From NCBI GenBank assembly GCA_017518185.1, contig JAFWWB010000019.1, positions 1 through 46,337 of the forward strand: a stretch of 46,337 bases of DNA, read 5' to 3'. The position numbers were made by a program, and so were the translations under genes. The notes below the pieces were generated by a model, which saw nothing but the letters and a program-made list of their open reading frames with translations, had not been told where the DNA came from and did not search any database. Shown in pieces: positions 1 through 46,337 of this stretch. Source of the stretch: Lachnospiraceae bacterium. GTDB lineage: Bacteria; Bacillota; Clostridia; Lachnospirales; Lachnospiraceae. Every line of letters begins with the position of its first letter. The first letter of the stretch is position 1.

Positions 1-113
1 GGCTGCCTCAAACTGGTTCCAGGTGATAGCTTCAATGTCAGGGTGGGTGACCTGGTAATTATCCCACCATTCTGCGGCTGGTCCCTCAAGTTGGTGAGCG
101 GCGAAACGCCTCC
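1..113 (-). other. Fragment resembling plant Ty3/gypsy retrotransposon gag
   Basis: Read on the minus strand, this stretch is open and encodes a peptide containing FAAHQLEGPAAEWWDNY followed by ITWNQFEAA. The pattern of an HQLEGPAA block, then WWDNY, then an ITW-x-x-F block is characteristic of the gag polyprotein of grass Ty3/gypsy retrotransposons, recalled from family knowledge and not searched here. It runs off the window edge and stops matching near 110-115, where the sequence becomes a bacterial recombinase fragment in another frame. Nothing about it suits a bacterial gene. The simplest reading is feed-plant DNA joined to the contig end during assembly. Confidence 0.7.
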
Positions 114-292
114 CTTACGGTACATCCCGCAACAATATGCCCGATCTGAGTCCATCTTTTCCCGTGTGGTCGGCTGTGCATCATGACGGATCAGCTTTGA
201 TTCGCAATCGGCACAATATAACAATCCGGTAAGATTAAACGGATCCTCGGCATATGGTGTCTTCTTCTTGCGAGCCTTCTGGTTTCGCTGTT
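113..292 (-). pseudogene. Large serine recombinase fragment (zinc beta-ribbon region)
   Basis: The minus-strand frame here encodes a basic run, then PFNLTGLLYCADCESKL, and about 30 residues later AYCCGMYRK. A small hydrophobic turn, then LLYC-x-x-C and a second Cys pair, is the recombinase zinc beta-ribbon that follows the resolvase and recombinase domains in large serine recombinases of Clostridia. Neither the catalytic N-terminus nor the C-terminal coiled coil is present. Both edges run abruptly into unrelated sequence: the 3' coding end of a surface protein on one side and the gag-like piece on the other. It is either the scar of an integrated element or an assembly join; the second is more likely given its neighbour. 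Confidence 0.65.
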
Positions 293-3200
293 ATACTTAA
301 GCTTTACGGTCACACTGCCTTTTTTCTTTCCTGCTGCGATGTTATCACCGTATAACAGTTCTGCATTCGCTGCTTTAAGCTCAGTCCCGTTCTTGAGAGT
401 AACGTTGATGATACCGTCATCTGCATTGCGGTCGAAGCGTATCTGTCCGCCTTCAAATACAAGCGTCGGTATATCCGCGGCGGAGAAGGTGAGCTCCTGT
501 CCCTTATATCTTACCTTTACGGCGGCTATCTCTGCCTTTTCGTCATACATATGATAGAGTGACGAGGTGTAAATGTTGTCTCCGAACTTAAAGCCGGTGA
601 TCAGCGGATTGCCGCCGGCGCTTATCCGCACCCTGCTCTCATTTTCGGAATTCTTTATGCCGACGGCGGTAAACTGGTTGTTCTTGAGCGGCGCCACGGA
701 AAGCCGTCCGAAATATCTGTCGTTTTTATTCTTAAAATATGTCTGGTAGAGCGTTATCGTCGGACTCTCTATGGAAGCTTTACCGCCTGCGGCATCCTCG
801 CCGACCACTGCAAAGAGCGTGCCGTAGCCGTAATAGGAAGGCACGTAAGAGCTCTTCTTTCCGTTCACCTCCATATATACGCTGCTGTCGAGAGTGGGGA
901 TAGTGAGGTTGTCGAGCTCGATGGGATTTATCACATATGAGAACCTCATGCCGTCCTTTCCCTTGGTAGCGCTTCCCTTCAGTCCCTTTCCTTTGAGCTT
1001 TACTTTTACATATGCGGTGCCTCCGGCTACCTTGTTCTTAGTGCAGTTGAAGACAAGGGTCGGATAAATGTAGCTGCAGACGTAGCTGTCGGATCCTACT
1101 GCCAGAGCTCCGAGGGAAACCTCATAATTATTATAATTCATATCCGTAACTGTCCTCGTGGACATGCTGTAGGAATACGTTCCGTTGGTGTTCCTTGTGG
1201 CGGTCCTGTAGTTTATCACTATATCCGGGTAGCTTCCCTTAACATTGTAATTATTGCTGCTGAAAGAGAAGTTTATATATCCCAGGTCGATGAGCTTCTG
1301 CATCGTGGCATCTTTTACCGACACCACATCCTTTGAATACTGTGTGCTGTGGTCAACATTATCACCTACCGCATAGAGCGTGGCAGTATATTTTCCGGGG
1401 GCAGTCTTGTTAGCCGCGGAATAGCAGCCTATGGCACCCTTGGGATAATTGCCGCTGCTCAGATAACCGCCGGTGTACATCTTCAGACCTTCATTAAGGC
1501 CGTTTTTGGTGATGCTCCACTTTATGTTCACATTTTTGCCGGTAAAGTTATAGGACTCATTGCTCACATCGAAATAGGAAGGCTTCAGGTCTATGCCCTG
1601 TATCTTTATCTTTGTCTTAGGTGTTAAGCTGCCGAAGAAATCGCTTCCGGCTATAGCTTCTATCTTTATGCTGTAGGTGTTGGCTGTCTTTACCTTTGCG
1701 TAGCTGTATTCGCTTTCGGTGCTGCTGATGTACTGTCCGTCGTTATATACGTATACCTTTCCGGTGGTCTGATCCTTGCCGAGGTATGCATATTTTGAGC
1801 TGGTAAGAGTGAGCTTATAGTCAACTCCTTCCCTGAGCTTTCTCTTCTGTGAACCCGTGCCTATGGTCACATCCATCTTGAAATCGTCTTTGGTGTGGTA
1901 ATTTCCGTCCCATTTGACGCTCTTCCTGCCGATGACGAGCTTAGCGTTGGCAAGATCCCAGTAGGAATCCCCGTTGGTCACCCTGAACTGGCTGGTATAG
2001 TTCTGGGTGGTACCGTTATAGCTGAAGTGCGCAGGCGTGGGAGTGCCGCTTTCGATGCCATCGTCAAAGCAGTCGTAGCTCCACTGGCCGTACACGCTGC
2101 CGCAGTAATTGCCGCAGCCCCTTATAACGTAAACATAATCACCGGCTTCGGTTATATTGTTGATATCGCCTGCCAGCTGATCCTGCAGTACCCAATACCC
2201 GCCGGCGTCATTCCACTTGTATAAAGAGGGGATATAATCCGTGCCTTCCTTAAGCTTGAGGGTGGTCTTGTATTCGCTGTACTTGTATTTGGGATAATCT
2301 CCGTAGCTGTAGTCCCATATCTCCTTGCTGATAGAGACAGAGGCTTTCGGGGAAAGCTTTCCGTTTTTGATGCTGTAGCTGTTCTTAAGGCCGCTGATAA
2401 CGGCGGTATCGCCGTAGCCGCTGTAATCGTATCCGTAGCTGTCCGCCTGGGTTCCGAGGCCTATCGGTATGATCTCAAAATATGCGGTTGCGGTAAAGCC
2501 GGCATATTTCCCTTTTCCGATTATGATCGCTGAAGGACGCTGCTCATCATTGGTATATGCGGCGACAAATGCGCCTGTGATCTCATCCAGCTTCATCGAG
2601 GCGTTTTTATTGTTTTTATACTTAATGGAATAATCTTTTCCCGCGATGAGCTCTTTTCGGTCGTAGACTGTCTCCCCTGCATATTCGCTTTCGGAACTGA
2701 AGACGGATATCATAAGGTCGTTCTGTTTTGCCTTCGAAGCCGAGTCGGTTGAGGAAACATGATTCTTTCCGCAATAGAAGACCTGTGGGATAACACTTAT
2801 ATAAAGCCGGTCGCCGGCGTGCTTTATGAGAATGGCGGTGATGTGATAATCCGTTCCCCAGCTTACCGTATATTCATAGGGATCATATTCATCGTAGTAT
2901 TCCGTTTCTGCAAAATCAGTACCCACAGTATAGGCGCCGGAGCCCGCATAGCCGTCGGGGTCTATCAGCCAGCCGCCCAGTACGCAGTCCCTGCCGTCAA
3001 TGAGGCCGTTCATGTTCGAAACCTTTGATGACATGCCTGCGTCGGCAAGCAGGGAGGCTATGCCGATGTTGACGGTGTCCCTGGGTATCTCCACGTTGAT
3101 GGTTTCTCTGCGTCCGTTATTCTCGGCAGAGAAAAAGAGGTAATACCTGGCCTTTTTCGTGCTTACATCACCGAAGATATTGCCGACTACTTCGAAATCG

Positions 3201-4144
3201 TCAAGGAAATCCGCTTCCCATACCACTTCCATGGGGAGCAGTGCTTCGCCGTCTTCTTCAATCCCGCCTTCGGGCATTATGAAAAACACATCTTCTTCCG
3301 TATCCACGGCATCGGGGATATCGGCCGCAAACCTGCTTCCGTCGTTTTCCTCACTGTTGAAGATAAAGCTGCCGTCTGCAAGGATATTTCCGGATACGCA
3401 GTATCTTCCGTCTTCAGCTTCCTTTTCATCTATCGTGAAGCTGTCGTATCCGTTAAAGCTGACGCTTATCTTTCTTTTTACGATGGTGATGTCACAGACA
3501 GCGATAAGGTCTTCAGAGCTGTCGTTACCGGAGCTTAAGAGTACGGCGGCCGTCAGCTCTGTACCGGCATGCTGTTCGGAAAGCTCGAGAGAGGGGATAT
3601 CAAAAAAGTTTTCTGCGGTGATTTCAGTTCCCGGAGCGAAGAAACCATAGCAGAGACTGTATCCGTTAAGATCTTCCGGCAGGGAGAGTTCGGATCCGTC
3701 CTCTTTAAGCTTCAGGACCGGATTAAAGAGCGCGTCCAGATTCCCGTTTTCGTTGCTCCCGTCTTCACCGTACATTATCACGGGGACGGTTATCAGAAGT
3801 TCGGCGTTTTTGATGGATGCTGCAGCTTCACCGTCGCCGGCAGCGTCTTCAGACTCATTGCTTTCTCCGGTATCCGCATCATCCGGTGCTGCGGGTTCTT
3901 CCCATTCCTCCTCGAGGGCTTCTTCCGCGTATTCAGCCTCGTAAGCCTCCTGCAGATCCTCCTCTTCGGATTCCTCAAAGTCTTCGTCGAAGCCTTCGGT
4001 CTCTTCCTCTTCCATGGAGAAGTCTTCAGAATACTCCTCTTCGGCAGCATCGCCGTCAAAGGCGTATACAGCCGGGGCTTCGGAAAAGAGCATTGCAGCC
4101 GTGAGCATGACCGTCAGCGCACGCCTTACACCGCGTTTTTTCAT
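191..4144 (-). CDS. Large secreted surface protein with acidic N-terminus and repeated Ig-like modules
   Basis: This 1317-residue protein starts with a Sec signal peptide (basic MKKRGVRR, hydrophobic stretch, probable cleavage after VYA at about residue 28). About 80 very acidic residues (EEEETEGFDEDFEESEEED) follow. The rest is Tyr/Gly/Ser/Thr-rich beta-type sequence with recurring units of the form 'G-x-DY-x-I/L-x-Y ... G-x-Y-x-G', similar to the Ig-like modules near the end of the 1758-residue protein at 36.2 kb. A good Shine-Dalgarno (GGAGG, 6 bases before ATG) supports the start. The last ~30 residues (from about RRLARRRHHM) lie out of frame over the serine-recombinase fragment and have a quite different composition, so the native C-terminus is probably missing. 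No sortase motif or other anchor is visible, possibly because of that loss. Role inferred: adhesin or cell-surface structural protein. Confidence 0.75.
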   Translation of the reverse strand: MKKRGVRRALTVMLTAAMLFSEAPAVYAFDGDAAEEEYSEDFSMEEEETEGFDEDFEESEEEDLQEAYEAEYAEEALEEEWEEPAAPDDADTGESNESEDAAGDGEAAASIKNAELLITVPVIMYGEDGSNENGNLDALFNPVLKLKEDGSELSLPEDLNGYSLCYGFFAPGTEITAENFFDIPSLELSEQHAGTELTAAVLLSSGNDSSEDLIAVCDITIVKRKISVSFNGYDSFTIDEKEAEDGRYCVSGNILADGSFIFNSEENDGSRFAADIPDAVDTEEDVFFIMPEGGIEEDGEALLPMEVVWEADFLDDFEVVGNIFGDVSTKKARYYLFFSAENNGRRETINVEIPRDTVNIGIASLLADAGMSSKVSNMNGLIDGRDCVLGGWLIDPDGYAGSGAYTVGTDFAETEYYDEYDPYEYTVSWGTDYHITAILIKHAGDRLYISVIPQVFYCGKNHVSSTDSASKAKQNDLMISVFSSESEYAGETVYDRKELIAGKDYSIKYKNNKNASMKLDEITGAFVAAYTNDEQRPSAIIIGKGKYAGFTATAYFEIIPIGLGTQADSYGYDYSGYGDTAVISGLKNSYSIKNGKLSPKASVSISKEIWDYSYGDYPKYKYSEYKTTLKLKEGTDYIPSLYKWNDAGGYWVLQDQLAGDINNITEAGDYVYVIRGCGNYCGSVYGQWSYDCFDDGIESGTPTPAHFSYNGTTQNYTSQFRVTNGDSYWDLANAKLVIGRKSVKWDGNYHTKDDFKMDVTIGTGSQKRKLREGVDYKLTLTSSKYAYLGKDQTTGKVYVYNDGQYISSTESEYSYAKVKTANTYSIKIEAIAGSDFFGSLTPKTKIKIQGIDLKPSYFDVSNESYNFTGKNVNIKWSITKNGLNEGLKMYTGGYLSSGNYPKGAIGCYSAANKTAPGKYTATLYAVGDNVDHSTQYSKDVVSVKDATMQKLIDLGYINFSFSSNNYNVKGSYPDIVINYRTATRNTNGTYSYSMSTRTVTDMNYNNYEVSLGALAVGSDSYVCSYIYPTLVFNCTKNKVAGGTAYVKVKLKGKGLKGSATKGKDGMRFSYVINPIELDNLTIPTLDSSVYMEVNGKKSSYVPSYYGYGTLFAVVGEDAAGGKASIESPTITLYQTYFKNKNDRYFGRLSVAPLKNNQFTAVGIKNSENESRVRISAGGNPLITGFKFGDNIYTSSLYHMYDEKAEIAAVKVRYKGQELTFSAADIPTLVFEGGQIRFDRNADDGIINVTLKNGTELKAANAELLYGDNIAAGKKKGSVTVKLKYNSETRRLARRRHHMPRIRLILPDCYIVPIANQS

Positions 4145-4206
4145 ATCCCACCTCCAAAAATAAAAAGATACATGGCGTTATCGCACACATTCCGTTTGCG
4201 ATTATA
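4145..4206 (-). promoter_or_regulatory. Promoter and possible operator of the surface protein gene
   Basis: On the minus strand there is an extended -10 (TG-G-TATAAT; the hexamer lies at 4201-4206) with only a poor -35. An inverted repeat ATCGCA-N11-TGCGAT at 4180-4202 covers the end of the -10 and the expected start of transcription, where a bound repressor would block initiation. The leader is about 50 bases long and ends with a GGAGG ribosome site. Confidence 0.5.
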
Positions 4207-4295
4207 CCATATATCCCGGATATATAAAAGCTGAAAGAAAGCTGACAGGCCGCAGCCGTCGTTGACGAGGCTGTTGTTCACGGCGCCTCCTGTTT

Positions 4296-5069
4296 TCACA
4301 GCGCATCGCTGAGCTTTGCGAATTCTTCAAGCCCCAGCGCTTCGCCGCGTATCATGGGGTTCAGTCCGAGCTCTTCGAGGGCGGCGGCAACACGTGCGCG
4401 GTCGCCGGAGGCATTGGCCAGGGTCTTGCGGCGCTGGTTAAAGGCAAGACGGATCAGGGCGAACATCTTTTCCGGATCCTTTGCCTTTACGGGAGGCTCC
4501 GTATACATATCCAGCCGCACCACCGCGCTGTCCACTGAGGGACTGGGATAAAAGCACTCCGGAGGGACTGTCATGATATACTCGGTCTTCGCCCTGTACT
4601 GCACGGCAAGTGAAAGCGCTCCGTAATCAGAGGTGCCGGGAGCTGCGGCCATGCGCAGGGCCACTTCCTTCTGCACCATTACGGTCAGGCTCTTCATGGG
4701 AAGAGAGGATTCCAGAAGCTTCATTATTATGGGGGTGGTTATATAATATGGAAGATTCGCCACCACCTTCAGCGGCTTTTCCGCGTCAAAGAGCTCTTCA
4801 AGCTCGGTTTTCAGTATATCTCCCTGGATAAGCGTGAAGTTTTCGAAAGCTCCCAGCTCCTTCTTCAGGACGGGGATGAGCTCACGGTCGATCTCCACGG
4901 CAGTTACCGACCCTGCCGCCCTGCAGAGCAGTTTTGTCAGGCTTCCGGTGCCGGGCCCTATCTCAAGGACATCATCTTCTTTTGTAATGCCGGCGGCTTC
5001 GATTATCCCGTTCAGGACCGAATCGTCCTTCAGAAAATTCTGGCCGTAGCGCTTTTTTGCTTTTACCAT
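4296..5069 (-). CDS. rsmA/ksgA: 16S rRNA (adenine1518-N6/adenine1519-N6) dimethyltransferase
   Basis: RsmA (KsgA) dimethylates two adjacent adenines in the 3' terminal hairpin of 16S rRNA late in small-subunit assembly, using S-adenosylmethionine. The 257-residue protein shows the N-terminal KKRYGQNFLKD signature, the SAM-binding EIGPGTGSLT (about residue 36) and the catalytic NLPYY motif (about residue 105). It ends with the helical domain containing FNQRRKTL. The start is placed at 5069 (MVKAKKRYGQ) because family members begin just there. A -10 box lies 7 bases upstream of this codon and no Shine-Dalgarno is visible, so the mRNA should be leaderless. The gene is divergent from murG. The usual clostridial partner rnmV is not next to it in this window. 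Confidence 0.95.
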   Translation of the reverse strand: MVKAKKRYGQNFLKDDSVLNGIIEAAGITKEDDVLEIGPGTGSLTKLLCRAAGSVTAVEIDRELIPVLKKELGAFENFTLIQGDILKTELEELFDAEKPLKVVANLPYYITTPIIMKLLESSLPMKSLTVMVQKEVALRMAAAPGTSDYGALSLAVQYRAKTEYIMTVPPECFYPSPSVDSAVVRLDMYTEPPVKAKDPEKMFALIRLAFNQRRKTLANASGDRARVAAALEELGLNPMIRGEALGLEEFAKLSDAL

Positions 5070-5106
5070 GTAGACGATTGTAAACATTCTTTGACACACC
5101 TGTCAA
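5070..5106 (-). promoter_or_regulatory. ksgA promoter (leaderless)
   Basis: On the minus strand TTGACA (plus 5101-5106) and TACAAT (plus 5077-5082) are 18 bases apart. The -10 ends 7 bases before the ksgA ATG, so transcription should start at or next to the start codon. The -35 is the mirror image of the murG -35. Confidence 0.7.
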
Positions 5107-5126
5107 GTGGTGTTATACTGGCTTTT
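5091..5126 (+). promoter_or_regulatory. murG promoter (leaderless)
   Basis: TTGACA at 5091-5096 and TATACT at 5114-5119 are separated by exactly 17 bases, a near-consensus sigma-A promoter. The murG ATG is at 5127, 7 bases after the -10, leaving no room for a leader or Shine-Dalgarno. Together with the ksgA -35 it forms the palindrome TTGACA-CACC-TGTCAA. Confidence 0.8.
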
Positions 5127-6203
5127 ATGGACAGAAAGAAGATAGTGCTCACAGGCGGAGGGACGGCCGGCCATGTTACGCCGAACATAGCCCTTTTGCC
5201 AAGACTTCAGAAACTTGATTACGAGATCTTTTATATCGGCTCCTACGAAGGCATCGAAAAGAAGCTGATATCGGATTTCTGCATACCTTATTACGGGATA
5301 GCCACAGGAAAATTCCGTCGGTATTTTGATCCCAAGAATTTTTCGGATCCCTTCAGGGTGCTGAAGGGCATAGGAGAGTCCAAAAAGATCCTGAAACAGA
5401 TAAAGCCGGACATTGTATTTTCAAAGGGCGGCTTTGTTTCTGTACCTGTGATACGGGCGGCCCATTCCCTGAAGATACCCTGTATCATACACGAATCGGA
5501 CCTTACTCCCGGGCTTGCCAACAAGCTGTGTATCTCCGCTGCATCAAAGATCTGCTGCAACTTCCCGGAGACTCTGGGCTACCTGCCCCAGGGCAAGGCT
5601 GTGCTCACGGGCTCACCAATAAGGGAGGAACTGCTGGCAGGGGATGCGGAGAAGGCGAGAGCCCTCTGCGGCTTCGACGATATCCGCCCCGTCATACTGG
5701 TGATGGGTGGAAGCCAGGGAGCCAGTGCCATAAACAAGGTAATAAGGGAAGCCCTTGACAGACTGCTCAAGGATTTCCAGATCATACATATCTGCGGCAG
5801 GGACAAGATGGACAACCTGCTGATAGGCACCAGGGGATATAAACAGTTCGAATATGTAAGAGGCGAGCTGAAGGATCTGTTCGCCCTTTCGGATCTGGTG
5901 GTGTCAAGGGCAGGCGCCAATGCCATCTGCGAACTGCTGGCCCTGCGCATACCGAACCTTCTTATACCCCTGCCCTCAAAGGCGAGCCGCGGCGACCAGC
6001 TCCTGAATGCCGCTTCTTTCGAGTCCCAGGGCTATTCCATGGTGCTCAAAGAAGAAAGCCTGGACGAGGATTCCCTGCTGGATTCCCTCCATGCCCTGTA
6101 TTTCAACCGGGACAGCTACATCGCCAACATGGAGAGGAGCAGCCAGTACAACGCAATAGATACCATAATGAACATAATAGAGGAGACGATCAAAAATGGG
6201 TGA
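5127..6203 (+). CDS. murG: UDP-GlcNAc:undecaprenyl-PP-MurNAc-pentapeptide GlcNAc transferase (MurG)
   Basis: MurG converts lipid I to lipid II on the inner face of the membrane, the last cytoplasmic step of peptidoglycan precursor synthesis. The 358-residue, two-Rossmann-fold GT28 protein shows the N-terminal glycine loop GGGTAGHVTPN, the HESDLTPGLANKL acceptor-side segment, the interdomain VMGGSQGA loop and the donor-site SRAGANAICELLAL. The start at 5127 (MDRKKIVLTGGG) matches where family members begin and lies 7 bases from a strong -10 box. It overlaps the HIT gene by 8 bases. It is not within a division/cell-wall cluster here; murA lies 14 kb away. Confidence 0.95.
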   Translation: MDRKKIVLTGGGTAGHVTPNIALLPRLQKLDYEIFYIGSYEGIEKKLISDFCIPYYGIATGKFRRYFDPKNFSDPFRVLKGIGESKKILKQIKPDIVFSKGGFVSVPVIRAAHSLKIPCIIHESDLTPGLANKLCISAASKICCNFPETLGYLPQGKAVLTGSPIREELLAGDAEKARALCGFDDIRPVILVMGGSQGASAINKVIREALDRLLKDFQIIHICGRDKMDNLLIGTRGYKQFEYVRGELKDLFALSDLVVSRAGANAICELLALRIPNLLIPLPSKASRGDQLLNAASFESQGYSMVLKEESLDEDSLLDSLHALYFNRDSYIANMERSSQYNAIDTIMNIIEETIKNG

Positions 6204-6597
6204 CTGCATTTTCTGTAAGATAGCAAACGGGGAGATCCCCTCAAGAACGGTCTACGAGGACGAAGAGTTCAGGGCCATCCTGGATCTGGGGCCTGCCACG
6301 AAGGGTCATACGCTGATACTCCCGAAGGAGCATTTCGCGGATTTCTTCGAGCTCCCGGAGGAGAAGGCCCACCACCTTATGGATGTGGCAAAGAAGCTGG
6401 CGCCTAAGCTGGTCTCAAGGCTTCATGCCGACGGTCTGAACATCATTCAGAACAACGGAGCAGCCGCAGGCCAGACCGTGATGCACTACCACCTTCATCT
6501 GATACCGCGTTATGAAAATGACGGGGCAAACCTTCTGTGGACCCCCGGGAAAATGTCGGATGAGGAGCTGGACGAGGTGCTTAAAACACTGGAATAA
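6196..6597 (+). CDS. HIT family nucleotide-binding hydrolase
   Basis: This 133-residue Hint-type histidine-triad protein has the N-terminal CIFCKIANGEIPS segment and the triad HYHLHLIPR at residues 97-101, the nucleophile region of HIT nucleoside phosphoramidases. Substrates are probably AMP-lysine or other adenosine phosphoramidates; the physiological role is generally unclear. It begins inside the end of murG with a GAGGAG ribosome site 9 bases ahead, so the two are translated from one mRNA. A hairpin (TTGTG...CACAA around CCCG-TGCG-CGGG, 6607-6633) follows the stop codon but lacks a U-run. Confidence 0.93.
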   Translation: MGDCIFCKIANGEIPSRTVYEDEEFRAILDLGPATKGHTLILPKEHFADFFELPEEKAHHLMDVAKKLAPKLVSRLHADGLNIIQNNGAAAGQTVMHYHLHLIPRYENDGANLLWTPGKMSDEELDEVLKTLE

Positions 6598-6643
6598 CGC
6601 CATTATTTGTGCCCCGTGCGCGGGCGACCACAATATAGGCGTA

Positions 6644-6672
6644 TTGTAATAATCCTGTTTTTTTGGTAAAAT
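6644..6672 (+). promoter_or_regulatory. Promoter for the coiled-coil/M23 gene pair
   Basis: TTGTAA at 6644-6649 and TAAAAT at 6667-6672 with a 17-base spacer. The start codon at 6715 follows a CGGAGG ribosome site, giving a leader of about 35 bases. Confidence 0.5.
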
Positions 6673-6714
6673 TCTAATTTAGGTAATTATCTTATAACCC
6701 CATCGGAGGTCACC

Positions 6715-8298
6715 ATGGACAATTTTATGGACAAACTGGCGGAAAGGTATAATGCGCAGGAGATGATCCGCGCCAATTCACAGGCCGAGAGCGCACAGCT
6801 CACTTCCCTGCAGGAGCAGGTGGAGGCTTATGAGACCGTGCTCCAGGAGATGCGCAAGCTCAATTATAAGAACACCGAGCTTACCGAAAAGATGTATGCT
6901 CTGGTTGATGAGAGCATCGAGAAGGTCCGCAGCCTTCAGTCCGAGGCGGGAGCCGGAATGGATACCGAGCAGGTTTCCAGGGAGATGACCGATGCGGTGA
7001 ACACGGCAGTCAGCGAGGCGGTGAGGAGCCTTGACGAGAATGTGGCCAGGTCACTGGCGCAGACTCTTGAAAACGCGCTCCGCCAGCCCACCGAGGACAT
7101 ACGCCTCTCTACGGACGGGATACGCGAGCAGACCAGCGGCCTGAAGGAGAGCATAGAAGAGATCAGGAATGAGACTTCCGGCCTGAAGGAAAGCCTGGAA
7201 GGCATACGGAGCGAGACTTCCGGTCTTAAGGAAAGTCTGGAGGAGATAAAGAACCGGGCGGCAGCCGCCCCCGCTGAAGATATCGAAAGAGCAGCAGAGC
7301 CTGTTATCTCCGAGGTCACCGTAGACACCTCCGAATTAAAGGAGAGCCTTGATGCCATCCAGGATAAGCTCTTCGGTATGCAGCAGACCGAGACCGGCAA
7401 CGAGGAGATGCTCTCTGCAGTGGCAAGGGCGCTTGCGGAGATCAAGGACAGACTGGAGAGCGCAGAGGAAAGCAGCGGTGCATCGGATGAGAGCGAGAGC
7501 CGCATCTCCGAGCTTATAAGCGAGCTTAAGCAGCAGTCCACCATCGACGGCCTGACCCAGGAGACCCTCTCGGCTCTGGCACAGTCCAATGCGCAGACCC
7601 TGGATTCCCTGACCGAGCTCAAGGCATCCGTTAATGATATGAAGGAGCGCAGCGATTCCGGCGAAAGCTCCGAAGCCATACTTTCCAAACTCTCCTATAT
7701 CACCGATTCCATGGAGAGCACCAAGAATGCCATCGCGGATATCAGGACCATGCAGTCCCAGGCACCCGCGGCAGCAGCTCCCGATGACCAGATCGTCCAG
7801 GTCCTGGGCGAGATCATGAACAAGAGCACGGAGATCCACACCAATGTCCGCAGCCTGAAGGGCACCTCCGATGAGAACAAGAAGAACATCCAGTCTGCCC
7901 TGGACAGCGCCGTATACGGCATCAAGCAGGACAACAGGGAGATCATCGAGTTCATGCAGAGGCTGAACGCAGCCCTGACCAAGCTCAACAGCGCCAATGC
8001 GGATAAGGACGAGGAGAAGGCGGCTGAAGAAGCCCAAAAGGCCGAGGAAGAAAGGCAGAAGCTGGAGGAGCGTTTCAGGCAGACCGAGGACTTCATGCAC
8101 AAGGAGAGTGTGAAGGTCTACCGTAATGTACAGGCTGTGATAAACGAAAAGAGCGACATGCAGAAGCAGAGCTCTGAGGAGGACAAGCGCAGTCTTTCCG
8201 GCGGTATCGGTGGCGTAAAGGCCATGGTGCTCATCAACATGATCCTTACCGTTGTCAATCTTGCGCTTATAGTACTGCGTATATTTGAAATAATCTGA
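6715..8298 (+). CDS. Tail-anchored coiled-coil protein with 14-residue repeats
   Basis: I do not recognise a named family. The 527-residue protein is almost entirely charged helical sequence with heptad character. Three perfect-length tandem repeats of 14 residues (TSGLKESIEEIRNE and relatives, residues 140-181) are followed by a fourth diverged copy (TSELKESLDAIQDK, from residue 205). A single C-terminal transmembrane helix (about residues 503-524, AMVLINMILTVVNLALIVL) ends a few residues before the stop, so the rod should project into the cytoplasm from the membrane. No catalytic motif was seen. It lies 4 bases ahead of the M23 endopeptidase gene and has its own promoter, which suggests a scaffold role in envelope growth or division; that is inference. 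An SMC- or chemoreceptor-like fragment was considered, but hallmark motifs are absent. Confidence 0.8.
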   Translation: MDNFMDKLAERYNAQEMIRANSQAESAQLTSLQEQVEAYETVLQEMRKLNYKNTELTEKMYALVDESIEKVRSLQSEAGAGMDTEQVSREMTDAVNTAVSEAVRSLDENVARSLAQTLENALRQPTEDIRLSTDGIREQTSGLKESIEEIRNETSGLKESLEGIRSETSGLKESLEEIKNRAAAAPAEDIERAAEPVISEVTVDTSELKESLDAIQDKLFGMQQTETGNEEMLSAVARALAEIKDRLESAEESSGASDESESRISELISELKQQSTIDGLTQETLSALAQSNAQTLDSLTELKASVNDMKERSDSGESSEAILSKLSYITDSMESTKNAIADIRTMQSQAPAAAAPDDQIVQVLGEIMNKSTEIHTNVRSLKGTSDENKKNIQSALDSAVYGIKQDNREIIEFMQRLNAALTKLNSANADKDEEKAAEEAQKAEEERQKLEERFRQTEDFMHKESVKVYRNVQAVINEKSDMQKQSSEEDKRSLSGGIGGVKAMVLINMILTVVNLALIVLRIFEII

Positions 8299-8302
8299 AA
8301 AG

Positions 8303-9850
8303 ATGTCAATTTATGTTATCAACAAGGTCCGTACCGTAACGGGCCTGCGTACCCGCCTTTTTTGTGCGGGTATGTTTCTTTTACTGATGCCGGGAAAGAC
8401 GGTGGAAAAGCCTGTTGCCGGCACTGTATATGAGATAAGCGTAAACGGCAGCGTGGTCGGCACTGCGGATGCCCCGGAGAAAGGGCAGGAGCTTTACCTT
8501 GAGGCAAGGCGGGAGCTCTGCTCGGAGAGCGGGCAGCTGCTCCTGATGGACAGCCCCGTTATAAGCGTAAAGCCTGTGGAGGACTTTTATGGTTTTCCGG
8601 ACAGTGATGAGACTATCCGCTCCGGGATAAAGCAGATCATTTCTGCCGGCAGCAGCACAGCTTATGTGCCTGCCTGGACCGTAAAGGTCGGTGATACCGA
8701 AGTGTGCCTTTCCTCAGCGGATGAGGTCACGGCGGTCCTGCAGGATGCCATTGATAAGTACAGCGAGGGCTTTACCGTAAGCCTGCAGGCGGATCCGGCA
8801 AGAGAGCTGGGAGTGCTGATCCCGGTGATAAAAGGACAGGGAGAGGATCCCGAGGAGTTCCTTGGCGGCGCGGCGGATACCATCGAGCTTGCGGCGGAAG
8901 AAGCGGATCATGCGGGTTTTGACAATTTTGATTACGGTGTATGTTCCGTGGCCTTTTCCGAAGCCGTTGAGGTGGTGGAGGCCCATGTGCCGGCAGAGGT
9001 GCTCATGAGCCGTGGGGAAGCTGTGTCGGTACTGACGGAGCCCAAGGAACTGGAGCAGACCTATAAGGTGCAGCCCGGAGATACGCTTTCCGAGATATCC
9101 CTGAAGGTGGGACTGCCTCTGGACCGGATAATAGAGCTCAACGATGAGCTGGAGAGCGAAAGCTCCATCATAAGACCGGACCAGGAGCTGCTGATCACAA
9201 CCCCGGAACCGGTGCTTTCCGTTACCTGGTCGGAGATCGCCAGGTTTTCCGAGGTCTATGACCTGCCCACGGAATATGTATATAACGATGAGTGGTTCAC
9301 CAATAAGAGTGTCACCATAACACAGCCTTCCGCCGGTTATCATGAGGCAGTAGCGCTGATAACCAGAAAGAACGATGATGAAACGGAGCGGCAGGTCCTC
9401 TACGAAGAGATAGGCATGGAGCCGGTGGCAAAGGTGGTGGAAAAGGGTACCATCGCGCCGCCCAGCTACATCAAGCCTATTTCCGGAGGGCGGATCTCTT
9501 CCGGATTCGGTAAGAGGAGCGCGCCTACGGCAGGAGCCACTACCTATCACCAGGGCGTGGATCTTGCGACTCCGCTGGGAACGCCTGTATGGGCCTCAAG
9601 CGGAGGCACTGTCAGCTTTGCCGGCTGGGGCGGAGGCTACGGGAATGTGGTGTACGTGGACCATCCCGACGGCAGACAGACGCGCTATGCGCATCTCTCT
9701 AAGATATATGTGAAGGTGGGGCAGAGCGTGAACCAGGGACAGGTTATCGCAGCCAGCGGTTCTACCGGACGTTCCACAGGCCCTCATCTGCATTTTGAGA
9801 TGAGGATAGGAGGAGTGGCCAAAGATCCGAGGGACTATGTTCCCCTGTAA
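8303..9850 (+). CDS. Membrane-anchored LysM-G5-M23 cell wall endopeptidase
   Basis: This 515-residue exported protein has an N-terminal membrane segment (about residues 16-31, LRTRLFCAGMFLLLMPG). A region of unknown fold follows, then a LysM peptidoglycan-binding domain (from about residue 253, TYKVQPGDTLSEIS). A G5-like beta domain spans about residues 310-390 (ending EPVAKVVEKGTI), and a C-terminal LytM/M23 zinc metallopeptidase closes the protein. Zinc ligands are visible as H416 and D420 (HQGVDL) and H497 in the HLHFE motif, with H495 as the catalytic partner. It should cleave peptide cross-bridges in peptidoglycan. It is co-transcribed with the coiled-coil gene (4-base gap), which could position or regulate it. 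The ribosome site is weak (GAAAAG), consistent with translational coupling. Confidence 0.9.
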   Translation: MSIYVINKVRTVTGLRTRLFCAGMFLLLMPGKTVEKPVAGTVYEISVNGSVVGTADAPEKGQELYLEARRELCSESGQLLLMDSPVISVKPVEDFYGFPDSDETIRSGIKQIISAGSSTAYVPAWTVKVGDTEVCLSSADEVTAVLQDAIDKYSEGFTVSLQADPARELGVLIPVIKGQGEDPEEFLGGAADTIELAAEEADHAGFDNFDYGVCSVAFSEAVEVVEAHVPAEVLMSRGEAVSVLTEPKELEQTYKVQPGDTLSEISLKVGLPLDRIIELNDELESESSIIRPDQELLITTPEPVLSVTWSEIARFSEVYDLPTEYVYNDEWFTNKSVTITQPSAGYHEAVALITRKNDDETERQVLYEEIGMEPVAKVVEKGTIAPPSYIKPISGGRISSGFGKRSAPTAGATTYHQGVDLATPLGTPVWASSGGTVSFAGWGGGYGNVVYVDHPDGRQTRYAHLSKIYVKVGQSVNQGQVIAASGSTGRSTGPHLHFEMRIGGVAKDPRDYVPL

Positions 9851-9912
9851 ATGATAAGTATCTGTACAGATCTTAAAGGCGCGGTAAACAGAAGATAAGG
9901 AGACAACAGCCT

Positions 9913-11034
9913 ATGAAGCATGTCAGGACCTCTGTTCTTAAAGCGGGAATGATAGTGGCGACGGATGTCATCGCCAACGGAAATACCCTGGTATTTCCTA
10001 AGGGCTATGTGCTCACGGACCGCGCCATCGCCCGCCTGGAGAGCTACGAGATAGGTGACATCAGGATAGAGGACCCCGTCGACTGTGAGGTCGAGGAGAT
10101 CGAGAATGAGGGCGGAAGCGCTGCGCCCGAGATAACGGTCAATACGATCGAGGAGCCTTCCCATTTTGAAAAGCTGAAGGCAAGCGAGGAGTTCCAGGCT
10201 TTCAAGGCAAGCTTTACCGAGAATGTTAACGGCCTCAGGAGCAATCTGAACGAGATAGTCGAAAAGAACACCCCCATTAATGTGGATAACATGATAGGCG
10301 ATACCATGCGCATCATCAGCGCCCAGGGCAATACCTTCGGCGTTTTTGATATGCTCCACAACATGAGGGATTTCGATGACCTTACTTATGCCCACAGCAT
10401 GAACGTGGCCATGATCTGCAACGTCTTTGCCAGGTGGCTGAATTTTTCCGAGGACAGCGTGAAGCTGGCCACGGCATGCGGTATGATGCACGACATAGGC
10501 AAGCTCAAGATCCCCGATGAAATAATCAAGAAGCCCGGAAAGCTTACGGATGAAGAGTACCGCATGATCAAATCCCATCCTCTTGAGGGCTATAATATCC
10601 TTAAGAGCCAGAACATCAGTGAGCATATCAAACTGGCGGCCCTTGAGCATCACGAAAAGTGCGACGGTTCGGGCTATCCCATGAAACTTACCAGAGAGAA
10701 GATCGACGGCTATGCCAAGATCGTTGCCATAGCAGATGTTTACGACGCCATGACAGCGAACCGTGTCTACAGGGAGGGCCTCTGCCCCTTCCGTGTAATA
10801 GAGATATTTGAGGAAGAGGGTCTCCAGAAGTACGAGATACCCTACATAATGAAATTCCTGGAAAACGTGGTCAACACCTATATAGAGAACCGTGTCATGA
10901 TCAGCGACGGCCGCATCGGTACGATCCGCTGGATCAACAAACAGCGGCTCTCAAAGCCCATGCTCCAGATGGCAGACGGCACTTTCCTGGAGCTGGACAA
11001 GAGCCCGGGACTCAGCATAGAGAAGATACTGTGA
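9913..11034 (+). CDS. HD-GYP domain cyclic-di-GMP phosphodiesterase
   Basis: The 373-residue cytoplasmic protein has an N-terminal DUF3391-like segment (residues 1-55), a linker, and an HD-GYP domain at about 140-330. Key residues are visible: H161, the HD pair in MMHDIGKLKIP (193-194), H222, and HHEKCDGSGYP at 246-256 (consensus HHExxDGxGYP), then IADVYDAMTA. Such enzymes hydrolyse c-di-GMP to pGpG or GMP using a bi- or trinuclear metal centre. The start has AAGGAGA 9 bases ahead. It sits just before the polysaccharide island, and c-di-GMP control of surface polysaccharide is plausible but not shown. A clear intrinsic terminator follows. Confidence 0.93.
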   Translation: MKHVRTSVLKAGMIVATDVIANGNTLVFPKGYVLTDRAIARLESYEIGDIRIEDPVDCEVEEIENEGGSAAPEITVNTIEEPSHFEKLKASEEFQAFKASFTENVNGLRSNLNEIVEKNTPINVDNMIGDTMRIISAQGNTFGVFDMLHNMRDFDDLTYAHSMNVAMICNVFARWLNFSEDSVKLATACGMMHDIGKLKIPDEIIKKPGKLTDEEYRMIKSHPLEGYNILKSQNISEHIKLAALEHHEKCDGSGYPMKLTREKIDGYAKIVAIADVYDAMTANRVYREGLCPFRVIEIFEEEGLQKYEIPYIMKFLENVVNTYIENRVMISDGRIGTIRWINKQRLSKPMLQMADGTFLELDKSPGLSIEKIL

Positions 11035-11041
11035 GGACAAG

Positions 11042-11064
11042 ACGTGCCGGAGAGGGCACGTTTT
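11042..11064 (+). terminator. Intrinsic terminator after the HD-GYP gene
   Basis: Perfect 7-bp stem ACGTGCC/GGCACGT (11042-11048 and 11055-11061) with a 6-base loop, then TTTT. It separates the M23/HD-GYP block from the glycosyltransferase island. Confidence 0.75.
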
Positions 11065-11132
11065 GCATATACGGATACCGGAGTCATGCGACCGGAAAGT
11101 TGTGAAGGACCGGCTGATAAGGATAAGGCCAT

Positions 11133-12053
11133 ATGAAAATGGGATCGAAGACAGCAGCCGTTGTAGTAACATACAACAGGAGAGAGCTGTTAAAAAAGTG
11201 CATAAAACGATTGCTTGAACAGACGATTCCCTGCGATATCTATGTGATAGATAATGCAAGCGCCGACGGTACTGCCGATATGATCAGGGATGAATATGTC
11301 GGATCATCTCTGCGTTATTTTAATACCGGGAAGAATCTCGGCTGTTCCGGAGGAAATGAATTCGGGATAAGGGAAGCGTTAAAAGCCGGATATGAATACA
11401 TCTGGACTCTTGATGATGATGTGATCCCGGAAAGGGACAGTCTGGAACAGCTGTTTAGGGGCGGGAAGGCACTGAAGGGCAGATGGGGAGTCCTTTCCAG
11501 CGTCGTAAAGTGGAAGGATGGAAGCATCTGTAAAGCAAACCGGCAGAAAAAAAGTCTGTTTACCTTTGTAACGGACAGAGAGCTTAAGAAGAAAAAAGCA
11601 GTCCGTGTTAAGATGGTTTCCTTTGCATCCATGCTGATCAGAGCTTCCGTGGTAAGGGATGTGGGACTTCCGAAGGTGGAGTACTTTATCTGGACGGATG
11701 ATTATGAGTACAGCGGAAGGGTATCCCGCAGGTATCCGGTCTATGTGATCCCACAGAGCGTTGTGCTCCATGAAATGAAAAGGAACAGAAAACACGATCT
11801 GGCAACGGAACAGGGCGAAAGGATTCACCGGTATAAATATCTGTTCAGAAATGATGTGGATTGTTACCGTGATTACGGGATCGCCGGATGGTCTTATATA
11901 TTGCTCAAAGATATCGGTACAAGTGTAAGGATACTGATGTTTTCCGGAGCCGATGCCGGTCACAGGCTCCGGGTTGTATGGAGCTCTTTCAAAAAGGGAC
12001 TGCATTTCAGGCCGGAGGTAAGATATCCGGACCGGTCTTCCGACCGCGTGTGA
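11133..12053 (+). CDS. Glycosyltransferase family 2 (rhamnosyl/galactofuranosyl-transferase type)
   Basis: The 306-residue cytoplasmic GT-A protein starts with AAVVVTYNRRELLKKCI and the nucleotide-sugar loop VIDNASADGT, then the metal-binding TLDDDVIP (DDD). A later FIWTDDYEYSGR segment carries the probable catalytic base region. The short N-terminus, NASxDGT loop and WTDDxE motif resemble the subgroup that includes rhamnosyltransferases and GlfT-like enzymes, so an alpha-hydroxy sugar transferred to a growing lipid-linked glycan is likely. It is the first gene of a four-gene plus-strand block and has no obvious promoter of its own between the upstream terminator and its start. A purine-rich AAGGATAAGG lies just upstream of ATG. 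Exact sugar cannot be told. Confidence 0.88.
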   Translation: MKMGSKTAAVVVTYNRRELLKKCIKRLLEQTIPCDIYVIDNASADGTADMIRDEYVGSSLRYFNTGKNLGCSGGNEFGIREALKAGYEYIWTLDDDVIPERDSLEQLFRGGKALKGRWGVLSSVVKWKDGSICKANRQKKSLFTFVTDRELKKKKAVRVKMVSFASMLIRASVVRDVGLPKVEYFIWTDDYEYSGRVSRRYPVYVIPQSVVLHEMKRNRKHDLATEQGERIHRYKYLFRNDVDCYRDYGIAGWSYILLKDIGTSVRILMFSGADAGHRLRVVWSSFKKGLHFRPEVRYPDRSSDRV

Positions 12054-12059
12054 AGCAGT

Positions 12060-13070
12060 ATGGAGAAAATGGGGAATATACTGTCAGAGAAAACAGATCT
12101 TCCGCTCGTATCGGTCATCGTTCCGGTGTATAACGTAAAAGGATATCTGGAGGAATGCATCGATTCCATTACAGGGCAGAGTTATAAAAAGCTTGAGATC
12201 ATCATAATAGATGACGGATCCGATGACGGGAGCGGGGATATATGCGACAGTTTTACGGATGAAAGGATCCGGGTCTTCCATCAGGAGAACAAAGGACAGT
12301 CCTGCGCAAGAAATCTGGGCCTTAAACATGCAAAGGGTGAGATCATATCTTTCATAGATGCGGATGATAAGATCGGAACATATATGATAGAAGGGCTGTT
12401 AGATAATCTGCTTACGTATGATGTTCCGGTCTCGAGCTGCGGATATACAAGGGATCCCAAAAGATTCACAGACCGGATCCGCAGCCGTGGGCGTCTGTAT
12501 GATAAGAAGGAAGCGCTGGCACATTTCCTTGATCATTATGGATTCAGGATGAGCGTCTCGAATAAGCTGTACCGCAGGGAGCTCTTTGAAAACGTCCGTT
12601 TTCCGGAAGGTGAATACTTTGAAGATACAAAGGTGACTTATCTTCTGCTGAAAGAAGCTGATGCCTTATATCATGTTGATGATCCGATGTATCTGTATAA
12701 TATCAGGGAAGACTCAACGACAGAGCTTCCGTTCTCAAAACGGAATTATGATAAGATGCGCGTGATCAACTTCATCATGAGGGACTGCAGGGCTTATGAC
12801 AGGGAGGTATTCCACCGTCTTTATCCGGGCTATGCGGCATATGTTCTGTCTTTCATAAACAGCGCTATCCGTGACGGTAAGCGCGTAACGAAGCAGGAAG
12901 AGAAGCTGAAGCGGTTCCTGTCCGGGAAAACGGGTATCATTTTTCGTGCCGGGGGGATCTGCAGGTCGGTACGTCTGGGACTCCTCCTGTTTCGGTTTTC
13001 GCCGAAGCTTTACAGACGCTTTTATTCTTTCTACAGTATGAATTTCAGAAAAAGCGGCATTGTCCGATAA
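12060..13070 (+). CDS. Glycosyltransferase family 2
   Basis: The 336-residue GT-A enzyme has VSVIVPVYNVKGYLEECI, IIDDGSDDGSGDIC and the metal site SFIDADDKI, the standard SpsA-like N-terminal half. A helical C-terminal part (KLYRRELFENVRFPEG, then FEDTKVTYLL) is typical of Firmicutes capsule and exopolysaccharide transferases. It follows the previous gene by 6 bases and is surely co-transcribed. Sequence similarity to the next gene product (same VPVYN, DDGSxDGSG and DADD motifs) suggests duplication. Substrate not predictable from sequence alone. Confidence 0.9.
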   Translation: MEKMGNILSEKTDLPLVSVIVPVYNVKGYLEECIDSITGQSYKKLEIIIIDDGSDDGSGDICDSFTDERIRVFHQENKGQSCARNLGLKHAKGEIISFIDADDKIGTYMIEGLLDNLLTYDVPVSSCGYTRDPKRFTDRIRSRGRLYDKKEALAHFLDHYGFRMSVSNKLYRRELFENVRFPEGEYFEDTKVTYLLLKEADALYHVDDPMYLYNIREDSTTELPFSKRNYDKMRVINFIMRDCRAYDREVFHRLYPGYAAYVLSFINSAIRDGKRVTKQEEKLKRFLSGKTGIIFRAGGICRSVRLGLLLFRFSPKLYRRFYSFYSMNFRKSGIVR

Positions 13071-13122
13071 AATGGACATGTGACTGCACCTGGCTACAGA
13101 CAGTGTATTTAGTTTCCGGGAA

Positions 13123-14121
13123 ATGTGTGAGATAAGTGTTATCATCCCTGTATACAATAAAAAAAGATATCTGAGGGAGACCGTAGGATCGGTGCTGGAT
13201 CAGACGGCTGGTGATCTTGAGCTCCTTCTGATCGATGACGGATCAACGGACGGATCCGGCAGGCTCTGTGACGTTCTGTCCGCTTCGGACATACGGATCA
13301 GGGTGTATCATACCAAAAACCGCGGTGTAGGCGCAGCACGCAATCTTGGTATAAGAAAAGCCTCGGGGAAGTATATCTCTTTTATCGATGCTGATGACCG
13401 TATTGAAAAAACCTTCCTTGAAAAGCTTAAGGATGCTATTGAAAAGGACCGCGCTGATATGGCCATGTGCGGTTATTATGAGATCATAGACGGAAAGAGG
13501 ATCGACCGGGATCTGAAAAGATCCGGTCCGGATAATGTGTATTATGACGTCCTCAGACAGAACAGATTGTGCACTTCGTGGAATAAGCTGTATCTGAGAG
13601 AAAAGATACATCATTTATTTGATGAAAGAACTTCAACCTGTGAAGACAGTATCTTCTGCACACAGTATTACTCGGATAATCTTCCCAAAACAGCTTATGT
13701 ATATGAAAACCTGTACGGATATATAAGGAGAAAAGACTGCCTGACGGCAGATCTTCAGGAACAGGCGCTTTACGGGATCACGAAATATATGTTATGTAAT
13801 ATGAAGATCGCCGGGATGATAAGTGATGAACGGACGAGACGGGCGGCGATCCAGCATATCTGTAAGGTATATTTCTACGGGGTATATATGTTCATTTTTC
13901 AGAACCTATGCAGCGGACCTGTCACCGGAGAAAAGCTGTCGATCATAGACAGCGTGTTCCGGGATGAAAGATACAGAAGGATAATGGGATATATCATAAG
14001 GTATCCGTTATATGACAGCAAAGCGGAAAGAGCATCAAAGTCGGAATTCCTTTATATACTGTTTTCTTTACTTGGCATGAAGAGGGCAACGCTGTTTTTA
14101 TCCAGGGTGAAAAAACTGTAA
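13123..14121 (+). CDS. Glycosyltransferase family 2
   Basis: The 332-residue GT-A protein has ISVIIPVYNKKRYLRETV, LLIDDGSTDGSGRLC and the metal-binding SFIDADDRI. In its second half, TSWNKLYLREKI precedes a FDERTSTCEDSIF segment that parallels the E-D acceptor motif of its upstream neighbour. It is a soluble or peripheral transferase for lipid-linked oligosaccharide assembly. The start is ATG at 13123, 4-5 codons before the first beta strand, with a weak GGGAA ribosome site. It lies in the same run as the other three GT2 genes, with 52 bases of untranslated space before it and no terminator. Confidence 0.9.
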   Translation: MCEISVIIPVYNKKRYLRETVGSVLDQTAGDLELLLIDDGSTDGSGRLCDVLSASDIRIRVYHTKNRGVGAARNLGIRKASGKYISFIDADDRIEKTFLEKLKDAIEKDRADMAMCGYYEIIDGKRIDRDLKRSGPDNVYYDVLRQNRLCTSWNKLYLREKIHHLFDERTSTCEDSIFCTQYYSDNLPKTAYVYENLYGYIRRKDCLTADLQEQALYGITKYMLCNMKIAGMISDERTRRAAIQHICKVYFYGVYMFIFQNLCSGPVTGEKLSIIDSVFRDERYRRIMGYIIRYPLYDSKAERASKSEFLYILFSLLGMKRATLFLSRVKKL

Positions 14122-14144
14122 AAGACTGAAAGGTTAACGGACCG

Positions 14145-15014
14145 GTGGGGATCAGGATAAGCGTTGTGGTAGCAACGCTGAATTGCGAAAAAGTGATAGA
14201 ACAGTTTCTGAAGAGCTATGCGGAACAGGACTATGCGGACAGGGAGCTGATCGTGATAGACGGAGGCTCTTCCGATGATACGCTGAAGATAGTTGAACGA
14301 TACCGTTCCGAAACGGCGATCATAATCTCGGAGAAAGACCGTGGCGTATATGATGCATATAATAAGGGTATCGAAAGGGCAAGCGGAGATTATGCGGTAT
14401 TCTTCGGCGCTGATGATGCTTTTTATGATAAACGGACTCTGAGTAATGTCGCGAAGACTATCGTCAGGGAAAATGCTCCGGATCTTTTGTGTACAACGGT
14501 GCTTTATGTTGACAGGGCATGGGCGTATATAGAAAAGAAAAGGGTGCTATACGGATGGGAAGAAGGCCTTAAGCGGAAACAGCCGATGATACCGCATCAG
14601 GGACTGTATGCAAAAACAGAGATCCTGAGGGAGCATCCTTTCAGCTTAAGGTATGATATCTCTTCGGATCTGGAATTCTATCTGTATTGTCATAAAACCC
14701 GAAAGAATATAAAATACATCGACAGGGTTACCGCATTCTTCAGCCGCCAGGGGCTCTCTTCGAACAATGAGATCAAACGAAAAAGGGAAGAGAATGAGAT
14801 CCTGGCTCATTACGGAGAAGAGAAGACGGAGGATCACGGCGGCAGTGAATTGCGAAGAAAGCTCCGGCAATGGCTCTGCAGGTATAAAGCGGGAATGATC
14901 CTGATGATCCGTTTCCGAGGGTTCAGGATACATAAGTGCGGAAACGCCTGCTGCAGGTGGTGTGCGTATAACAGGATGAAAACGGGATATAAGGGATTGC
15001 GGATGAGACTATGA
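14145..15014 (+). CDS. Glycosyltransferase family 2 (WcaA/colanic-acid type)
   Basis: The 289-residue GT-A enzyme has ISVVVATLNCEKVIEQFL, the loop VIDGGSSDDTL and YAVFFGADDAFYD, a pattern (IDGGSxDxT ... ADD) close to PglI/WcaA-like transferases. The C-terminal 50 residues are strongly basic and Cys/Arg-rich (CRYKAGMILMIRF), probably a peripheral membrane helix. The start is GTG at 14145; the first conserved strand follows within three codons, so an upstream start is not needed. Its stop lies 14 bases from the stop of the convergent radical SAM gene, and no terminator is visible between them. Confidence 0.87.
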   Translation: MGIRISVVVATLNCEKVIEQFLKSYAEQDYADRELIVIDGGSSDDTLKIVERYRSETAIIISEKDRGVYDAYNKGIERASGDYAVFFGADDAFYDKRTLSNVAKTIVRENAPDLLCTTVLYVDRAWAYIEKKRVLYGWEEGLKRKQPMIPHQGLYAKTEILREHPFSLRYDISSDLEFYLYCHKTRKNIKYIDRVTAFFSRQGLSSNNEIKRKREENEILAHYGEEKTEDHGGSELRRKLRQWLCRYKAGMILMIRFRGFRIHKCGNACCRWCAYNRMKTGYKGLRMRL

Positions 15015-15028
15015 TATATCAGCAAGCC

Positions 15029-16705
15029 CTAGCCTTTCCACTGCATGCGGACTATCGGATCTTTACAGATTGGATCCCTGAGTACTTTGACTAAATCGGG
15101 TTTCATCTTTTCATTTTCGTCAAACATGGATACATCACTGAATTCTTTTTCGGAAAAGGTTCCCCAGTTTCTTATATGCGACAGATTGACCTCATCAAAT
15201 CCCATTCTTTTTGCCCATGCAATAAAATCCGGGATTTCTTTATAATTTGACTTTTGAACTATCATATTAACTCTTACTGAAGCTACCTTATTGTTTTTTC
15301 GGAGAGCGGAAAGAAGTTCCATGTTTTTCATAAGCTTCTCATAGTTTCCGCCGCACCTGATCTTTTCATATGTTTTTCTGGTGGCTGCATCGATGGAAAC
15401 TGAAAAGCTGATATTCTCATATTTATCTTTCAGCCTCCGCCACTCTTGCTGGGTAAAAAGTGTGCCGTTAGTCATGATGACGATATTATTACGTTTTATG
15501 ATCCCGTCATAAAGGAGCTGTTTGTAATTATTTGACAGGAAGGTTTCGCCGTTTCCACCTATTATCAGAGTGTCAGCTTTTTCAAGCCATCCTGATCCGA
15601 GCAGTGCCTGTGTGCATGATCTGACGGCAGATTCAACAGTTTCAGGATTTTTAACATATATACTCTTTCTGCAGGAAGGACAATGCAGGTTGCAGATCGT
15701 ATCGTTAGCAACAATTACGGTATCAGGACAGTCTTTTTCTGCTACATAGAGCATAGGATCGGGGGAACCGGTATGATCACTGCTGCTCTTCAGCTTTCCG
15801 CACAATGCTCTGGAACAGAAAGTGTATGTGTTGTTTATCATTGATAAACGTATTATTTTTGCTAGTGTTGAATTCCATATATCATTGATATCTGTTATCC
15901 CGATATTACCGTATCCGACATCGAGAAATTCAGGACAGTCACAGAGACGCGTCATGCCGTCCTTTCCTACATATAAAGTGTGAAAAGGGGTCTCACAGTT
16001 ACAACCATTCTGCCTTTTGTCAAAATACACTGCTCTCATGTATAAAGATGCCATAGTATGTGATTTTAGTTCTTCCGTGGTGATAACTTTATCTCTGACT
16101 GAGGGATGATCTTTGATGAATCTTGTAGCATCTGATACATCATAAAAACAGATATGATCGCAATCATCATAGGAATCTCTTTTGGCGAACAATTGAGGTA
16201 TCGACTCCAGAATGCCGGATAAAAGATAATATGAGTAAGTGATCCATCTGAAGATTCGGTTACTGCTGTTTGCTGTATCCTTATCATAATATCCCTGTAA
16301 GAGGTCTCTGCAAGGATCGTTTGGGAGAATCTTTCCGTGTTTGGCTGCGTATCCGAATACGACGGCTTTTATATATTCTTTCACGCTTCCATGATATGAT
16401 CTGAATATGATCTTGCATTTCTTCCAATCATCCAGCATCGGAAAACAGTCTTCGGCAAACAGAAAATCCCTTTTGTATATAAGGCCGGATCTCTTTAATT
16501 CCCGTAAGGCTTCAGCACGTTCATATGTGCAGCATATGAAAAGATCTTGTATGAAAGGGACAGCAGTGAGAACGCCGTTCAATCTAATGGCGTCCCCAAG
16601 ATTAAGTATGTCGGAAAAGATATATCTGAAATCCTCGATAAGTTTTTCGCTCCCATCACCAAACCCAAGTATCCCGATGGGTTTACTATTATGATGAAAT
16701 GTCAT
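15029..16705 (-). CDS. Radical SAM protein with SPASM-like cysteine domain placed N-terminally
   Basis: The 558-residue protein has three parts. Residues 1-200 hold a Rossmann-like segment (IGILGFGDGSEKL at the start). Residues ~235-305 look like a SPASM module: cysteines at 235, 237, 255, 257, 297 and 302 around LYVGKDGMTRLCDC, a GNIG motif and DINDIWNS. The radical SAM core begins with CNLHCPSC (C338, C342, C345, the CX3CX2C [4Fe-4S] site) and includes IGGNGETFLS. SPASM modules normally follow the radical SAM core, so the order is unusual. The start at 16705 has GGAG 9 bases ahead; the stop of the fucosyltransferase-like gene is one base upstream. In this operon it probably modifies a sugar or a surface peptide; the reaction cannot be named. 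Confidence 0.82.
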   Translation of the reverse strand: MTFHHNSKPIGILGFGDGSEKLIEDFRYIFSDILNLGDAIRLNGVLTAVPFIQDLFICCTYERAEALRELKRSGLIYKRDFLFAEDCFPMLDDWKKCKIIFRSYHGSVKEYIKAVVFGYAAKHGKILPNDPCRDLLQGYYDKDTANSSNRIFRWITYSYYLLSGILESIPQLFAKRDSYDDCDHICFYDVSDATRFIKDHPSVRDKVITTEELKSHTMASLYMRAVYFDKRQNGCNCETPFHTLYVGKDGMTRLCDCPEFLDVGYGNIGITDINDIWNSTLAKIIRLSMINNTYTFCSRALCGKLKSSSDHTGSPDPMLYVAEKDCPDTVIVANDTICNLHCPSCRKSIYVKNPETVESAVRSCTQALLGSGWLEKADTLIIGGNGETFLSNNYKQLLYDGIIKRNNIVIMTNGTLFTQQEWRRLKDKYENISFSVSIDAATRKTYEKIRCGGNYEKLMKNMELLSALRKNNKVASVRVNMIVQKSNYKEIPDFIAWAKRMGFDEVNLSHIRNWGTFSEKEFSDVSMFDENEKMKPDLVKVLRDPICKDPIVRMQWKG

Positions 16706-16706
16706 G

Positions 16707-17783
16707 TTATCTGTCTCCAGTAGGCCTGATGAATTCATTGTCATTCTTATTGTTTCCGTTGTCTATGATCTTCATATACTCGTATTCTTCGTTCCTGCTA
16801 TGCTTATAAAGGTTGCTCATAAAGCTTACCGAAGACTTTCCTGCCACAAGGCCGTCGCAAAGGCTCAGGGTATACATATCCCTTGCTATTTCGTATCCCA
16901 ACAGGTATTTATGATATTTTCTGCTGCTTTTACTGAATGCAACTGAGGTGTTTCCGTTACTGCGGAAAACATCGGGATGCTGCAGGAATCTTATATTTCT
17001 GAAGGAGGATTTTATTCTGCTGGGAAAAGCGGCATCGTCTGTTGCCAGAAATACTGTACTAAGGCCTGTTGCCTCCAGAGCCTTATCTATTTCTGATATC
17101 ATCCGGTCTTCGTCAATAAAAACGGGATGATCGTTGTTGCAGTTTTTATAATCGGTACCCCTGAAATGAACGCCAAGGATCTTTCCGTTTTTCTCTTTTT
17201 CCAGAAGTGCGGATGATTCCTTTATTATTTCCGGTTTCAGGCGCATATATTTATTTATGATGGGAGAACATATGCGAAAAGCCTGTCTGTTATAATAATT
17301 CTTCAGGGAATATGCATCCAGGGCACTGTATTCTTTCATTGTCATCATATGATAATAACGGGAATAGCATACATTTAACGCGATGTTTTCATCAAAAGAC
17401 TCTTCAGAGGACAGGAAATAGTATTCCCAGGGATTGCTGCATTTTGTACGCATATCTTTGTCATAGTATGCAAAATCCTCGGAAAGCCTTATTACCGGAG
17501 CGAAACCATGCTGTTGTGCAAATATGATCAGCCAGATGATAAACCTGAGAGTAGCGCAAAAACCCTCATTCGGAGAGTTCTCGGTTATAACATAGATCGT
17601 TTTTCCGTAGTCTTTAGTTCCGTTATGTAGAAGTTCGAGATAATCACAATTTGCGGAATCTCCGAGAGCCAGTGCTCTTTGCAGGTAACAGTCATCTTTT
17701 TTGATCATGCGTCTGATCGTACGCAATAGCAGAAATACACCGGGATTTTTTTCTCTGATAATAGTCTTAAGGTTTCTTTTCAT
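16707..17783 (-). CDS. Fucosyltransferase-like protein (GT23/NodZ-type HxRxTD motif)
   Basis: The 358-residue protein carries HFRGTDY at residues 206-212 (H206, R208, T210, D211), the GDP-fucose-binding HxRxTD motif of alpha-1,6- and O-fucosyltransferases and NodZ. A later VFLATDDAAF segment and a SLCDGLVAGKSSVSF segment resemble the second and third conserved blocks (ATDD and D-x-x-x-x-S/T-x-S-S). The first 100 residues contain a cysteine-flanked hydrophobic stretch near FIIWLIIFA. It overlaps wzt by 4 bases (ATGA) and precedes the radical SAM gene by one base, so the three are translationally coupled. It probably adds fucose or a related 6-deoxyhexose before or during export of the polysaccharide. 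GDP-fucose synthesis genes are not in the window. Confidence 0.72.
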   Translation of the reverse strand: MKRNLKTIIREKNPGVFLLLRTIRRMIKKDDCYLQRALALGDSANCDYLELLHNGTKDYGKTIYVITENSPNEGFCATLRFIIWLIIFAQQHGFAPVIRLSEDFAYYDKDMRTKCSNPWEYYFLSSEESFDENIALNVCYSRYYHMMTMKEYSALDAYSLKNYYNRQAFRICSPIINKYMRLKPEIIKESSALLEKEKNGKILGVHFRGTDYKNCNNDHPVFIDEDRMISEIDKALEATGLSTVFLATDDAAFPSRIKSSFRNIRFLQHPDVFRSNGNTSVAFSKSSRKYHKYLLGYEIARDMYTLSLCDGLVAGKSSVSFMSNLYKHSRNEEYEYMKIIDNGNNKNDNEFIRPTGDR

Positions 17784-19051
17784 TTATCTGTCACCGTCCA
17801 ATTAAGTATCGGAGCACATACCCCTGAACGTTTTAAAGTCCAGAAGGGAGAGTCGCTGAGACCGCCCTGAATATGAAGCTTCAGACAAGGAGAATCTTCG
17901 TCGGGGTTCACTATCCACTGTATATAATGTAAAGTTGCCGATAGAAAAATGCTGTATTCTCCTTCGTTCAGAAAGTGCCCGGGGATCTCACCGATAAGTA
18001 TATTCCGGCCGAGTCTGACACTATGATCCTCTCTGTAAACATCTGTAAGATAAGACCAGTACATTATCAGGCTATCAGAATTACGTAATGAGTAGCCGAT
18101 AGTAAATGCATGGTGCAGCTTTTTCATATTTACTTCAATCCGAACGAAGCACTTATTGCTGTTTTCAGTGGGCTGCGCAAGATCACTGCCATTTTCATCG
18201 ATGAGCCTGAAATCAAGCAGATCAAAAAAATCATTATCGTAATGGGACAGAGCCTCGCCACTGCAGTGTGTGTGCAGATCCTTCAGGTAGGTTTTTATGC
18301 ATTGGTCTATGGTGTCCTTAAGGACGATCCGTCCTTTATGCAGAACCATACCGTTACTGCACAGGGCCCTTACCGCATTCATCTGATGACTGACAAATAG
18401 TACTGTCCTTCCCTGACTTGTACTTAATTCGTTCATTCTGCCAAGTGCTCTTTTCTGAAATTCAGCATCCCCTACGGCAAGGACTTCGTCCGCTATAAGT
18501 ATGTCACTTTCAAGATTCGCCGCCACTGCAAAAGCAAGACGTACATACATACCGCTGGAGTATCTTTTGACCGGAGTATCTATGTGTTCGTTGATCTCGC
18601 TGAATGCTATGATCTCATTAATCTTTTCGTTGATCTCGGCTCGTTTCATTCCGAGGATGGCACCGTTTAGGTATATGTTTTCCCTTCCGGTCATTTCGGG
18701 ATGAAAACCTGTTCCGACTTCAAGAAGGCTGGCGACACTGCCTTTGATACCGATACGGCCTTTAGTGGGCATGGTGATCCGGCTGATCACCTTTAAAAGT
18801 GTGGATTTACCCGCACCGTTTTTTCCGATGATACCGACACGATCGCCCTGTTCGATCTCGAAATTTATATCATTGAGAGCCCAAAAGCCTGCTTTGCCGG
18901 AATTGCTTTCTCCAATCTTGAGAGTTCTGTCATCACGCCTAAGTTTTTGCACTATCCAGGATCTTACGTCCGTATAGAACATACCGGTGTCGATCTGCCC
19001 AAGACGATAATACTTTCCTATATTTTCTGCTTTTATTGCTATATCTTTCAC
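17780..19051 (-). CDS. wzt: Polysaccharide ABC transporter ATP-binding protein with Wzt-type C-terminal domain
   Basis: The 423-residue protein has an ABC ATPase domain with Walker A GKNGAGKSTLLK, signature YSSGMYVRLAFA, Walker B ILIADEVLAVGD and the H-loop VLFVSHQMNAV. A further ~180 residues after about residue 240 match the size and beta-rich character of the Wzt C-terminal domain, which recognises the modified end of an O-antigen or similar glycan before export. The same architecture is used by TagH-type teichoic acid exporters. It follows the permease gene by 13 bases. The presence of the C-terminal domain suggests export of a finished, end-capped chain, which fits the fucosyltransferase-like and radical SAM genes as possible capping enzymes (inference). 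Confidence 0.9.
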   Translation of the reverse strand: MKDIAIKAENIGKYYRLGQIDTGMFYTDVRSWIVQKLRRDDRTLKIGESNSGKAGFWALNDINFEIEQGDRVGIIGKNGAGKSTLLKVISRITMPTKGRIGIKGSVASLLEVGTGFHPEMTGRENIYLNGAILGMKRAEINEKINEIIAFSEINEHIDTPVKRYSSGMYVRLAFAVAANLESDILIADEVLAVGDAEFQKRALGRMNELSTSQGRTVLFVSHQMNAVRALCSNGMVLHKGRIVLKDTIDQCIKTYLKDLHTHCSGEALSHYDNDFFDLLDFRLIDENGSDLAQPTENSNKCFVRIEVNMKKLHHAFTIGYSLRNSDSLIMYWSYLTDVYREDHSVRLGRNILIGEIPGHFLNEGEYSIFLSATLHYIQWIVNPDEDSPCLKLHIQGGLSDSPFWTLKRSGVCAPILNWTVTDK

Positions 19052-19064
19052 TTGTTCCTTCCGA

Positions 19065-19916
19065 TCAGATCACGTCTATGAAGGTTTTCTCATTCCTGTT
19101 GAACAATATCAATCCGGCTGTAAGAAATACTATGGAACAGCCTATACTGTAGGATACAGACCTTAGTGAAACGGTTCCTGTGTGGAAACACACCCATCTG
19201 AAGCATTCCATCAACGCAGAGACCGGATTCAGTTTAAAAAAGATCCTGTAATTCTCCGATACCTCAGAAAGCGGATATACAACAGGGGTCACATACATAA
19301 ATAATGAAAGAAAATAGGAAAGGGCCTTGGTGAGATCACGGTATCTGATTGTTATGGATGAAACTATCAGGCCCAATCCAACTGCCATGATCCCTGTCCA
19401 TAATATGATAACAGGTAAAAGCAGCAGCTTTATCGAAATGATATTCGGGTGGCCATTTATGATATATCTGGCATATATCGGGGCAAATAAAACAAGCTGT
19501 ATAATAAGTTTTATTAGCTCGCCGCAAAAAACGGAGATCGGAACTGTCAATCTGGGGAAATATACTTTTCCGAAAATTTCTTTATTGGCTGATAATACTC
19601 TGGCCTCATTTGTGAGCAGGTTACCGAAGAATGTCCATGATATCGTTCCCGCAAAGTAGAAGAGTACAGGCGGTATCCCTTCTGTTCCGATATTTGCAAC
19701 GTTTTGAAATACTATCAGGCACATTATCGTGGTACATATGGGCTGGATCAGATACCACAGTGGTCCGAGAAGGGTCTGCTTATAGGCAATTGCCATATCT
19801 CTCTTAACAAAAAGAAATATGAGATCCCTGTATTCTATTATCTGCCGTATATCAAAAGAAAAGGGATCGTGTTTTGCTTTTATAACGGTATCCCATTTTT
19901 GATCATCAAAATTCAT
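19065..19916 (-). CDS. wzm: Polysaccharide ABC-2 type transporter permease
   Basis: The 283-residue integral membrane protein starts with a cytoplasmic amphipathic stretch including YRDLIFLFVKRDMAIAYKQT, then LLGPLWYLIQP, a near-invariant feature of the Wzm/TagG/RfbA family. About six hydrophobic segments follow, with the conserved IRYRDL loop and a final NRNEKTFIDVI. It forms the membrane channel for Wzt. It is the first gene of the minus-strand operon wzm-wzt-fucosyltransferase-radical SAM and has an extended -10 promoter about 65 bases upstream. Confidence 0.92.
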   Translation of the reverse strand: MNFDDQKWDTVIKAKHDPFSFDIRQIIEYRDLIFLFVKRDMAIAYKQTLLGPLWYLIQPICTTIMCLIVFQNVANIGTEGIPPVLFYFAGTISWTFFGNLLTNEARVLSANKEIFGKVYFPRLTVPISVFCGELIKLIIQLVLFAPIYARYIINGHPNIISIKLLLLPVIILWTGIMAVGLGLIVSSITIRYRDLTKALSYFLSLFMYVTPVVYPLSEVSENYRIFFKLNPVSALMECFRWVCFHTGTVSLRSVSYSIGCSIVFLTAGLILFNRNEKTFIDVI

Positions 19917-19974
19917 TTCATTTACCCGTTTAACGCATGTTTATCGTTGGCAGAGACCACATCGTATCCATAAC

Positions 19975-19986
19975 AGTATGAGTATA
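19975..19986 (-). promoter_or_regulatory. wzm operon promoter
   Basis: Minus-strand extended -10 TG-G-TATACT, hexamer at plus 19981-19986, with no good -35. The predicted leader to the wzm start is about 60 bases. It is divergent from the murA promoter. Confidence 0.5.
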
Positions 19987-20045
19987 CCACAAACACCGAA
20001 AAAGTATATGAAATCTTGCGTTATTAGCCTGACGGACCCCCGGAT

Positions 20046-20074
20046 TTGACATTTCCTGCCATATGCATTATAAT
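20046..20074 (+). promoter_or_regulatory. murA promoter
   Basis: Consensus TTGACA (20046-20051), 17-base spacer, consensus TATAAT (20069-20074): a perfect sigma-A promoter. Transcription should begin near 20081, leaving about 29 bases of leader before the ATG at 20110. Confidence 0.85.
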
Positions 20075-20109
20075 CCGTCTTTAGTGCATTGATCTGAATG
20101 GAGTTCGAT

Positions 20110-21402
20110 ATGGACAGATATGCGATAAGGGGAGGCGCGTCGCTGTTTGGCGAGGTGCAGATAGGCGGAGCCAAGAACGCGGCTCTGGCCATACTCGCGG
20201 CAGCAGTGATGACAAACGATCCGGTACGGATAGAGAATGTTCCCGATGTAACGGATTGCAATGTTCTCCTTAAAGCCATGGAACGCCTTGGAGTAAGCGT
20301 TGAAAGGCCTGACCGTCACAGCGTCATCATTGACGGTTCCAAGATAGACAGCTGCATAGTAGACGATGAGTATTTAAAGAGGATCAGAGCCTCTTATTAT
20401 TTGGTTGGCGCGCTTTTAGGAAAGAACAGGCGGGCCGAAGTACCCCTGCCCGGCGGCTGTAACATAGGCGTGAGGGCCATAGACCAGCATATCAAGGGCT
20501 TTTCCGCCCTGGGCGCAAAGGTGCGCATAGTGCACGGCGCCATATCCGCAGAGGCTGCAGAGCTTCGCGGAGCCCATATCTTCCTGGATAAGGTATCAGT
20601 GGGAGCTACCATCAATATAATGATGGCGGCTGCTCTGGCATCCGGCAAGACTATTATCGAGAATGCCGCGAAGGAGCCCCACGTTGTCGACCTTGCGAAC
20701 TTCCTGAACAGCTGCGGCGCCAATATAAAGGGCGCAGGTACCGATGTCATCCGCATCAAGGGTGTGGAAAGGCTCCACGGCACCGAATACTGCATAATCC
20801 CCGACCAGATAGAGGCCGGTACCTATATGATGGCTTCGGCGGCCTGCCATGGCGATGTGATGATAAGGGGAGTTATCCCCAAGCATCTGGAATGCATCAC
20901 CGCAAAGCTCTGCGAGATCGGCTGCCATATCACCGAATATGACGACGCAGTGCGTGTTTCGGCGCCGGATCCCCTGATGTCCACGCAGGTCAAGACCCTG
21001 CCTTATCCCGGTTTTCCTACGGATATGCAGCCGCAGATCACCGTTGCACTGGGTCTGGCACAGGGTACCAGCATCGTTACCGAGGGCATATTTGAGAACC
21101 GCTTCAAGTACGTGGACGAGCTCATCCGCATGGGCGCTTCCATAAAGGTTGAGGGAAATATGGCCGTTATCTCCGGCGTGAAGAGCTACAGCGGCGCAAG
21201 CATCACCGTACCTGATCTCAGGGCGGGCGCGGCCCTGGTCATCGCGGCACTTGCGGCAGAGGGCGACACTGTTATCGAGGATACCCGTTTTATCGAGCGC
21301 GGGTATGAAGATTTCGAGATCAAACTGAAGGGTCTGGGCGCGAATATCGAGCGCGTTTCAACGGAGAGAGACTTAAGAAAAGCAAGACTTAAACTGGCCT
21401 GA
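20110..21402 (+). CDS. murA: UDP-N-acetylglucosamine 1-carboxyvinyltransferase
   Basis: MurA transfers enolpyruvate from PEP to UDP-GlcNAc, the first committed step of peptidoglycan synthesis. The 430-residue EPSP-synthase-fold protein shows the active-site N-terminal GGAKNAALAIL, the catalytic loop PGGCNIGVRAID with Cys117 (the fosfomycin target; present, so sensitivity at this level is expected) and the C-terminal DLRAGAALVIAAL. ATG at 20110 is preferred over the in-frame ATG at 20098 because GGAG lies 6 bases ahead of it and the family begins with the MDRYAIRGG strand. It sits right beside the polysaccharide export operon but on its own strong promoter. Confidence 0.95.
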   Translation: MDRYAIRGGASLFGEVQIGGAKNAALAILAAAVMTNDPVRIENVPDVTDCNVLLKAMERLGVSVERPDRHSVIIDGSKIDSCIVDDEYLKRIRASYYLVGALLGKNRRAEVPLPGGCNIGVRAIDQHIKGFSALGAKVRIVHGAISAEAAELRGAHIFLDKVSVGATINIMMAAALASGKTIIENAAKEPHVVDLANFLNSCGANIKGAGTDVIRIKGVERLHGTEYCIIPDQIEAGTYMMASAACHGDVMIRGVIPKHLECITAKLCEIGCHITEYDDAVRVSAPDPLMSTQVKTLPYPGFPTDMQPQITVALGLAQGTSIVTEGIFENRFKYVDELIRMGASIKVEGNMAVISGVKSYSGASITVPDLRAGAALVIAALAAEGDTVIEDTRFIERGYEDFEIKLKGLGANIERVSTERDLRKARLKLA

Positions 21403-21426
21403 TATGCCGGCCGGACTGATCATATT

Positions 21427-22140
21427 TTACTCTATTCCCCGGAGCCTGGCCCGGGGCATTTTTTCCTGTGCGATCCTGAGAAGCGCATGGAGCTCCTCAC
21501 GGTCAAAGCTTTCGGGCTTTGCGGCGCTGTCCGTAAGGAATGCGGTGACGTTATCCCCGGGGGCGTAGGACTGGAGGTACCAGTGTTCCGCCTTTGAGAG
21601 AAAGCTGGACATATTGCTGATGCATTCCGCGCTGTGGAGACCCTTTACAAGGGTGGTACGGAATTCGTATTCATAAGAAGAGGAGAGCAGGAACTCTGCC
21701 GTCCTGAAGTAAGGGGCGGGATCCATGCCCGGCAGTCCGCAGACAAGGGGGTAGGAAGCCCTGTCGGCCTTAAGGTCCATGGCCACCATGTCGACGAGCC
21801 CTTCCTCAAGGAGTTCCTTCACAAGCTCCGTATCCCGTCCGTTGGTATCCAGCTTCACCAGGAGTCCCAGATCCTTAAGCTTCTTTATGAAGTCCTTAAG
21901 ATCGGGCTGCAGTGTGGGTTCGCCTCCGCTTACGCAGACGCCTTCCAGCAGCTTTGAGCGCTTCCTGATATGAGCCAGCACCTCCTCCTCATCAAGAGGA
22001 GCCGGGAAATGCTCCGGCAGCACCAGTTCGCCGTTATGGCAGAAGGGGCAGCGCAGGTCGCAGCCCATGGTGAATACCGTGCAGGCAAGGTGTCCGGGGT
22101 AATCCAGAAGAGTTGTGGGTAAAAATCCTCCAATACGCAT
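21427..22140 (-). CDS. Anaerobic ribonucleotide reductase activase-like radical SAM protein (NrdG2 type)
   Basis: The 237-residue radical SAM activase has the hallmark start GGFLPTTLLDYPG and the cluster site CDLRCPFC (C27, C31, C34, CX3CX2C), followed by VCVSGGEPTLQ and a DTNGR-containing strand. This is the TIGR02495-type NrdG2 family, which installs a glycyl radical on anaerobic ribonucleotide reductase; the NrdD partner is not in this window, so another glycyl-radical partner is possible. The start at 22140 lies at the family's usual position, 6 bases from a minus-strand TATCAT box, again suggesting a leaderless mRNA. It is divergent from tadA and convergent with murA. Confidence 0.87.
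   Translation of the reverse strand: MRIGGFLPTTLLDYPGHLACTVFTMGCDLRCPFCHNGELVLPEHFPAPLDEEEVLAHIRKRSKLLEGVCVSGGEPTLQPDLKDFIKKLKDLGLLVKLDTNGRDTELVKELLEEGLVDMVAMDLKADRASYPLVCGLPGMDPAPYFRTAEFLLSSSYEYEFRTTLVKGLHSAECISNMSSFLSKAEHWYLQSYAPGDNVTAFLTDSAAKPESFDREELHALLRIAQEKMPRARLRGIE
21437..21464 (+). terminator. murA terminator inside the end of the nrdG2-type gene
   Basis: Plus-strand hairpin CCCCGG (21437-21442), 8-base loop, CCGGGG (21451-21456), then CATTTTTT. The sequence also encodes the last residues (MPRARLRGIE) of the convergent gene. Confidence 0.7.
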
Positions 22141-22180
22141 GAGCTTATGATATAATAAAAGCATGAATGATTCAACAGAA
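22141..22180 (-). promoter_or_regulatory. Promoter of the nrdG2-type gene (leaderless)
   Basis: Minus-strand TTGAAT, 17-base spacer, TATCAT (plus 22147-22152), then 6 bases to ATG. Its -10 overlaps the -10 of the divergent tadA promoter, so the two should exclude each other. Confidence 0.5.
22148..22162 (+). promoter_or_regulatory. tadA promoter (extended -10, leaderless)
   Basis: TG-A-TATAAT with the hexamer at 22151-22156, then 6 bases to the ATG at 22163. No convincing -35, as is common with extended -10 promoters. Confidence 0.6.
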
Positions 22181-22735
22181 AAAAGAAGACAGCGTTTTGA
22201 GGAACGGCAGCGGCGTAAGGAGCAGGCCCTGGCGGAAGCAGAGGCGGCGCAGCATAAGACGGATCTGCGCTACATGCGACAGGCACTGACCCAGGCCAGG
22301 AAGGCCTATGCCCTTGGAGAGGTGCCCATAGGCTGCGTCATAGTATATGAGGATAAGGTGATAGGCCGGGGCTATAATCGGAGGAACACGGATAAGAGCA
22401 CCCTGTCACATGCGGAGATCACGGCCATGAAGAAGGCCGCAAAGTATCTGGATGACTGGAGGCTGGAGGGCTGCACCTTCTATGTTACCCTCGAACCCTG
22501 CCAGATGTGCTCCGGCGCCATAATACAGGCCCGGGCGGACCGGGTGGTGATCGGCTGCATGAACCCCAAGGCGGGCTGCGGCGGTTCGGTCATGAACATA
22601 CTGGAGGCCGACGGCTTTAATCATAAGGCGAAGGTCACAAGAGGGATCCTGGAGGAGGAATGCAGCAGGATGCTGAAGGACTTTTTCAAGAGCCTGAGGC
22701 AGAAGCTTAAGACGGAGGATAAGGATGAGCTTTAA
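22163..22735 (+). CDS. tadA: tRNA adenosine-34 deaminase
   Basis: TadA deaminates A34 to inosine in tRNA-Arg(ACG). The 190-residue protein has the zinc/proton-shuttle motif HAE (H83, E85) and the PCQMC motif (C113, C116) of the cytidine-deaminase fold, with the typical MRQALTQARKAYALGEVPIG opening at residue 38. The first 37 residues are an additional highly charged helix (KRRQRFEERQRRKEQ), absent from short TadA proteins; a start at the internal ATG (22274) is possible but has no promoter or ribosome site as good. Synteny with the SRP RNA gene downstream matches the tadA-scr arrangement of B. subtilis and many Firmicutes, with one extra gene between. Confidence 0.93.
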   Translation: MNDSTEKRRQRFEERQRRKEQALAEAEAAQHKTDLRYMRQALTQARKAYALGEVPIGCVIVYEDKVIGRGYNRRNTDKSTLSHAEITAMKKAAKYLDDWRLEGCTFYVTLEPCQMCSGAIIQARADRVVIGCMNPKAGCGGSVMNILEADGFNHKAKVTRGILEEECSRMLKDFFKSLRQKLKTEDKDEL

Positions 22736-23300
22736 GGAATTTGCGAAGCTTTTCGGCATATATGCCGTGCTGGTGGTACTGGGCACCCTGCTTTATATAG
22801 TTAGTTTCAGGACGCCTCTTTTCGGAGGCATGGATGTGTTCTTCTACAGGGGCATAGCCATAATAATCTTCTGGGGGGCGGTGATAGCCGCGGCCATGGC
22901 GCTGCTTAAGCGCTTTAAACAGTTTAAGGAGCTTATCACGGTGCGTGACATACTGCTGCTTTTTGCGGGCTTCTGCTGTGTCCATGTGGTGATATTCACC
23001 CACCTTCCGGTGACAGCGGAACGCTCCATCTCTGTGTTCATGCTGGGCTACATGGCGGACAACGCTGATAAGAGCTTCACCGAAGATGACATCGAGCAGT
23101 ATTTCGTGGACCGCTATGTGGGGGATTACGGCGCCTTCGAGAAGCGTTTCCACGAGCAGCTGGTGACGGGAACCATCGAGGAGGCAGGAGACGGACGTTA
23201 CAGGATCACGGAGGGGGGAAAGAAGCTCATGAAGCTCTATGACGCCGTGGCGGACTGGTACTGTATAGATAAAAAGCTGATACATTCCTCCCAGCCTTGA
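22725..23300 (+). CDS. Small membrane protein with cytoplasmic winged-helix-like tail
   Basis: I do not recognise a named family. The 191-residue protein has three hydrophobic segments (about 10-28, 40-63 with IAIIIFWGAVIAAAMALL, and 72-92 with DILLLFAGFCCVHVVIF). A soluble C-terminal half follows, containing GTIEEAGDGRYRITEGGKKL, whose strand-turn-strand then helix pattern resembles the wing of a winged-helix domain. It overlaps tadA by 11 bases, so it is translated from the tadA mRNA. Its stop codon lies inside the -35 box of the SRP RNA promoter. A role in membrane-linked sensing is a guess. Confidence 0.8.
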   Translation: MSFKEFAKLFGIYAVLVVLGTLLYIVSFRTPLFGGMDVFFYRGIAIIIFWGAVIAAAMALLKRFKQFKELITVRDILLLFAGFCCVHVVIFTHLPVTAERSISVFMLGYMADNADKSFTEDDIEQYFVDRYVGDYGAFEKRFHEQLVTGTIEEAGDGRYRITEGGKKLMKLYDAVADWYCIDKKLIHSSQP

Positions 23301-23326
23301 CAGGGAAGGGGCTTTACGGATATAAT
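23297..23326 (+). promoter_or_regulatory. SRP RNA gene promoter
   Basis: TTGACA (23297-23302), 18-base spacer, TATAAT (23321-23326). The predicted start (~23333) coincides with the first paired base of the RNA. The -35 includes the TGA stop codon of the upstream gene (23298-23300). Confidence 0.85.
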
Positions 23327-23329
23327 AAG

Positions 23330-23602
23330 TCGGTCGTGCAACCGGGGCGGTAGCGGTGCCCTGTACCCTCAGTCCGCTTTAGAGGGGGTGATGGCCTGTT
23401 TGAGGGCGTTTGCCGGTATGGCTGCCCTGTATAAGCGATGTTGAAGTCCGGGTCCTGCGCAATGCGTGCCCGTGAACCGTGTCAGGGTGGGAACACAGCA
23501 GCACTAAGCGGGAATTCGTATGTGCCGTGGGGGTGCTTGGGCGGAGTTGGCTGTACAGGTAACGCATGTTGGTTTGGTTCGAGACCGGGCCGCACGGCTT
23601 TT
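23330..23602 (+). ncRNA. ffs: Signal recognition particle RNA, long clostridial form
   Basis: The RNA is about 270 bases and has both Alu and S domains. The Alu part shows GGTAGCGGTGCCCTGTACCC near 23350, the loop-loop region typical of Gram-positive long SRP RNA. The Ffh-binding helix 8 is at about 23480-23515: CAGG, then stem GTG-GGAA-CAC with a GNAR-type tetraloop, then AGCAGCACTAAG. The ends pair perfectly (GTCGTGC at 23333-23339 with GCACGGC at 23592-23598), followed by a TTTTATTT run as terminator. Any reading frames inside it are not genes. It is part of the co-translational targeting complex with Ffh. Confidence 0.93.
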
Positions 23603-23612
23603 ATTTGGGATC

Positions 23613-25577
23613 ATGACAGCTATCTTGTACATATTGTTATGCATCATGAGCGGAAGGGCGGTACTGGACGCCTTGTTTCCGGCCTACAGGAAAGCAGGGA
23701 AGGATCTCCCTGCTGTTTTTGTGTGTTTTCCTTTCTGGTATATAACGGGCACTATGCTGGTCAGCTGGTGCGTCTATATCCTCGCCGTTGCAGTAAAGAA
23801 GATCAGCGGCAGCAGGCAGCCCCTACTGGCGGCAAACATCATCGCGGGCCTTATATTCCTGGGAATAGTGATACTCTCATATATATTTAAGAAATCAGGG
23901 AAAAGAACGGCCCTTCCGGATCTGTGGGAAGTGTCCGGCGCCGATCCGGATGAGAGCGGCTTCCGGCGTTTCCTGAAGCCCGCGGCATACTTCCTGCCGC
24001 TCATACTCTGTCTCATATTTGTCATCAGGATGATGTATCACAGCTTCAGCATAAAAGGCGGGAATCTTGAGGTGGGCTTTTCTGTCTTCAGCGATTTTGC
24101 GGTGCATCTCGGCCTCATACGTTCCTTCTCCTCCGGGGCAAACTTCCCGGCGGAGTATGTGCACTTTGCGGACGGTGACATACGTTACCATTTCCTTTTC
24201 CAGTTCATGGCCGGAAATCTGGAATATCTGGGACTTCCCATACATCATGCCTTTAACATACCCTCGGTGCTTTCTATGATGAGCGCCCTCATGCTGCTCT
24301 TCGTGCTGGGAAGGCAGGTAAGCGGCAGTATAGCCGGAGGCTGGCTTTCGGTGGTCTTTATGCTCTTCCGCTCATCACCGAGCCTCTTTACCTATTTTGC
24401 GGAGGGCGGGACCCGTGATGCCCTTAAAGGCCGCATAGACCATTTCGATTATACGGACCACGAATCCTGGGGACTCTGGAGCCTGAAGGTCTACCTGAAC
24501 CAGAGACACCTGGCCTTCGGCATGGCCCTGTGCCTTATGGCGGTGCTGGTGTTTCTGCCGCTCATGAGGAAAAAGCCGGGCATTTTTAAGAAGGAAGCCA
24601 TACTTCCTGAAGATATAGCCAGGGGTGTGGTTATGGGTATACTGCTTGGCGCGGCGGCCTTCTGGAACGGGGCCATGGTCATAGGAACGCTGTGCGTGCT
24701 CTTTGTGATGGCGTTAATGTCAGATCACAGGCTGGAATATCTGGTAACTGCGGTGATCGCGGTGGTGATGTCCCTGCTTCAGACGAAGATCTTCATACAC
24801 GGCAGCAGCTTCAGTCCGGAGCTGTATTACGGCTTCCTGGCGGAGCACAGGAACATAGCCGGAGTGATCTCATTTCTCCTGCGGCTCTGCGGAGCACTGC
24901 TTCCCGCGCTGCTGGTGTATTTCTGCCTGGCCAAAGGGCAGAAGCGGCAGGCTATGGCGGCCTTTGCGGCGCCCCTCATATTTGCGCTCCACGTTTCACT
25001 GACTCCGGATATCGCGGTGAACCACAAGTATATCATGCTCTCGCTGGTCCTTCTGGGGACTGCGGCGGCGGCCATGTGCGTGAACCTCTTAAAGGGAAGG
25101 CGCATCGCGGCGAAGCTCCTGGGCGCAGGGCTGGCCCTGATCTTTACGGTCACGGGAATGTGCGAGTACAATATTAACCGGAACATGGATAAGTATAAGA
25201 TGGAGTATGAGATGAACGACGGCCTCAGGGAATGGGTCAATAAGGAAGCCGAACCCGGGGCTGTGTGGCTTTCGGACAGATGCTCCTTAAACAGGCTGGT
25301 GCTCTGCGGGGTGCGGCTTTATTACGGCTGGCCCTACTACGCCTGGAGCGCAGGCTATGATACCTTCGCCAGGGAGGAGACGGTGGTGGAGCTTTTCGCC
25401 CTGAGGAATCCGGAAGCCCTGAAGAGCCGCCTTAAGGATGAAGGCATCAGATATGTATACGTTGACGGCGAGCTGAGGAACAGCGAGACCTACGACTTTT
25501 CGGAGGAGACCCTGGCCGAGGCTCTTGAACTTGTATGGCAGGATGAAAAGGCTGCGGTGTATGAGGTGAAGGACTGA
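23613..25577 (+). CDS. Polytopic membrane protein, GT-C glycosyltransferase-like
   Basis: The 654-residue protein has about 12-13 predicted transmembrane helices and a soluble C-terminal segment after about residue 540. The first large outer loop (HLGLIRSFSSGANFPAEY ... DIRYHFLFQF) resembles the acidic substrate loop of GT-C enzymes and parallels the corresponding loop in the DUF2298 protein encoded next. The C-terminal part (WLSDRCSLNRLVLCG, then RYVYVDGELR) also parallels that protein's tail. GT-C enzymes move a sugar from a polyprenyl-phosphate donor outside the membrane. The start at 23613 is chosen because earlier in-frame codons fall inside the SRP RNA; ATG is 11 bases after the RNA's U-run with only a weak GGGA ahead. 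Its stop overlaps the next ATG by one base. Confidence 0.8.
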   Translation: MTAILYILLCIMSGRAVLDALFPAYRKAGKDLPAVFVCFPFWYITGTMLVSWCVYILAVAVKKISGSRQPLLAANIIAGLIFLGIVILSYIFKKSGKRTALPDLWEVSGADPDESGFRRFLKPAAYFLPLILCLIFVIRMMYHSFSIKGGNLEVGFSVFSDFAVHLGLIRSFSSGANFPAEYVHFADGDIRYHFLFQFMAGNLEYLGLPIHHAFNIPSVLSMMSALMLLFVLGRQVSGSIAGGWLSVVFMLFRSSPSLFTYFAEGGTRDALKGRIDHFDYTDHESWGLWSLKVYLNQRHLAFGMALCLMAVLVFLPLMRKKPGIFKKEAILPEDIARGVVMGILLGAAAFWNGAMVIGTLCVLFVMALMSDHRLEYLVTAVIAVVMSLLQTKIFIHGSSFSPELYYGFLAEHRNIAGVISFLLRLCGALLPALLVYFCLAKGQKRQAMAAFAAPLIFALHVSLTPDIAVNHKYIMLSLVLLGTAAAAMCVNLLKGRRIAAKLLGAGLALIFTVTGMCEYNINRNMDKYKMEYEMNDGLREWVNKEAEPGAVWLSDRCSLNRLVLCGVRLYYGWPYYAWSAGYDTFAREETVVELFALRNPEALKSRLKDEGIRYVYVDGELRNSETYDFSEETLAEALELVWQDEKAAVYEVKD

Positions 25578-27775
25578 TGAAGGCAAAAGGATGGGTATTT
25601 CTGATCCTGACCATGCTGGTGATATGGGCAGGGATAATGCTGACGGGAGAGGACGTGCTTCCGGCCATATGCTGGTATGTCATGCTCCTGGTGATAGCCA
25701 TAGGCTTCTACCCTCTGGCCTCGCTGCTCTTCCCGCGTTTTGCCGACAAGGGCTTTGCCTTCGGCGGTGTCCTGGGCTTTATCTGCTGTTCCTGGCTCAT
25801 GTGGATTTTGTCATCACTGCATATTCTGCCCTTTACCACGCTCTGGGTGGTGGTCACCGCAGTGATCTGCATGGCGGCGGTGTGGATAACGGCCGCTCTG
25901 GATAAGCGCAGATCCTTAAAGATCCTGGTAACGGAACTGCCGATGGAAGAGATACTCTGCCACATCTTTGTCTTTACCCTGGCCTTTTTCTTCTTTGTAT
26001 ACGTAAAGTGCGTGAACCCGGATGCCTACGGTACTGAGCGGATGATGGATTACGCCTTCATGCAGACCATGTACAGGAGCCCTTATATGCCTGCGGAGGA
26101 CATGTGGTTTGCCGGGGAGAGCATAAATTATTATTACTACGGCCAGTATCTCTGCACTTACCTGACGAAGCTGGCCTTCACTGATGTGTCTTTCGGTTAT
26201 AATCTTTCGCTCTGCATGTGCTTTGCGCTCTGCGTCACACTGGTATTTTCCCTGGCGGGAGAGGCGGCATCTTTCAGGAAGATCCCTCTGTCCCGTCCCG
26301 TGACCTCGGTACTTTCGGTCATCGCGGTGTGTTTTGCCGCCAGCTCACACTATATCATCTTCAATTTCCTGATACCCCACCTGTGGGATATGATGAAGCT
26401 GGAGGGGAATAAGCCCTCCTTCTGGTATGCGGATGCAACCCGCTATATAGGCTACCATCCCGATACCGATGACAAGACGGCCCACGAGTTCCCGGCTTAT
26501 TCCTTCCTGCTGGGCGACCTCCATGCTCATGTGATAAACATCTTCGTGGTGCTCACCATACTGGCCCTGCTGCTCTCCTTCATGAAGCAGCATACGGAAG
26601 AGGATGGGTACAAGCCGAAAAAAACGGCGCTGGATCCGAAACTCATGCTTATCGGAGGGCTGCTTGGCATAAGCATGATGGAGAATTTCTGGGATTTCCC
26701 CATCTATTTTATCGTGGCAGGTTCGGTGCTGCTGGCCATAAGCTTAAGGAGCGGAATGACGGGAAAAGAGGTGGCACTTACCACGGCCCTGCAGGGAGTG
26801 GAGGTACTGCTCATTGCCTTCGCCGTATCCCTGCCCTTTCATCTGGGCTTTAAGGGCATGGTCAACGGCATAGGCATAAGTGAAAAACATACGCCTGTAT
26901 ACCAGCTGGCGATACTCTGGGCCCTGCCCCTGTCACTGCTGGCGGCGCATATCATAGCCATGCTGGGACAGGCTGAGGGAGAGAATTTAAGGGCTGTCAT
27001 GCGTTCCTTTGACAGGGCCGAACTCTTTATCGCCCTTATCGGTCTCTGCGGCGCGGGATTGATACTGATGCCCGAGCTCATTTATATCAAAGATATCTAT
27101 ACCGGCTCCTACAAGCGTTTCAATACGATGTTCAAGCTGAGCTACCAGGCCTTCATATTACTCGGTCTGTGTACAGGCTTCAGCGTCAGCCGCATGGCCT
27201 TCAGGCACAGGACTCCGGGAGAGAAGAAATGGGGCATCATAGCCCTGGTGCTCCTTATATGGACCGGAGGCTATTTCATCACGGGACTCCGGATGAGCGC
27301 CGGAAATATCTTTGACAGGGAAAAGTTCAAGGGACTCCGCGCCGACCGTTATCTGGAGAGGGAAGAGCCTGCGGATGCCATGGCGGTGGAATGGATAAAG
27401 TCGAATGTTCCCGCCGGCAGCCTGGTGCTGGAATCGCCGGGAAGCAGCTATACCCTGAACAACAGGGTCTCCGTACTTACGGGCTGTCCCACCATAATAG
27501 GGTGGCATACCCATGAATGGCTCTGGAGGAACAACGTGGATGTGGTGAACGAAAGAGGCACGGAGGTGGACAATATCTATACCTCCGCCGATACGGCTCA
27601 TGTACGCGGCATACTTGAAAAATACGGCGTGGACTATATCTTCGTCGGCTCCTGTGAATATGAGAAATACGGGCTGACCATGGACGTGAACAGGCTCATG
27701 CATTACGGAGAGCCTGTCTACAGCGCCCAGGGCGAAAGCAGTGAAGTGGATTATGTGATAAAGGTGGAATTATGA
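25577..27775 (+). CDS. DUF2298 (Chlor_Arch_YYY) family membrane protein, probable GT-C glycosyltransferase
   Basis: This 732-residue polytopic membrane protein shows the hallmarks of DUF2298: MMDYAFMQTMYRSPYMPAED, then WFAGESINYYYYGQYL, then FPAYSFLLGDLHAHV, then KRFNTMFKLSYQAF and the terminal WHTHEWLWR. About 14 hydrophobic segments are visible. The family is considered a GT-C-type membrane transferase of unknown acceptor, common in Chloroflexi, archaea and some Firmicutes. It starts one base inside the preceding gene's stop and ends with ATGA overlap into the ATP-grasp gene. Its paralogue-like upstream neighbour suggests the two act as a pair or on successive steps of one glycan. Confidence 0.87.
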   Translation: MKAKGWVFLILTMLVIWAGIMLTGEDVLPAICWYVMLLVIAIGFYPLASLLFPRFADKGFAFGGVLGFICCSWLMWILSSLHILPFTTLWVVVTAVICMAAVWITAALDKRRSLKILVTELPMEEILCHIFVFTLAFFFFVYVKCVNPDAYGTERMMDYAFMQTMYRSPYMPAEDMWFAGESINYYYYGQYLCTYLTKLAFTDVSFGYNLSLCMCFALCVTLVFSLAGEAASFRKIPLSRPVTSVLSVIAVCFAASSHYIIFNFLIPHLWDMMKLEGNKPSFWYADATRYIGYHPDTDDKTAHEFPAYSFLLGDLHAHVINIFVVLTILALLLSFMKQHTEEDGYKPKKTALDPKLMLIGGLLGISMMENFWDFPIYFIVAGSVLLAISLRSGMTGKEVALTTALQGVEVLLIAFAVSLPFHLGFKGMVNGIGISEKHTPVYQLAILWALPLSLLAAHIIAMLGQAEGENLRAVMRSFDRAELFIALIGLCGAGLILMPELIYIKDIYTGSYKRFNTMFKLSYQAFILLGLCTGFSVSRMAFRHRTPGEKKWGIIALVLLIWTGGYFITGLRMSAGNIFDREKFKGLRADRYLEREEPADAMAVEWIKSNVPAGSLVLESPGSSYTLNNRVSVLTGCPTIIGWHTHEWLWRNNVDVVNERGTEVDNIYTSADTAHVRGILEKYGVDYIFVGSCEYEKYGLTMDVNRLMHYGEPVYSAQGESSEVDYVIKVEL

Positions 27776-28728
27776 GTACGACCGTTTTAATAACTGCAGG
27801 CGGAACGGGATCCGCTTTCAGGCTGAGCGAGACCGTAAAGCAGCACTTTCCGGGATACCGCCTTGTGATCAGCGATACGAATCCGGAGGAACTGGTGGCT
27901 TCTGCCGTGAATGCGGATGTCTTTTACCGTGTGCCGCCTGTAAAGGAGAATGGCTATAAGGAGCATATGTACGGCCTGCTTAAGGAATGCGGGGCGGATG
28001 TCATCATTCCCCTCATACCCTGGGAGCAGGAGTTTTTTGCACCGGACTGCAGTGAATTCGCGGCACTTGGCGTAAAGAGCGCCGCTGCGGAGCTTAAGAC
28101 CCTGGGGCTGAACGACAAGAAGCGCCTTTATGAGATCTGTGCTTCACTGGATATTCCCACGGTGCCCCTGCTTACATATGGCAGCATCCCGGAGGGGGAG
28201 AGGATCATAGTAAAGGAACGCAGCGGCTTCGGCAGCCTGGGCATACGCCGTATGAAGGCGGGAGAGCTCGGGGCCGATCCCGGGGACGGATACGTGATAC
28301 AGCCCGACCTGAGCGGAAAGGGAAGCTTTCCCGATGCGGTGGAGGAAGTGACGTTGGAGTGCGTGCTCTCAGCAGGAAAGCTCTATACCATTGCCAGGAG
28401 AAGGCTTGAGGCCAAAGGGGGCGTATGTACCAAGGCGGATTTCCTGCCTGCGGAAGCCTTCATCGGCGCGGCGGAAAAGCTTACGAAGGCCTTTGCATTT
28501 CCGCCTGCTTTTAATCTGCAGTTCGTTCATGCAGGGGATGAGTGGCTTCTTATGGATGTGAACTTGAGACTTGCGGCGGGGGGCAGCGCCTCGGAAGCCG
28601 CGGGCTTTCAGATATCCAGGGCGCTGGTGGCCCTGCTTACTGGGAAAGAGGCGGACAGCGCCTGGCTTAAGAGAGATGAGAGCGTAAAGACCGTGCTCCG
28701 CGTATACCGGGAGGTGGTTGTCCGTTGA
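27772..28728 (+). CDS. ATP-grasp domain ligase (carbamoyl-phosphate-synthase-like)
   Basis: The 318-residue soluble protein has a preATP-grasp Rossmann part (VLITAGGTGSAFRLSETV), then the ATP-grasp domain. ATP-binding lysine region IIVKERSGFGSLGIR, the central PDLSGKGSFPDAVEEV segment and the metal-binding strand WLLMDVNLRLAAGGS (D-x-N-x-R in place of the more usual E-x-N-x-R) are visible. Such proteins join a carboxylate to an amine or thiol via an acyl phosphate. The substrate is not evident; in envelope operons members modify sugars or link amino acids to glycans. It overlaps both neighbours by 4 bases. Confidence 0.83.
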   Translation: MSTTVLITAGGTGSAFRLSETVKQHFPGYRLVISDTNPEELVASAVNADVFYRVPPVKENGYKEHMYGLLKECGADVIIPLIPWEQEFFAPDCSEFAALGVKSAAAELKTLGLNDKKRLYEICASLDIPTVPLLTYGSIPEGERIIVKERSGFGSLGIRRMKAGELGADPGDGYVIQPDLSGKGSFPDAVEEVTLECVLSAGKLYTIARRRLEAKGGVCTKADFLPAEAFIGAAEKLTKAFAFPPAFNLQFVHAGDEWLLMDVNLRLAAGGSASEAAGFQISRALVALLTGKEADSAWLKRDESVKTVLRVYREVVVR

Positions 28729-29414
28729 TAGCATTCCTGGATCTGGACGGCACGCTCATAGATTCTTCGGAAAGGCACCATGTGCTCATGGAGAGCCTGG
28801 TCAGCAGCCGCTGTGCATATATCAGGCAGGGAGGATCCGTCTGCGGAACCCTGCCGGGAAAGCCCTTTGATGCTAAGGAGTATATGGAGTTCAAGGCCTC
28901 CGGAAAAAGCGGAAAGCTTTACCTTAAGGATGTGCTTGGCTTTGATGATGCTTCGGCGCAGATGATACAGAAGGCCTGGATCGCGCAGATAGAGACAAAG
29001 GAACTGACGGACACTGACAGGCTCTATCCCGATGCACTGCCTTTTCTTGAAAATCTAAAGGTAAACGGGTATCATACTGTATATCTGACGGCGCGCAGGG
29101 AAAGGGAGCTTCTGGAGGATGAGCTCGAACGTCTTGACATCAGACGCTATGCTGATGAGCTCGCCATTGCCGATCCCTTCCGGGCCTTCGACGAGAAGCT
29201 TGCCCTTGCGGAAAGGATATTGAAAGAACATCCCGGGGAAGAGGCACTCATCGTGGGCGACAGCGAGAACGAATACGATATTGCTCTTACACTCGGGATA
29301 AGGTCATACATATTGAACAGAGGATCCAGAAACAGGGTTTTCTGGGATGAAAAAGGCGTGGGGAGCCATGACGGGCTGCCCCGCGGGATAAAGGAGAACG
29401 GAGATGTTTTGTAA
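28725..29414 (+). CDS. HAD superfamily hydrolase (paired with the ATP-grasp ligase)
   Basis: The 229-residue protein has HAD motif I DLDGTLIDSS at residues 5-14, motif II in YLTARRERELL, a motif III lysine in FDEKLALAERIL and motif IV VGDSENEYDIALT. It has an alpha-helical cap between I and II, so a small-molecule phosphatase is expected. The start is TTG at 28725, overlapping the ATP-grasp stop (TTGA). Direct coupling to an ATP-grasp gene suggests it removes a phosphate from the ligase's substrate or product. It overlaps the next gene by 11 bases. Confidence 0.87.
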   Translation: MIAFLDLDGTLIDSSERHHVLMESLVSSRCAYIRQGGSVCGTLPGKPFDAKEYMEFKASGKSGKLYLKDVLGFDDASAQMIQKAWIAQIETKELTDTDRLYPDALPFLENLKVNGYHTVYLTARRERELLEDELERLDIRRYADELAIADPFRAFDEKLALAERILKEHPGEEALIVGDSENEYDIALTLGIRSYILNRGSRNRVFWDEKGVGSHDGLPRGIKENGDVL

Positions 29415-32247
29415 AAACTGTGGAACACCACTGGCAGACGAGGATGCATTCTGCCCGAATTGCGGTACTGCAGTGACCATCCGTCCGAACAGCACTAATA
29501 AGATAATGCCTCCGTCGCAGACGGATCAGGTACCGCCCCCGCCTCAGGTAAATGTGGCACCGCCGCCGCAGATAAATGTGGCTCCGCCCCCTCAGGCAGC
29601 GTATGCGGCAGGGGCTGCGGCAGCAGGGACAGCAAAAAAGCTTTCGGGCGGCCTGATCGCAGGCATTTCCATAGGGGCGGTGGCCCTGGTGGGAGCTGCC
29701 GTGGCAGCTGTGCTGATATTTACCCATCCCGGGGATGAGGATGAGGGCAGCCGCCGCAGCAAGGACAAAAAAAGCTCCGGGATAACAGCGGGAGAGGAAG
29801 AAGTTACAGAAGAGGGCGGCGAAGAAGGCGCAGGAGAGAGCGGCACCGGAAGCGTGGCCGAGGAAGAACGTGTAACAGACCTGGTGCTGCATCTTATGGA
29901 TGCCAATGTGGATGACGAGGGCATAGCCGGGGTCACCCTTACCCTGTACGAGGGGGCGGATGCCGGCGGCACCTCCTATGCCGTTACCTCCACGGACAAT
30001 TCCGGTACCGCGTTATTTGAAGCGCTTCCCGAAGGGGAGTACACCCTTATCTGCGATAAGGACGGATATGTCCGGGATAAGGAACAGATCAGCGTGAGCA
30101 GCACGCAGAACGAGATCTCCAGACGTCTCCTTCATGAGTTTGAAGCGCCTTTTGCCTATGTGATGCTTGAATGGGAAGGGGACCGGGACATGGACCTGGT
30201 GCTCTACAACGATTCCACCATGGAATATGTAAGGGAGTATGCGCCGGTGGACCGTTCCGGAAACTTTCTCTTTTCCGATAATTCCGGGGACAAGGGATAC
30301 GAGCTGGCCTGCATAAGGGAATGCGACGCACCCTTTGAGCAGGATGTGTTTGTTTTGGATTACGACGCCGTAAACGGCAGCAGCAGCGCCGGAGACTTTA
30401 CGGTCACCGTTTATACCGCTGCGGGCATAGCATACAGAAAGGCCGTGGATACGGCGGAGAGCCCGGCCTTCAGGGCGGGAGGCTTTAACGGCGGCAGCTT
30501 TACGGGGGCAGACCGCTTCGAGAGCGGCGAAGAGGAATGGATGACGGTGGACAAGAGGGATGAAGCCTCTGTCCATAACCTGGAACTGACCCTTCTTGGT
30601 AAGAAGGTTGAGCTTTTGAACGGCAGCAGCGGCCTTGCAAATGATGAGCTGGAGCTCCAGTCCGTGGAGTTTGAACCGGGCGTCAGGAATATGGCAGACC
30701 ACTGGGACAGCTCCCTTTTCTATTATCTGGAGGATGTGGATCCCGGCAGCAGCGCGGACGGTAAGATCAACGATTACATACTCACCCGCCGCAGGGCCCT
30801 GAACACCACCACCGGTAATGAGATGGAGTTCGAGATATACCGCAACCCCGACAACAACAAGGTGAATAAGATAGTCAGCATAGAGTACTATCCCGATCAT
30901 CTCGGTATCTTTGACTATTATTTTGATAATCAGGGAAAGGTCAACATGATCTTTGCCAGGACGGATATGAACTACAGGCCCATCCAGCCCAATATGACGC
31001 TGGCCGGAGATTATTATTTCCTTGCCAACGATACGGTCACCAGACGACGTATAATCCGCAAAAAGGGAAACAGGACCGAGATCACGGATTATGTGACAGG
31101 CATGGACAATGCCTCCGACGGCTTCAACACCATCGAATACGACAACATGACCGATGCCCAGAAGCAGGGTTTTGACACTGAGGAGCTGGTGGGAGTCAAC
31201 AGCGCCTACAAGATATACCGATTCGTGAATTCCTCCGAGGCATCCTGCGCCATCACCGGCTATATCTACGATAAGGACGGAAATGTGCGTCCCGGAGCGG
31301 ACGTGGTGCTCTCCTGCGATGACAGGGATCTTTACTCCGTCCGTACCGACAGCGAAGGCGGCTACCGCATCTATGTGGCGGCGGAGGAAAGGCAGTACGA
31401 CCTTGACCTTTCCTACAGCGGCTGCGAGAGCGTAAGGGTTTATGATGTGGAGGTGGAACCCTCCGCGCTGGAGGTCTATGAGGACAGCGCCTACCTGGTC
31501 CCCGCTTCCGACACCGTAACTAATGTTACCATGGACGTTACCGATGCACTGAACTTCAATCCCAACGGTGAGGGCATGCTGAGGATAGCCAATGCGACCC
31601 TGTATATAAGAAAGGGCATGAATAACCGGAAAGGCGATGTGGTGGCCACCGTATATACCGACGCCAACGGATACGCCTATGTACCTCTGAGCCCCGGTAT
31701 GTACACCGTGGAGGTGGAAAAGGAAGGCTACGATAACTTCTTCATGAACATACATGTATATGAAGGCCTGTCCACCGTATACCTGAGCACTTCGCCGAAG
31801 CTGGCGGAGGGTGAGGTGCGTATACAGCTTACTTGGGGCCAGACCCCCAGTGACCTGGATTCCCATCTCTTTGCGCCGTACACATCAAGGGGCGAGCAGC
31901 ATATCTGGTACAGCAACAAGACCATCAGCACTGGAGAAAACCTGGATGTGGACGATACCTCCAGCTACGGTCCCGAGACCATCACCATACCCGCCCTTAG
32001 GGATGGCGAATACAAGTACTACGTGGTGGACTACACCAATTCCAACCGCAACAACTTCTCCTACGAGATGTCCTATTCCGGAGCTACGGTGCGCGTATAC
32101 ACTTCACACGGACTCACCAACACCTGGCACGTGCCCCAGGGTATGCAGGGTATCATATGGGAGGTCTTTGAGATGCGCAACGGCCGTATCATTCCCATAA
32201 ACCGTTATTATACCTACAATAACGATCAGGACTGGTACGCACATTAA
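29404..32247 (+). CDS. Zinc-ribbon membrane protein with large outer beta region (DUF2135-like end)
   Basis: The 947-residue protein opens with a double zinc knuckle (C3, C6, C17, C20: FCKNCGTPL ... FCPNCGTAV). A proline repeat (NVAPPPQ twice) and a transmembrane helix at about 78-107 follow. The rest, about 840 residues, should be outside the cell. It includes carboxypeptidase-regulatory/CnaB-like Ig folds near 155-235 (LPEGEYTLICDKDGYV), near 613-690 (ITGYIYDKDGNVRPGAD) and near 715-800 (LSPGMYTVEVEKEGY). The C-terminal segment LTWGQTPSDLDSHLF looks like DUF2135. No signal peptide precedes the zinc ribbon, so an N-in topology is predicted. Translation is coupled to the HAD gene. Substrate of the outer domains may be the glycan made by this operon. 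Confidence 0.82.
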   Translation: MFCKNCGTPLADEDAFCPNCGTAVTIRPNSTNKIMPPSQTDQVPPPPQVNVAPPPQINVAPPPQAAYAAGAAAAGTAKKLSGGLIAGISIGAVALVGAAVAAVLIFTHPGDEDEGSRRSKDKKSSGITAGEEEVTEEGGEEGAGESGTGSVAEEERVTDLVLHLMDANVDDEGIAGVTLTLYEGADAGGTSYAVTSTDNSGTALFEALPEGEYTLICDKDGYVRDKEQISVSSTQNEISRRLLHEFEAPFAYVMLEWEGDRDMDLVLYNDSTMEYVREYAPVDRSGNFLFSDNSGDKGYELACIRECDAPFEQDVFVLDYDAVNGSSSAGDFTVTVYTAAGIAYRKAVDTAESPAFRAGGFNGGSFTGADRFESGEEEWMTVDKRDEASVHNLELTLLGKKVELLNGSSGLANDELELQSVEFEPGVRNMADHWDSSLFYYLEDVDPGSSADGKINDYILTRRRALNTTTGNEMEFEIYRNPDNNKVNKIVSIEYYPDHLGIFDYYFDNQGKVNMIFARTDMNYRPIQPNMTLAGDYYFLANDTVTRRRIIRKKGNRTEITDYVTGMDNASDGFNTIEYDNMTDAQKQGFDTEELVGVNSAYKIYRFVNSSEASCAITGYIYDKDGNVRPGADVVLSCDDRDLYSVRTDSEGGYRIYVAAEERQYDLDLSYSGCESVRVYDVEVEPSALEVYEDSAYLVPASDTVTNVTMDVTDALNFNPNGEGMLRIANATLYIRKGMNNRKGDVVATVYTDANGYAYVPLSPGMYTVEVEKEGYDNFFMNIHVYEGLSTVYLSTSPKLAEGEVRIQLTWGQTPSDLDSHLFAPYTSRGEQHIWYSNKTISTGENLDVDDTSSYGPETITIPALRDGEYKYYVVDYTNSNRNNFSYEMSYSGATVRVYTSHGLTNTWHVPQGMQGIIWEVFEMRNGRIIPINRYYTYNNDQDWYAH

Positions 32248-32270
32248 AAGATTTTTAGGAGGAAACGCCT

Positions 32271-34235
32271 ATGAGAAAAAATCGGATCAAAGCGGCCTTA
32301 ACCGGACTTATGACGGCAGTGATGCTGGGAGCCTGCACCGGGGACAGCGGTGTATCCGCGGACTCAGTGAAGGAAAGTGTTACCCCTGAGGCTCAGGAAG
32401 CGGAGCAGAAGCCTGAAGAGGGCGCGGAGAGCGGAGAGAAGGGCACAGAAGAGCCCGGAGCGGAAGGCGGCGTGAGCGCTGCCACGGGAGATATGCCCGA
32501 GCGCTCCTCTGTGACACAGGCTGAGCTTGAGAAGATGAGCTCCGTGGAACTGGCCCGCTTCATGGGCAACGGCATAAACCTGGGAAATACCATGGAGGCC
32601 ACGGACAATACCAACTGGAGCAGGCGGGACGTCAGCTTCTGGGAGACCTACTGGGGACAGCCCGTTACCACGCAGGAGATGATAGACGACATGAAAAACG
32701 CCGGTCTTGACACGATCCGCATTCCCGTGGCCTGGACTAACGGCATGGATGTGCTGAATAAGGATTATACCATAGACCCGGCGCTGCTCTCACGCGTTAA
32801 GGAGATAGTGGACTACGCCTACGCCGACGATATGTTCGTGGTGCTGAACGACCATTGGGACAGAGGCTGGTGGGGCATGTTCGGCTCCGAAGATGCAGCC
32901 CAGCGTGACGAGGCCTGGGTACTCTACGAGAGCATGTGGACCCAGGTGGCAGAGTATTTTAAGGATTATGATCATCATCTGATCTTCGAAGGCGGCAATG
33001 AGGAGATAGGCGACAGGTTAAATGACATAAACGACCAGCTGAACCCCCGCGGCGCCGTCCTCGGCAAGGATGAGTGCTATCAGAGGGCAAACGAGATAAA
33101 CCAGCGTTTTGTGGATCTGGTGCGTTCCACCGGAGGAAACAACGCCACCCGTTTCCTGCTCATACCCGGTTACGGCACCGATGTTACCCAGACTCTGGAC
33201 GAGCGCTGGCATATGCCTACGGACAGCGCGGAGGGCAAGCTCTTTCTGTCTGTACATTATTACACCCCCTGGAATTACTGCGGCGGCAGCGGTTCCTCCA
33301 CCTGGGGCACGAAGAAAAACTATGAAGAGATGGACAGGCTCATGGGAAGCCTGGATAAATACGGCAAAGACTACGGTATCATCATAGGCGAATGCGGAGT
33401 GCTCCCCGCCTCCGATGGCGGCCTTAAACCAAACACCCTGCTGTGGATGACCCACTTCTTTGCTTACTGTGACCTCAAGGGCTATGTGCCCCTGCTCTGG
33501 AACACTGGGGACATACTGAAAAAATATACGCATCAGTGGATAGATCCGGAATACGAGCAGTTCCTGAAGGATAATTCCTACGAGAGCCAGAGGGCTGCAT
33601 ACGGCAGCTATGAGGCGGTGGCTGCGGCTGCGGAAGAAAAGCTGAAGGCCGGAAGGGACGCGGCTCCCGAGACCTTCCAGACTGATGCCATACTTTCCGG
33701 CGACGGTAAAGCCATTGCCTGGATAATGTGGAACTCTGCGGGCTGGGATATGGCCTACAGCGTGGGGGATACTTACAACCCGGATGACATCACCGCGGGG
33801 CTTATCCCCGGCGTGACCGAGATAACCGGTGAAGGGGAGTATGAGGTGTCACTGGATTTCACCGGCACCGACAGGGGCTATTCCAACAGCACCGCTTTCT
33901 CCGCCATAGGCATCTCCAACGGTGAAGAGCTCTTCCCGGGCTATGTGATCACCATAAAGGAGCTGCTGATAAACGACGAGCCCTATGAACTTCACGGACG
34001 AAATTATACCTCTTCCGATGACGGTCTCTGCACCAGGACCAATCTCTATAACGGCTGGGTGGCTTCACCTCCCTCCGATGCAAGGACCATAGGCGGCGGC
34101 CTTACGGGTGCATCTCCCCAGATCCTGGATCCTGCGGATGAAGCGCTTCAGGAGGTCAGGACGATAAAGATAGTCTTCAGTTATACACCGGGCGCGGAGG
34201 GGATATCCCCTAATGATGCGAACTCAAAGAATTAA
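32271..34235 (+). CDS. GH5 endoglucanase-like lipoprotein with C-terminal carbohydrate-binding-type domain
   Basis: The 654-residue lipoprotein has a signal peptide ending in the lipobox LGAC (Cys22), an acidic linker to about residue 80, and a GH5 (beta/alpha)8 domain at about 88-440. Visible GH5 features are GNGINLGNTMEA, IRIPVAWTNG, LNDHWDRGWW, acid/base E244 in FEGGNEEIG, FLSVHYYTPWNY and nucleophile E374 in IIIGECGVLP. The final ~190 residues form a beta-rich module (IAWIMWNSAGWDMAYSV, FTGTDRGYSNSTAF) likely to bind polysaccharide. It probably cleaves beta-1,4-glucans or mannans. A strong AGGAGG site precedes ATG by 8 bases, and 23 bases separate it from the zinc-ribbon gene. Its last 12 bases overlap the convergent HAD gene. 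Confidence 0.92.
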   Translation: MRKNRIKAALTGLMTAVMLGACTGDSGVSADSVKESVTPEAQEAEQKPEEGAESGEKGTEEPGAEGGVSAATGDMPERSSVTQAELEKMSSVELARFMGNGINLGNTMEATDNTNWSRRDVSFWETYWGQPVTTQEMIDDMKNAGLDTIRIPVAWTNGMDVLNKDYTIDPALLSRVKEIVDYAYADDMFVVLNDHWDRGWWGMFGSEDAAQRDEAWVLYESMWTQVAEYFKDYDHHLIFEGGNEEIGDRLNDINDQLNPRGAVLGKDECYQRANEINQRFVDLVRSTGGNNATRFLLIPGYGTDVTQTLDERWHMPTDSAEGKLFLSVHYYTPWNYCGGSGSSTWGTKKNYEEMDRLMGSLDKYGKDYGIIIGECGVLPASDGGLKPNTLLWMTHFFAYCDLKGYVPLLWNTGDILKKYTHQWIDPEYEQFLKDNSYESQRAAYGSYEAVAAAAEEKLKAGRDAAPETFQTDAILSGDGKAIAWIMWNSAGWDMAYSVGDTYNPDDITAGLIPGVTEITGEGEYEVSLDFTGTDRGYSNSTAFSAIGISNGEELFPGYVITIKELLINDEPYELHGRNYTSSDDGLCTRTNLYNGWVASPPSDARTIGGGLTGASPQILDPADEALQEVRTIKIVFSYTPGAEGISPNDANSKN

Positions 34236-34826
34236 AGCAAGATCTTCCTTTGCCTGTTCATAAGATTTAAAAAGGATGCCGTTTATGCCCAGCGCACAGG
34301 CGGCATCTATATTTATCTGACGGTCGTCTATAAAGGCGCATTCCTCCGCCTTAAGGCCGTAGCGTGTAAGCAGCAGCTCATATATCCGGGGATCCGGTTT
34401 TGACATGCGCTCAAAGCCGCTGACCACTTTGCCGTCAGCCAGCTCCGTAAAGCGGAAATGCTTTTTTTCATGTATCGTGAAGACATCCCTGGGATAATTT
34501 GAGAGAAGATAGACTCCGAGGCCCCTGTCCTTCAGCTCTTTAAGCCAGTCATAGCTGTAGGGATAGGAGGCCGCGATATCCTCGATGTGGTCGAAAAATA
34601 CTGCTGCTTCTTCCGGATATTCCGAAACAGCAGCTTTCATCTCGTTTATGATGACTTCGCTGTCCTTTACGCCAAGGTCGAACTCATTCCAGAGCTCGTT
34701 CATCACAAGCCTTTCCACGAAGAGCTCGGTGAGCTCTCCGGAAAAGCCCAGGTCCTTCTGCATATAATCCCTGTAGCGGAAATCGGCAAGGACATTGCCT
34801 ATGTCGAAGATGACGTTTTTTATCAT
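34224..34826 (-). CDS. HAD superfamily hydrolase (haloacid dehalogenase/YihX type)
   Basis: The 200-residue protein starts MIKNVIFDIGNVLADF, the variant motif I DIGNVL typical of YihX-like sugar-phosphate phosphatases and epoxide-hydrolase-like HADs. It also has motif II YLLSNYPRDVF, a KPDPRIYELLL lysine and FIDDRQINIDAA as motif IV. The four-helix cap lies between about 15 and 95. Start at 34826 is chosen because the catalytic strand begins immediately after it and it overlaps the pilin-like gene by 4 bases (ATGA), pointing to coupled translation. It converges on the GH5 gene with a 12-base overlap and no intervening terminator. Confidence 0.88.
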   Translation of the reverse strand: MIKNVIFDIGNVLADFRYRDYMQKDLGFSGELTELFVERLVMNELWNEFDLGVKDSEVIINEMKAAVSEYPEEAAVFFDHIEDIAASYPYSYDWLKELKDRGLGVYLLSNYPRDVFTIHEKKHFRFTELADGKVVSGFERMSKPDPRIYELLLTRYGLKAEECAFIDDRQINIDAACALGINGILFKSYEQAKEDLALIL

Positions 34827-35329
34827 TGGATGCAGATACAGTTGCCTATATCGGTCCAGACCGATCCGGTATTGGCTGTGTATTCCTTCTTGCCGGTGAT
34901 GTCCGTATAGGTAGCCCACATTGCCAGAGGGTTCATAAAGCCGCCCTTATATTGCACGTAGATCTCCATCTGCGCGTCATCGTGTGATGATGAGATATAC
35001 TCCTTATAGGTGGAGCGGTCCAGGTCCTGCCAGTCGAGGGAGTCCAGTATCTCCTTGCCGAAAAGGGTGTCGGTATCGATATCTTCCAGCTTCGTCGGAC
35101 CCAGAAGCTTGTCGATCTCAGCCTGGGATGCCGGTTCGAGAACTACATCGGGGTCATTGGAGGCATAAACTACTGCCTGATATATGGTGTCCAGAGTCTG
35201 AAGATCGGAGGAAACTTTGGATTTCTCGATATACTTGATAAGCTGGGGGGCGAGCACACCCACCAGTATCGCCATGATCGCTATGACGACTATCAGCTCC
35301 ACAAGGGAGAAACCTTTATCATTTTTCAT
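34823..35329 (-). CDS. Type IV pilin-like protein
   Basis: The 168-residue protein has a classic class III prepilin signal: short basic leader MKNDKG, cleavage before F7, Glu at position 5 of the mature chain (FSLVE) and the hydrophobic helix LIVVIAIMAILVGVLAPQL. The remaining ~135 residues are a globular domain resembling major pilins or pseudopilins of Clostridia. ATG at 35329 is preferred because GGGAGG lies 9 bases ahead; the in-frame ATG at 35338 directly abuts that motif. No pilus ATPase, PilC or prepilin peptidase genes are present, so the protein must use machinery encoded elsewhere. A TATACT -10-like box lies about 25 bases upstream. Confidence 0.87.
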   Translation of the reverse strand: MKNDKGFSLVELIVVIAIMAILVGVLAPQLIKYIEKSKVSSDLQTLDTIYQAVVYASNDPDVVLEPASQAEIDKLLGPTKLEDIDTDTLFGKEILDSLDWQDLDRSTYKEYISSSHDDAQMEIYVQYKGGFMNPLAMWATYTDITGKKEYTANTGSVWTDIGNCICIQ

Positions 35330-35418
35330 AACTTCCATCCTCCCACCGCAAGTATAGAACATGGAGACCCGTTGAAAAAGGGGTTTTATGCGTATTTGTT
35401 CATATTTCGTTAACATAG

Positions 35419-35447
35419 GAAAACTCCCCCGGCCGGAGCCGGAGGAG
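35419..35447 (-). terminator. hsp20 intrinsic terminator
   Basis: Minus-strand hairpin with arms CTCC-t-CCGGC and GCCGG-g-GGAG (plus 35424-35447), 4-base loop, followed by TTTT. It lies 60 bases past the hsp20 stop codon. Confidence 0.7.
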
Positions 35448-35505
35448 CTTTCCTATAAAATAGAGGGGGAAAAAGTTATGCCGTTTTAATAATTCCGGAA
35501 ATCGG

Positions 35506-35937
35506 TCATGCGATCGAGATGACCTTCTTCTCTTCTACGGCAGGCTTCTTTTCTTCGGAAGGGAAGTTCAGCTTCAGGACGCCGTTCTCGAAGTTAGCCC
35601 TGATGTCTGTCTCGGTGAGGTGCTTGCCTACGAAATAGCTCCTGCGGCACGGTCCGGAATGTCTTTCCTTGTAGATCACGTTGCCTTCTCCATCCTTTTC
35701 TTCCTTCTCATCATCCGTGCCTGCGCTGATGGTAAGGTAGCCGTCCTTGAGCTCTGCGGTGATATCCTCTTTTTTGTAGCCCGGCATGTCGATGGTCATG
35801 TAATACTCGCCGTCCTTCTCAACGATATCCGTCCTCATGGGATTTGCCATCCTGTTCAGTGCGGATACGGGCTTTCCGAAGAAATCATCCAGGAAATTGT
35901 TCATAAATCTGTCTTCAAAGATACTCGGTGCATACAT
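35506..35937 (-). CDS. hsp20: Hsp20 family small heat shock protein
   Basis: The 143-residue alpha-crystallin-domain chaperone binds unfolding proteins without ATP. The domain runs from about residue 33 (MRTDIVEKDGEYYMTIDMPG) to about 127, including KKEDITAELKDGYLTISA and the conserved ANFENGVLKLNFP block just before the end. The C-terminal IxI-type anchor is visible as VISIA. A strong AGGAGG site precedes ATG by 8 bases. The promoter lies ~100 bases upstream, overlapped by a CIRCE operator, so HrcA should repress it until heat or misfolding stress. Its terminator follows directly. Confidence 0.95.
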   Translation of the reverse strand: MYAPSIFEDRFMNNFLDDFFGKPVSALNRMANPMRTDIVEKDGEYYMTIDMPGYKKEDITAELKDGYLTISAGTDDEKEEKDGEGNVIYKERHSGPCRRSYFVGKHLTETDIRANFENGVLKLNFPSEEKKPAVEEKKVISIA

Positions 35938-36043
35938 AAGTCATTCCTCCTTTTTTAAGGGGCGTCTGCGGAGCCCTGCTCCGTCCGTTGGCCCTGAGTT
36001 GTTGTTTTCGCAGTTTCGGGATCAGCTCCCTTAACTGTGCCCT

Positions 36044-36072
36044 ATCATATCACAGTTATTAGCACTCGTCAA
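36044..36072 (-). promoter_or_regulatory. hsp20 promoter
   Basis: Minus-strand TTGACG (plus 36067-36072), 17-base spacer, TATGAT (plus 36044-36049). The -35 lies wholly inside the CIRCE element. Confidence 0.75.
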
Positions 36073-36085
36073 GGGTGAGTGCTAA
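36059..36085. promoter_or_regulatory. CIRCE operator (HrcA binding site)
   Basis: Perfect match to the CIRCE consensus: TTAGCACTC (36059-36067), 9-base spacer, GAGTGCTAA (36077-36085). HrcA bound here would cover the hsp20 -35. Confidence 0.97.
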
Positions 36086-36089
36086 TAAT

Positions 36090-36110
36090 TTTTGTGAACA
36101 TTTTGTGAAC
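36090..36110. repeat. Tandem direct repeat TTTTGTGAAC
   Basis: Two exact 10-base copies at 36090-36099 and 36101-36110, one helical turn (11 bases) apart, 34 bases before the -35 of the surface protein gene. The layout suits a dimeric activator site. Confidence 0.5.
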
Positions 36111-36143
36111 GTCATCATAGGGGCCTGAAACGCTTATTTTTTC

Positions 36144-36173
36144 TTGATATAGATAAGCAAAACATGATAAAAT
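36144..36173 (+). promoter_or_regulatory. Promoter of the 1758-residue surface protein gene
   Basis: TTGATA (36144-36149), 18-base spacer, TAAAAT (36168-36173) with an extended TG one base ahead. The leader is about 68 bases and ends in GGGAGG, 9 bases before ATG. Confidence 0.6.
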
Positions 36174-36247
36174 TTAACGGGTATTTAGCCTTAAAAACTA
36201 TGCAGATCATCTGATACGTTTACTGACAGCAAGGGAGGCACGGGGAT

Positions 36248-39200
36248 ATGAAAAAATCGAAAGTGATGAAGAGAGCGATAGCATTGTTCTGTTCGCTGAG
36301 TATGATGTGCGGCAGCTTATATGCGGAAAGTGAGATACTTTTCTCCGGCAGCAGAGTCTATGCGGCGGAGGAGGAGACTGTGAGCATCGATGACGCGGAG
36401 GAAAGCGAAGTCGGCGATGACCCCTCTGTGTCATTCCGAGCGGAGCGCAGCGAAGTCGAGGAATCTTACAATGACGAAACTGAATCTTTCGACGACGAAA
36501 CCGAGTCTGTAGACGAGGAAGAGCCCGGCGAAGCCGAAGAGGCCTTTGAGGCGGAGGAGGAAGAGCCCGAAAGCGTATCCGCGGATGAGATTGATGAGGC
36601 TGAGGACGAAGCTCCCGCAGCTTCAGAGGAGCCTGTCGGAGCGGTAACTCTCACACAGTCACAGCTGGAAAAGTTTTACCATTATGAAGAGGATCCGAAT
36701 GTTGAAGACGGCTTAAAGCTTTCACTGACAGCCGAATTCAGGCAGGCGCTCAACACTCCGGGAGGAAGCCTTACTGCGGGGGATTACACCTGGAAAGAAT
36801 TCGACCCCGTACCCGATCCCGGTGTGGAATACGTGGACGATGAAGGGCATTCATATGCGATCACCAGCATTTCAGGCCTGTTCGCGGATCTGGATAAAGT
36901 AACGGAGATCGATATGTCAGGCTGGAATTCCGATCTGGACCGCCCCTACAGGGATATGAGCGGTATGTTCAGAAGCTGCGGCAAACTGGAATCCCTGGGA
37001 AACAGCCTGGGTCTTGCGCTGGACACCAAGGAATGTACCAATATGACGAGTATGTTCTATTTCTGCAGCTCCCTGAAGTCCATTGGGATATTTATGTCTA
37101 CGGAGAAAGTAGAGAGCATGGCAGGAATGTTCCGTTACTGCACTAAGCTTGAGAAAGTGGAATTCTATAACACGGATACTTCCTCTCTTGAGAAAATGAA
37201 TTTTATGTTTGAGTCCTGTTCTTCTCTTAAATGGCTCAATCTTGAGAGCTTCGGTACCGGCAAGGTAAGAGAGATGTATGGTGCTTTTGAGGGCTGCTAC
37301 TCCCTGGAAAAGCTGAACCTGTCAAACTTTGATTTCTCGTATATCGAACCGGAAACGGGACACAGCGCCGTCGGAAGTGATGATATATTCGACACGGCCG
37401 GAACAAAAGGCTCCGGCCTGAAGATCTATGTCCGCGATGAAGAGGCAGCGGCATTTATAAAGGCTGAGAAGCAGAACACCGCTTATGACAGTGACCGTAT
37501 GGAAGTGATCGTATTTGATCTTAATTCCCTGGATGATGATTTCCTGGGCATGATCTACGTTTATACTGAGCTTCCCGACGGAACCTTTAAGCTTTCACTG
37601 AATGATACCATGAAGGGATCGTATGTTACAGGCGGAGGGGTATTCTACCAGCTCTTCTATATGGCCGGCGGCGCTCCTCTTCCCAACCCTGATTCTGTCA
37701 ACAGCATATATCACGGAAAGATAAGCAGCTATGAGGAGCTGTTCCGGGGGATGCACTCGGAGGTCATAGATATCTCCTTATTCGACGGCAAGACCATAAC
37801 GGATATGAGCGGTATGTTCTTCCGCTGTGAAAAGGTCCAGACAATAAAGATGGGAGCTTTTCAGCCCCGTTCGGATGCGAAGACCGATAACATGTTCTAC
37901 ATGACCGGCTGCGGCTCGTACAAGACAGGATCGGGAAGAAGGGAGCATTATGCTGATGCTCAAGCCTGGATATCCGGCAGCAGCGCGGAAACGGTCTTTA
38001 AAAAGGCGAATACCAAATGGGAGGAAGCGAAGCTTAAGTTTAAGGTCAAGAGAAAGGTGATCCTGGATTACGGCGGGAAGATACCGAATCAGGTGATCAA
38101 CGTAACGGATGGAACCGCGATCGGTACGTGGCCCCAGTCCTACAGCGGATACAAGCTGACAGGCTATTACAGTGATAAAGAGCTGACGCAGCCATTTGAT
38201 ATAGAGAACACACCCATAACCCGCGATATGACCCTCTATGCAAAGTGGGAGTACAACCTCCAACTCAGTGAGAAGGAGCTGGAAAGCTTTTATGATTACT
38301 GCTATAACGGTGAAGACCTGCGGCTCCAGCTGAACGATAACTTTAAAGAGATCCTTAAGCAGGAAGAAGGGGAATACTGGGTAAAAAGGGATGACGGGAT
38401 AAATTCTTATGTCTGGCATGTGGGTGATCCTCTTCCGGATCCCGGGAGCACGCATCATTACGGTGACAGGGAGCTTCCGGTGACCAGTTATTCCCGCTTG
38501 TTCATTAACAGCAACGTACAGATCCTGGATCTCAGTAAGTGGGATACCTCAAATGTCACCGACATGTCATCCATGTTCGAAAGGCTTTATAAAATAAAGA
38601 AGCTGGATGTAAGCTCCTTTGATACTTCGCACGTAACGACTATGAAAAATATGTTCGTGTATTTCGGTGCATATTCCGATTTCGACACCCTTGATCTCAG
38701 GAATTTTGACGTGTCCCGGGTCACGGATCTTGATTCCCTGTTTGAATTCGCAGATATACGGAGCATCAATATCGACAGCTGGAAGACAACTTCCGCTGCC
38801 GATATGGATTATCTGTTCTGGTGCTGTTATACCGACGAGATATATATGAGGAGTCTGGAGTTTCCTGAAGGCTGTACCTATGATAAGTTCTTCCAGAACA
38901 ACAAGGCGATCAACGGAGAGGGTGAAACCTATGTGTATGTGAAGAACTCAAAGATGAGGCTGAATTTCCTGGAAAGATCCGGGGAATATGGTACTGCGAA
39001 GCTTAAGTTTGTGTCGGCGCTGGATCCCGGAGAGTTTTCCGATTCCGAACTGGATTACTTTTATATTTATGATACCTATCAGGTGAAGGGCCTTAGTGTA
39101 AGCCTTAAGCCGGAATTCAAGGCGGCTCTTGACAAGGCGGACGGCGAATATGCTCTGCCCGGCGGTACTTACACCTGGCGTGCGGGGGATCCTCTCCCCG

Positions 39201-41524
39201 ACCCGGCTCCCGCTACTTCGGCCCTGTACAGGGATAAGGTAAAGAGCTTTGAGGGCATGTTTAAGGACTGCAAGGCCGTAAGCCTCGATCTTTCCGCGTT
39301 CACCACAAAGGATGCAACGAACTACAGCGGGATGTTAATGAACTGCGGAAACCTTAAGAAGCTGAATCTCGGCGGTTTTCAGATAGATGACAGCGACATT
39401 GTCAGTGATATGCTTAAAGGAACCTGCGCCGGTAACACAGGAACTCCCGTGATGGGAACCATCGATGACACCGCAGCCGCGGCTATACTGAACGATGCAT
39501 CAAAGACAGGCATAGATACCAACAAGCTCACATTTAAGAAGCAGTATGTGATACGCTTCGATGCCGGCGGCGGGAGCGGTATGATGGAGAATATCGTGGT
39601 GGATGCCGGCAATTCCATTACCCTTCCGGTCTGCGCTTTCACGGCTCCCGAGGACGGCAGTTTCGAAAAATGGGACAAGGGCTTACCGGGAGAAAAGTTC
39701 ACGCCGGAAGGATCCTGCACAATAAAAGCGATATGGAAGCACCAGCATGTCGGGGTAAAAACAGATAAGAAGGATCCCGGCTGTACCACAAAGGGAAATA
39801 TTGAATACTGGACCTGCTCGAAGTGCGGGGCGATCTTCAGCGATGCGGCCTGCACCAGGGAGATAGAGCTTTCCGCTGCCGAGGTGCCTGCCTCCGGCCA
39901 CGAATGGGGTGCGTGGGTGACGGTTAAGGAACCTACAGCCGATGAAGAGGGTCTGGAGGAGCGCGTATGTATCAATGACAATACCCATAAGGAACAGAGG
40001 ACGATCTCTGCCATCGGTTATACGGAAGAGTGGCAGATATACTTTGATGACAGCTGTATGCATGCGGTTGGCCTCGGCGGCTACGAGGCGGATTTCACCG
40101 GTGCCCAGATAAAGCCTTATGTAACCGTGATCCACGCCGGAAAGAAGTGCGCACTGGGAGTGGATTACACCCTTAAATACGGTAAGAACAAGTCTGCCGG
40201 TGAGGGCACCGTCACCATAAAGGGTAAGGGCAGCATCAAGGGCCAGAGGACGTTGAAATTCTCTATCGCAGAGAAGAACCTTTCCGATTCGGATGTCATT
40301 GTCGGAAGCACCTTCTATGACGGCAGCAAGAGTGTGGCTCCGGTTGTGGCGTACAAGGGTATGATCCTTAAGAAGGACAAGGATTACAAGATCCAGGATG
40401 CGGGAGACGGCTTTATCAATATCGTAGCCGTCGAAGGATCTGATTACACCGGAATGAAGAAGGTGGCTGTGGCCGGCACCGATGCCGCCCATGTCAGGAG
40501 CCATAAGATAAAGGCGACGCTGGACAGCACCGACCTGACTTTCAACTATGACAGGCAGACTCCCCTGGGTAAGCTTTCGGTGACGGATGCAGAGGGAAAA
40601 ACACTTTCCTACGGAACCGACTACAGGGTAAGCTGTACCGATAATGTGCATGCCGGCAAGGTGACGATGATGGTCATAGGTACCGGCAGCTATAACGGAT
40701 CCGTAAAGTTCAGCTATAAGATCAAGCCTGCAGCCTCGGCAACGATCAAAGCCACTCTGGATAAGAGTACTTACGAATATTCCAAGGCAGGAGTGAAGCC
40801 GGGGATCAGGGTAATGGCCACGGTGGACGGTCTGGAAATGGAACTGAAGGAAGGCCGGGATTTTACCTGCAAGTTCCAGAACTGCAAGAAGGCAGGTACC
40901 GGATCCTTTAAGCTTACGATGAAGGGTGACTTCAAGGGCGCAAAGTACAGCGGAAATACTGAGTTCACCATAGATCCGGTGGAAGTGACATACATGAACG
41001 GTGTTGCTGTGGCATCAGATATGTGCTTTACAAAGCCCGGTGTCTATAAGCCGAAGGTGTGCGTGATAGTCAACGGTGAGCTGCTTAAGAAGTCCGATTA
41101 CGAAGTGTCATACGCAAACGGCGGAAAGATGGAAGATGAAGGAAGTATGGCCGTAGAGATAAAGTTCAAGGGTAACTACGTTTCACCTTTAGGTTCGCTC
41201 ACCACTTATGCCCTCATCGGAAAGAACCTGACTGAGGTGAGCAAGGGCAAGGTCCTGCTTTCCAAAGACGGACAGAGTATCAAGGGAGTGCCGTTTAACG
41301 GAAAGAACGTAGATCTCGGTATCTTTAATCCCGGCGGAGCCCAGGCAGAGCTTAAGCTGAAGGGCAAAACCATAAACGGTACGGAGCTGTCATCAAATTT
41401 CTACGCAGGATACGCGGATAACGGCTCCGTGGGAAAAGCTACGGTGATCTTTCGGGCAGATCCTGCTTCGGGATACGCAGGCTTCTGCACCGGAACCTTT
41501 AAGATAACCAAGGCCGAACTGTAA
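36248..41524 (+). CDS. Giant secreted surface protein with DUF285 repeats, InlB-type repeats and Ig-like modules
   Basis: The 1758-residue protein has a signal peptide (MKKSKVMKRAIALFCSLSMM..., cleaved about residue 38-42), then ~90 very acidic residues. Four copies of an opening module (from about residues 133, 427, 672 and 929; marks are [FY]-x-Y early and GDPLPDP or similar late) each lead into DUF285/BspA-type repeats such as WDTSNVTDMSSMFERL. InlB/Listeria-Bacteroides repeats occur near 600-670 (ending MTLYAKW) and 1100-1165. A Cys-containing segment (YWTCSKCGAIFSD) and several Ig-like units (GTDYRVSCTDN, GTGSYNGSVKFSY) complete it. No LPXTG or other anchor is seen at the C-terminus. Adhesin or structural role inferred. 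The SAM-methyltransferase gene follows by only 23 bases. Confidence 0.9.
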   Translation: MKKSKVMKRAIALFCSLSMMCGSLYAESEILFSGSRVYAAEEETVSIDDAEESEVGDDPSVSFRAERSEVEESYNDETESFDDETESVDEEEPGEAEEAFEAEEEEPESVSADEIDEAEDEAPAASEEPVGAVTLTQSQLEKFYHYEEDPNVEDGLKLSLTAEFRQALNTPGGSLTAGDYTWKEFDPVPDPGVEYVDDEGHSYAITSISGLFADLDKVTEIDMSGWNSDLDRPYRDMSGMFRSCGKLESLGNSLGLALDTKECTNMTSMFYFCSSLKSIGIFMSTEKVESMAGMFRYCTKLEKVEFYNTDTSSLEKMNFMFESCSSLKWLNLESFGTGKVREMYGAFEGCYSLEKLNLSNFDFSYIEPETGHSAVGSDDIFDTAGTKGSGLKIYVRDEEAAAFIKAEKQNTAYDSDRMEVIVFDLNSLDDDFLGMIYVYTELPDGTFKLSLNDTMKGSYVTGGGVFYQLFYMAGGAPLPNPDSVNSIYHGKISSYEELFRGMHSEVIDISLFDGKTITDMSGMFFRCEKVQTIKMGAFQPRSDAKTDNMFYMTGCGSYKTGSGRREHYADAQAWISGSSAETVFKKANTKWEEAKLKFKVKRKVILDYGGKIPNQVINVTDGTAIGTWPQSYSGYKLTGYYSDKELTQPFDIENTPITRDMTLYAKWEYNLQLSEKELESFYDYCYNGEDLRLQLNDNFKEILKQEEGEYWVKRDDGINSYVWHVGDPLPDPGSTHHYGDRELPVTSYSRLFINSNVQILDLSKWDTSNVTDMSSMFERLYKIKKLDVSSFDTSHVTTMKNMFVYFGAYSDFDTLDLRNFDVSRVTDLDSLFEFADIRSINIDSWKTTSAADMDYLFWCCYTDEIYMRSLEFPEGCTYDKFFQNNKAINGEGETYVYVKNSKMRLNFLERSGEYGTAKLKFVSALDPGEFSDSELDYFYIYDTYQVKGLSVSLKPEFKAALDKADGEYALPGGTYTWRAGDPLPDPAPATSALYRDKVKSFEGMFKDCKAVSLDLSAFTTKDATNYSGMLMNCGNLKKLNLGGFQIDDSDIVSDMLKGTCAGNTGTPVMGTIDDTAAAAILNDASKTGIDTNKLTFKKQYVIRFDAGGGSGMMENIVVDAGNSITLPVCAFTAPEDGSFEKWDKGLPGEKFTPEGSCTIKAIWKHQHVGVKTDKKDPGCTTKGNIEYWTCSKCGAIFSDAACTREIELSAAEVPASGHEWGAWVTVKEPTADEEGLEERVCINDNTHKEQRTISAIGYTEEWQIYFDDSCMHAVGLGGYEADFTGAQIKPYVTVIHAGKKCALGVDYTLKYGKNKSAGEGTVTIKGKGSIKGQRTLKFSIAEKNLSDSDVIVGSTFYDGSKSVAPVVAYKGMILKKDKDYKIQDAGDGFINIVAVEGSDYTGMKKVAVAGTDAAHVRSHKIKATLDSTDLTFNYDRQTPLGKLSVTDAEGKTLSYGTDYRVSCTDNVHAGKVTMMVIGTGSYNGSVKFSYKIKPAASATIKATLDKSTYEYSKAGVKPGIRVMATVDGLEMELKEGRDFTCKFQNCKKAGTGSFKLTMKGDFKGAKYSGNTEFTIDPVEVTYMNGVAVASDMCFTKPGVYKPKVCVIVNGELLKKSDYEVSYANGGKMEDEGSMAVEIKFKGNYVSPLGSLTTYALIGKNLTEVSKGKVLLSKDGQSIKGVPFNGKNVDLGIFNPGGAQAELKLKGKTINGTELSSNFYAGYADNGSVGKATVIFRADPASGYAGFCTGTFKITKAEL
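36430..36466. repeat. Short interspersed-repeat-like insert inside the coding region
   Basis: The 37 bases read TCATTCCGAGCGGAGCGCAG then a GAAGTCGAGGAATCT end, with terminal inverted ATTCC/GGAAT. I recall closely similar sequences as dispersed intergenic repeats in many unrelated bacterial genomes. Here it is in frame and encodes SFRAERSEVEES in the acidic region, with basic residues where neighbours are almost all acidic. Confidence 0.5.
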
Positions 41525-41547
41525 GGACCAAGTGAGGTAACACCTGA

Positions 41548-43506
41548 ATGAATGAGTATCAGAAAGAAAAGTGGTACCAGTATCTTTACTACACCGAAAA
41601 CAGCGCGGTGAACATCGAGCGCGTGGATACGGTGTCCGGGATCACAGGGCGCGAGACCCTTGATTATGTGCTGCGGACCCTGAGTATACTGGATGCAGAT
41701 GAGGAGAGCGGCTGCGGGGGCCTCGGGAAAAAAGATTTTGATATCATCCGCACCGTGCTCTCCTGGTCGGAGGTGGCCAAGGGCGGGAATATCCGCGAGC
41801 GCGCAATCTGGGAAGGAAAGGGCTATCCTCTTGACATACACAACATCGCATCGGCGGAGATCTATCTGGAAGATGCCGGAGAGGATGAGGACAGGGAACT
41901 CATTTATACCCTCATAAAGACCCACGGCATGATAGGCCAGTGCCTGAGGGGAGAAGTCCCGGTATCGGAGAATGCTCCTTTAAGAGAGCTCCCGGTGGAG
42001 AAGGAAAGACTCATATCGATAGTCTCGCTTCTGAACGAATGCATCATCAGAGGAGTATCCGACGGTCTGTGGGAGAGAGTGGGGACGTCTGCTCTCTCAA
42101 TGATAAGGAAGGTCATCGAAGGCAGTGCGGAAGAGTTCGCTCCCGAAGAAAGGGTGCGCCGTCTTCTTCCGGGCATCGATGATATCCCGGGAAAGCTGGT
42201 CTCTCTTTTTTCAGAAAAACTCTTTCCGAAATATGAACTCTGGTATTTCGAGGCCGCACTTTCCGATTTCGACGCGGAACAGATCTTCAGCATACTCTCG
42301 GCGATACCGGAAGGCTCCGAATACGGGGATGTGCGCTACATTTCCTTCAAACCTCTTTCCGACAGCCTTTATTATGATTACGAAGGCAGGAAGCACATCA
42401 ATGTCTATAAGAAACGCATCATCGAAAAACATTTGAGGGACAGCAGTCTGGAGAACGTGGCTTTCTGCGCCAGGAAGAGCGGGAGCGCCATGCTGGTGGA
42501 TTTTGAGTTTTCCGCTGTCTGTGAGAAGCTCATAGATTTCTGTGTTGAAGCGGAGAGGTGCGGGCTTTTGAGCTTTGAAAAGAGCATCACCGTGCTCTAT
42601 GACATGTTCGGCTTCAGGCGGGACGAATTCGACCGTCTGAACAATGAAGAAAAGTATCTCGCCACCATGAACGACAGCGAGGAATCCACCAAGAACAGCA
42701 TAATCGACTACGTTACCGGGGACAGCGTCGTGGATGTGGGGAGCGGAGGCGGAGTGCTACTGGATCTTCTCGAGAAAACCTATCCCGGTAAAAGAGTGAT
42801 GGGTACCGATATCTCGGAAAACGTGATCGATGTACTCAATAAGAAAAAGCGCGCCGAAGGCCATAAGTGGACGGTGGTGCGGCATAATTTCGTGGATGGC
42901 CCCTTTGCGGTGAACGGTGTGAAGGAGCCGGTGGATACGGTGGTCTTTTCCTCCATAATCCACGAGATCTTTTCCTATACCGAGACAGCGGAGGGCCGTT
43001 TTAACATAGAGGTTGTTAAGCAGGCGCTTAAGAACGCCTGGGATTCCTTAAGAAGCGGAGGGCGCATCATCATACGCGACGGCATACGCGTTCCCGAAGA
43101 GAAGGCCGGAGAGATCATAAAGGTCAGCTTTAAGGAAAAAGCCGGGCTCGAGTTTTTCAAAAACTACCTTCGGGATTTCGAAGGCCTTAAGGATATTGAA
43201 GATAAGCATATATATATCGATGAAGACAGCCTTAGCGTGAGCGGCTGCGCCGATTATATCCGTGAATTCCTCTATACATACACCTGGGGACAGGAATCCT
43301 ACAGCCATGAGGTGAACGAGCAGTTCGGATACTTTACCATAAAAGAATACAGGGAATTTCTGGAAAGCCTGGGGGCTGTGCTTTTGCGGGGAGATGCCTT
43401 CCTGGAACCCGGATATCCGGAGCATCTGCGTCCTCTTGTAACGCTGGAGCCGGATATCTGGCCCGATTCCAACTGCATACTTGTGGCTGAAAAAAAGCTT
43501 GTGTAA
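41548..43506 (+). CDS. Large SAM-dependent methyltransferase domain protein
   Basis: The 652-residue cytoplasmic protein has a class I methyltransferase core at about 385-540: motif I VVDVGSGGGVLLDLL (from about 393), acidic VMGTDISENVIDVL and VVFSSIIHEIFSY, then SLRSGGRIIIRDG. The first ~380 residues have no family I can name; they are helical and include a region like HGMIGQCLRGEVP. The last ~110 residues are also unassigned. The substrate is unknown. GTGAGGT sits 9 bases before ATG. It follows the surface protein gene with no terminator, so the two may share a transcript, and precedes tex by 82 bases containing a hairpin. Confidence 0.8.
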   Translation: MNEYQKEKWYQYLYYTENSAVNIERVDTVSGITGRETLDYVLRTLSILDADEESGCGGLGKKDFDIIRTVLSWSEVAKGGNIRERAIWEGKGYPLDIHNIASAEIYLEDAGEDEDRELIYTLIKTHGMIGQCLRGEVPVSENAPLRELPVEKERLISIVSLLNECIIRGVSDGLWERVGTSALSMIRKVIEGSAEEFAPEERVRRLLPGIDDIPGKLVSLFSEKLFPKYELWYFEAALSDFDAEQIFSILSAIPEGSEYGDVRYISFKPLSDSLYYDYEGRKHINVYKKRIIEKHLRDSSLENVAFCARKSGSAMLVDFEFSAVCEKLIDFCVEAERCGLLSFEKSITVLYDMFGFRRDEFDRLNNEEKYLATMNDSEESTKNSIIDYVTGDSVVDVGSGGGVLLDLLEKTYPGKRVMGTDISENVIDVLNKKKRAEGHKWTVVRHNFVDGPFAVNGVKEPVDTVVFSSIIHEIFSYTETAEGRFNIEVVKQALKNAWDSLRSGGRIIIRDGIRVPEEKAGEIIKVSFKEKAGLEFFKNYLRDFEGLKDIEDKHIYIDEDSLSVSGCADYIREFLYTYTWGQESYSHEVNEQFGYFTIKEYREFLESLGAVLLRGDAFLEPGYPEHLRPLVTLEPDIWPDSNCILVAEKKLV

Positions 43507-43530
43507 AGTGTTTTATGAAAACAGAGAACA

Positions 43531-43569
43531 GGCATCAGGGCTCCGGCTCCTGCGGAGCCACCTCATGCC
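43531..43569 (+). promoter_or_regulatory. Hairpin just upstream of tex
   Basis: Inner perfect stem GGCTCCG/CGGAGCC (43539-43545, 43553-43559) with a 7-base loop, inside an outer GGCAT/ATGCC pair (43531-43535, 43565-43569). No U-run follows. It ends 19 bases before the tex ATG and its AAAGGAT ribosome site, so it could affect tex translation or mRNA stability. Confidence 0.45.
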
Positions 43570-43588
43570 GAATTTGAAAGGATAAAAG

Positions 43589-45727
43589 ATGGATATAGCA
43601 AGGCAGATAGCAATGGAACTGAATATACGGCCGGCCCAGGCGGAGACGGTCATAAAGCTGATAGACGAGGGAAATACAATACCCTTCATCGCAAGGTACC
43701 GTAAGGAGATGCACGGAGGCCTGAATGATGAGGTGCTCAGGGATCTGGAGGAACGGCTCGTGTATCTGCGCAATCTGCAGGAACGTAAGGATACTGTCCT
43801 TAAGAGCATCGAGGAACAGGGAAAGCTGACTGACGAGCTTAAGGCAGCTATCGACGAGGCCCTGACCCTGGTGGCGGTGGAGGATCTGTACCGGCCCTAT
43901 AAGCAGAAGCGGAGGACCAGGGCCATGATGGCAAAGGAAAAGGGTCTGGAGGGCCTGGCTCTGTGGCTGCGCCTGCAGAATTCCGCGCATTCCGTGGAAA
44001 AGGAAGCGGAAAGATATGTGGATGAGGCTAAGGGAGTCGCTTCCGCAGAAGAAGCTATCGCAGGGGCAAAGGATATCATCGCGGAGGAGATCTCGGATGA
44101 TGCGGCGGTCAGAAGCTGGATACGGAACATTACCCTGAAGGAGGGAAAGCTGGTTTCGGAGGCGAAGGATAAGGAGCTGTCTTCGGTTTATGAGCTGTAC
44201 TATGAGTTCAGCGAGAACCTTTCGAAGATGAGCGGCTACCGCACCCTGGCCATAAACAGGGGGGAAAAGGAAAAGATCCTCGGAGTGAAGATCGCTGCCC
44301 CTGAAGAGAAGATACTGGAGCACATAGAAAAAGGTATCATAGTAAACGGCAATGATGCGGCCGCGCCTTTTCTTAAGGAGGCCTGCGCGGATGCTTACAA
44401 GCGCCTGATAAAGGAATCCATTGAAAGGGAGATCAGGAATTCCCTGACAGAGACGGCGGAGGACGGAGCTATAGACGTGTTCGGAAAGAACCTGACGCAG
44501 CTGCTGATGCAGCCTCCCCTGGCGGGATATGTGGTGCTGGGCTGGGACCCCGCTTTCCGTACCGGCTGCAAGCTGGCGGTGGTGGATGAGACCGGAAAGG
44601 TCCTGGATACAAAGGTCATCTATCCCACGGCGCCACAGAATAAGGTAAAGGAAGCCAAGCAGGAGGTTGCCGCGCTGATAAAGAAATACGGCATAAGCCT
44701 TATATCTGTCGGGAACGGTACAGCATCAAGGGAATCGGAGCAGATCATCACGGAGCTTCTTAAGGAGATAAAGGAGCCGGTAAGGTACGTGATCACCAAT
44801 GAAGCCGGAGCCTCGGTATATTCCGCAAGCAAGCTTGCAACGGAGGAGTTCCCGAATTTCGATGTGGGTCAGAGGAGCGCCGCTTCCATAGCAAGGCGTG
44901 TGCAGGATCCCCTGGCGGAGCTTGTAAAGATAGATCCGAAGTCCATAGGAGTGGGGCAGTACCAGCATGATATGGATCAGAAGAAGCTGTCAGAGGCACT
45001 GGGGAACGTGGTGGAGGACTGTGTGAACCGTGTGGGAGTGGATCTGAACACGGCTTCCGCTTCACTGCTTGAGTATGTTTCCGGGATAAACAAGACCCTT
45101 GCGAAGAATATTGTCAGCTACCGTGAAGAGAATGGCAGCTTTAAGAGCAGGAAGGAGCTTTTGAAGGTTCCGAAGCTTGGGCCCAAGGCCTTTGAACAGA
45201 GCGCGGGATTTATGCGCATAACGAACGGTACCGAGCCCCTGGACGGCACCAGCGTGCATCCCGAGGCTTATACCGCTGCAAAGAAGCTTATAGAAAAGCT
45301 GGGCTATTCCTTAAGCGATGTTTCCGGCGGACTGCCGGGGATCACAAAGAGCGTTAAGGACGCAGGCGCCCTGGCAAAGGAACTGGAGATAGGCGAGCTG
45401 ACCCTGAAGGACATACTTAAGGAACTGGAAAAGCCGGGCCGGGATCCCAGGGAGGAGATGCCGAAGCCCATACTGCGTTCGGATGTACTTGCCATGGAGG
45501 ACCTTACTGAAGGAATGATACTCAAGGGCACGGTCCGCAATGTCATAGATTTCGGAGCCTTCGTGGACATAGGCGTCCATCAGGACGGCCTTGTGCATAT
45601 CTCCCAGATGGCAGACCGCTTCATAAAGCATCCCCTTGAGGTGGTATCCGTAGGCGATATCGTGGAGGTGAAGGTGCTGGAGGTGGACGTTAAAAAGAAG
45701 CGTATCGCCCTGAGCATGAAACTGTAA
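43589..45727 (+). CDS. tex: Tex-family RNA-binding transcription accessory protein
   Basis: The 712-residue protein matches Tex in length and order. The N-terminal helical region holds GNTIPFIARYRKEMHGGL and LYRPYKQKRRTRA. A YqgF/RNase H-like domain with LGWDPAFRTGCKLAVVDETG follows, then helix-hairpin-helix repeats (VGVDLNTASASLLEYVSGI, then GSFKSRKELLKVPKLG). A C-terminal S1 domain is at about 640-712 (GTVRNVIDFGAFVDIGVHQD). Tex is broadly conserved and affects transcription and RNA metabolism; its exact role is unsettled. It is preceded by a hairpin and followed closely by a decayed gene. Confidence 0.96.
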   Translation: MDIARQIAMELNIRPAQAETVIKLIDEGNTIPFIARYRKEMHGGLNDEVLRDLEERLVYLRNLQERKDTVLKSIEEQGKLTDELKAAIDEALTLVAVEDLYRPYKQKRRTRAMMAKEKGLEGLALWLRLQNSAHSVEKEAERYVDEAKGVASAEEAIAGAKDIIAEEISDDAAVRSWIRNITLKEGKLVSEAKDKELSSVYELYYEFSENLSKMSGYRTLAINRGEKEKILGVKIAAPEEKILEHIEKGIIVNGNDAAAPFLKEACADAYKRLIKESIEREIRNSLTETAEDGAIDVFGKNLTQLLMQPPLAGYVVLGWDPAFRTGCKLAVVDETGKVLDTKVIYPTAPQNKVKEAKQEVAALIKKYGISLISVGNGTASRESEQIITELLKEIKEPVRYVITNEAGASVYSASKLATEEFPNFDVGQRSAASIARRVQDPLAELVKIDPKSIGVGQYQHDMDQKKLSEALGNVVEDCVNRVGVDLNTASASLLEYVSGINKTLAKNIVSYREENGSFKSRKELLKVPKLGPKAFEQSAGFMRITNGTEPLDGTSVHPEAYTAAKKLIEKLGYSLSDVSGGLPGITKSVKDAGALAKELEIGELTLKDILKELEKPGRDPREEMPKPILRSDVLAMEDLTEGMILKGTVRNVIDFGAFVDIGVHQDGLVHISQMADRFIKHPLEVVSVGDIVEVKVLEVDVKKKRIALSMKL

Positions 45728-45744
45728 GGGAACCAGGGGGTGGG

Positions 45745-45908
45745 GTGAACCAAGGGGACGGAACCAGTATCACCCTGCGTTATGCAATGCGATGGAACTG
45801 GAACTCTTCTATGACAGGGAATTACTGGAGTTTCAGCAGGAAGTCACTTTGAACACGCTGCCAAGGGAGATAGATTTCCTTGTTATACGAAAGGAAAAGC
45901 CCGGCTGA
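45745..45908 (+). pseudogene. Remnant of an Rpn-type PD-(D/E)XK nuclease/transposase-like gene (N-terminal part)
   Basis: A GTG at 45745 (purine-rich AGGGGGTGG ahead) encodes VNQGDGTS. After a one-base frame change the next frame gives NQYHPALCNAMELELFYDRE, then the strand EIDFLVIRK and a stop. A QGDGT start, then YHPA, then a 'L-x-x-EIDFLVIRK' strand is what I recall from the N-terminus of Lachnospiraceae Rpn-family proteins of about 270-330 residues. The central nuclease part is absent, so this is an internally deleted, frameshifted remnant. Confidence 0.55.
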
Positions 45909-45910
45909 TA

Positions 45911-46129
45911 ATGGAGCTTTCCTACAGTATTAACGGGGATGAGAAAGGAGGAACAGAGATGGGAGGATTTTTTGAAACTTTTGTAGATCCGCTGGAGGAG
46001 ACGATAAAAAAGCAGAATGAGGAGCTGGAGCAGAATAAAGCGGAGCTGGAGCAGAAAGAAGCGGAACTGGAGCAAAAGGATGCTGTGATCCGTCAGCTTC
46101 AGGAGCAGCTTGCGGCATTACAGGGATAA
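45911..46129 (+). CDS. Short coiled-coil ORF, probably C-terminal tail of the same Rpn-type gene
   Basis: The 72-residue frame contains GGFFETFVDPLEETIKKQNE and then heptad-like repeats EELEQNKAELEQKEAELEQK, ending LQEQLAALQG. This repetitive Glu/Gln/Lys tail with a terminal AALxG is typical of the C-termini of Rpn-type proteins in this group. An internal ATG at 45959 has a near-perfect AAAGGAGG site 7 bases ahead and would give a 56-residue protein, so a small independent protein may be made even though the parent gene is broken. A strong terminator follows. Confidence 0.5.
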   Translation: MELSYSINGDEKGGTEMGGFFETFVDPLEETIKKQNEELEQNKAELEQKEAELEQKDAVIRQLQEQLAALQG

Positions 46130-46157
46130 AAGAAAAAGGCAGTGAAAATGAGCATAG

Positions 46158-46183
46158 ACGCCCCGGTTCGCCGGGGCGTTTTT
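46158..46183 (+). terminator. Strong intrinsic terminator
   Basis: Perfect 9-bp stem ACGCCCCGG/CCGGGGCGT with a TTCG tetraloop (46158-46179), running straight into TTTTT. Ends the tex-region transcript. Confidence 0.93.
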
Positions 46184-46320
46184 AGGTGATTTCTGCGGCC
46201 TCCTGGCGGACTGAGGTGTGATTTACCATAACAAAAATTATGTATATTCGCCTAGCAGATACATGGATCTGTTTCTATGCTACGTAATCAGCCTATGCTA
46301 ACCGATATATGGTGGTGATC

Positions 46321-46337
46321 ATGAAGAAAACTATACA
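46321..46337 (+). CDS. Start of a further gene (partial)
   Basis: ATG at 46321 gives MKKTI before the window ends, with GGTGG 5 bases ahead. The MKK-T start would suit a signal peptide but five residues cannot identify it. The preceding 137 bases after the terminator show no gene and no clear promoter. Confidence 0.4.

Follow-up and report, generated by a model that had tools for sequence, protein, structure and literature searches.

The Pgf glycosylation system of S. mutans is encoded by the pgfS-pgfM1-pgfE-pgfM2 cluster, with Cnm and WapA as its adhesins (PMC5856776). In the available text of that report, PgfS adds the sugars and PgfM1 is not predicted to be enzymatic; the GT-C role assigned here to PgfM1 and PgfM2 is therefore our own interpretation. 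CsbB-GtcA-YfhO and its kin unite a GT-A lipid-sugar synthase, a flippase and a GT-C enzyme acting outside the membrane, as outlined in the accessible part of PMC8035078. The flagellin cluster of C. difficile type B contains the ATP-grasp protein CDR20291_0245, for which the accessible part of PMC5207246 predicts a role in peptidylamido-sugar synthesis. In the literature searched, we found no function assigned to DUF2298 proteins and, for GT-C enzymes, no account of a GT1/DUF2298 pair. Searches for ATP-grasp enzymes together with ter genes, for lipid-linked galactofuranose and for Lachnospiraceae GT-C enzymes together with a mutase were unproductive.

The window analyzed here, 46,337 nt of the forward strand of contig JAFWWB010000019.1 (assembly GCA_017518185.1), stems from a Lachnospiraceae gut bacterium. 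Six consecutive open reading frames, all on the plus strand between positions 23613 and 34235, were confirmed and are preceded by an RNA gene and a promoter-like site:

23297..23326, plus strand: promoter-like site TTGACA-18-TATAAT, 12/12 consensus matches, ranking first among 16 sites in the scanned region, both strands counted
23334..23597, plus strand: large signal recognition particle (SRP) RNA, RF01854, 171 bits against a gathering threshold of 60
23613..25577, plus strand: gene 1 (GT1), membrane protein of 654 aa with a predicted GT-C fold, from a family without a name; D161, H165, D189 and H193 invariant
25577..27775, plus strand: gene 2, DUF2298/TIGR03662 membrane protein of 732 aa with a predicted GT-C fold; E154, D158, D314, H316 and H318 invariant
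27772..28728, plus strand: gene 3, ATP-grasp enzyme of 318 aa with a PylC-like N domain (PF15632, PF21360)
28725..29414, plus strand: gene 4, HAD-superfamily hydrolase with a TTG start (PF00702); DLDGT and GD.ENE retained
29404..32247, plus strand: gene 5, protein of 947 aa with a zinc ribbon, one transmembrane segment and CarboxypepD_reg/SpaA-like domains, according to domain profiles
32271..34235, plus strand: gene 6, GH5 endoglucanase-like lipoprotein of 654 aa (PF00150)

Successive genes from 1 to 5 overlap by 1, 4, 4 and 11 bases, and 23 bases separate gene 5 from gene 6. These coordinates agree with the coupled six-gene operon proposed in a sequence-only reading of the DNA, and the domain names given there for genes 2 to 6 hold as well, all of them scoring above curated cut-offs. 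Purine stretches resembling ribosome binding sites, read by eye, precede the gene starts. The SRP RNA, a feature absent from the sequence-only reading, ends 15 bases before gene 1. The longer gene 1 frame proposed by the ORF caller was rejected because its start at 23520 falls inside this RNA; the ATG at 23613 follows the RNA. The site at 23297..23326 is a candidate promoter of the SRP RNA and, via read-through, of the operon. SRP RNA likewise lies upstream of these genes in relatives, and in the genus both the GT1/DUF2298 module and the ATP-grasp/HAD module often follow it. A recent foreign origin of the operon was considered and rejected, as its GC and GC3 contents resemble those of its neighbors. 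Overall, the operon looks like a composite of two conserved modules and a pair of surface genes of local origin rather than one conserved six-gene system.

Gene 2 belongs to DUF2298/TIGR03662 (chlor_Arch_YYY) by score, with 348.2 bits against the DUF2298 model (cut-off 27.8) and 529.5 bits against TIGR03662 (cut-off 300.25). Gene 1 reached no curated cut-off in Pfam or NCBIfam and represents a distant sister family of DUF2298. Searched against Pfam and NCBIfam at E 0.01, neither protein matched a PMT family, and PDB sequence searches with the GT1 and DUF2298 profiles returned nothing useful. The predicted structures of both proteins match the GT-C enzymes OST, AglB, ArnT and PMT over most of their length. 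Top-ranking matches are mostly OST; tied with these is ALG12, which does not glycosylate proteins. Assignment of gene 1 as a C-mannosyltransferase was rejected: its Dpy19 score of 18.8 lies below the cut-off of 27.2, and DPY19 is among the fold matches but not at the top. D161 is invariant in 22 gene 1 sequences, as are E154 and D158 in 37 DUF2298 sequences (37 of 39 listed, one fused and one truncated sequence having been left out); these residues may form an acidic motif in a loop outside the membrane. Family, predicted fold and conservation thus bear out the earlier proposal of two membrane GT-C enzymes that act outside the membrane.

The pair recurs in other genomes. Strong gene 1 matches (above 700 bits, a threshold chosen after the scores in the family sample had been seen) occurred in 13 of 200 Lachnospiraceae genomes, all 13 of which also carry DUF2298. 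Weak matches of 25-58 bits were found in four further genomes of the family, two of them (G171 and G181) without DUF2298. Gene 1 and DUF2298 are linked in 64 of 80 fetched gene 1 loci when all frames are searched, and they are adjacent in 15 of the 22 DUF2298-bearing genomes of the genus, the window genome included. Outside the family, gene 1 scored above 300 bits in 24 genomes; 17 of these have DUF2298, and only four link the two genes, divergently. Some counts exclude the duplicate loci L032, L149, L154 and L156, and the greedy longest-ORF caller masked genes lying under antisense ORFs (L139, L068 and L071). UDP-galactopyranose mutase (GLF) and a GT2 gene often stand between the pair, GT2 in 41 of the 80 loci, and genome G127 (L047) has the order GT1-GLF-GT2-DUF2298. 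The window operon itself lacks GT2 and GLF, no flippase was identified in it, and the sole GLF match of its genome resides on another contig. For DUF2298, the analysis supplies a predicted GT-C fold, a partner family that Pfam and NCBIfam leave unnamed and a hint at the donor, from the mutase and GT2 that many Lachnospiraceae keep in this gene order. For one genus it also offers a candidate acceptor. The function of DUF2298 therefore becomes testable.

The candidate acceptor is a sorting-signal surface protein that is often found beside each module in the genus and is Thr/Pro-rich in most cases. Such signals were recognized by the pattern of a custom script and presumably denote sortase anchoring. 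With all frames searched, a surface protein comes after DUF2298 in 10 of the 21 other genomes of the genus and sorting-signal proteins lie upstream of the ATP-grasp gene in 8 of 17 other loci. In the window genome no sorting-signal protein lies between the modules and no Thr/Pro-rich surface protein lies beside the GT1/DUF2298 pair; the zinc-ribbon membrane protein and the GH5 lipoprotein follow instead. No sorting-signal protein was detected in 67 more distant gene 1 loci (L173-L239, assumed from identity to lie outside the genus) within at most 8 kb, often less, on each side. Seven Ser/Thr/Pro-rich frames occur in five of these loci.

With about even confidence, we read the locus as a Pgf-like transmembrane glycosylation system that decorates a surface protein or a wall polymer. 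Gene order, families, predicted folds and co-occurrence form the basis from which we infer a lipid donor, the kind of sugar, the acceptor, catalytic activity and the action of both modules on one glycan. In the genus, the sorting-signal protein beside each module would be the most likely acceptor. The likeness to Pgf lies in its clustering of two multi-membrane-spanning proteins, a glycosyltransferase and a sugar-nucleotide enzyme next to an LPXTG adhesin that contains a Thr-rich stretch (PMC5856776). In one relative, the GT2 protein matches the PgfS model best, though below threshold, and the sub-threshold matches of this one member suggest a lipid-sugar role for GT2. There are differences: PgfM1 belongs to the PMT-2 family with PgfM2 as its homologue according to the same text, whereas GT1 and DUF2298 take their place here; relatives carry a mutase instead of an epimerase; the window operon contains neither this mutase nor GT2; and ATP-grasp-HAD has no Pgf counterpart. 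Several observations speak against the Pgf-like reading: the missing GT2 and GLF, the lack of a Thr/Pro-rich surface protein beside the pair in the window, the 67 distant loci devoid of sorting-signal proteins, the gene 1 genomes in which DUF2298 is absent or unlinked, the chance-level co-occurrence of ATP-grasp with DUF2298 described below, and the published view of PgfM1 as non-enzymatic. GT-C folds modify lipids and polysaccharides too.

Alternatively, the target of the GT-C pair could be a glycolipid or a secondary polymer of the cell wall, whether teichoic-acid-like or a polysaccharide, in the manner of CsbB-GtcA-YfhO, and the nearness of surface genes would reflect a shared hot spot after the SRP RNA. 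We consider this possible, on the unlikely side. The surface proteins following DUF2298 argue against it, as does the predominance of OST among the top folds, although ALG12 ties with them and a fold does not fix the acceptor. In contrast to CsbB-GtcA-YfhO, DUF2298-type GT-C enzymes occur here as a pair, and no flippase was identified with them. The window operon contains no GT-A lipid-sugar synthase; the GT2 between GT1 and DUF2298 in other loci is the candidate for this role.

Gene 3 scored 44.3 bits against ATPgrasp_Ter (PF15632, gathering threshold 29.1), and its closest solved chain is 2pn1. The motifs MDVNLR and GVCTKA are invariant across 18 ATP-grasp sequences of the genus. Gene 4 scored 49.8 bits against HAD (PF00702, cut-off 26.4), with D6, D8, G9, T10, G178 and D179 invariant in an alignment of 15 sequences. 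In at least 15 of 18 loci of the genus, the window included, the HAD and ATP-grasp genes are neighbors; a single-protein scan of genome contigs with the ATP-grasp protein, covering 103 stretches, revealed no relative. ATP-grasp and HAD form a conserved pair, which may produce a modified sugar. In the Pgf-like reading, genes 3 and 4 would modify a precursor: the ATP-grasp enzyme probably links an amine to a carboxylate on a sugar precursor, and phosphate would be taken off by HAD. The earlier suggestion of such a ligase-phosphatase pair fits the neighbors in genome G222, where ATP-grasp/HAD stands first in a series of genes for sugar nucleotides and nonulosonates (UDP-galactopyranose mutase and the pseudaminic-acid-type PseI and PseG); GtrA domains are present in the same cluster. 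An ATP-grasp enzyme in a glycan-modifying cluster is common to this locus and that of CDR20291_0245 as far as its available description goes, with PF13535 there and PF15632 plus a HAD partner here.

That the product of ATP-grasp-HAD is a small diffusible metabolite or its target something other than the glycan, the operon being shared by location only, appears improbable to us given the G222 gene run and the sorting-signal proteins upstream of ATP-grasp. It draws support from co-occurrence at chance level: among 35 genomes of the genus, 11 have both ATP-grasp and DUF2298, seven ATP-grasp only, 11 DUF2298 only and six neither (p 1.0; Fisher values are not true probabilities here, because related genomes count as independent cases and the loci were selected with these genes at their center). 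Also in its favor, genomes G205, G206, G231 and G223 have SRP RNA, CAP-family genes and ATP-grasp in this order without DUF2298, a HAD orthologue being called in three of the four. The order DUF2298, surface protein, ATP-grasp, HAD was directly seen in two other genomes, and three further relatives, at contig ends, are compatible with it. The view that only three genomes link the modules was rejected, as further links may be hidden where contigs end within repetitive surface-protein genes.

A more specific form of the Pgf-like reading is tentative and rather doubtful. In it, the SRP-RNA-linked locus would serve rumen Lachnospiraceae as a surface-glycoprotein factory not described before. Two OST-like GT-C enzymes of an unstudied superfamily would O-glycosylate the adjacent Thr/Pro-rich sorting-signal protein, attaching a furanose as well as an amide-modified, pseudaminic-acid-like sugar, the precursor of which ATP-grasp/HAD would complete.

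The idea of a single dedicated six-gene system that builds and displays one glycan and trims or senses it, invited by the overlapping genes of one apparent operon and by G200, G204 and G218, where a GH9-cluster gene and a zinc-ribbon protein lie about 6 kb and 8 kb downstream of DUF2298, is very improbable and already largely refuted, since no other locus examined holds the full set, zinc-ribbon relatives are multi-copy and the other full-length GH5 relatives reside in genomes without a DUF2298 match. Of the linkage expected by the sequence-only reading, only that of gene 1 with DUF2298 and of DUF2298 with ATP-grasp-HAD across an intervening surface-protein gene stood, and its suggestion that a dietary glycan is degraded and sensed finds no support for genes 1-4.

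Genes 5 and 6 look like local additions to the operon. Relatives of gene 5 form a multi-copy family scattered over the genus, with five matches in the window genome and 12 in G204. Its zinc ribbon (PF13240, 33.1 bits, cut-off 25), accompanied by carboxypeptidase-regulatory-like domains, is N-terminal and precedes the sole hydrophobic stretch, at about residue 79, so that the ribbon is probably cytoplasmic and the remainder outside. Of the earlier placement of both proteins outside the cell, the bulk of gene 5 and the GH5 protein stand, whereas the ribbon probably does not. The N-terminus of gene 6 is lipobox-like, which we take to be a lipoprotein start. Four other full-length GH5 relatives (46-50%) were found; of the four genomes that carry them, all lacking a DUF2298 match, three are only 67-81% complete. 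Gene 6 reached 145.9 bits against PF00150 (cut-off 23.5) and has NE at 243 and 274 and GECG at 373, presumably the catalytic Glu regions of GH5 cellulases; its closest solved chains are Cel5C-type endoglucanases.

The six open reading frames at 23613–34235 (+), the overlaps between them and their domain names agree with the sequence-only reading, ORF coordinates and domain scores having been checked. That reading took the six genes as a candidate for one coupled, undescribed glycan system. The most economical account is that a transmembrane glycosylation module (gene 1, a predicted GT-C membrane protein, and gene 2, DUF2298) and a sugar-modifying module (gene 3, ATP-grasp, and gene 4, HAD hydrolase) occupy a variable surface-glycan site, accompanied here by two extra surface genes, for a zinc-ribbon protein (gene 5) and a GH5 lipoprotein (gene 6). 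Against this account count the absence of a donor enzyme from the operon and the lack of a statistical association of the two modules across the genus. The host genome is 99.77% complete and 3.3 Mb in size.

The linkage counts from the family, genus, contig and class samples show that the pairing of gene 1 with DUF2298 is tight within Lachnospiraceae and loose outside. Among 200 family genomes, DUF2298 was found in 28 (weakly in G071 and G108) and gene 1 in 17, with 13 strong (over 700 bits) and four weak matches (25–58 bits). All 13 genomes with a strong gene 1 also carry DUF2298; of the weak ones, G090 and G108 have it and G171 and G181 do not. By coordinates, both genes are linked in 10 of the 13; in G004 both are present and unlinked, and in G055 and G089 contig ends break one gene of the pair. 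DUF2298 occurs in 22 of 35 genus genomes, 15 of which have gene 1 directly upstream, the exceptions being G004, G200, G204, G218, G222, G225 and G229. In the contig search, where most of the loci closest to gene 1 came from rumen Lachnospiraceae MAGs, 64 of the best 80 of 306 gene-1 relatives link the two genes on the same strand, while the other 16 comprise 13 contigs that stop within 3 kb and three longer ones without DUF2298. Between the linked genes lie a UDP-galactopyranose mutase and a family-2 glycosyltransferase gene in 30 loci, the glycosyltransferase in 11 and neither gene in 23; the last group includes one locus where the gap exceeds 2.6 kb. Gene 1 was matched in 38 of 391 class genomes, at over 300 bits in 24 besides the host; 17 of these 24 have DUF2298, linked in four, divergently. 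A 504-residue membrane protein without family name, c18 (L076:2124–3635 and L074:8264–9775), stands before DUF2298, where gene 1 would, in G222 and G225, and ahead of ATP-grasp in G200 and G204. Its L076 copy has no match in Pfam or NCBIfam; it is perhaps a third GT-C type.

In the window, gene 1 begins 15 bases after the end of the signal recognition particle (SRP) RNA. The region carries the following features:
23297–23613, a perfect TTGACA-18-TATAAT and the SRP RNA, with just a weak terminator-like site between these and the GT-C gene
23693–23714, an 8-pair hairpin within the start of gene 1, followed by GTTTTTGTGT; it is possibly an attenuator or the end of the SRP RNA transcript

In the genus, the stretch that follows the SRP RNA appears to be a hot spot of surface-glycan genes. 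According to coordinates, gene 1 comes directly after the RNA in G221, G230, G214, G209, G216, G220, G210, G226 and G208. A DUF4364-like gene separates the two in G217, G228, G213 and G212, as it does in G211 together with one extra ORF, and in G222 and G225 the RNA is followed by c18 and then DUF2298. The RNA precedes DUF2298 in G004, and CAP-family genes followed by ATP-grasp in G205 (with small ORFs too), G206, G231 and G223. In G209, G216, G220, G208 and G213 the small-SRP model was the matching one; the DUF2298 loci of G200, G204, G218 and G229 gave no SRP RNA match.

ATP-grasp enzymes commonly couple an amine with a carboxylate. Orthologues of gene 3 are present in 18 of 35 genus genomes including the host, the other 17 at 45–55% identity, and four further genomes gave weak matches only. 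In the family sample 19 of 200 genomes match, strongly only G000 (466 bits) and G004 (563 bits), the next scoring 81. A HAD orthologue adjoins the ATP-grasp gene in at least 15 of the 18 genus loci, and both enzymes retain their active-site motifs in the alignments. In G222 the pair is followed by a UDP-galactopyranose mutase (410.7, cut-off 303.75), PseI (476.1, cut-off 340.25) and PseG, barely above cut-off (154.1 versus 153.55), in a run that also holds a family-2 glycosyltransferase, an epimerase and an acyltransferase with a GtrA part and a PseH-like part scoring 40.3, below the cut-off of 93.1.

A large surface protein follows DUF2298 in 10 of the 21 other genus genomes. It has a sorting-signal-like end in G210, G230, G226, G214, G222 and G225 and is cut short by the contig end in G004, G213 and G228, and also in G211, there after one more gene. 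The peak Ser/Thr/Pro share per 60 residues is 0.50–0.75 in eight of the ten and lower in G211 (0.40 in the visible part) and G228 (0.28); those scanned carry SpaA/FctA or putative adhesive domains. Of the other 11 genomes, four have a YfhO-cluster protein after DUF2298 (G200, G204, G218, G229), two a UDP-galactopyranose mutase (G208, G220), one a phosphodiester glycosidase (G209) and one GH18 (G216); the remaining three (G212, G217, G221) show no clear surface gene on the same strand. Upstream of ATP-grasp, a sorting-signal protein lies within about 2 kb in eight of the 17 other loci; among the nine without one, G229 has no upstream sequence. A single surface protein lies both after DUF2298 and before ATP-grasp in G222 and G225. 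The same TATP surface-protein repeat occurs at both contig ends in G004 (L067:1–1376, L084:1–1340), likely an assembly break; an 18-residue stretch is common to both surface-protein frames in G228; and each contig end falls in a surface-protein frame in G211, possibly of different proteins. All three are compatible with one joined DUF2298–surface protein–ATP-grasp locus, though they do not prove it. It counts against the two-module account that none of 67 more distant gene-1 loci has a sorting-signal protein beside the pair.

Of the 35 genus genomes, 24 match the zinc-ribbon protein, with several relatives per genome (five matches in the host including gene 5), and those other than gene 5 align over part of their length only. 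GH5 matches were found in 29 of 35, near full-length besides the host in G202, G203, G219 and G227 (46–50%); the remaining 24 are weaker and mostly confined to the catalytic part. Genes 1–5 were not seen among the called ORFs around these four full-length relatives, and DUF2298 was not matched in their genomes, G202, G203 and G219 being just 77, 67 and 81% complete. The nearest solved structures to the GH5 protein are ordinary endoglucanases. In G204, G200 and G218 (L155, L157, L158), the YfhO-cluster protein after DUF2298 is succeeded by a gene of the GH9 cluster and by a zinc-ribbon protein, in loose parallel to genes 5 and 6.

In gene logic the proposed arrangement resembles the Pgf cluster (PMC5856776), which comprises two membrane proteins, a glycosyltransferase, a sugar enzyme and a Thr-rich LPXTG adhesin, PgfM1 not being predicted as an enzyme in that paper. 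It likewise resembles the multi-component transmembrane glycosylation systems (PMC8035078); membership of either would be putative.

Other features of the contig are:
11133–15014, a run of four family-2 glycosyltransferase genes (Pfam)
34224–35416 (-), another HAD-like gene, which converges on the GH5 gene and has a type IV pilin-like protein as its neighbour; both names come from visual inspection of the translation
36248–41524, a protein of 1758 residues with leucine-rich and DUF285/PARCEL repeats
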